Both the position numbers and the translations under genes were made by a program. This document shows, piece by piece, positions 1 through 34,878 of a stretch of DNA of 34,878 nt (positions are counted from its first letter, which is position 1; the number at the start of each line of letters is the position of its first letter). The notes under the pieces were generated by a model that saw only the letters and a list, made by a program, of their open reading frames with translations, was not told where the DNA came from and ran no database searches. The DNA comes from Bacteroidales bacterium. GTDB taxonomy: Bacteria; Bacteroidota; Bacteroidia; Bacteroidales; Dysgonomonadaceae. The stretch is taken from NCBI GenBank assembly GCA_012838585.1, contig DUPB01000063.1, positions 1-34,878 on the forward strand, in the 5' to 3' direction.

Positions 1-245
1 ACGGAATAGTTCACTTCGTTAGACTATTCCTCGCCATGGCATAGTCAAAGTAAACTTTGCCTCTGCTCATTTGACTTAACGGAATAGTTCACTTCGTTAG
101 ACTATTCCTCGCCATGGCATAGTCAAAGTAAACTTTGCCTCTGCTCATTTGACTTAACGGAATAGTTCACTGTGTTAGACTATTTCTCGTCATGGCATAG
201 TCCAAGCAAGCTTGTCCTCTGCTCATTTGACTTAACGAAATAGTT
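1..245. repeat. Tandem array of a 78-bp repeat (three units plus a stub)
   Basis: Units lie at 1-78, 79-156 and 157-234, followed by an 11-bp start of a fourth unit (235-245). Units 1 and 2 are identical and unit 3 has diverged. Each unit holds an 8-bp inverted repeat (3-10 with 23-30 in unit 1) and a second short one, CAAAG-TAAA-CTTTG (46-59). The array touches the window edge, so more copies may lie outside. The 3' end of the last unit supplies the -33 element of the next gene's promoter. There is no coding potential. Confidence 0.93.
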
Positions 246-256
246 TTGTAAATTTG
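226..256 (+). promoter_or_regulatory. Bacteroidetes-type promoter of the thioesterase gene
   Basis: The -33 element TTTG (226-229) and the -7 element TAAATTTG (249-256) are separated by 19 bp, which matches the Bacteroidetes sigma-ABfr consensus. Transcription would start near 263, only a few bases before the ATG at 271. The -33 half lies inside the last 78-bp repeat unit. Confidence 0.7.
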
Positions 257-270
257 CGGTTTAAAATAGA

Positions 271-1014
271 ATGGAGATGAATGCACGGGGAATTTACACC
301 TACACGATTGAGGCGCAAGATATCGATTTCAGGCGGCGGGTATCGCTTGCCTCACTGACCAATTTCGTGCTGATCACGGCGGGCAGGAATGCCAACGAGA
401 ACGGTTTTGGCCTGTTGGAATTGCAGACGGGAAACTACACGTGGGTACTGTCGCGGCTCGTGATCGATATGAAGCGGATGCCGACAGAGGGTGACACGTT
501 AACCGTTGAGACCTGGATTGAGCACGTGAGCACCGTTTTCACGACCCGTAACTTTAAGCTTAGCGATGCCTCGGGGGAGGTAATTGGTTATGCCGCCTCC
601 ACGTGGGCCGCGATCGATATGGATACCCGCCGAAGCGTTAGCCTCGATTCGTTGCCTTCGATGCGTGATTTTATCGTTCCCGAAAGCACGCCTATCGGCA
701 TACCGGGGAGAATCCCGAGCGCTAACGGTGAGGTAGCCAACACTTTTGCCATCAAGTACAGCGATATTGACGTGAACGATCACGCCAACAGCCTGCATTA
801 TATCCGTTGGATTTCAGACTGCTTTTCGCCCGATTTTTACCGGGCACACTTTATTCGCAGGTTCGAGATAAATTTCCTTCAGGAGCTCACTTTTGGTGAT
901 GAGGGCAAGGTGTACCGGGAAACCCGAACGGACGATGAGTACCTTTTCCAGATCGTTACGTGTGACCGGGGTGCTGCATGTCGTGCCCGGCTCCTGTTTG
1001 AGCCGGCCTATTGA
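271..1014 (+). CDS. Acyl-ACP thioesterase (FatA/FatB-like)
   Basis: This cytoplasmic enzyme of 247 aa should hydrolyse acyl-ACP to free fatty acid and ACP, ending or tuning fatty-acid synthesis. The length fits a double-hotdog bacterial acyl-ACP thioesterase. The N-terminal hotdog carries a NANENGFGLLELQ stretch. The C-terminal hotdog carries DVNDHANSLHYIRW, matching the plant FatB segment with the catalytic Asn and His (here Asn169 and His171). There is no signal peptide. An ATG at 277 (third codon) is an equally possible start, since the promoter -7 box ends at 256 and no Shine-Dalgarno separates the two. The gene converges with the PhoH gene, with 64 bp between the two stop codons. The family call is firm; chain-length preference cannot be read from the sequence. 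Confidence 0.9.
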   Translation: MEMNARGIYTYTIEAQDIDFRRRVSLASLTNFVLITAGRNANENGFGLLELQTGNYTWVLSRLVIDMKRMPTEGDTLTVETWIEHVSTVFTTRNFKLSDASGEVIGYAASTWAAIDMDTRRSVSLDSLPSMRDFIVPESTPIGIPGRIPSANGEVANTFAIKYSDIDVNDHANSLHYIRWISDCFSPDFYRAHFIRRFEINFLQELTFGDEGKVYRETRTDDEYLFQIVTCDRGAACRARLLFEPAY

Positions 1015-1078
1015 TCAGACTGCGCCTCCAACTTGTTTGGTCCAACGTTGCAGGGTTTTCCTGTATCAGTTTGTTGTT

Positions 1079-2446
1079 CTACAACAGATTGCTTGCCAGC
1101 TCAGATAGTTCGCTTCGTTCCCCTTTCACAAGGTTCACATGGGCGAACAGGTTTTGCCCCCTCATCTTGTCGATCATGTAGGCTAGTCCGTTCGACCATG
1201 TGTCGAGGTAGGGAGAGTCGATCTGTTGCAGGTCGCCCGTGAATACCATTTTGGTTCCTTCACCCGCCCTGGTGATGATGGTTTTCACCTCGTGTGGGGT
1301 CAGGTTTTGCGCTTCATCGATGATACAGAACGTGTTGGTAAGGCTTCGTCCCCTTATAAAGGCCAATGCTTCGATCTCTAACCGTCCCGACTTTTGCAAT
1401 TCGTCTATCAGCTGAATCTCGGAGCTATTTTTCCCCAATTGTGATTTAATCACGTTCAGGTTATCGAATAGTGGTTGCATGTAGGGTGCGATCTTCTGCT
1501 TCTCGTCTCCCGGCAAGTAGCCCAGGTCCTTGTTGGACAGCGATACGATGGGTCGTGCCAGTAGTATCTGCTGGTATGTACGGTGCTGCTTCAGGGCGGC
1601 TGCTAGCGCGAGGAGCGTCTTGCCCGTGCCCGCTTTCCCCGTGAGCCCCACCAGCTTTATCTTGGGGTCATTCAGTATCTCCAGCGCAAAGGTCTGTTCC
1701 GCGTTACGCGGGTGGATGCCGAAATTTCCCGTCTTCTCTACCTTCTGCACGGTTTGGGTAAAGGGGTTGTACCGTGCCAGCACGCTGTTACGCTCACTGG
1801 TGAGGATAAAGCACTGGTTGGGATCAAGCTTGATGTTGAATTCGAACTCATCCAGGTCCACCCCCTCCGGTAGCGTGTACATTTTATCGATCAGGTCGGG
1901 GTTGACCCCTTCGATGGCCGTTTCGGAGCGATCGAACAGATCCACGTCGACCACTTTGTCGTTGATGTAATCCTCTGCCACTAATCCGAGAGAGCGTGCT
2001 TTCATGCGAAGGTTGATGTCCTTGGAGACCAGGATGGTTCTCGTTTCCCGGTTCTTTTCCGCCACTTCCCACACCACGGAGAGGATACGGTTATCGGCTG
2101 TTTTTTCGGGGAAGGCCTCCGCTATCTTTTTGCCGGTATCAAACGAGGCATTCACGATATATAGTTTTCCTCGACCTAAGCCCAACTCTGCCCCATTGGT
2201 GAACAGGTCGTCATCGGTAATCAGGTCCAGTTCCCGCACGAAGGCACGGGCGTTGAAGTTAATCTGGTCGCTCCCCTTTTTGAACTTGTCCAGCTCTTCC
2301 AGCACCACGAACGGGATGTAGATGTCGTTCTCCTCGAAGTTGTCGAGGCACTTGTAGTCGTGCAGTATCACGTTCGTGTCGATGATGAAATTCTTTTTGG
2401 TCGCCTTGGTTGTTCTTTTTCCCTTGCTTGCTGTAGATGTTGCCAT
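1079..2446 (-). CDS. PhoH-family protein: PIN nuclease domain fused to PhoH ATPase
   Basis: The protein has 455 aa and no signal peptide. After a basic N-terminal tail, a PIN domain begins at about residue 19 (FIIDTNVILHD, metal-ligand Asp23; VVLEELDKFKKG about 30 residues later with further acidic ligands). The C-terminal half is a PhoH P-loop ATPase with Walker A GKAGTGKT (residues 270-277, Lys276) and a Walker B-like FCIIDEAQNLT. This YlaK-type architecture is known from many bacteria and is thought to act as an ATP-dependent RNA helicase/nuclease; its exact substrate is not established. The start ATG at 2446 opens directly into the basic tail. The gene is monocistronic, converges with the thioesterase gene and diverges from the RRM gene across about 310 bp. 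Nothing in it looks damaged. Confidence 0.93.
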   Translation of the reverse strand: MATSTASKGKRTTKATKKNFIIDTNVILHDYKCLDNFEENDIYIPFVVLEELDKFKKGSDQINFNARAFVRELDLITDDDLFTNGAELGLGRGKLYIVNASFDTGKKIAEAFPEKTADNRILSVVWEVAEKNRETRTILVSKDINLRMKARSLGLVAEDYINDKVVDVDLFDRSETAIEGVNPDLIDKMYTLPEGVDLDEFEFNIKLDPNQCFILTSERNSVLARYNPFTQTVQKVEKTGNFGIHPRNAEQTFALEILNDPKIKLVGLTGKAGTGKTLLALAAALKQHRTYQQILLARPIVSLSNKDLGYLPGDEKQKIAPYMQPLFDNLNVIKSQLGKNSSEIQLIDELQKSGRLEIEALAFIRGRSLTNTFCIIDEAQNLTPHEVKTIITRAGEGTKMVFTGDLQQIDSPYLDTWSNGLAYMIDKMRGQNLFAHVNLVKGERSELSELASNLL

Positions 2447-2758
2447 GTTTCAACAGTTTTGTAGGTTTCGTATGTTATTATTCAAAGGTTGCAGTTGTGT
2501 AGTGCTTCTTAGTAAAAAACGTTCAACCTGATAAAAAAGTTTTGGTGCGTTTGTTTTCTTCTGTTTTCTCCAACTTTATTATTTAAAAATTCTGTCGATT
2601 TGTTTTTTCGCAATTATTTTATCTCTATCTTTGCGGTGCATAAGTGTTTTTTTTAGTGGCTGTTATTTAGTTTCTTCACGTTGTTAAGTTATTTATTAAC
2701 TCCCCTCATTTAAAGGACTTCTGCGCAAATCATTTATTTTTCATTTTAATTACTTTAC
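2447..2758. promoter_or_regulatory. Divergent intergenic region with promoter and leader of the RRM gene
   Basis: This AT-rich spacer of 312 bp carries the -7 box TATCTTTG (2626-2633) on the plus strand. A TTTG at 2599-2602 is 23 bp upstream, a little far for a consensus -33. Transcription from about 2640 would give the RRM mRNA a leader of about 120 nt, long for this window and possibly regulatory, since RRM proteins of this kind are often cold- or auto-regulated. I see no clear promoter for the PhoH gene on the minus strand. Confidence 0.55.
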
Positions 2759-3076
2759 ATGAACATTTTTGTAGCTGGCTTAAGTTATCAGATTACCGAG
2801 GCCGATTTAAGAGAACTTTTCGAGGAGTATGGCGAAGTCTCCTCCGCGAAAATCATTACCGACCGCGAAACCCGTCGCTCCAAAGGCTACGGATTCGTAG
2901 AAATGTCCAATGAAGAAGAGGGACAGCGTGCTATTGACGAACTGAACGACGCTGAATACTACGGGCGCACTTTGTCCGTATCGCTCGCTCGCCCACGTCC
3001 TGAGGGAGATCGTCCAAGGGGAAACTTCCGTAGAGAAGGTGAAGGCTACGGCCACCGCGATAGGAACAGGTACTAA
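2759..3076 (+). CDS. RRM-domain RNA-binding protein with Arg/Gly-rich tail
   Basis: This small cytoplasmic protein of 105 aa consists of one RNA-recognition motif and a basic tail. RNP2 is IFVAGL (residues 3-8) and RNP1 is KGYGFVEM (42-49), with the aromatic residues that stack on RNA bases intact. After about residue 80 the chain turns into an Arg/Gly/Glu-rich low-complexity tail ending RDRNRY. The length and tail match the Rbp-type RRM proteins common in Bacteroidetes and cyanobacteria, which bind single-stranded RNA and act as post-transcriptional regulators. The gene stands alone between a long leader and a clear intrinsic terminator, so it is probably transcribed singly and strongly. Confidence 0.93.
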   Translation: MNIFVAGLSYQITEADLRELFEEYGEVSSAKIITDRETRRSKGYGFVEMSNEEEGQRAIDELNDAEYYGRTLSVSLARPRPEGDRPRGNFRREGEGYGHRDRNRY

Positions 3077-3098
3077 TCTTTATAGGTTCACCAGGAAA

Positions 3099-3125
3099 GC
3101 TGCATCGTTCGATGCGGCTTTTTTT
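3099..3125 (+). terminator. Intrinsic terminator of the RRM gene
   Basis: An 8-bp stem with a GTTC loop (3099-3118) is followed by seven T residues (3119-3125). It begins 22 bp after the RRM stop codon. Confidence 0.9.
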
Positions 3126-3237
3126 GTATCTTCGCGGAGAAGAGTTTACGTTCGCGGACGGTAAAGGTGAAACCTTATCAACGATGAAAATAGGTAGATC
3201 GTTTGAACCGCGCGAAGTTTCAAAGTAAAGTAATCGT

Positions 3238-3939
3238 ATGTGTTGCACGCTCCTCACGATTGAGACATCCACCTCCGTTTGCTCCTGTGCCCTATCGCGG
3301 GGCAGCGAGGTGCTGGTGAACAGGGAGAACTACGAAGGGCAGTCGCACGCCTCGCTCTTAGGGGTATTCGTTCACGAGAACATGGAGCATGCGCGGCGAG
3401 AGGGGTTACGACTCGACGCGGTGGCAGTGAGTAGCGGTCCCGGCTCCTATACGGGCTTGAGGATTGGCGTTTCGACCGCCAAGGGGCTCAGCTACGGGCT
3501 GGATCTGCCGCTCATCGCCATACCCACCCCGATGATCATGGCCTCGATGATGGCTGGCAGGGTAGACGAGGGGGAGTGGCTCTGCCCGATGATTGACGCC
3601 CGCCGGATGGAGGTGTACGCCACCTTGTATGACCGCTCGCTGAGCGTGCTGCGGGAGACTTCGGCCGATATCGTGGAGGAGGGAAGCTACACCGACTGGT
3701 TGGATCAACGGCGGGTAACCTTCTTTGGTGATGGTGCTACCAAGTGCCGCCCCATGATCACGCACCCTAATGCCCGGTTCGTGGAGGATGTGCACCCACT
3801 CGCCTCGGCGATGGTGCCGTTGGCCGAGGAGGCGTTTCGTGCCGGTCGTTTCGAGGACACCGCCTACTTCGAACCTTTTTACCTGAAAGAGTTCGTGGCC
3901 ACCGTGCCGAGGAATATATTGATACACAGTAAAGCTTGA
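3238..3939 (+). CDS. tsaB: TsaB, tRNA threonylcarbamoyladenosine (t6A) synthesis subunit
   Basis: TsaB (233 aa) is the inactive paralogue of TsaD. It dimerises with TsaD and, with TsaE, transfers threonylcarbamoyl from TsaC product to A37 of ANN-decoding tRNAs in the cytoplasm. The N-terminal ASKHA-fold signature LTIETSTSVCSCALS and the family motif GPGSYTGLRIGVSTAKGL (about residues 66-83) are both present, and length is typical. The ATG at 3238 opens straight into the first beta strand. It is the first gene of a tight operon, with only 10 bp before the ABC ATPase. A TATCTTCG at 3127-3134, just after the upstream terminator, could be its -7 box but is a weak match. Confidence 0.95.
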   Translation: MCCTLLTIETSTSVCSCALSRGSEVLVNRENYEGQSHASLLGVFVHENMEHARREGLRLDAVAVSSGPGSYTGLRIGVSTAKGLSYGLDLPLIAIPTPMIMASMMAGRVDEGEWLCPMIDARRMEVYATLYDRSLSVLRETSADIVEEGSYTDWLDQRRVTFFGDGATKCRPMITHPNARFVEDVHPLASAMVPLAEEAFRAGRFEDTAYFEPFYLKEFVATVPRNILIHSKA

Positions 3940-3949
3940 ATAGCGCGAG

Positions 3950-4609
3950 ATGATACGAGCGGAAAAAATTTACAAAAGTTTCGGTTCGCTTCAAGTGTTG
4001 AAGGGGATCGACCTGCAGGTGCAGAAGGGGGAGATCGTCTCTATCGTGGGGCCGAGCGGCGCGGGTAAGACCACCCTGCTCATGATCATGGGCACGTTGG
4101 AGAAGGCCGATTCGGGCAAGGTCATCATCGATGGTCACGAGTTAAGTAGCCTTGGCGAGAAGAAGCTGGCTGCCTTTCGCAACCAGAACATCGGCTTTGT
4201 CTTCCAGTTTCACCAGTTGCTGCCCGAGTTCACCGCGCTGGAGAACGTGATGATCCCCGCGTTGATAGGTCGGGCGAAGCATGCCGATGCCGAGAAGCGG
4301 GCAGAGGAGCTGCTTCGGCTCATGGGACTCATGGAGCGCGCGGAACACAAGCCGGCCGAGCTGTCGGGTGGGGAAAAGCAGCGGGTGGCGGTGGCCCGTG
4401 CCCTGGTCAACGACCCGCTGGTGGTGCTCGCCGACGAGCCCTCGGGGAGCCTCGATTCCGACAACAAGGAGGAGCTGCACCGGCTTTTCTTCGAGCTGCG
4501 TGACAAGCTCGATCAAACGTTTATCATCGTTACGCACGATGAGCAACTGGCGTCGATTACCGACCGAACCATCCACATGTTGGATGGTGAAATCGTAACA
4601 TACAATTAA
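3950..4609 (+). CDS. lolD: LolD-type ABC transporter ATP-binding protein
   Basis: This 219-aa ABC ATPase contains Walker [10 protein letters not shown] (34-42), the signature LSGGEKQR (138-145), Walker [13 protein letters not shown] (from 158; Glu163) and the H-loop His196. The short form and the sequence around the Q-loop ([18 protein letters not shown]) are typical of the LolD/MacB/FtsE group, which powers movement of lipoproteins or other substrates out of the inner membrane without crossing it. No LolC/E permease is in the window, so its partner must be encoded elsewhere and the lolD label is an inference from similarity. It sits between tsaB (10 bp) and the S9 peptidase gene (11 bp) in an evident operon. 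A lipoprotein-release ATPase would suit a genome with this many lipoproteins. Confidence 0.85.
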
Positions 4610-4620
4610 ACACGATACCT

Positions 4621-6723
4621 ATGAAGTTTAAAATCCTACTTATGGCAATGGCAATAGGCGGAAGCTTGCTCGCTTGCGGCGAGGCTTCCAACGAGAGAGC
4701 GGGGGCGAACGAGCCCGATGAACTGATCGGTAAGGCATCGCCCGTGATCGAGAACGGCGTGATGACTCCCGAAGTACTGTACAGCTTCGGGCGCGTGGGC
4801 GACCTGTCGGTATCGCCCGACCGCTCACGCATCGTCTACCAGGTGACCTACGTGAGTATTCCCCATAACCGCACCAACTCCGAGTTGTTCATGATGAATA
4901 GCGATGGCTCGGATAAAAAGCAGCTTACCGCGTCGAACTTCCGGGAGAGCCAACCCCGCTGGATTGAGAACGGCGAGCGGATCGCCTTTCTTAGCAACGA
5001 GAGCGGCTCGTCACAACTCTGGACTATGAAGCCCGATGGTAGCGACAAGAAGCAGCTGTCGGACGTGGAAGGGGGGATGGATGGCTTTATCTTCTCGTCC
5101 GACGAGACGAAGCTGCTGTTCGTGATGAGCGTGAAGACGGTGCAGACCGCCCCGGATAGGTACGCCGACCTGCCTGAAGCGTCAGGACGAATCGTGGACG
5201 ACCTGATGTATAAGCATTGGGATCACTGGGTGGAGAGCGTTCCCCATCCTTTCGTGGCTGATTTGTCTGACGGGAAGCTCGTCAACGTCCGCGACATCAT
5301 GGAGGGTGAGCCCTATGAATCGCCCATGGTTCCCTTTGGGGGAATCGAGCAGCTGGCATGGAGCCCCGACGGCAAGACTATCGCTTACACCTGCCGCAAG
5401 AAGACGGGGAAGGAGTACGCGGAGTCGACCAATTCCGATATCTACTTTTACGATCTCGAGAGCGGCGAGACACGTAATATGACCGAAGGGATGATGGGGT
5501 ACGACGTGAACCCGAGCTTTTCCCCCGACGGTGCGAAATTAGCCTGGCTGAGCATGGAGCGGGATGGCTACGAAGCGGACAAGAACCGGCTTTTCGTGAT
5601 GGAGCTGGCAACAGGCCAGAAGAGCTACGTTACCGAGTCGTTCGACTACAACGCCGAGGCCATCGAGTGGGGTGACGACAACCGCACCCTCTACATGGTC
5701 TCGCCCTACCAGGGGACCAACCGCCTCTTCTCGGTCGACGCGGTCAGCCGTGAGATCAAGGAGATCGCTAGCGGAAAGCATGACTACCTTTCGGTGGACC
5801 TGATCGATGGCGCGTTAATCGCCAAGCGGCAGTCGATGTCTCAACCTGCCGAGATCTACCGGGTGGACCTGACCTCGGGCGAGGTGACCGAGTTATCGTT
5901 CGAGAACAAGCCTATTTTAGACCAGCTCACCATGGGCGAGGTGGAGGAGCGGTGGATCGCTACCACCGATGGGAAGCAGATGCTCACCTGGGTGATCTAC
6001 CCGCCCCATTTTGATGCTTCTAAAAAATATCCTGCCCTGCTCTATTGTCAGGGAGGGCCACAAAACACGTTGGGTCAGTTTTGGTCCTACCGCTGGAATT
6101 TTCAGATAATGGCGGCCAACGGCTATATCGTGGTGGCTCCCAACCGCCGCGGGGTACCTGGCTTCGGGCAGGAGTGGCTGGAGCAGATTAGTGGCGATTA
6201 CGGGGGGCAAAACATGAGAGATTACCTGTCGGCCATCGACGCGTTGGCCAAGGAGCCCTACGTGGATGAGGAGCGATTAGGGTGTACCGGTGCCAGCTAC
6301 GGCGGTTTTTCCGTCTTCTGGCTCGCCGGGAATCATAACAAGCGCTTCAAGGCTTTCTTCGCGCACGCGGGTATCTTCAATCAGGAGGCGCAATACCTGG
6401 AGACCGAGGAGATGTTCTTCGCCAACTGGGATATAGGTGGACCCTACTGGGACAAGTCGAACGCGACGGCGCAACGCAGCTACCAAAATTCGCCGCACCG
6501 CTTCGTGGATAGGTGGGATACCCCCATCATGATATCACATGGGGAGTACGACTACCGCATCTTAGCCTCGCAGGGTATGATGGCGTTTAACGCCGCCCAG
6601 TTGAGGGGTATCCCGTCGCGGCTGCTCATCTTCCCCGACGAGAACCACTGGATACTCAAGCCGCAGAACGGTATCCTCTTCCAGCGTGAGTTCTTCCGCT
6701 GGTTCGACGAGTGGTTGAAGTAA
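4621..6723 (+). CDS. S9-family (prolyl oligopeptidase-type) peptidase, lipoprotein
   Basis: The protein has 700 aa and a lipoprotein signal with lipobox LLAC (lipidated Cys19), so it should be anchored in an envelope membrane facing the periplasm or surface. Residues about 60-420 form a WD40-like/TolB-type beta-propeller with repeated blades ending in 'DGSDKKQLT'-type strands. The C-terminal alpha/beta-hydrolase domain has the nucleophile in GASYGG (Ser559), acid Asp644 (GEYDYR) and His676 (DENHW), a complete triad. Family knowledge suggests a dipeptidyl or acylaminoacyl peptidase working on oligopeptides that enter the propeller pore. The DPP-IV/DPP5/acylaminoacyl subtype cannot be assigned by eye. 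It is the last gene of the tsaB operon. The ~180 bp after it hold no clear terminator, only three GGTTGAA words and the tRNA promoter. Confidence 0.93.
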   Translation: MKFKILLMAMAIGGSLLACGEASNERAGANEPDELIGKASPVIENGVMTPEVLYSFGRVGDLSVSPDRSRIVYQVTYVSIPHNRTNSELFMMNSDGSDKKQLTASNFRESQPRWIENGERIAFLSNESGSSQLWTMKPDGSDKKQLSDVEGGMDGFIFSSDETKLLFVMSVKTVQTAPDRYADLPEASGRIVDDLMYKHWDHWVESVPHPFVADLSDGKLVNVRDIMEGEPYESPMVPFGGIEQLAWSPDGKTIAYTCRKKTGKEYAESTNSDIYFYDLESGETRNMTEGMMGYDVNPSFSPDGAKLAWLSMERDGYEADKNRLFVMELATGQKSYVTESFDYNAEAIEWGDDNRTLYMVSPYQGTNRLFSVDAVSREIKEIASGKHDYLSVDLIDGALIAKRQSMSQPAEIYRVDLTSGEVTELSFENKPILDQLTMGEVEERWIATTDGKQMLTWVIYPPHFDASKKYPALLYCQGGPQNTLGQFWSYRWNFQIMAANGYIVVAPNRRGVPGFGQEWLEQISGDYGGQNMRDYLSAIDALAKEPYVDEERLGCTGASYGGFSVFWLAGNHNKRFKAFFAHAGIFNQEAQYLETEEMFFANWDIGGPYWDKSNATAQRSYQNSPHRFVDRWDTPIMISHGEYDYRILASQGMMAFNAAQLRGIPSRLLIFPDENHWILKPQNGILFQREFFRWFDEWLK

Positions 6724-6844
6724 ATAGGTACGCTTGTGGAAGACCTGCTCAAGGGTTGAAGTGAATAACGGTTGAAATTCTCACGTCAAAGGGTTGAAAA
6801 ACCAACGGAGGGAAATATTTTGCAGAAAACAGCCGATATATTTT

Positions 6845-6872
6845 TTTGGTAATAAAAAAATAGCTACATTTG
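6845..6872 (+). promoter_or_regulatory. Promoter of the tRNA-Asp gene
   Basis: The -7 box TACATTTG (6865-6872) is followed by GCAG. A TTTG at 6845-6848 is 16 bp upstream, somewhat close for a -33 element. The tRNA begins 35 bp after the -7 box. Three GGTTGAA words (6754, 6770, 6792) lie further upstream without regular spacing. Confidence 0.6.
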
Positions 6873-6907
6873 CAGCCGCTACAGTGATGATGTGGCTATT
6901 TTAACAT

Positions 6908-6981
6908 GGTGTGGTAGTTCAGTTGGTTAGAATACCGGCCTGTCACGCCGGGGGTCGCGGGTTCGAGTCCCGTCCATACCG
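6908..6981 (+). tRNA. tRNA-Asp (anticodon GTC)
   Basis: The cloverleaf folds by eye. The acceptor stem is GGTGTGG (6908-6914) with CCATACC (6974-6980) and discriminator G at 6981. The anticodon stem CCGGC/GCCGG encloses CTGTCAC, with GTC at 6942-6944. The T-arm GCGGGTTCGAGTCCCGT is standard. CCA is not encoded. It marks the border between the housekeeping part of the window and the accessory part that follows. Confidence 0.96.
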
Positions 6982-6994
6982 CGAGAAAGTCGTT

Positions 6995-7018
6995 GAAAGT
7001 CAGCGGCTTTCCTTTGTT
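6995..7018 (+). terminator. Likely terminator after tRNA-Asp
   Basis: GAAAGTC (6995-7001) pairs with GGCTTTC (7005-7011), including two G-T wobbles, across a 3-nt loop. It is followed by CTTTGTTT. The hairpin is small and begins 14 bp after the tRNA. Confidence 0.5.
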
Positions 7019-7320
7019 TACGGGGGTGCGGAACGTTTCATACATTCCGGGTTGTTACATGTTGATACATGTTCGTGCCAAATAAAGCGCGAAAAACGTG
7101 CTTAAAGTTCACTGATTCAGTATATCTTCAAGATGCCACGCACTTGAGTTTTAATCAATTAATTTTGGGACAGTATCTTTTTATCTTGCCCATGGCTACT
7201 CCAATATTGTTTTTAAGGTTTCCAACCAGAAAAATAAAGGTAATAAATAATTGCCGAAACGGGTTGCCTTTAAAATTTGAATCTACGCAGTACTAATATC
7301 AGAATGTATATTTTTCTCTT
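7019..7320. other. Intergenic stretch without recognisable gene
   Basis: About 300 bp between the tRNA terminator and the convergent glycosidase gene. I see no convincing ORF or promoter. There is a small direct repeat, ACATGTT-GAT-ACATGTT (about 7056-7072). The base composition becomes visibly more AT-rich here than in the genes to the left. Confidence 0.5.
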
Positions 7321-8319
7321 TTATTTGTCGTTTAAGTAGAAATCATCAAACTTATCCGTTCTGTCACTTTTGAGTTCTCCATTTATAACGTGTAACCGCG
7401 CAACCTGTATTGACGAACGTTTATGAGAGTAAGGAATAACACCGTGTTCGTCATAAATTTCATCGAGATGCGTTTTTCTTCCCGGATGTGTAAAATAGAA
7501 AAGAAATGCTTTATCATCGATAACGACAACATCTCCGTGAGCTCCAGTTGGATAATCGTCTTTTCGTGTACCTTGATCACTTAGTACCAAACCCTGCTTT
7601 TCCCAATTAACCAGATCGGCTGATTTATATACCCGCATTCCTTTCCACTCATCTGTGAGCATCCAGTAAAATCCTTCAAATTCGAAAACTACCGGGCCTT
7701 CCTGTTTCCCGGAGAAAACTATGTTCTCAGGATCATCCCAATCAAATAAGTTTGTACTTTTTGCTAATCTGATTTGACCTTTCCCATCTTTGTACCACAT
7801 ATAATAGTCATCTGGCTTTTTTTGAAAAACAGTTGCATCTATGACGCTCCCTCCGGATAAATTGAGAGCACCATGATGTTTCCATCGCCACATGTCGGTA
7901 CTTGTATAATGATGGATGGATGCTTTACCGCTCCATTTACTGGAAACGCCTCTTATGTACGTAACGAAAAGATGATATGTTCCATTGTTGAAAATGAGTT
8001 CGGGTGCCCAAAATGTATTTTTCCCTTCTTCGAAATCCAAATTCAACTCACCTCTGTACCTCCACGTTTTACCATTATCGTCTGATGAGGCAATTCCAAT
8101 ATTTGTACCATAACAATAGGCAACCCCGGGAGTGTTTTGATTGGCGTGTCGCGCGGTATACAACATCCACCAATTACGTTCTACATTATTCCATCGTACA
8201 ATGGGGTCAGCTGCACCATCATAAATAGGATCCCTGTAAAGTGGTGCCGCGGGTATTTGAGAAAACAGATCAGTTGCAAATGAGCAAATGATAAGAATTA
8301 GATAAATTAATGGACGCAT
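7321..8319 (-). CDS. Secreted GH43-like five-bladed beta-propeller glycosidase
   Basis: The ATG at 8319 (332 aa) is preferred over an upstream GTG at 8328 because AAAGGTG lies at Shine-Dalgarno distance before it and the signal peptide then starts normally (MRPLIYL...DLFSQ). No lipobox is seen, so the product is probably periplasmic or exported. The repeating blades fit the GH43/62/32/117 superfamily. DPIYDGAADPIVRWN supplies the usual N-terminal Asp base, TFWAPELIF matches the GH43 'WAPel' strand, GSVIDATVF is the central-Asp region, and QEGPVVFEFEGFYW holds a likely acid Glu. The exact family and sugar cannot be read; an arabinosidase, xylosidase or anhydrogalactosidase-like activity is possible. 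The gene follows the PIG-L deacetylase gene by 24 bp, so the two are probably co-transcribed and may act on one acetylated glycan. Confidence 0.8.
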   Translation of the reverse strand: MRPLIYLILIICSFATDLFSQIPAAPLYRDPIYDGAADPIVRWNNVERNWWMLYTARHANQNTPGVAYCYGTNIGIASSDDNGKTWRYRGELNLDFEEGKNTFWAPELIFNNGTYHLFVTYIRGVSSKWSGKASIHHYTSTDMWRWKHHGALNLSGGSVIDATVFQKKPDDYYMWYKDGKGQIRLAKSTNLFDWDDPENIVFSGKQEGPVVFEFEGFYWMLTDEWKGMRVYKSADLVNWEKQGLVLSDQGTRKDDYPTGAHGDVVVIDDKAFLFYFTHPGRKTHLDEIYDEHGVIPYSHKRSSIQVARLHVINGELKSDRTDKFDDFYLNDK

Positions 8320-8343
8320 TTGATTCACCTTTGATGTTAGGCC

Positions 8344-9210
8344 TCATTTAAGCATTGGGAATAGTTCTCTTATCTCTTCGTCGTTGGGCTGATAGCCATA
8401 CTCACATATTTCAAAGGCTTCGGCATCGGTTACTTTTTTAGCTTTTTCCTCCCCATACCATTTTACTAACGACTCTCTCATGGCGGGTGTAACGGGTCTT
8501 TTTCGGTTCGTTTTAAGCCATTCAAGCCTCTCTTCCTGACTTCGCGGAGCTTCTTTTGACGCGGTCCACGGCAACCATTCAAAGTACTGTGACTCGTGCG
8601 CGGCCATACCATAAATTTTCTGGTCGAACACATCTGATATATCGATCGTTATGTCGGGAGTAAAGGGGTAAGGTTTTTGGAATCGGTCTTGCGCGTAAAG
8701 GAACAGGGGGTTTTTTTTCAATGGTGGGGTGTCGGATACCACGTTTGGGACAATCACCAGGTAAGCCGCGTCCTGCAAAGCAATAGCCGCGTTTCGATGA
8801 TCGGGATGATAATCGTATGGCCTGTGGCCGATAACCACATCCGCGTCCCACTCCCGAATAATTCTTATCACCTCTTTTCGCACGTCAAGCGTGGGCATCA
8901 ATTCGGCATCATGGTATTCCAGCACTTTATAGGCGACACCAAATCGTTTCCCTGCCTCTTCTGCCTCAGCACGACGTCTTTTAGCCAGGGCACCCCCACC
9001 CATGGAATAATGACCGGCATCACCATTTGTCAAAGAAACAAACAGCACATTGTGACCAAGTTGTGAAAACTTAATGGCCGTTCCGCCCGCTAACACATCC
9101 GCATCATCAGGGTGTGCTCCTATGAACACCACGTTAATCGCTCTTTCCTGACCAAAGGAAAGTAAGCAGATGGTAAACAGTGAACATAGAACGAAAGTGA
9201 AGCGTTTCAT
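8344..9210 (-). CDS. Secreted PIG-L/LmbE-family N-deacetylase
   Basis: The protein has 288 aa with an N-terminal signal peptide (MKRFTFVLCSLFTICLLSFGQ). The zinc-binding motifs of the PIG-L family are present: AHPDDAD (from residue 32; His33, Asp35/Asp36) and HPDH (135-138). The family removes acetyl groups from N-acetylglucosamine-type sugars in GPI, mycothiol, bacillithiol and antibiotic pathways. Export and the downstream glycosidase gene instead suggest work on an extracellular or periplasmic N-acetylated sugar polymer. The C-terminal part after about residue 190 has no motif I recognise. It is the first gene of a two-gene operon; two small hairpins lie between it and the barrel-protein gene upstream. 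Confidence 0.88.
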   Translation of the reverse strand: MKRFTFVLCSLFTICLLSFGQERAINVVFIGAHPDDADVLAGGTAIKFSQLGHNVLFVSLTNGDAGHYSMGGGALAKRRRAEAEEAGKRFGVAYKVLEYHDAELMPTLDVRKEVIRIIREWDADVVIGHRPYDYHPDHRNAAIALQDAAYLVIVPNVVSDTPPLKKNPLFLYAQDRFQKPYPFTPDITIDISDVFDQKIYGMAAHESQYFEWLPWTASKEAPRSQEERLEWLKTNRKRPVTPAMRESLVKWYGEEKAKKVTDAEAFEICEYGYQPNDEEIRELFPMLK

Positions 9211-9232
9211 ACGATTATCAATTTACAACTAA

Positions 9233-9287
9233 GGGCGACATGGATGTCGCCCGTTGAAAAAGGTGATTTACCAGTAAAAATACTGGT
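9233..9287 (-). terminator. Two small hairpins between the barrel-protein gene and the deacetylase gene
   Basis: On the minus strand, read after the barrel gene's stop, the first is ACCAGTA-TTTT-TACTGGT (9270-9287), followed shortly by a CTTTTTC stretch. The second is a perfect 8-bp stem, GGGCGACA-TCCA-TGTCGCCC (9233-9252). Together they could form a weak terminator or a processing site. A role as attenuator for the downstream operon is also possible. Confidence 0.4.
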
Positions 9288-9318
9288 TGACTGGGAGAGG
9301 TTTTACCAAAAAACTCTT

Positions 9319-10023
9319 TTACCAGCTAAAAGCGAAGCCCGCGTTTACGTTTAGGGCTGGCTCACCATCAATCAGCAGAACATCGGGAGCTAGTACAAAG
9401 TTGAACCTTTTATGTGCAGCAAACCGTAAAGTGGCTCCTAAGTTGAAGGCAAGTAAGCCATCGCCTGTTGTTTTTTTACCATCGTACGTGACAGAGGGCA
9501 CCGCGTACCCCACAAGTGCTCTATAGGTAGCTTTGATGTTGAGCATGTTTATGAGATGAGAGTATGAGGGGCCAACCAGTAAATAGCCTGTTCCATAACT
9601 CACCTCATCGACGAGGTAGGAGTTGGCGCCCCATTTGAGCGTGCCTCCCAATCCCCTTTGGGTAGCCAGGTTGAGCTCAAGTAAGTTTAACCCCAGTCCC
9701 ACGTGATCGAAATCAGTTGCCACCCCCAGGTTCAAGCTGAAGTAACTGTACCTGTTTTTACCTTCAGCAGGGGATTTTCCAACTTTTACTGCTTTTGTTG
9801 CTTCCGTTTCCTTTGTTATTTTTGAAACGTCCTCTATAGATAAAACGAAAACATTTCCATCCGCTGTTTCAATGGTAATGCTTTGACCTGGTACCTGTTC
9901 GGTAATATTTCCTTTAATTACTGAACCATTTTTCAAGTGAACCACATCTCGTGTAACGTTTTGAGAAAACAGGAAAACGCTGGAGAAAATCATGAATACC
10001 GTGAAAATAAGAACTTTTCTCAT
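9319..10023 (-). CDS. Predicted outer-membrane beta-barrel protein, function unknown
   Basis: The frame is open back to 10101, but I chose the ATG at 10023 (234 aa). It begins a clean signal peptide (MRKVLIFTVFMIFSSVFLFSQ), and the promoter -7 box at 10091-10098 would put the longer start before the transcription start. Residues about 25-75 form a small beta-rich domain typical of Bacteroidetes (DVVHLKNGSVIKGNI ... GNVFVLSIEDVSKITKE). The rest alternates hydrophobic and polar residues with frequent Gly and aromatics and ends in Phe-Ser-Trp, as barrel proteins ending in an aromatic do. There are eight or so likely strands. I do not recognise a named family. Three phased direct repeats upstream suggest control by an activator that may also serve the LRR-peptidase genes. 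Confidence 0.8.
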   Translation of the reverse strand: MRKVLIFTVFMIFSSVFLFSQNVTRDVVHLKNGSVIKGNITEQVPGQSITIETADGNVFVLSIEDVSKITKETEATKAVKVGKSPAEGKNRYSYFSLNLGVATDFDHVGLGLNLLELNLATQRGLGGTLKWGANSYLVDEVSYGTGYLLVGPSYSHLINMLNIKATYRALVGYAVPSVTYDGKKTTGDGLLAFNLGATLRFAAHKRFNFVLAPDVLLIDGEPALNVNAGFAFSW

Positions 10024-10090
10024 ACGAATTATAGTTAGTGAGTTATACATGGGCTGTTTGATAACAGTCAGCCTTTTATTAGATATAACG

Positions 10091-10098
10091 CAAATATA
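10091..10098 (-). promoter_or_regulatory. -7 box of the barrel-protein gene
   Basis: TATATTTG on the minus strand, followed by CG, is a full match to TAnnTTTG. I see no TTTG at -33 spacing, so this promoter may need an activator. Transcription would start near 10084, giving a leader of about 60 nt. Confidence 0.7.
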
Positions 10099-10141
10099 CA
10101 CTTTTTCAGGAAAAATAAAAAAAAGTTTCGACTTTTCTCAC

Positions 10142-10202
10142 GATTGAAATGACCTGGTTATCATTGAAATGGCTTGATTCCGATTGAAACAACCTGTTTA
10201 AG
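10142..10202 (-). promoter_or_regulatory. Phased direct-repeat array upstream of the barrel-protein promoter
   Basis: ATTGAAA occurs at 10143, 10163 and 10183, exactly 20 bp apart. Each copy is followed by a related word (ACCTGGTT, GGCTTGAT, AACCTGTT). The array starts 44 bp upstream of the -7 box, and it is also just downstream of the stop codon of the neighbouring LRR gene. The two-turn spacing is that of half-sites bound side by side by a dimeric or LytTR-type regulator. Confidence 0.6.
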
Positions 10203-10239
10203 ATAGCAGCCATCAGTTTGTGATTAGGGTATGTGGCAT

Positions 10240-13200
10240 TTACTTGTTGCACGGATCGGGACGATGACACCCGCCTCCCGGCTCGTGGGCATACCAATAC
10301 CCTTTGCCGTGGTCTATGTCCACGACATATTTTTTTTGGTCATAATCCCACTTGTATTTGTATCGAATATCGTAGCTGAGGGTTTCGATATTATCAAAAA
10401 TAGCGGGTCTTACCTCACAAATGTTGTTGGAGCTACAGTATAATGTTCTCAATGCCGTACACCCGCTCACGTTCAAGGAGGTGAGCTGGTTGTCATAGCA
10501 GTCTAAAAGTTCTAACGCCGTAAACCCGCTCATGTTTAGTGAGGTGAGTTGGTTGCTGTAGCAGTCTAATTGTCTCAACGCTTTAGACCCGCCTACATTT
10601 ATCGAGGTGAGCTGGTTCCGGTTACAGTATAATATTTCCAATGCCGTGCACCCGCTTATATTTAACGAGGTGAGCTTGTTTTTGGAACATTTTAATTCTT
10701 TCAATGTTGTACATCCGCTCACATTTAACGAAGTGAGATTTTCGCCGGAACAATCAAAACTCCTCAACGCGATACATCCACTTGCATCTAACGAGGTGAG
10801 CAGTGAACTCTGCTTGATGGTTAGTAACTCCAGCAACTTCAACCCGCTTACATTTAAGGAGGTAAGTTTGTTTTCACCACAATAAAGAGAGTTTAACTTC
10901 GTGCAGTTTTGTACACTTAACGAGGTGAGCTGGTTCCCGTTGCAGTATAATTCTTGTAAGGCGGTACATCCGCTCACGTTTAGTGAGGTGAGTCGATTAC
11001 TTGAGCAGGATAAGTCTTTCAACGCGGTACACCCGTTCACGTTTAACGAGGTGAGCTGGTTATTGTAGCAGGATAACCTTTGCAATGCCTTGAACCCGCT
11101 CACGTCTAACGAGGTGATCTGGTTATTGTAGCAGGATAAATTTTGCAATGCCTTGAACCCGCTTACATCTAACGAGGTGATTTTGTTATTGTGGCAGGAT
11201 AAGCTTTGCAATGCCGTACACCCGCTTACGTTTAAGGAGCTGATTTGGTTTCTGTGGCAGGATAAGCTTTGCAATGCCGTACATCCACTTACGTTTAAGG
11301 AGGTGAGCTGGTTCTGCTCGCAGTAGGATAATTCTTTCAAAGCCGTACACCCGCTCACGTCTAACGATGTAAACCGGTTATTATCGCACCTTAAAGATTC
11401 CAGCGCCGTACATCCATTTACATTTAACGAGGTAAGTTGATTGTCGTTACACCATAAAACTCCCAATGTTGTACAATCGCTCGCGTCTAACGAGGTGAGC
11501 TGATTGTTAGCGCAATACAAATAAGCTACTGCACCGTGAATCCGAATGGTTTGGGCACCCAAGGTGTAAGTTTTTTTGCTACCTGACGTCTCCTCTCCCG
11601 CGTCTTTTTTGCCGTTGTTGTTTAGGTCTATCCACGCCTGAGAGAGATCGGATGTAATTATCTGTAACTCTATGGTTTCTCCCACGGTTTTGGCTGTGGT
11701 AAGGACAATCCCTTTCCCGGGTTGCGATTTCGTCACCAATCCATAATAATCAAACTCTTCAATATTTTCATCCCCCCAAACGTTTCTCAGTGAGAATTCC
11801 AAATAGAGGTCTTTATCGCCGGGTACTTTGAAAAAATCGGATAACGAAGGGTCAAACTGCTTCCCGGACGAGTCTTCAAAATGGCTCCCCTTTACCGTGT
11901 ACACCCCTTTGGCAGGACAGGTGAATGAAGCAGAATAATACTTAAACGTTCCGCCGCCAATATCCATATCGAGCTGCATGGATGACGGATTGTCGTCGGC
12001 GTTATACACCCTCATCTCCACGTTTAATTGCGTGGGCGAGTAAAGGGTGTCGTTGTCTGCGTTTTGTTCGCCATACCCGGATTTTCCCCAACCTATTCCC
12101 GTGAATTCTTCGTGATCGTATTTCGGGAAAACCTTACGCCCTTTTCCGTAGGCCTTCATCGTGAAGGTCAAGTCAGCACCCGTGGGACACATTTTGTTTT
12201 GGGTGTCTGCCGCCGGTATTGCCATGGTTTGCAGTACGGGGTTGGCCAACATGGGCTTATCGGCATAAATAATGTAAATAGCATCGCCCTGTACCCAAGC
12301 CTCGTTAAATTTCACCTGCTTCAGGTATTGGTCCCATACTATCCATTTGTATATGTCGCCAGTCATCCCTTGCGGGTCGTGAACCAAGAATGAAGTGGCA
12401 CCGGCGTTTTCTCCTTTTCGGTACCCGATAACGTACAGCACGTGCGTCCCGTGATTAAGGATTACCGGGTGCCTTTTACGGAGAAGCTTTACCATTTCGA
12501 CTGCCGCGCTTTTCGTCCTGCGGAACGATGAACAGGAGATATTAACATCCCCGCCAATCCTTTCCCGTATGGCTTTGACGATACTTTTGGTGTCGTAACT
12601 CCAGAAGGTGATGAAGTTGGTGCCCCATCCCTCGTCAAGCGTCGTGTGCCCGACCTCTTTCACCAGCTTGAATAGGCTGTTGTCTTGTTTAGGATCCAAA
12701 TTCTTGTACGAGCGCACGAACATCATCGCGCAGGCGGCCCAGCAGGTTTCGCTTACTTGTTCCACGTAGGGTGCCTTCATGGTAACGGTTTCCGTTTCGA
12801 AATTATAATCGGGAGTTGTGGCGATGGCGAGGTAACCGTACTTGCCACCTTGCGATGAGGTGCCCGATTTAGTGGGGGTAAAAGGTGCATTGGCTTGTAA
12901 AGAGAGGGTTAGTTTCCCCGTTGCTTTGTCGTAGGTAAAATCGACCTTCTTGTAAATTCGCCCATTTGCCGCTTCAACCGCTTGCCGGTCTGTCGTGAAC
13001 AGGCTGCAATCGATATCTTCTTCCGCGTTGAGCCCTTTATCCACCACCGTTTCCACGTCGATGGTGTAAGCTGACGTCATTTTCGAGAAATCGAGGATGA
13101 TCTGTTTCCCCAAATTGAACATCTCCATCTCTTCACGTTCGGTGATGCTAATCTCCTCGTGAGGGGCATCCTTGTTTTTTGCCGCCTTTATGGAGATTTG

Positions 13201-13893
13201 AAGGTTAGAAGGGAATTTCAATACCATATCTTTCCCCTTGTAGCTTCCTGTCGCCGTTTCACCTGTCGCTTCGATTACTTCGCTTGTATTCCCGTCGGTT
13301 TTCTTCGCCACCCCATCGGCCTCGTAAAAAATCTGCCCCAATCCAAAGTATGACTTGTCGCTGATGAACGTGCCACTGTAAAGATCGTGCAGTTCGCCCT
13401 CTTTCATCTTGCCGGAGTAGAGTAGCACCGCTTTTACCCGGGTGTTGTCATCCAGTTGAATGTCCATTGGCGCGTAGAGGGTAAACCTGTCGCCGCTGCC
13501 GCTGATGATCATCGAGAAGGTTTGTGTATAGGTGTCGGTTTCCGATTTCAGCGTCACGCTGAAGTTGTCGTTGTTTTGCCCGCTGATGGTCAATACCTCG
13601 TCCTCGTACTTCGTCCCGGGTGGGTCATCCTCTTCGAAGTTCGATTTTTTCATGGTCTGGTCGTCGGCCAGGTATTTTCCCTCGATATTGGGCGGGTTTG
13701 TGCCGTCGTGGATGGGCATGCCCAGTCCCTTGATGGCTTTCATCAGGTCTGGTGAGACCAAGGCCTCAATCTTCTGTTTTAAAAGGGCCTCCTTTGGCTC
13801 TTTGGGATCATCGGGGTCAACAATCACCTCCCCGGGACAGGAGGTAAGCAACAGAATAGATACCGCCAACGAAAGGTAGTTAAACTTTTTCAT
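10240..13893 (-). CDS. LRR lipoprotein with embedded papain-like cysteine peptidase
   Basis: The 1217-aa protein has a lipoprotein signal (lipobox LTSC, Cys19) and an Asp/Pro/Lys-rich stalk. Residues about 35-350 form an N-terminal domain (KYLADDQTMKK region) shared with the next paralogue and the 1670-aa protein. Residues about 370-530 form a papain-fold peptidase: Gln379, Cys384 in ETCWAAC, His484 in NHGTHVLYVIGY and Asp506 in VHDP, the arrangement of C39/AvrRpt2-like (clan CA) peptidases. Next comes the module WIDLNNNGKKDAGE (754-767), resembling a Ca-binding DxNxNGxxD loop. About 17 LRRs of 21 residues follow (consensus CxxNQLTSLNVSGCTALxxL). The last ~50 residues are a C-terminal domain shared with two paralogues, ending HRPDPCNK. 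It is probably exposed at the cell surface. The peptidase substrate is unknown; a target bound by the LRRs is an inference. Confidence 0.9.
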   Translation of the reverse strand: MKKFNYLSLAVSILLLTSCPGEVIVDPDDPKEPKEALLKQKIEALVSPDLMKAIKGLGMPIHDGTNPPNIEGKYLADDQTMKKSNFEEDDPPGTKYEDEVLTISGQNNDNFSVTLKSETDTYTQTFSMIISGSGDRFTLYAPMDIQLDDNTRVKAVLLYSGKMKEGELHDLYSGTFISDKSYFGLGQIFYEADGVAKKTDGNTSEVIEATGETATGSYKGKDMVLKFPSNLQISIKAAKNKDAPHEEISITEREEMEMFNLGKQIILDFSKMTSAYTIDVETVVDKGLNAEEDIDCSLFTTDRQAVEAANGRIYKKVDFTYDKATGKLTLSLQANAPFTPTKSGTSSQGGKYGYLAIATTPDYNFETETVTMKAPYVEQVSETCWAACAMMFVRSYKNLDPKQDNSLFKLVKEVGHTTLDEGWGTNFITFWSYDTKSIVKAIRERIGGDVNISCSSFRRTKSAAVEMVKLLRKRHPVILNHGTHVLYVIGYRKGENAGATSFLVHDPQGMTGDIYKWIVWDQYLKQVKFNEAWVQGDAIYIIYADKPMLANPVLQTMAIPAADTQNKMCPTGADLTFTMKAYGKGRKVFPKYDHEEFTGIGWGKSGYGEQNADNDTLYSPTQLNVEMRVYNADDNPSSMQLDMDIGGGTFKYYSASFTCPAKGVYTVKGSHFEDSSGKQFDPSLSDFFKVPGDKDLYLEFSLRNVWGDENIEEFDYYGLVTKSQPGKGIVLTTAKTVGETIELQIITSDLSQAWIDLNNNGKKDAGEETSGSKKTYTLGAQTIRIHGAVAYLYCANNQLTSLDASDCTTLGVLWCNDNQLTSLNVNGCTALESLRCDNNRFTSLDVSGCTALKELSYCEQNQLTSLNVSGCTALQSLSCHRNQISSLNVSGCTALQSLSCHNNKITSLDVSGFKALQNLSCYNNQITSLDVSGFKALQRLSCYNNQLTSLNVNGCTALKDLSCSSNRLTSLNVSGCTALQELYCNGNQLTSLSVQNCTKLNSLYCGENKLTSLNVSGLKLLELLTIKQSSLLTSLDASGCIALRSFDCSGENLTSLNVSGCTTLKELKCSKNKLTSLNISGCTALEILYCNRNQLTSINVGGSKALRQLDCYSNQLTSLNMSGFTALELLDCYDNQLTSLNVSGCTALRTLYCSSNNICEVRPAIFDNIETLSYDIRYKYKWDYDQKKYVVDIDHGKGYWYAHEPGGGCHRPDPCNK
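10430..11520 (-). repeat. 63-bp tandem DNA repeats encoding 21-residue LRRs
   Basis: About 17 copies of a 63-bp unit, in frame. Some neighbours are nearly identical at DNA level (for instance around 11090-11220), which implies recent unequal crossing-over or conversion rather than only protein-level conservation. Because 63 is a multiple of three, copy-number change keeps the frame. Confidence 0.85.
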
Positions 13894-13946
13894 AGGTAGG
13901 ATATATTTAGCGTGTCTCTAATCTAAATTCTCTATAAGCCTTGCTA

Positions 13947-13954
13947 CAAAATTA
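13947..13954 (-). promoter_or_regulatory. -7 box of the 1217-aa LRR-peptidase gene
   Basis: TAATTTTG on the minus strand matches TAnnTTTG, 53 bp before the ATG. No -33 TTTG is seen. The 194-bp gap behind it contains CCTG words at 13987 and 14007, exactly 20 bp apart, followed by AAATA and TTGAG. This is a weak version of the phased arrays near 10142 and 17293. Confidence 0.5.
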
Positions 13955-14087
13955 TTCTTTTTTTTCTTTTTCGCCTCATCCTTGCCCCTGTTTTTTAATT
14001 CAAATACCTGTACACCGCTACTTGAGTTTGAAAACCTTTGTCACGGTTTAAAACTTCTCAAATTAAAAACTCTCAAAGATGTGTCTA

Positions 14088-17000
14088 TTAATTGTTGCAC
14101 GGATTGGGACGATGACACCCGCCTTCCGGCTCGTGGGCGTACCAATATCCTTTGCCGCGGTCTTCTTTTACGACATATTTCTGTTGTTTAGAATCCCACT
14201 GGTATCTGTATCGAATATCATACGAGAGATACGTAATGCTGTCAAAAATAGCGGGTCTTACCTCACACATGTTGTTGTTGTCACAGTATAATTTTTTTAA
14301 TGCCGTGAACTCGTTTACATTTAGCGAGGTGAGCAGGTTGTTGGAGCAGTCTAATTCTTGTAATGCCGTGCACCCGCTCACGTTTAACGAGGCGAGTTGG
14401 TTCCGATCGCAGTATAACCATTTCAATGCCGTGCACCCGCTCACGTTTAACGAGGTAAGCTTTCCTTGGGAATATCTAACGGTTGCTAACCCTGTACAAC
14501 CACTTGCATCTAACGAAACGAGCGGGTTGTTATAGAAGGAGAAATGTCGTAATGATATCAACCCACTCACGTTTAACGAGGAGAGCTGATTGTCGTTGCA
14601 GAAAAAATGACTCAGTGCCGTACATCCGCTCACGTTTAACGAGGTAAGCTGGTTGTTCGCGCAGTTTAAATAATCCAAAGCGGTGTATCCGCTTACATTT
14701 AGCGAGGTAAGCTGGTTGTCGCTGCAGTGTAAACCCTCCAATGCCGTGCACCCGCTCACGTTTAACGTTGACGAGGTAAGTAGGTTGTTTTGACAGTGTA
14801 ACCTTTTTAACGTGTTGCAACTGCTTGCATCTAACGAGGTGAGTTGGTTGTTTTGGCAAGTCAGGGCAGTTACCGGACCGTAAATCCGGATGGTTTGCGC
14901 GCCTAAGGTATATGGTTTTCCGTCTCTAATGTTTTCTCCCTCGTCTCTTTGGCCATTGTTGTTTAGGTCTATCCACGTATCATTGTGAACGGATGTAGCT
15001 ATAGATAACTCTATGGTTTCCCCTACGGCCTTGGCGGTGGTAAGGGAGATAGATTTTACAGTTTTAACTACCAGCCCATGATAATCGAACTCTTCAATGT
15101 TCCCCTTTCCCCAAACGTTTTTCAGTGCAAACTCCAAGCGAAGGTTTTTGTCGCCGGGTACTTTGAAAAAATCGACCAACGAAGGGTCAAACTGCTTGGC
15201 TGACGTGTCTTTAAAATCGCTTCCCTTTACCGTGTAAAACCCTTTGGCCGGACAAGTAAATTCAGCAGAATAGTGTTTAAACGCGCCGCCGCCGAGGTCC
15301 ATGCTTAGCAGCATGGATGTTGCCTTATCGTCGGCATTATACACTTTCATTTCCACGTTTAATTTCGTGGGCGAGTAAAGGGTGTCGTTCTTGGTGTTTT
15401 CCGCGTCATACCCTAATTTTCCCCAGCCGATTCCCGTGAACTCTTTTTGATCGTATTTCGGGAATACCTTACGTCCTTTCCCGTAGGCTTGCATCGTGAA
15501 CGTTAAGTTGGTGCCATCGGGAGACATTTTATTTTGGGTATCTGCTGCCGGTATGGCCATAGTTTGCAGTACAGGATTATCTAACATGGGTTTATCGGCA
15601 TAAAGAATGTAAATGGCATCGCCCCGAAACCAAGCCTCGTTAAAATTCACCTGCTTCAAGTATTGATCCCACACTATCCATTTGTACATGTCGCCGGTCA
15701 TCCCTTGCGGGTCGTGGACCAGGAATGAAGTGGTACTGGCGTTTTCTCCTTTTCGGTACCCGATAACGTACAGCACGTGCGTCCCGTGATTAAGGATTAC
15801 CGGGTGTTTTTTACGGAGAAGCTTTACCATTTCGGTCGCCGCGCTTTTTGTCCTGCGGAACGATGACGAGGAGATGGTAATACCCCCGCCAATCCTTTCT
15901 TGTATGGCTTTTACGATACTTCCGGTATCATAACTCGAAAAGGTGATGAAGTTTGTATTCCACCCTTCGTCAAGCGTGGAGTGTCCAATCTCTTTCACGA
16001 GCCTGAACAGGCTATTGTCTTGATCGGCAGGCAAATCCTTGTACGACCGCACGAACATCACGGCGCAAGCTGCCCAACAGGTGCTGCCTGCCTGCTCCAT
16101 GTAGGGCGCCTTCATGGTAACAGTTTCCGTTTCGAAATTATAATCGGGAGTCAGGGAAATGGCGAGGTAACCGTACTTGCCACTTTCTGGCGTCGTGCCC
16201 GATCTCGTGGGGTTAAAAGGGGCATTGGCTTGTAAAGAGAGGGTTAGTTTCCCCGTTGTCTTGTTGTAGGAAAAATCAACCTTCTTGTAAATTCGCCCTT
16301 TTGCCGCTTCAACAGCTTGCCGGTCGGTCGTGAATAGGCTGCAATCGATATCCTCTTCCGCGTTAAGGCCTTTGTCAACCACCGTTTCCACGTCTATAGT
16401 GTAAGCCGATCTCATTTTCGAGAAATCGAGTATAATATGTTTCCCCAAATTGAACATCTCCATCTCCTCGCGTTCGGTAATGGTGATTTCCTCATGGGGA
16501 GCATCCTGGTTTTTTGCCGCCTTTATAGAAATTTGAAGGTTAGAGCGGAATTTCATTACCATATCTTTTCCCTTGTAGCTTCCTGTCGCCGTTTCACCTG
16601 TCGCTTCGATTACTTCGCTTGTATTCCCGTCGGTTTTCTTCGCCACCCCGTCGGCCTCGTAAAAAACCTGCCCCAATCCAAAATATGCCTTGTCGCTGAT
16701 GAACGTGCCGCTGTAGAGATCGTGCAGTTCCCCTTCTTTTATCTTGCCGGAGTAGAGCAAGACGGCTTTTACCCGGGTGTTGTCGTCAATGGGAATGTCG
16801 ATCGGCGCGTACAGGGTGAACCTATCGCCGTTGCCACTGATGACCATCGAAAAGGTTTGTGAATAGGAGGCGGTTTCCGATTTCAGCGTCACGGTGAAGT
16901 TGTCGTTGTTTTGCCCGCTGATGGTTAGCACCTCGTCCTCGTACTTCGTCCCGGGAGGGTCGTCCTCTTCCAAGTTCGTTTTTTTCATCGTCTGGTCATC

Positions 17001-17225
17001 TGCCAGGTATTTTCCCTCGATATTGGGCGGGTTTGTGCCGTCGTGAATGGGCATGCCCATTCCCTTGATGGCTTTCATCAGGTCGGGTGAAACCAAGGCC
17101 TCTATCTTCTGTTTCAAAAGGGCCTCCTTGGGGTCTTTGGGGTCATCGGGGTCAATGACCTCCCCGGGACAGGCGGTAAGCAGCAGGATGGATACCGCTA
17201 AGACAAGGTAACTGAATTTTTTCAT
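14088..17225 (-). CDS. LRR lipoprotein with papain-like cysteine peptidase, tandem paralogue
   Basis: The start is the ATG at 17225 (1045 aa), which opens a lipoprotein signal (MKKFSYLVLAVS...LTAC). A TTG 36 bp upstream would bury the signal and lies before the predicted transcription start. The domain order equals that of the 1217-aa neighbour: N-terminal domain, peptidase (Gln378, Cys383 in STCWAAC, His483, Asp505), WIDLNNNGQRDEGE module (from 751), LRRs, and a C-terminal domain ending HRPNPCNN. Here there are only about 9 LRRs, and one carries a two-residue insertion (LTSSTLNVSGC). The N-terminal 750 residues of the two proteins are far more alike than an old duplication would leave, so the duplication is recent or homogenised by conversion. 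It diverges from the sensor-kinase operon across 205 bp containing a phased repeat array. Confidence 0.9.
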   Translation of the reverse strand: MKKFSYLVLAVSILLLTACPGEVIDPDDPKDPKEALLKQKIEALVSPDLMKAIKGMGMPIHDGTNPPNIEGKYLADDQTMKKTNLEEDDPPGTKYEDEVLTISGQNNDNFTVTLKSETASYSQTFSMVISGNGDRFTLYAPIDIPIDDNTRVKAVLLYSGKIKEGELHDLYSGTFISDKAYFGLGQVFYEADGVAKKTDGNTSEVIEATGETATGSYKGKDMVMKFRSNLQISIKAAKNQDAPHEEITITEREEMEMFNLGKHIILDFSKMRSAYTIDVETVVDKGLNAEEDIDCSLFTTDRQAVEAAKGRIYKKVDFSYNKTTGKLTLSLQANAPFNPTRSGTTPESGKYGYLAISLTPDYNFETETVTMKAPYMEQAGSTCWAACAVMFVRSYKDLPADQDNSLFRLVKEIGHSTLDEGWNTNFITFSSYDTGSIVKAIQERIGGGITISSSSFRRTKSAATEMVKLLRKKHPVILNHGTHVLYVIGYRKGENASTTSFLVHDPQGMTGDMYKWIVWDQYLKQVNFNEAWFRGDAIYILYADKPMLDNPVLQTMAIPAADTQNKMSPDGTNLTFTMQAYGKGRKVFPKYDQKEFTGIGWGKLGYDAENTKNDTLYSPTKLNVEMKVYNADDKATSMLLSMDLGGGAFKHYSAEFTCPAKGFYTVKGSDFKDTSAKQFDPSLVDFFKVPGDKNLRLEFALKNVWGKGNIEEFDYHGLVVKTVKSISLTTAKAVGETIELSIATSVHNDTWIDLNNNGQRDEGENIRDGKPYTLGAQTIRIYGPVTALTCQNNQLTSLDASSCNTLKRLHCQNNLLTSSTLNVSGCTALEGLHCSDNQLTSLNVSGYTALDYLNCANNQLTSLNVSGCTALSHFFCNDNQLSSLNVSGLISLRHFSFYNNPLVSLDASGCTGLATVRYSQGKLTSLNVSGCTALKWLYCDRNQLASLNVSGCTALQELDCSNNLLTSLNVNEFTALKKLYCDNNNMCEVRPAIFDSITYLSYDIRYRYQWDSKQQKYVVKEDRGKGYWYAHEPEGGCHRPNPCNN

Positions 17226-17248
17226 GTCCGGTCTGTTTGATTTACTAA

Positions 17249-17256
17249 CAAAGCTA
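17249..17256 (-). promoter_or_regulatory. -7 box of the 1045-aa LRR-peptidase gene
   Basis: TAGCTTTG on the minus strand matches TAnnTTTG, giving a leader of about 17 nt before the ATG at 17225. There is no TTTG at -33 spacing, which suits an activator-dependent promoter. Confidence 0.6.
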
Positions 17257-17292
17257 ATCAAAACTGAGGATAGTCACCTCCTTTTTTTAATG

Positions 17293-17339
17293 ACTGGTAC
17301 GATTTACGTAACCACTGGTTGATTGAGGAAATAACTGGT
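17293..17339. promoter_or_regulatory. Three phased ACTGGT repeats between the LRR-peptidase and kinase genes
   Basis: ACTGGT occurs at 17293, 17314 and 17334 (spacings 21 and 20 bp). Each copy is followed by a GATT- or AATT-type word. The array starts 37 bp upstream of the LRR gene's -7 box and ends about 90 bp before the kinase start. LytTR regulators bind direct repeats with centres about 21 bp apart, and a LytTR regulator is encoded next door. That this is its operator is inferred from layout and neighbourhood. Confidence 0.65.
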
Positions 17340-17430
17340 CAGAATTAAATGAAAATATTTTGATGATAACTGCCGTTTAATTATTAATTTTATAGCGTGC
17401 TTGTTTTCACGGTAACGAACAGTGGTTGAA

Positions 17431-20391
17431 ATGCCTGCCCACGATAAACAGGTGTGCCTCGTTTGGCTCACTTGGCTAACTTGCCTTGTTTGTCTCGCCT
17501 TTCTACCTTATAAGGCGGGTGCACAGCATTTGCCTTTCATTAACTACAACACGCACAATGGTTTGCCACAGATACAGGTGCAGAGGTTGTACCAGGATAG
17601 TAAAGGGTATATTTGGGTAGGCACGAAAGGGGGTTTGGCAAAATTTAACGGTTCCACTTTCCAACAGTTTCTTCACAACGAATATATATACGGGATAGGA
17701 GAAACCTTGGACGGGGAGCTCTATTTCATAACGCTCTATAATGTATACAAGCAAGAAAGAGGAACAATGAAACATGTGGCCTCGCTTAACGAACAGATGC
17801 ATCTTATCACGGGCAGGGATAGCTATTGGGTCTACACGAACAGCGAAATGAAAGAGTTTAGGGCAGACACGCTCTACCAGACCCTACAAAGCGGCATCGG
17901 CTTTGAAGGAACATTCACGGGCATCACGTATGATCGTGAAAACGACCGCCTTTTGTTTTCCACCTCGACAAATAGGGTTTATGCTCTAAAGGACAGAGAG
18001 ATAAAAGAATTGTCTGCATTTGATTCGAAAGTAACGGTTTCTTCGTTTTCAAACGGCTATATCTATTACCACCTCCTCCTCTCGGCAACGGAGAATATCT
18101 ACATCGATCCCGAAAGCCGGGAAGTGTTATTACGGTACAAGGATGATACGCGTATTCACGACGTTGAGATTCACAAGCTTCCCGTCCGACAGCATCTGTT
18201 ATACAAGTTTAATATAAGGCAATACCTGTTGCTTGATAGCGCGACAAACAGTGTGCAACCCATTGAGTTACCGTTCGAGGAAGAGGTCTATCCCTTTATC
18301 ATAGACAAAGACGACAACTGTTGGCTGGGAACCGACAATGGATTATATCAATTGAACAACAAGTCGTTCCGCGCCTACCCGCGCACGTTCATGAACAATT
18401 TTTGGACGATGATACGGGGTAAGGATGGTAACTATTATGGCGGGCAATACAAGGTCGGGTTGTTCCGGTTGGATCTGGCCAGGCAAGAAAAGCGGGAGAT
18501 CATGGTGAAGGGAGCGGGTGGCACGTATAATAAGGATTTCTATTACGGTTCGTCGATGGACAGGCAAGGGAACCTCTATTTTCCCACGCATTTTGGGTTG
18601 GTAAAATATGACTACAAGAAAGCGAAATGTTTTGACATCGGCATTTCGATGATATCAAGATACGCCCCGTACGAAGATAAGATTCTATTTGGCCATGGTC
18701 TTGGCATCGGTTTCATTGATGGAGACGAGAAAATTGAGGCTTTCACGGACAGCACGGGTGAAATTCTTTCCTTTTACCCGTCGGCCCTGGAGTTCACATC
18801 CAACGGCAATGTCTGGATTGGGAACCGCTCGGGATTGGTGCTTTTCGACAAGGCGAGCAAGCAACTGAAGCACGTGTCGAAGTTGCATTACGACGTATAC
18901 CCTAACCAACAGTTGATTTCGATGGCAAAAGACCGCGAAGGTAACGTATGGATGGGTGGAAACTCTGAGCTTTGGCTTTACAACGGGCAAAAAGATAGTT
19001 TCACGCGTGTCGGGAAAGATTACTTCAACACGAAAATTCTTAGCCTTATCTCTCCCGACTCCACGCTGTTGCTGGTCGGAACATCGCGTGAGGTATTCGC
19101 GATGAGGTTAGACAAGTTTTATCGGGATGGAACGATTGAATTTAAAATGTTCAATCACCGCAACGGGTTTTTCAGTGAAGAGGTGGCGCAAAACGGGTTC
19201 CTTCTGGATGGCGATAGGGTGTTCATCCCTTCGTCCACCACCACCAGTGAGTTGTATTACAAGGGGATATCGTTTACGCCAGATTACTTTAACCTGTTTG
19301 TAACTTCCATCAACGAAACCGGGTTGAGCGATGAGGAGCAGGTTGGACTTCAGCCATTTTATGCCGGAAAGGGCAATAACAGGCTGACGATTCATTACGA
19401 GACAGTGGGGTTCGGGTTGCCCACCTATGCTGTTTTCAAGTACAAGCTGGAGGGAAAAGAGAAGGATTGGAACGAGTGGACACAAGCCGGTAGCGCACAT
19501 TACTCGGGCTTAGGTTCTGGAAAGTACACTTTTCGTGTCGTCGCTAAAAATGGGGATAAGCTCGCACCCTACGAAGAGAAAGAGAGTTCGGTGGAGATCA
19601 TTATCGACCTGCCTTTCTTTAAAGAACCCGATTTCTTCAAGTATGCCTTTTTCGCTTTCGCCCTGCTGACGCTTATCGTGGCGTTCTTTATATGGCGGAA
19701 TTATAAAAACCGAATGGCAGTTCAGGCGCGTGAACGACACATAAAACTCTTGGAGGTGGCCACCCTGCAAGCGCAATTAAGCCCGCACTTCATTTTTAAC
19801 TTTTTGTCGTCCATTCAAAGCCTTATCGGTCAAAAAAAGCCTGAAATTGCCAACGATTACTTGATGAAGTTCTCCCGTTTGATTCGCGCCTACATGGAAT
19901 CATCTATTAAGTCGTCGATGTTGCTTGGGCGGTCGATTTTAGACAATGAAAACAGCATCAACGAGGAGATTGATATGCTGAAGACGTACGTGGAGTTGGA
20001 GAAAATGAAGTACCCCGACGGGAAAATTACATTCGAGGTTGAGTTGGAGTCCGATTCGCTATTGGATTGCTCCATTCCACCGATGCTCTTGCAGCCATTC
20101 GTGGAAAACGCCATCAAACATGGCATCCTGCCCAAAGAGGGGGCGGGGAACGTCACTGTTAGGTTTGAGCAGGATGGTCCCGCGCTGGTTTGTAAAATCA
20201 TGGACGATGGCATTGGACGGGAACGGTCGGCTCAAATCAGGGAAAAATCCCTTAAGCCACACAAATCGAGGGGCCTGCAGTTGATCATGCAGCGTGTACA
20301 GCTGCTTAACGAGCTCAATTATACCATAAACATCGATTTCGAAGACCCCGAGTCGGGAGGCACAGTTGTTATCATCACCATTCAACATTAA
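17431..20391 (+). CDS. Propeller-type LytS-like sensor histidine kinase
   Basis: From the ATG at 17431 (986 aa; a GTG 9 bp upstream is the alternative) the protein begins with a signal/anchor (LVWLTWLTCLVCLAFL). A large periplasmic region of two-component-regulator propeller repeats follows (for example SKGYIWVGTKGGLAKFNG, DNCWLGTDNGLYQL, GNVWIGNRSGLVLF), then a Y_Y_Y domain (about 640-720) and one transmembrane segment (738-758). The cytoplasmic part is a His_kinase (PF06580-type) domain with QLSPHFIFN (phospho-acceptor His786) and an ATPase domain with the N-box Asn893 (PFVENAIKHG) and the G-box DDGIGR. It lacks the receiver and AraC domains of hybrid kinases, so it signals to the response regulator encoded next. 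Such propellers usually sense polysaccharide fragments or envelope ligands. The divergent LRR-peptidase gene is a likely target. Confidence 0.93.
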   Translation: MPAHDKQVCLVWLTWLTCLVCLAFLPYKAGAQHLPFINYNTHNGLPQIQVQRLYQDSKGYIWVGTKGGLAKFNGSTFQQFLHNEYIYGIGETLDGELYFITLYNVYKQERGTMKHVASLNEQMHLITGRDSYWVYTNSEMKEFRADTLYQTLQSGIGFEGTFTGITYDRENDRLLFSTSTNRVYALKDREIKELSAFDSKVTVSSFSNGYIYYHLLLSATENIYIDPESREVLLRYKDDTRIHDVEIHKLPVRQHLLYKFNIRQYLLLDSATNSVQPIELPFEEEVYPFIIDKDDNCWLGTDNGLYQLNNKSFRAYPRTFMNNFWTMIRGKDGNYYGGQYKVGLFRLDLARQEKREIMVKGAGGTYNKDFYYGSSMDRQGNLYFPTHFGLVKYDYKKAKCFDIGISMISRYAPYEDKILFGHGLGIGFIDGDEKIEAFTDSTGEILSFYPSALEFTSNGNVWIGNRSGLVLFDKASKQLKHVSKLHYDVYPNQQLISMAKDREGNVWMGGNSELWLYNGQKDSFTRVGKDYFNTKILSLISPDSTLLLVGTSREVFAMRLDKFYRDGTIEFKMFNHRNGFFSEEVAQNGFLLDGDRVFIPSSTTTSELYYKGISFTPDYFNLFVTSINETGLSDEEQVGLQPFYAGKGNNRLTIHYETVGFGLPTYAVFKYKLEGKEKDWNEWTQAGSAHYSGLGSGKYTFRVVAKNGDKLAPYEEKESSVEIIIDLPFFKEPDFFKYAFFAFALLTLIVAFFIWRNYKNRMAVQARERHIKLLEVATLQAQLSPHFIFNFLSSIQSLIGQKKPEIANDYLMKFSRLIRAYMESSIKSSMLLGRSILDNENSINEEIDMLKTYVELEKMKYPDGKITFEVELESDSLLDCSIPPMLLQPFVENAIKHGILPKEGAGNVTVRFEQDGPALVCKIMDDGIGRERSAQIREKSLKPHKSRGLQLIMQRVQLLNELNYTINIDFEDPESGGTVVIITIQH

Positions 20392-20422
20392 CGGAGGACG
20401 TTGAAGAACCCCCTGGGCTGTT

Positions 20423-20464
20423 TCGGGCACAATCGTTATCATTACCATTCAAAATGAACACGTT
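20423..20464 (+). pseudogene. Relic of a kinase C-terminus before the response regulator
   Basis: In the frame of the response regulator ATG, these bases read SGTIVIITIQNEHV, nearly the end of the kinase 67 bp upstream (SGGTVVIITIQH). DNA similarity is high for about 35 bp. This looks like the remains of a second kinase 3' end, left by tandem duplication or by replacement of the kinase gene. It has no likely function now. Confidence 0.6.
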
Positions 20465-21304
20465 ATGGAGAAATACAGCGCGCTTATCGTGGAGGATGTA
20501 AAAGAGACCTCCGACTATATTTATCAGCGAGTTTCGATGCTTTGCCCTGCCATCGCGAAAATCGACCAGGCACTAACCTTAAGCGAGGCCGAAGAGTTCA
20601 TCGAAAGCTACCGTTACGACATCGTTTTTCTCGATATCCAGATGCAGACCGGCACCAGTTTCGATTTGTTGAAACGGTTGTCGGATAGGGGGGCTATCGA
20701 CTTCGAAATCATTTTTATTACCGGTGAAAGCGACAAGGAGCACGTGTTGAGGGCTATCAAGTTTTCGGCCATCGACTTTTTGTATAAGCCATTGGATGAC
20801 GGTGAGCTCGTGGTGGCGGTGAACAGGGCGCTGGGTAAACGTGAAACTCAGGATCTCAGCCACCAGATTAAGTTGCTGTTACAGCGGATGGACGAGCGGC
20901 CCGCGGTGAAATCCAACAAAATAGCGTTTCACCTACATAGTGGAATATTGCAAATGATACCCGTTGATGAGCTAAAATACCTGGAGGCCGATGGCGTGGT
21001 ATCGAAAGTGTACCTGAAAAGTGGAGAAACCATCACGGTGAATAGGAATTTAGGGTATTACAAGGACCTCCTCATGCTTGAACACGACTTTATCCCGCTC
21101 AGCAACCGCATTTTGCTTAACAGGGAGTACGTGAAGCGATACAACCACCAGACGCTTACAATTACCCTTACCGACAATACTGAGCTGCCGGTATCGCGAC
21201 GAAGGGGCAAAGAACTGAAAGAGATATTAAGTGAAAGGAGAGGGTTAAGCGCTGTTTTTTCAACTTTTATCTCAATGCACGGCGGCAAGAACAAACGGGG
21301 GTAA
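20465..21304 (+). CDS. LytTR-family response regulator
   Basis: The 279-aa regulator has a receiver domain (residues about 5-125) with the acidic pair VEDVKE near the start, phospho-acceptor Asp57 in VFLDIQM, and the conserved Lys in DFLYKPLD. After a linker, a LytTR DNA-binding domain occupies about 155-260 (DELKYLEADGVVSKVYLKSG ... FIPLSNRILLNREYVKRY). LytTR proteins bind pairs of ~9-bp direct repeats about 21 bp apart. The gene follows the kinase gene by 73 bp and is surely its partner. The C-terminal 20 residues (after GKELKEIL) are an uncharacterised basic tail. Target promoters probably include the divergent LRR-peptidase gene with its phased ACTGGT repeats. Confidence 0.94.
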   Translation: MEKYSALIVEDVKETSDYIYQRVSMLCPAIAKIDQALTLSEAEEFIESYRYDIVFLDIQMQTGTSFDLLKRLSDRGAIDFEIIFITGESDKEHVLRAIKFSAIDFLYKPLDDGELVVAVNRALGKRETQDLSHQIKLLLQRMDERPAVKSNKIAFHLHSGILQMIPVDELKYLEADGVVSKVYLKSGETITVNRNLGYYKDLLMLEHDFIPLSNRILLNREYVKRYNHQTLTITLTDNTELPVSRRRGKELKEILSERRGLSAVFSTFISMHGGKNKRG

Positions 21305-21629
21305 TTAAAACGGGTAATACAAGGCAGCCTGTTTGGCTTACCGGGAAGTGGTAGCAATAACGTATCTGTTCTCTGATACGGTTATAGCATAAATTTATCC
21401 TATATTGAAAATTATTATATCATTTTTTTCTATAGGTTAATTGGGTTATATTTGCATTGTCAATGATGAGGAACTGATTTTATCAAGGGAGGAGCCCATT
21501 AAGGATGAATCTAATCAAGAAAAGGGTTTCCTGGGAAATATCCTCGTAGTTGAAAGCTCTCCTTTTAAAGGAGCCAATGGTAAAAGAGACAAAGAAAAAT
21601 AATCATTTAACATTAAAACAGTAACAACA
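21305..21629 (+). promoter_or_regulatory. Promoter and long leader of the peroxiredoxin gene
   Basis: The -7 box TATATTTG (21447-21454) is followed by GCATTG; no clear -33 element is seen. Transcription from about 21461 gives a leader of about 170 nt. It contains AGGGAGGAG (21486-21494) placed 10 nt before a 14-codon ORF (21505-21549), and a short palindrome, CTCCTTTTAAAGGAG (about 21559-21573). The rest of this stretch shows no gene. Confidence 0.55.
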
Positions 21630-22370
21630 ATGAGCAAGGATTTAGACAACAAGCAAGGCAACGTCGATTGCAAAGAGAAGGAGTACACCATGCCCCGTAT
21701 TGGCGAGAAGGCACCGGCTTTCCGCGCCGTGACCACGCAGGGCGAGATCAACTTCCCGGAGGATTACAGCGGTAAGTGGAAGATTTTGTTCAGCCACCCG
21801 GCCGACTTTACCCCTGTCTGTACCACGGAGTTCATGACGTTCGCTACCCGCCAGAAGGAGTTCGAGGCGCTCAACTGCCAGCTTATTGGCCTTTCGGTCG
21901 ACGGGCTTTTCAGCCATATCGCCTGGTTGCGCAACATCCAGACCCTGGAGTATAAAGGGATGAAGAACGTGGAGGTGACCTTCCCTCTTATCGAAGACAT
22001 CAAGATGGAGGTGGCCAACAAGTACGGTATGATCCAGCCGGGAGAGAGCGATACCAAGGCCGTACGCGCGGTCTTCTTCATCGATCCCGAGAACATCATC
22101 CGCACCATCATCTACTACCCCGGCTCCATGGGCCGCAACTTCGATGAACTGTTGCGCGTGCTGAAGGGGCTACAAGTGTCCGACGAGTTTGGTGTTGCCC
22201 TCCCCGCCGACTGGGAGCCAGGTGACGACGTGATCGTTCCTCCCGCCGGTTCTTGCGGCGTGGCCAAGAAGCGCATGAAGGGTGACGACAAGGATATGCA
22301 TTGCCACGACTGGTACCTCTGCACCAAGAAGCTCTCCAAGGAGAAGGTTGACAAGGCGTTGTATAAGTAA
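21630..22370 (+). CDS. Peroxiredoxin of the Prx6 / archaeal-type group
   Basis: The 246-aa thiol peroxidase reduces hydrogen and alkyl peroxides in the cytoplasm. The peroxidatic site is HPADFTPVCTTE, with Cys64 counted from the ATG at 21630. An in-frame ATG at residue 21 (MPRIGEKAPAF) is where the conserved domain begins, so the first 20 residues, which include a Cys, may be an extension or untranslated. The long C-terminal arm is of the Prx6 type. It ends with several cysteines (GSCGVAKK and HCHDWYLC), as in archaeal Prx6-like enzymes that use C-terminal cysteines in the disulfide cycle, so a 2-Cys mechanism is plausible. The gene is monocistronic, with a long leader. Its 3' end is followed by a decayed copy of itself. 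Confidence 0.93.
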   Translation: MSKDLDNKQGNVDCKEKEYTMPRIGEKAPAFRAVTTQGEINFPEDYSGKWKILFSHPADFTPVCTTEFMTFATRQKEFEALNCQLIGLSVDGLFSHIAWLRNIQTLEYKGMKNVEVTFPLIEDIKMEVANKYGMIQPGESDTKAVRAVFFIDPENIIRTIIYYPGSMGRNFDELLRVLKGLQVSDEFGVALPADWEPGDDVIVPPAGSCGVAKKRMKGDDKDMHCHDWYLCTKKLSKEKVDKALYK

Positions 22371-22418
22371 TTGACCCGGTTGATGGATCGCGTGCGGATA
22401 GGGTGACATATTACAAAT

Positions 22419-22484
22419 AAGGTGTTGTACAAGTAATTGCCCTTATTAGCCAGATTGAACGCGTGGCCATAGCCCGTCCATTAG
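22419..22484 (+). pseudogene. Decayed duplicate of the peroxiredoxin 3' end
   Basis: AAGGTGTTGTACAAGTAATTG (22419-22439) repeats the last codons and stop of the peroxiredoxin gene (22353-22373) with few changes, 66 bp away. Weaker similarity runs on through GCGTG and ATAG words. It is a remnant of a duplicated or replaced gene end, not an ORF. Confidence 0.55.
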
Positions 22485-22504
22485 GCTTACCCACTGCAAA
22501 TAGC

Positions 22505-22647
22505 TAAGCGTACAACGAGCCCGCCCCCCACGATGGGAGCGGGCTCGTTCGCGTTTTACCGGGTCATCCCCTAGTGGGATGGGGTAATGGCCCGTGGAGT
22601 TGCCTATCGTGTAGACACTTTGCTTGTCGGCTTTGGTACGGGCTTCC
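22505..22647. repeat. Duplicated intergenic segment, copy A, with hairpin
   Basis: This segment matches 29790-29937 over almost its whole length, with scattered substitutions and a short indel near the end. It holds a strong hairpin, AACGAGCCCGC (22514-22524) with GCGGGCTCGTT (22539-22549), which extends to 15 bp with one mismatch. CGCGTTTT follows, so it may end transcripts of the peroxiredoxin gene; the T run is short. Copy A abuts the stop codon of the minus-strand lipoprotein gene. Confidence 0.85.
22514..22554 (+). terminator. Possible terminator in duplicated segment A
   Basis: A 15-bp stem with one mismatch is followed by a four-T stretch, 140 bp after the peroxiredoxin stop. It sits between convergent genes and could act on either strand. 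Confidence 0.5.
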
Positions 22648-23964
22648 TCACCATATCTGCATTAGGTTGCCCACATTGCTTGGAAGTGTAAACAGAGTAT
22701 CTACAGGAGCTTCGGCATCGATACTTTGCAACTCAACATAATAATTTTCCTTCTTAGTTGTGATAAGAGCGTATACTTTTGTTCTCGATTTATTCAATTG
22801 CAAGCTGTTTTGATGCCAATATGGAAGATTTTTAAATTCAACAACTTCCACCTTATTACCATTATCTTTGTAGTAAAAGTTATTATTACTTGTTCCACCC
22901 TGTAAATTACCGTCATTACCAATTCTCATATGGTTTTTAATAGCTAAACTGGTCATTCCACCATATTCCTTTGACAGGCTTGTTACTTTTCTGGTCTTGA
23001 GATTGTACTTAAAGTTATGACTGAAGCCATAGCCAAAATTACAGAAGTAAAGAGTTTCATTATCATTCAATATAGATATAAAGGATGGCGTTCCTTCGCT
23101 GTCACCTACTATCAGATCGAACTTGTCTGTTGGAATATCATAACGGAATAGTTTTGTACTTCCACCCTGCCAGCCGCCAAATCCAGCATAAGCAAGATGG
23201 TATCTGATAGTTCCTATCAATGTTTTGCTATCCGGAGTTATACAGTTAATCGATAAATACCAACCATATGGCTTGTCCATACCATACGGATCTTTATAGG
23301 TGGGCTTGAATTCTACAGCATCCAAAAGCCCTTGCAAGTTTACCTCCGCTGTCTCTTTTGAATCTACATCATACACCACTATTCCATCTTGTGCATTATT
23401 ATCTTCAGGCCCCCCCTCGCTATTGGCAAAACAACGACTAAATGCATAAAAGACCTTCTTGCCATCAGGCGTAACAAAGAAATCTCCAAAAGCAATATAA
23501 AGCCTTTCCGATTTATTACCTGTAATATGTGGCAAGTATGTCCATTCAAGTGTCTCAAGGTCGATAAGAAAAGGAACAGTTCCACCGGTCCAGGTACCTT
23601 TTTTATGGTAATCAAATCTTACCGACTCCTTATTGGAGTAAACCAGCATATACTTTCCAGCTTGTCCCGATTTGTTGGGATGATCGCCATATCCTAATAT
23701 TATTCCCTCTATAAGCTCTATAGTGGGTTGTTTACCTTTTTCCCAGGTTATAAAGCAGGGAGTTTGCGTATATTGACCTGCATCACCATTTGGATCTGCT
23801 CCGGCCGTACCTATAAAGGTCATAACCGTTGAGTTGCCCGGTTTATTAGGATCGTCCGGATCAAGGGGATTGTCCGGGTCAATAGGATCGCAAGAAACAG
23901 ATAGCACCATGCCCAAGAAGAGTGCTATAAACAGTTGAAAAACGTTTTTTGTAGTCTTCATCAT
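22648..23964 (-). CDS. Lipoprotein of unknown function, paralogue of the 413-aa lipoprotein
   Basis: The 438-aa protein has a lipoprotein signal (lipobox SVSC, Cys about 25) and an Asp/Pro/Asn-rich stalk (DPIDPDNPLDPDDPNKPG). The mature part alternates short beta strands and turns and contains WD40/propeller-like phrases (FFVTPDGKKVFYAF, ITPDSKTLIGTI, LNDNETLYFCNFGYGFS), so a beta-propeller fold is likely, perhaps ligand binding at the surface. I do not recognise a named family. It is about as long as, and clearly homologous with, the protein encoded at 30850-32091, including the C-terminus VDTLFTLPSNVGNLMQIW. Two ATGs stand in tandem at the start, and either may be used. No good promoter is visible close by; TATTTTTG at 24168-24175 on the minus strand is a distant candidate. 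Confidence 0.8.
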   Translation of the reverse strand: MMKTTKNVFQLFIALFLGMVLSVSCDPIDPDNPLDPDDPNKPGNSTVMTFIGTAGADPNGDAGQYTQTPCFITWEKGKQPTIELIEGIILGYGDHPNKSGQAGKYMLVYSNKESVRFDYHKKGTWTGGTVPFLIDLETLEWTYLPHITGNKSERLYIAFGDFFVTPDGKKVFYAFSRCFANSEGGPEDNNAQDGIVVYDVDSKETAEVNLQGLLDAVEFKPTYKDPYGMDKPYGWYLSINCITPDSKTLIGTIRYHLAYAGFGGWQGGSTKLFRYDIPTDKFDLIVGDSEGTPSFISILNDNETLYFCNFGYGFSHNFKYNLKTRKVTSLSKEYGGMTSLAIKNHMRIGNDGNLQGGTSNNNFYYKDNGNKVEVVEFKNLPYWHQNSLQLNKSRTKVYALITTKKENYYVELQSIDAEAPVDTLFTLPSNVGNLMQIW

Positions 23965-24304
23965 TTTCTCTTTTTAAGTGTTAGTTATTCAGGTTTTATT
24001 TCATGTTAGTTAACGTGAATTCGATATAAAAAAATCACTTGAACATTACGGGTATAGCGAAAAATAGTAATTTTAAAACTATGACACATAAGCGATTGCT
24101 AATAATTCCGCTATGATTACAGGCCATAAAGTTACTAAATTAAGCGAAACGTATCACGAATACCTTACAAAAATAACAACAAATTTATTTCATGATCGAT
24201 GATTTCTTTAAAAAAAGATAAAACTATTAAAGAACAGTCGTGACCAAGTGAGGGTGTTATTTATGCCGTTGCCGTTTAAAGCAATCTAACTGCCTTTTTC
24301 CCTG
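23965..24304. other. AT-rich spacer without recognisable gene
   Basis: About 340 bp between two minus-strand lipoprotein genes. It is very AT-rich, with many stops in all frames. The only candidate signal is TATTTTTG on the minus strand (24168-24175), roughly 200 bp upstream of the 438-aa gene. I see no hairpin with a T run after the 1670-aa gene. Confidence 0.4.
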
Positions 24305-27300
24305 CTAACTTCCCGGATAGTCATTTTGCTTTTCGTCAATTACTCTCCACCCTTTACTTTTTGCCGTTTGCACCTGTTTCTTGGTACAAACGTTTGCTTC
24401 GTTTGAATCCGATAAATCGATGATTCCCAGGACACCTTCTTTAACATCTGGCAAACTGTTGATCAGCGCCTCCATGCCATTTCCATGTATCCTGTTGGAC
24501 CAGCATGCAATATCAAACTCTTCCCTGTCGTTACCGGAAACCAACAACGAGGTCAGTTGATTATTGACACAAAACACCTTTTCCAATGCCGTGTATTCTG
24601 AAAGATTCAGGCTGGTTAGTTTATTATCTTCACAAGACAACCATTTCAGCGTCTTGTACCCGGAAAGTTTTAGGCTAGATATCCTATTACTATCACAGGA
24701 TACATACTCTAACTTCGGGCAGTTGGAAAGATCCAAGCTGGTCAGTTCATTATGGCCACAACCGAGAACTGATAGTTGATTGCATGTGGAAAGATCCAGG
24801 CTATTCAGTTCATTATCGCCACAAAGGAGCGATTCTAGTTGATTGCATGTGGAAAGATCCAGGTCAGTTAAATAATTATTACGTATATCGAGGTATTTCA
24901 AGGCCGTGCAACCTGAAACATCTAAAGAGGCAAGTTGGATGTCATCAAAGAAGATATTTTCTAACGACGTACAATTGGACAGGTTGAACACACCTATGCT
25001 GTTTTGAACAGGAGCGGTGTCATCGTAATGATAAAATGTAATTGTCTCTAATTTTTTTAAGCCACTCGCGTTCAGATAGTCTATTTTGCAATGTGAACAA
25101 TTGAGTTTTGATAACGCCGCGCAGTCGGTTAAATCGAGCGATACCATCTCGTTGATTTTGTCAATGTCGAAAACGTTCAGCGCTTTGCAATCGGTTAGTT
25201 TAATCGATGTCAGTAGGTTGTTGTCCGTAACCCTAAGGCTTTCCAGTGCCGTGCATCCTGTTAGATTAAGTGACGTTAGACCACCATTGTTAGAAACGGA
25301 CACACTTCTTAACGCCGTGCATCCGGTTAAATCAAGTGATGTGAGCTGGCTGTTATGGACAGTGATATCTTGCAGTACCGTGTTCCCTTTAACGTGAAGC
25401 GTCTCAAGCGAGCCCACGTGCGCAAATTCCCTTAACGCCATGCCTTTTCGGATGTCAATCGATACGATGTTTACCCCCTTCTCGACCATGATCATAAGAC
25501 CGGTAATAAAGCTGGCACCGTGAATTTTTAACGATTTAACGGAAGGTATTCCAGCCATCATCCAGTGATAAGGGTACGTTCCTACACTATTAAAGAATAG
25601 CCCTTCCCCTACATCTTGTATACCGCTGTCGTTCCAGTCTATCCAAATGTTCTTTTCCGTACCCGGTAAAGAATTTATCAAAACTACCGTGCCATCTAAT
25701 TTGTCTATGGTGAAAACTATGACGTCCTCATTGGGAAGGGGATTGTCGGGGTCATCTGGGTTATCTGGCCCCTCTCCTTCCGGCATGGGTATGATGGTCC
25801 AGTTCTTGGTCTTGGCCGTTTTGGCATCTTGTGCCGTGGGCACTGCCTGGTTCCCCTCGAAATTAGCGAAGGCTTTATCGCCCTCGGCGCGTTGTGGCAG
25901 GTCGGTGATTACCTTTGTGATGGCGCTTGCGTCGAGCAGGTTATTACGGCAATCCAGCTTGGAGAGATTAGTCTTGCCGCTCACGTTGAGAGCGGTGAGC
26001 GAGTTGTTATAACAGTTCAGCGTCTTAAGGGCGTTACAGCCGGTCAAGGTAAGCGTCTTCAGGTTGTTCTCGCTACACTTCAGCATGGTCAGGCTGGCGC
26101 AGTTGGTCAAGTCCAACACCTGCAGCTTTTTACGTCCCGTGATTTCCAACTCGGTTAGGGGGTTGTTCTTGCAATGTACCTCGGTAAGCTCGGAGGAGCT
26201 AACGTAGAGGTCTTTCAGCAGGTTATCACTGCAATCCAACAGCTTAAGCTTCTCTATGTATATATGGATAGATAACGTTTCGATCCGGTTCTTGTTGCAC
26301 CTTAGCTCCTGTAGGGTGGGACACCCGTTTACCTCCAGCCAGGTAATCTCGTTGTTGCTGCAGTCCACCTTCAGCAATCCCCCGTAGATGGTCACGGTAT
26401 CGCGGGCTACCTTGAACTCCTGGGCGGTGCCGTACGCCGAAAAGCTTTCCCCTTCGTCCAACTCACCGTTGCCGTTGAGGTCCACCCATACATCGTCGGG
26501 GTTGGTCTCCTGCGCGGTCACCTTGAGCCGTATCGTGCTGCCGGCCTGCTTGGAGGTGGTGAAGGTAATCTTGCCCGCCGCGGGAGTCATCTTCCAGTTC
26601 TTAAGGTTGGCCGACGTGTAGTCGTTGCCCGAGGGGATAGCGGTGTTGCCGTCCAGCTTGATGATGGCCCCGTCTTTCTTTGCCCGTTTTGGCAGGTTCT
26701 TCACGATCCCGGCGATGTTCATCGAGTCGAGGCGGTTGTGTCGCAGGTCGACCTTCACCAGCGAGTCGTTATCGCCCACTTGGACCTTCGTTAAGCGATT
26801 GCTGTAGCAATCCACCTCTTTAAGTGCCTTCAACCCCTGCAGGTCTAGCGTGTGGAGCTCGTTTTTATAGCAGTCCAACTTTTCCAGTGCCTCGCAACCG
26901 GTCAGGTCCAGCTCCGTGAGCTTGCTCCTCGTTTGAAAGGTTTTAAGACCCTTGCACTTTCGCACGTCTACTTTCTCGAGGTTTTTCCCGGTGAAAAGCG
27001 ACTTGAGCTGTTCGCACTCCCCGCCCAGGAATATCTTGAGCTTGTCGGTGGAGATCAATGTCACCTCGCTATTTGGATTGAGCTGTAGAGTCGTCAGCTC
27101 CATCTCCTCGAAATACAACCCGGCGAAGTCACCGTGAATCTTCATTTCCACTGATCGGATGTTAAGCTCGTTGTAGCCATCCTCCAGCTCTTCGCCCGGG
27201 TCCTTCTTGTCGTTGCCGTTGAGGTCGATCCAGGCGGGGTATACACAGGCGTGACGATCGCATTTGAGGCGTACCCTGGTACCTATCGATAGGGGAGTAG

Positions 27301-29317
27301 TAACCGTGAGGTATGGTACACCACACTCGTTCAGGTCCATCCCGTCGGTGGAACGACAGAAGTCAATGATGGACTCGTTCTCGAACCAGAAGACAAAATG
27401 CCCGAATAGGGAAGTGTAAGCGTCGGCCTTACCCAGGAAGTCCATGCCGTTAAGCACGAACTTCGCCGCTTTCGATCCCAGCTCGCCAACTCCCTTGCCA
27501 AGCTCGCACTCGACCATTGTCCCGCTTCCTAAAAGCCCTATCATTCGGTCGGCGAACGCCTTCATGGCCTCTCCGATACCTTTGGCCTTATACAAGTCGA
27601 AAATGTACTTAATGTAGCCGTAGCTCTGCTCGGCGAACGCCTTCACGCACGCCGTTCCCACTGGCCATCCCAGGCCGTCGGCCAGGTAGAGCGTGGGCGC
27701 CACAATGTTTAGGAAAGAGCCAGATGTCCACTCGCCCAGGCCCGAATTGGCCGATATATAGTAGTTGGTGTTGGTTTTCATGGTGTACTTCACTTCCTCC
27801 GGTGGCTGGCACAAGCCCGCCTTCAATAGGAGGATATCGGTTATACCGAAGTTTGCCGCCTTGGAGACACCCAGGTCCTCTCGTAATACCTCTAGGCGTT
27901 GGCCATTCTCTTTTTCTTCCTCTATGATGATGCGATAGGCGGGTCCCGTACCGTTGCTGCCGATGATGATGCTGCTTCCCTCGTTGGTAATCACCAAGGG
28001 CGGCATAGAGACGTCTTTTTTATCGTCATCGGCCCGGGTTTGGGGTACTGATTGACTAACCCCTTGTAAGGTCGATTGGGTGAGCGGTTGGTGTGTCCCC
28101 ACCGGGGTCGATCGAGTTACCTCTCGTGGGGGTGTTTGGGTGAACGGTTGTGAAGTCGTCCCTGAAGTCTCTTGTGTTGCCCGCGTATCTTTAGTGGTTG
28201 CCCCCTCTGGCGTAACTATCATCGATTCGAACAGCTCGCCATACAGTGATATCAGCCGCGTGTTATCTTCGGAGAGTAGATCGGCCTCCTCCTTGATCAA
28301 CCGTTCCACCTCGGCCAGCACCGGGGCGAACTTGGGCGTTTTTTTCAGCAGCTCTTCCGCTCGGGTCCACTGCTCCTTGTCCAGTTGCGAACGGGCGCCG
28401 GTGATCATCATGAACATGCCAATGGCGCTGCTCTCGGCGCTTAGCTCTATCTCCTCCTCGCCCACGTTCAGGTAGGCGAGCATTAGCACCTTGTTATTAT
28501 CATCCGCCATGAACACCGTCTGCTGCAGTTGTTCCGACTCGTCGATACCCACCACGAAGTCGCCCTTCTTGGTCATCTTCTGCTTATCGGAGAAGGAGAC
28601 CACGCTGTATTTCTCGAAGTTCACCTTGGCACCCTGGGGCAGCTTCACGCTCCCCGCCTTCTCGCCCACTTCAGGCTCCGGCTTTTCAGGTTCGAGCGGG
28701 CCGTCGAACTTTTTGGCCATGCCGTCCTGCTCGTGGTATATCATCGCCGCGTCTTGGAAGCCCTCCTCGATCCAGAGCGTGGCGAAATGCACGTTGGTGA
28801 GTCCATTCTCCGTCATCGTTCCGGAGTAGACGTCGATTATCCGGTAGGCGTTGCCCTCACTTGACAACCCGGTTTTACCGTTGTAAAGGGTGAACTTGTT
28901 TCCTTCGCCGCTGATGATCATGTTGTAGGAGTCGGGCATGTCATCATCCTCGTTCTCCACCAGCAGGTTCACCGAGAAGCGCTCGTTGTCCTGGTTCTTA
29001 AGCGTCCACTTCTCACGGACGTACTTGGTGCCGACAGGGCTACAGTCCTCGAAGTTTTTGCACACCTTCAGTGTGATGTCGTCCGCCAGGTAGGATCCCT
29101 CGATGTTGGGCGGTTGAACGCCGTCGTGGATGGGCATGCCGAACTTTTTGAGCGTTGCTACCGCCTCCAAAGTGACCGCTGTCTCTAGCTTCTCATTGAG
29201 TATCTCTGCCCTCTTTTCCTCCTCCGGTACCTCTATCTCCTCGGGGGGGCAGCCATGGAAGAGTATGGCTGTAAGTAGCAGTACAACCATCCCGTAAACA
29301 TGTTTTCTCTTTTTCAT
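24305..29317 (-). CDS. Giant lipoprotein with three WIDLNGN-LRR blocks
   Basis: The 1670-aa protein has a lipoprotein signal (lipobox FHGC, Cys23). Residues about 30-200 form the same N-terminal domain as in the LRR-peptidase proteins (GMPIHDGVQPPNIEGSYLADD-type segment). The peptidase domain is missing. In its place are a helical region, a Thr/Gln/Pro-rich linker (about 375-430, SQPFTQTPPREVTRS) and a region of unknown fold (about 450-680). Then come three blocks, each a WIDLNGN-type module (Trp696, Trp944, Trp1225) followed by LRRs. The first two end in a cap with a conserved Lys-Asn-Trp; the last ends in a Lys-Gly-Trp-Arg-Val version. The LRRs are more diverse than in the peptidase paralogues. 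An IS relic begins 23 bp upstream of the start, so the native promoter may be displaced. It is a likely surface adhesin or binding protein; the ligand is unknown. Confidence 0.88.
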   Translation of the reverse strand: MKKRKHVYGMVVLLLTAILFHGCPPEEIEVPEEEKRAEILNEKLETAVTLEAVATLKKFGMPIHDGVQPPNIEGSYLADDITLKVCKNFEDCSPVGTKYVREKWTLKNQDNERFSVNLLVENEDDDMPDSYNMIISGEGNKFTLYNGKTGLSSEGNAYRIIDVYSGTMTENGLTNVHFATLWIEEGFQDAAMIYHEQDGMAKKFDGPLEPEKPEPEVGEKAGSVKLPQGAKVNFEKYSVVSFSDKQKMTKKGDFVVGIDESEQLQQTVFMADDNNKVLMLAYLNVGEEEIELSAESSAIGMFMMITGARSQLDKEQWTRAEELLKKTPKFAPVLAEVERLIKEEADLLSEDNTRLISLYGELFESMIVTPEGATTKDTRATQETSGTTSQPFTQTPPREVTRSTPVGTHQPLTQSTLQGVSQSVPQTRADDDKKDVSMPPLVITNEGSSIIIGSNGTGPAYRIIIEEEKENGQRLEVLREDLGVSKAANFGITDILLLKAGLCQPPEEVKYTMKTNTNYYISANSGLGEWTSGSFLNIVAPTLYLADGLGWPVGTACVKAFAEQSYGYIKYIFDLYKAKGIGEAMKAFADRMIGLLGSGTMVECELGKGVGELGSKAAKFVLNGMDFLGKADAYTSLFGHFVFWFENESIIDFCRSTDGMDLNECGVPYLTVTTPLSIGTRVRLKCDRHACVYPAWIDLNGNDKKDPGEELEDGYNELNIRSVEMKIHGDFAGLYFEEMELTTLQLNPNSEVTLISTDKLKIFLGGECEQLKSLFTGKNLEKVDVRKCKGLKTFQTRSKLTELDLTGCEALEKLDCYKNELHTLDLQGLKALKEVDCYSNRLTKVQVGDNDSLVKVDLRHNRLDSMNIAGIVKNLPKRAKKDGAIIKLDGNTAIPSGNDYTSANLKNWKMTPAAGKITFTTSKQAGSTIRLKVTAQETNPDDVWVDLNGNGELDEGESFSAYGTAQEFKVARDTVTIYGGLLKVDCSNNEITWLEVNGCPTLQELRCNKNRIETLSIHIYIEKLKLLDCSDNLLKDLYVSSSELTEVHCKNNPLTELEITGRKKLQVLDLTNCASLTMLKCSENNLKTLTLTGCNALKTLNCYNNSLTALNVSGKTNLSKLDCRNNLLDASAITKVITDLPQRAEGDKAFANFEGNQAVPTAQDAKTAKTKNWTIIPMPEGEGPDNPDDPDNPLPNEDVIVFTIDKLDGTVVLINSLPGTEKNIWIDWNDSGIQDVGEGLFFNSVGTYPYHWMMAGIPSVKSLKIHGASFITGLMIMVEKGVNIVSIDIRKGMALREFAHVGSLETLHVKGNTVLQDITVHNSQLTSLDLTGCTALRSVSVSNNGGLTSLNLTGCTALESLRVTDNNLLTSIKLTDCKALNVFDIDKINEMVSLDLTDCAALSKLNCSHCKIDYLNASGLKKLETITFYHYDDTAPVQNSIGVFNLSNCTSLENIFFDDIQLASLDVSGCTALKYLDIRNNYLTDLDLSTCNQLESLLCGDNELNSLDLSTCNQLSVLGCGHNELTSLDLSNCPKLEYVSCDSNRISSLKLSGYKTLKWLSCEDNKLTSLNLSEYTALEKVFCVNNQLTSLLVSGNDREEFDIACWSNRIHGNGMEALINSLPDVKEGVLGIIDLSDSNEANVCTKKQVQTAKSKGWRVIDEKQNDYPGS

Positions 29318-29340
29318 AAGTCTGTTTTGTTTTTATAGTT

Positions 29341-29781
29341 GATACTGTCTTAAAAAGTGTGTAAAGCGCATTTTTTCTATCTTTGATTTTTGAACTGTAA
29401 ACCAAAAAATTAAAGATTATCATGCACTTTACACAGCCGAAAGTTAGTAAAATATTGGAAGATATTCTACAAAAAGAAGACGGATTAAACACGATTTTGA
29501 AGTTAAGCCTTGAAGCCCTGATGAGATCGGAACACGAGATTTTCAAGAGCAACGTTGGAGATTACAGTAACGGTTTCCGCGGTCGCAAGGTTTTCGGGGA
29601 CAAGCGAATGATCGAACCGCGTGTTCCGCATGATCGACGCCTATTTCATACCCACCCGATGCGGTGACAGCGTGAGCAAGGAGGCCTACTACACGTGGCT
29701 GTTGCCGGGAGGGGTGAGCATGAACCGCAAGGCTCACGGGCGTAAACTACCCAAGTTGCCTCTTATTGGGCTTGGAAACTA
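29341..29781 (+). pseudogene. IS256-family insertion sequence relic
   Basis: A probable left end, GATACTGTCTTAAAAAGTGT (29341-29360), is followed by a -7 box TATCTTTG (29378-29385) and a transposase start at 29422. The N-terminus (MHFTQPKVSKILEDILQ, SLEALMRSE, DYSNGFRGRKVFGDKRM) is IS256-like. After about 75 codons the sequence jumps, in another frame, to a piece reading DAYFIPTRCGDSVSKEAYYT, which resembles the central catalytic part of such transposases. The DDE core and right end are missing, so the element is dead. Confidence 0.7.
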
Positions 29782-29789
29782 ACAACAGG

Positions 29790-29937
29790 TAAGCGTACAA
29801 CGAGCCCGCACCCAAGATGGGTGCGGGCTCGTTCACGTTTTACCGGATCATCCTCTGGTGGGGTGGGGCAATGGCCGGTGGAGTTGCCTATCGTGTAGAC
29901 ACTTTGCTTGTCGGCCTATCGGGGTTGGTACTGGCTT
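29790..29937. repeat. Duplicated intergenic segment, copy B, with hairpin
   Basis: This is the second copy of the segment at 22505-22647. Here the hairpin is a perfect 15-bp stem (29799-29813 with 29819-29833) and is followed on the plus strand by CACGTTTT. The copy lies between the IS relic and the end of the 288-aa LRR lipoprotein gene. The right part is extended by about nine bases relative to copy A. Confidence 0.85.
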
Positions 29938-29951
29938 CTTTGTCCCGGTGG

Positions 29952-30818
29952 TTATTTACGCCCTTTGTACACGGGACAATTGCCCGCGTATCCAACGCAA
30001 TTATAGACCAGTTGCCACCCTTTATTCTTCGCCGCGGCAACCTGACCTTCTGTAGCAAAATTTTCCTCCTTAGCGCTTTCGCTTACAAATGCACAATACC
30101 TAAAATCTTCGCCAGATGAACTGTGTTTTCCGAGGCTATCGAGAAACTTGTTGAAGTTCTCCCCATGGATACGGTTATGGTGACAATAGATATAGGTGGG
30201 CAGTCCGCCATTAAGCGACAGTTTCTCTATCTGGTTGTCGTTGCAAAAAATAGCCACGCCCCCCGTGTATTTGGTTTCCACGAATATCGATAACGATGTC
30301 AACCGGTTATTTGAACAGTCGAGCCTAATGAACTTCTGTTTTACCAACTGCAGGTTTTCTATCTGATTATTTTTACAGTCCAAAACATTCAGCTTTGGCG
30401 CTTTAGTCAGGTCCAACACTGTTAGTTTATTATCACTGCAATCTAACCTTGATAGCGACTGGTTATTTATTTCCAGCTTTGTAATCTGGTTATCGGGGCA
30501 GTTAAAATCGTCTATTTTACCATAAACAGCCACCGTGCCCTCTACCTCATAGGTGTCTAATCCGTTGAAATCTTCGCCTTTATCTTTCTTGCCGTTACCG
30601 TTTAAATCAATCCAACTGCCTTTTTCCACTCCAATCGCGACAAGTTCCACATTCACGAGGCTTTCCGTTGTGATTTTAATATAGTTGCTTTTACTTGCAC
30701 TTTCCTCTTCGGCATCAAAAAATTCGCTCGGATCGCACGAGAATACTCCCAGCATTGCCACACCCGAGATCGCAATGCCAAATAGCAATGGGGTGATTTT
30801 GTTTTTCCTCGGTTTCAT
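29952..30818 (-). CDS. Short LRR lipoprotein
   Basis: The 288-aa protein has a lipoprotein signal (lipobox VFSC, Cys28). A single WIDLNGNGKKDKGE module (from Trp69) is followed by about six cysteine-ladder LRRs (CPDNQITKLEI, CSDNKLTVLDL, CKNNQIENLQL, CSNNRLTSLSI, CNDNQIEKLSL, CHHNRIHG). The C-terminal cap contains VAAAKNKGWQLV, like the last cap of the 1670-aa protein. It lacks both the N-terminal domain and the peptidase of the larger paralogues, so it represents the minimal module-plus-LRR unit. It follows the 413-aa lipoprotein gene by 31 bp and is probably co-transcribed with it. The role is unknown; surface binding is a reasonable guess. Confidence 0.88.
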   Translation of the reverse strand: MKPRKNKITPLLFGIAISGVAMLGVFSCDPSEFFDAEEESASKSNYIKITTESLVNVELVAIGVEKGSWIDLNGNGKKDKGEDFNGLDTYEVEGTVAVYGKIDDFNCPDNQITKLEINNQSLSRLDCSDNKLTVLDLTKAPKLNVLDCKNNQIENLQLVKQKFIRLDCSNNRLTSLSIFVETKYTGGVAIFCNDNQIEKLSLNGGLPTYIYCHHNRIHGENFNKFLDSLGKHSSSGEDFRYCAFVSESAKEENFATEGQVAAAKNKGWQLVYNCVGYAGNCPVYKGRK

Positions 30819-30849
30819 ATTCCTGAAATAAAAAGATTTGTTTTACTCT

Positions 30850-32091
30850 TTACCATATCTGCATCAGGTTGCTCACGTTAGGAGGAAGTGTAAACAGGGT
30901 ATCTACAGGGGCATCGGCATCGGCTTCAACACTCTGCAGCTCTACATAATAGTTCCTCTCCTTAGTTGTGATAAGACCGTACGCTTTTGTTCGCGATTTA
31001 TTAAACTGTAAACTGTTCTCGGGGAGATTTTTGAACTTCACCCCTTCCACTTTACCATTCACTTCTTTCTTATAGTTGCCTCCAAAATAAGCTTCAAGGT
31101 TTCCTTTATTGCCAAGTCTTATATGATTGTTCATGGACAAACTGGGCATACCTTCAAAACCTTCCGGCAAACCGGCTACTTTTCTGCTTTTGAGGTTGTA
31201 TTTAAAGTGGAAGCTAAAGCCGTAGCCAACATTCCAAAAGTAGAGGGTTTCGTTATCATTCAAAATAGTTCTAAATGAGGGGGAGCCTTCGCTTTCACCA
31301 ATTATCAAATCAAACTCATTTTTAGCTATATCGTAGCGGAATAATTTATGAGATCCGCCCTGCCAGCCGGCAAATCCTCCATAGGTGGCATTATAGTTGA
31401 TTGTTCCAATAATTGTTTTGCTATCAGGTGTAAAGCAATTAATATATATAAACCAGCCAAAATTTTCAGCACCCTTAAATCCAACCGCGTTTAAAAGTCC
31501 TCCCAATTCAATCACTTCGGTCTTTCCCGAATCGAAATCGTAAATAGCCATTCCATCTTCCCCCCGGTTCTCATAAGTTTGACCATCTGCAAAGGCATTA
31601 ACGCGCTGATATGAATAACAAGCTTTCTTCCCATCCGGCGATACAAAGAAAGCCCTTATATTGGGAACAAAGCCTAAATCATTATTGCCTTTGACATGTG
31701 GCAGGTATTCCCATTCAAGAGTCTCAAGATCAATAAGGTAAGGCACGGATTCGCCTCCACGCCAGCTGCCTTTTTTATAGTATTCACCTCTCACATCAAA
31801 TCTGCTGGAACAGACCAGCATATATTTTCCGGCTTGTCCCGATTTGTTGGGATGATCACTTGATTCCAATTTTATTCCCTCAATAGGCTCTATAGTGGGT
31901 TGTTCGCCTTTTTCCCAGGTTATAAAGCATGGGTTATTTCCGGTTGTACCTATAAAGGTCATTTTCGTTAGTTTACCCGGCTTATCGGGATTATCGGGAT
32001 CGTCTGGGAATATCTCATCGCACGAGATAAACAGCACCATACCCATCACGAGTGCCATAAATAGTTGTAAAATTTTTTTTAACTGTTTCAT
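30850..32091 (-). CDS. Lipoprotein of unknown function, paralogue of the 438-aa lipoprotein
   Basis: The 413-aa protein has a lipoprotein signal (lipobox FISC, Cys about 24) and a DPDNPDKPG stalk. Propeller-like strands match its paralogue at 22648-23964 from end to end (KMTFIGTTGNNPCFITWEKGEQPTIEPIE region through VDTLFTLPPNVSNLMQIW). The family is not one I recognise. Its pairing with a downstream LRR lipoprotein gene (31 bp gap) suggests the two products work together at the envelope. The other paralogue lacks an LRR partner but abuts copy A of the duplicated segment, as if the LRR gene had been deleted there. No promoter is evident in the 120 bp upstream. Confidence 0.82.
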   Translation of the reverse strand: MKQLKKILQLFMALVMGMVLFISCDEIFPDDPDNPDKPGKLTKMTFIGTTGNNPCFITWEKGEQPTIEPIEGIKLESSDHPNKSGQAGKYMLVCSSRFDVRGEYYKKGSWRGGESVPYLIDLETLEWEYLPHVKGNNDLGFVPNIRAFFVSPDGKKACYSYQRVNAFADGQTYENRGEDGMAIYDFDSGKTEVIELGGLLNAVGFKGAENFGWFIYINCFTPDSKTIIGTINYNATYGGFAGWQGGSHKLFRYDIAKNEFDLIIGESEGSPSFRTILNDNETLYFWNVGYGFSFHFKYNLKSRKVAGLPEGFEGMPSLSMNNHIRLGNKGNLEAYFGGNYKKEVNGKVEGVKFKNLPENSLQFNKSRTKAYGLITTKERNYYVELQSVEADADAPVDTLFTLPPNVSNLMQIW

Positions 32092-32211
32092 AGTATGTTT
32101 CTCCTTTTATTTAATGTTTTATTATTTAGTTACATAGAACCTTTTATGATTATTTTAATCATGTCGATTTCATGCCTAACTTCTTTTCCTATTTATCCTT
32201 AATAAATTCAT

Positions 32212-34179
32212 TCATTTTTTCTCCACGTAGTAGAACGTGATGATGGTGTTCTTCGCAAAAAGTTTTTTGGAAGGTTCATCTTTTTTGGTTCCTGTAGCCG
32301 ATACGAGGTAAGGGCTTAAGTCTGACCCTTTAACATAGCCAATGCCCCCCGTCGTATTGTACACGTACGTGGCACTTTTCATCCATTTGGCCGGAACTTC
32401 AACCTTTTTCGTGTATTTCGTTAACAGGGAGATGGGAATATCCTTGAAGGAAACTGAAGATTTCTCATCAAACACGTATATATCCGTCTCGTCTGCATAA
32501 CGTCCCTCTTGGTAGAATGAATAGTTAAGGGTAAGCTTTGTTATCTTGGTGGGCTTTTCCGCTTTATCCAGCGTGAGTTCCATTTCAATAATATCATTGA
32601 CACTAGTAATGTGGTTTCTGCCGAGTGCAGATATTGTTTTGTCAAATGAAACGTTATTTTTCCCGGAGAACTGTTTTTTATCCGACCGGTTTTGCTTGAG
32701 CGCGAAAAAGTCGGTGGGTTCCGTGCAGTATGAGAATTCGTTTAACCAAAGACCTCTTGAGCCCCTGAAATTAATATGCCAGGAGTCATGGTAAACAGTC
32801 AAGTCTACTTCTCGAGCGGTAGCTGCATCCGGCACTGTAAAAAAATGGATATCTCCTAACAGGTAGTACGTTTTCCCGCCCGGCTGATCATCTTCCTCCT
32901 CCTCCTCTTCTTCTTCTTCTTCTGGTTCCGCGGTATTCACCTCGGTAACGGTTATCTTCCCCGGCTCCACATTGATCTCCACCGTTTCGCGGCGACCTTG
33001 CTCGTTGATGGCGGTGACCAGCCATTTTCCAACGGCCAGCACCTGGTCGATGCCCTCTTTGACCCACTTTCTCCCGGTCACGAAGATCGATGGTCCGTCG
33101 TCGGAAGGTGTGCTTTCCTTTTTCTGCGAGATGACGATTTTTGCCGGTTGCTCCTCGTTCTTGTCCTTCACGACGATTTGCCCCTGCGTCTTCTTGTCAA
33201 TCTCCCGCGTTGCTTCTTGTGACACCCTTTCTATATGTTCAGCCAGCTCCTCACACACGAAGTCCGTAACCTCTGTGACATCCTCCCCGAAGATCTTCTC
33301 CCTGATGTATTTCTTCATGTCCTCCTTCGCCTTCGCCTTTTCATTGAAGTCCTTGGCGTTCGCGAGTCGATCCATATTGTCAGTGACTTTGACAGCCTCC
33401 ATACCGATTCCTGCTCCGGGTACCACTGTGGCGAAGCCGTCGAGCGCGATCTCGGCTCCGCCCACCACTATTTCCCCGTAATCTTTCGTCAGGTCTTGCA
33501 GGGTCAGCCCCTTTTCCTGGAGCGTGGTGATCACGTCCGCGTTGTCCGAAGCCAGCAGGACCCCCATCAGCGTGGTCCCGTGCTCATCGTACGACCCGTC
33601 GTTCATCTTATGGTAGAATTCCTGCTCACTGCTCGGTTTAGCAGGCCAGCCCTGGTTGTCCCAACACCACAGGGCGCTCTAGTACAGGTCTGTGCGGGCA
33701 TCTTTTCTCTCCACGTTGGTGAACACCACCATGAAACGCTGCCTGTTTCTTTTGTCTATCCCGGACACCTTTCTGAAGAATTTTGTCACGGAACCAAATA
33801 ATCCCCTAGTCCTGGTGGGCGATAGCAGTACGCCCGACTGCTCCAGCCTTTGAGCGGCCGCCTCGTATTGCTCCTTTTTTTCGCTTATGTTGGCCACGTA
33901 GCCGACCAGCCGTCTGCACTCTTCCATGCTCAAGGTACCCTCGAGCGGACCTTTCGTGAACCCGTCGGAGGTGTAGTTTAAGAACTCCAGTATCATGGCC
34001 TCCTTGAGGTACGCGAACTCGTAGAATAGCTCCACGTCAGACTGGAAGCCTTCGTAACCCGTGTCGGAGGTAAAATCGATATCTTTCTCTATTCCATTGC
34101 GCTCACAGCCCTGCAGTATTAGTAGCGCCAGCGTTATGGAGGTTAGCCACCACAATGATAATGGTATTATTTTTTTCAT
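32212..34179 (-). pseudogene. Lipoprotein gene interrupted by one in-frame TAG codon
   Basis: The frame is open from the ATG at 34179 to 32212 (656 codons) except for TAG at 33679-33681. The first 166 codons carry a lipoprotein signal (LLILQGC, Cys about 25) and a helical domain. After the TAG the same frame continues with SALWCWDNQGWPAKP and runs 488 codons with no signal peptide. It passes a Gly/Val-rich stretch (VVGGAEIALDGFATVVPGAG), charged helices, a Glu-run encoded by a trinucleotide repeat and a beta-rich end. The smooth protein-like sequence on both sides suggests a recent nonsense mutation, perhaps CAG to TAG. A truncated 166-aa lipoprotein, internal restart at the ATG ending at 33606, readthrough or a sequencing error are alternatives. 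I do not recognise the family. Confidence 0.75.
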
Positions 34180-34207
34180 ACGATTATTTTAATAATATAT
34201 TTCTGCA

Positions 34208-34243
34208 AGCACGGGGTTTGGTTGGCAAACCAAACCCCGTGCT
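34208..34243 (-). terminator. Perfect 16-bp hairpin between two lipoprotein genes
   Basis: AGCACGGGGTTTGGTT pairs without a mismatch with AACCAAACCCCGTGCT across a 4-nt loop. It starts 6 bp after the LRR gene's stop. No T run follows on the minus strand, so it may be a transcript-stabilising or attenuating hairpin rather than a classical terminator. Confidence 0.5.
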
Positions 34244-34248
34244 GTTCA

Positions 34249-34878
34249 TCACTTGTTACATGGCTCCGGTTCATGGCAACCGCCTTCCGGCTCGTGCTCG
34301 TACCACCACCCGCGTTTGGTATCCTCTATCATCACGTATTTTCTTTGTTCCCAATCATACTCGTACTTGTACCGGACATCGTGTAAAAACGTCTCAATGT
34401 TTTTAAAGTAGGGGGGGATTATGCCTAATAGCCCGTTGTTCCCACACTGAAGGTGTTTCAAAGCCGTGCAGTCTGAAACATCCAGGCTGGTTAGCTGATT
34501 GTCTTGACACTGAAGTTGTTTCAAAGCCGTGCAACCGGAAACATTCAGTTTGGTTAGGTTATTCGCATTACAACGAATTTCTTCCAGCGACGTGAATCCT
34601 GACAAATTTAGGCTGGTCAGCTTGCTCATGATAATTGTAAACTCCTTCAACGCCTTACATTCTGAAATGTTTAGTTCGGCTAGTTCTTTGTTGTCATAGC
34701 AGTATATCTCCTTCAACGCCTTGCATCCGGTTAGATTAAGGCTGGTTATCTGAGTATAATGGCAGGAAAGATTTTCCAGCGCTGTACAGCCGTCAACCAT
34801 AAGCGATGTGAGTGGCAATTTAAAAATACTCAGCTCCTTCAACGCTTTGCATTTACGAACATCTATCGATGTGACTTC
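34249..34878 (-). CDS. LRR protein, 5' end outside the window
   Basis: The frame is open to the last base of the window, so the true start and any signal or peptidase domain lie beyond it. A TTG within it should not be taken as the start. The visible ~209 residues hold about seven 21-residue LRRs, mostly of the cysteine-ladder type (LTSLDVSDCTALKHLQC), followed by the C-terminal domain (DVRYKYEYDWEQRKY ... HEPEGGCHEPEPCNK). That domain matches the ends of the two LRR-peptidase lipoproteins at 10240 and 14088, so this may be a third member of that group. It is probably the upstream gene of an operon with the interrupted lipoprotein gene, separated by a strong hairpin. Confidence 0.88.
   Translation of the reverse strand, partial: EVTSIDVRKCKALKELSIFKLPLTSLMVDGCTALENLSCHYTQITSLNLTGCKALKEIYCYDNKELAELNISECKALKEFTIIMSKLTSLNLSGFTSLEEIRCNANNLTKLNVSGCTALKQLQCQDNQLTSLDVSDCTALKHLQCGNNGLLGIIPPYFKNIETFLHDVRYKYEYDWEQRKYVMIEDTKRGWWYEHEPEGGCHEPEPCNK

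What the first reader, a model, noticed from the sequence alone, without database searches (positions are those of the whole stretch)
10240..17225. LRR lipoproteins with an embedded, intact papain-like cysteine peptidase
Both tandem paralogues place a clan-CA type peptidase (Gln/Cys/His/Asp all present: 379/384/484/506 and 378/383/483/505) between a conserved lipoprotein N-domain and a long LRR array. A protease built onto an LRR recognition surface and tethered by a lipid anchor looks like a targeted surface protease. I do not know a named family with this order.
Basis: partly seen in the sequence, partly recalled or inferred. Interest (0 to 1): 0.75.

Follow-up and report, generated by a model that had tools for sequence, protein, structure and literature searches.

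The report
Lipid-anchored LRR proteases with swappable cores
Two neighbouring genes of an uncultured Bacteroidales bacterium encode lipid-anchored proteins that carry an apparently intact papain-type protease in front of a leucine-rich-repeat array, and in a related species a nearly identical array sits behind a different kind of module, which suggests that cutting parts and recognition parts are mixed and matched.

The parts
10240..13893 (-). W1: lipoprotein - barrel - ZU5-like - papain-like peptidase - beta domain - LRR array - Cys-containing tail (1217 aa)
14088..17225 (-). W2: tandem paralogue, same order, shorter LRR array (1045 aa); 79% identical to W1 where aligned
13837..13893 (-). W1 signal peptide and lipobox Cys19
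   Evidence: position; lipobox motif recalled; LPAM_1 weak (E 0.1) in the congener homologue P0003
13282..13836 (-). W1 N-domain (res 20-204): helices plus antiparallel barrel, lipocalin/avidin-like
12859..13281 (-). W1 ZU5-like domain (res 205-345), no CxH or HF[ST] motif
   Evidence: alignments; ZU5 HMM weak, 3 of 13 members, best E 0.029; motif scan 0 of 13
12253..12807 (-). W1 papain-like peptidase (res 363-547)
12757..12759 (-). Gln379 (oxyanion-hole position)
   Evidence: 16 of 16
12742..12744 (-). Cys384, first residue of a predicted helix (nucleophile)
12442..12444 (-). His484, immediately before a predicted strand
12376..12378 (-). Asp506, immediately after a predicted strand; Asn in 4 of 16
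11719..12252 (-). W1 beta domain (res 548-725), aligned also in the distant relatives
10390..11535 (-). W1 LRR array (about res 787-1168, 21-residue units, about 17)
10243..10389 (-). W1 conserved C-terminal tail (...GKGYWYAHEPxGGCHxPxPCN), shared with other LRR proteins of the clade
15588..16142 (-). W2 papain-like peptidase (res 362-546); Q378, C383, H483, D505
14088..15055 (-). W2 from residue 724 to the stop (WIDLNNNG segment, LRRs, tail): 95% DNA identity with a part that follows a metallopeptidase-type module in congener G030
17422..20391 (+). divergent neighbour: Reg_prop/Y_Y_Y/His_kinase sensor; possible regulator
   Evidence: orthologue beside the W-type gene in L042
20465..21304 (+). 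LytTR response regulator
9319..10101 (-). downstream 260-aa protein, also next to the array in G030 (82.8% over 203 aa)
28697..29251 (-). same barrel domain (39-41% identical) at the start of a 1670-aa LRR protein in which no peptidase was found

Best explanation
W1 and W2 are lipid-anchored, most likely surface-exposed, papain-type cysteine proteases. The lipid and barrel hold the protein at the envelope, the ZU5-like and beta domains flank and probably brace the catalytic domain, and the LRR solenoid (with a conserved tail) selects protein targets that the peptidase then cuts (Cys384 nucleophile, His484 base, Asp506 orienting, Gln379 oxyanion hole). The peptidase core also occurs in other phyla, in proteins without LRR hits. 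In this Bacteroidales clade it sits between the barrel and the LRR array, and recombination at two sharp borders (about residues 197 and 724) exchanges it with a metallopeptidase-type module. Shown: sequence, conservation, predicted fold, module borders. Inferred: activity, surface location, target selection, recombination as the cause of the mosaic.
Against: No activity data. No atomic distances could be measured. One of six close members (L043/G025) has no LRR hit in its C-terminal part, so a canonical array is not obligatory. The clearest exchange junction lies 191 bp from a contig end of a draft genome. In one search the frames were picked for holding an HExxH, so only its position and surroundings are evidence; Pfam and the PDB give no match to that module. 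Surface exposure rests on lipobox and domain types only. The barrel match is weak. The catalytic module is rare (3 of 101 family genomes), so the trait is dispensable.
Confidence: 0.6

Rival explanations
1. Releasing or maturing autopeptidase: the domain, lying between the anchor and the LRR array, cuts its own chain (or its paralogue's) and sheds the LRR array rather than attacking foreign targets.
For: Position between lipid anchor and array; papain-like and ZU5 domains are proposed as releasing peptidases in polymorphic toxins (PMC3482391, passages).
Against: The core with all residues kept occurs in relatives without LRR hits (0 of 14 scanned, two of them truncated; residues checked in the 10 of these that are in A3). 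The ZU5-like part has no CxH or HF[ST] motif in 13 of 13 sequences (CxH from PMC3482391, HF[ST] recalled).
Confidence: 0.17
2. Papain-fold enzyme of another chemistry (transglutaminase, amidase, isopeptidase/deconjugase, acyl transfer), not a general endopeptidase.
Against: UfSP uses a Cys...Asp-Pro-His order (recalled); here the order is Cys-His-Asp/Asn as in papain, and as reported for IdeS and T-Mac (PMC11833123). Z differences of 2-3 do not settle chemistry.
Confidence: 0.13
3. Adhesin: the peptidase fold serves mainly as a binding or structural domain, and catalysis is minor or lost.
For: LRR proteins are common in this genome, and one with the same barrel shows no peptidase hit (24305-29317).
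Against: Gln, Cys and His kept in 16 of 16, Asp or Asn in 16 of 16; dN/dS 0.10-0.34 in 10 of 15 pairs.
Confidence: 0.07

Closest known systems
T-Mac (TDE0362) of Treponema denticola and IdeS/Mac-1 (abstract and passages of PMC11833123)
   Different: Ig-like domains instead of barrel/ZU5-like/LRR; protease at the C-terminus; acts on host complement. The peptidase profile finds no meaningful sequence match among PDB chains at E<=1.
Peptidase_C70 (AvrRpt2 family, PF12385)
   Same: Q/C/H/D pattern; 11 of 16 members match at E<=1, W1 just over the cut-off when trimmed (19.2 vs 19 bits)
   Different: Below the cut-off in full length (16.7 and 18.2 bits); lipid-anchored multidomain context
Peptidase_C39_2 (PF13529)
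   Same: H.....GY...DP layout (pattern recalled); 9 of 16 match at E<=1; distant relatives L044, L046, L052, L070 over the cut-off
   Different: W1 and W2 themselves give no C39_2 match at E<=1; no ABC-transporter domain in the protein
ZU5 plus papain-like peptidase arrangements in polymorphic toxins and large bacterial surface proteins (passages of PMC3482391)
   Same: ZU5-like next to a papain-like domain in exported proteins; idea of cassette exchange
   Different: No RHS repeats, export module or C-terminal toxin domain found; the peptidase is central; LRR array at the C-terminus
UfSP/ZUFSP peptidases
   Different: Eukaryotic Ub/Ufm1 deconjugases; different order of catalytic residues (recalled)

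Membership tests
Papain-like (clan CA) peptidases | Papain fold | tested here: met
Papain-like (clan CA) peptidases | Gln, Cys, His, Asp/Asn in this order | tested here: met
   16 of 16 sequences
Papain-like (clan CA) peptidases | Residues cluster in space | tested here: inconclusive
   Secondary-structure positions fit; no coordinates available to measure distances
Papain-like (clan CA) peptidases | Proteolytic activity | not testable with these tools
   needs assay
Peptidase_C70 (AvrRpt2) | Pfam gathering score | tested here: inconclusive
   16.7 and 18.2 bits full length; 19.2 vs 19 for trimmed W1
Peptidase_C39_2 | Pfam gathering score | tested here: not met
   W1 and W2 not listed at E<=1; close member P0005 19.9 vs 24; distant L044, L046, L052, L070 pass
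ZU5 domain | Pfam match | tested here: inconclusive
   1 of 16 at E 0.19; 3 of 13, best E 0.029
ZU5 autoprocessing domains | C-terminal CxH (or HF[ST]) motif | tested here: not met
   0 of 13 sequences
Leucine-rich repeats | Pfam LRR match | tested here: met
   LRR_4 E 1e-43 and 2.2e-16
Lipoprotein (signal peptidase II substrate) | Lipobox Cys after hydrophobic stretch | tested here: met
   Cys19 after LLLTS / LLLTA; motif recalled
Polymorphic toxins | C-terminal toxin domain | tested here: not met
   C-terminus is LRR plus a conserved tail of about 49 residues; Pfam and NCBIfam show no toxin domain there
Polymorphic toxins | Neighbouring immunity gene | tested here: inconclusive
   Three downstream genes and two divergent genes scanned: PIG-L, GH43-like, Lepto_7-type N-terminus (below cut-off), kinase, regulator; immunity proteins are diverse

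The most novel reading that the evidence does not exclude
A combinatorial surface-protease system: a constant lipid anchor/barrel and interchangeable LRR recognition arrays, between which unrelated catalytic cassettes (papain-type cysteine peptidase, or a ZU5-like plus HExxH metallopeptidase-type module) are swapped by recombination in tandem arrays, so that one recognition specificity can be re-armed with a different protease.
Probability: 0.4. Interest if true: 0.78.

Novelty: new variant of a known kind. Interest (0 to 1): 0.55.

Why it matters
LRR arrays are familiar in bacteria as adhesins or parts of injected effectors (recalled). Here an apparently intact protease is built onto one at the cell envelope of an uncultured Bacteroidales lineage, and a sister species carries nearly the same array behind another module. 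If real, the natural swaps give a ready experiment: whether the LRR array alone sets the target while the cutting chemistry varies.

Tried and rejected
Profile of the peptidase against PDB chains: no meaningful match (3 hits, best E 0.4, unrelated). Profile of the ZU5-like region against the PDB gave only ribosomal protein L21 chains (best E 0.0027), judged a chance match; no ankyrin/PIDD ZU5 chain appeared. Foldseek on the three-domain model ranked transglutaminases and arrestins first at rmsd above 20, rejected as chained beta-sandwich matches; a UfSP chain is at rank 49 (E 1.5e-4, prob 1.00). NCBIfam on W1 and W2 gave LRR-driven hits (internalin J, SlrP) far below their cut-offs, and on the 16 members of A3 only weak unrelated hits. 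PADLOC: none for W1, W2 and 24305-29317. The metallopeptidase-type module of MPc matched no Pfam family at E<=1 and no PDB chain at E<=1, so it is called HExxH-type on motif conservation alone. BLASTP alignments of metallo-type and papain-type genes run 40-75 residues upstream of the 3' border in some pairs; tested against shuffles, three pairs of stretches there gave z -0.4, -0.1 and 1.9, and the module interiors 0.3, so no relation is claimed. PF13529 (C39_2) at E<=0.001 occurs in 36 of 101 genomes, but not in the own one; five of the large open frames were fetched and, read by eye only, show no LRR array (L093 and L094 look like C10-type proteins, by recall). Ten paper searches: nine for this order and one for TDE0362; none of the listed titles and abstract starts describes the order (one search listed 10 of 83). 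Two papers were opened: PMC11833123 (abstract, outline, passages) and PMC3482391 (passages). Family assignment to C70, C39 or ZU5 was considered and left open.

Full report
What is there. The window is contig C244 of a 3.24 Mb, 278-contig genome. On the minus strand two tandem genes encode 1217 aa (10240-13893, W1) and 1045 aa (14088-17225, W2), 79% identical where aligned. Pfam finds LRR arrays in both (LRR_4 E 1e-43, 2.2e-16) and a sub-threshold Peptidase_C70 match at the right place (16.7 and 18.2 bits against a cut-off of 19); trimmed W1 reaches 19.2.

Distribution. The module is rare: 4 of 199 relatives, 3 of 101 genomes of the family, 2 of 393 of the order, 5 of 395 of the phylum, each count including the own genome. 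A scan of the species-genome collection gave 13 confirmed loci of 114 pattern matches, from ten genomes (by record titles) of Bacteroidetes/Bacteroidota/Bacteroidales, Ignavibacteria, Bacteroidetes/Chlorobi group, Pelotomaculum, Desulfamplus and Dehalococcoidia MAGs; a single pattern was used, so distant members are surely missed. Among the six close members (W1, W2, G030-PCPa, G030-PCPb, L042, G025/L043), Pfam finds LRRs in three of the four tested (W1, W2, PCPa; not G025/L043); PCPb and L042 were tested by pattern only, with 11 units each, against one pattern match in G025. Of 14 distant proteins scanned, none has an LRR hit (4 at E<=0.5; 10 at E<=0.01); two of them (L044, L070) are truncated by contig ends, and one further short hit (G752) was not followed. 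G030-PCPa and G025 share another segment after the beta domain (by eye; DNA alignment to nt 2319-2322), so there are at least two kinds of C-terminal region.

Barrel elsewhere. The barrel occurs in 3 of 39 genus members and 7 of 247 genomes of the phylum, own genome included; in the six others as open frames of 231-298 aa. In this genome it also starts the 1670-aa LRR protein at 24305-29317 and ends a protein on contig C52.

Exchange of the catalytic part. In congener G030 the tandem array next to the orthologue of the 260-aa downstream gene (82.8% over 203 aa) holds both kinds of gene. PCPa and PCPb carry the papain-type module. MPc (L041:5140-8445) has the same barrel (88.0% DNA identity to W2 over nt 1-591) but then a ZU5-like region and an HExxH module, then LRRs and the same tail. 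The 3' parts of two more such genes, MPa and MPb, lie at contig starts. MPa's last 968 bp are 95.0% identical to W2 nt 2171-3138 (WIDLNNNG segment, LRRs, tail). Across that border identity goes from 27 of 30 bases to 6 of 30. Before the border MPa is 58 of 63 residues identical to MPb; after it, 301 of 322 to W2 but 188 of 318 to MPb. At the 5' border MPc and W2 go from 25 of 30 (nt 571-600) to 8 of 30 (nt 601-630), where W1 and W2 stay at 29 and 30 of 30. These 30-base counts are ungapped; the module interiors and the stretch before the 3' border are also no more alike than shuffles (z 0.3 and -0.4). Thus almost the same recognition part stands behind a papain-type module in one species and a different module in another. 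The module has matches in 9 of 199 relatives; the own genome has none, and the G194 matches lie in the ZU5-like part only. The HExxH and a downstream Glu align in 9 of 9 sequences, frames having been picked for an HExxH, which suggests a gluzincin-type metallopeptidase (recalled class), though no Pfam or PDB match supports it. Caveat: the MPa junction is 191 bp from a contig end; MPb and MPc show the same module order independently.

Regulation. A Reg_prop/Y_Y_Y histidine kinase and LytTR regulator (17422-21304) stand divergently beside W2, and their orthologues (79.5 and 82.4% identical) stand divergently beside the gene in L042. In G030 contig C96 the pair lies near, not next to, a barrel fragment at the contig end. 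In G025/L043 no such pair is on the stretch. A regulatory link is inferred.

Interpretation. Most likely these are lipid-anchored papain-type proteases aimed by LRR arrays (0.6). Serious rivals are self-release of the array and another papain-fold chemistry. It works like T-Mac (binding domains fused to a papain-fold protease on a lipoprotein) without being shown to be a member of that family. No paper describing the order was found in the nine searches named in Tried and rejected, which cover only the open-licence library.

Noticed in passing
L018/L041:5140-8445, L018:1-1158, L019:3-1520: Congener genes with the same barrel and/or LRR tail but an HExxH metallopeptidase-type module in place of the papain-type one.
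   Followed up: yes
G000 C52 (L027:347-3298 and 3336-5330, minus strand): Neighbouring genes: an astacin-type protease with Big_2 repeats (Pfam Astacin E 8.7e-34), and a protein whose N-terminal part has caspase-like SHG...GAC motifs (by eye, recalled) and whose C-terminus is the barrel domain.
   Followed up: partly
window 34249-34878: The contig ends inside another LRR protein with the same conserved tail; its start is not on this contig.
   Followed up: no
window 32212-34179 (minus): Two abutting open frames in different frames (33679-34179 and 32212-33606) look like one broken gene or an annotation gap; not examined further.
   Followed up: no
L067 (G030:C96) 2959-5860: The sensor-kinase orthologue is split into two open frames in G030 (502 and 429 aa), either a broken gene or an assembly error.
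   Followed up: no
L024 and L025 (G000 C6 and C27): Lipoprotein-like proteins with collagen-like Gly-x-y stretches followed by LRRs of the same type and a further C-terminal part.
   Followed up: no
window 24305-29317: A 1670-aa LRR protein with the barrel at its start and an unassigned middle region (about 210-700); 98.7% identical in G030, although the peptidase domains of the two species are only 80-92% identical.
   Followed up: partly
L093:218-4330 (G030:C75): A C10-like protease (recalled class) followed by about ten similar repeats (by eye).
   Followed up: no
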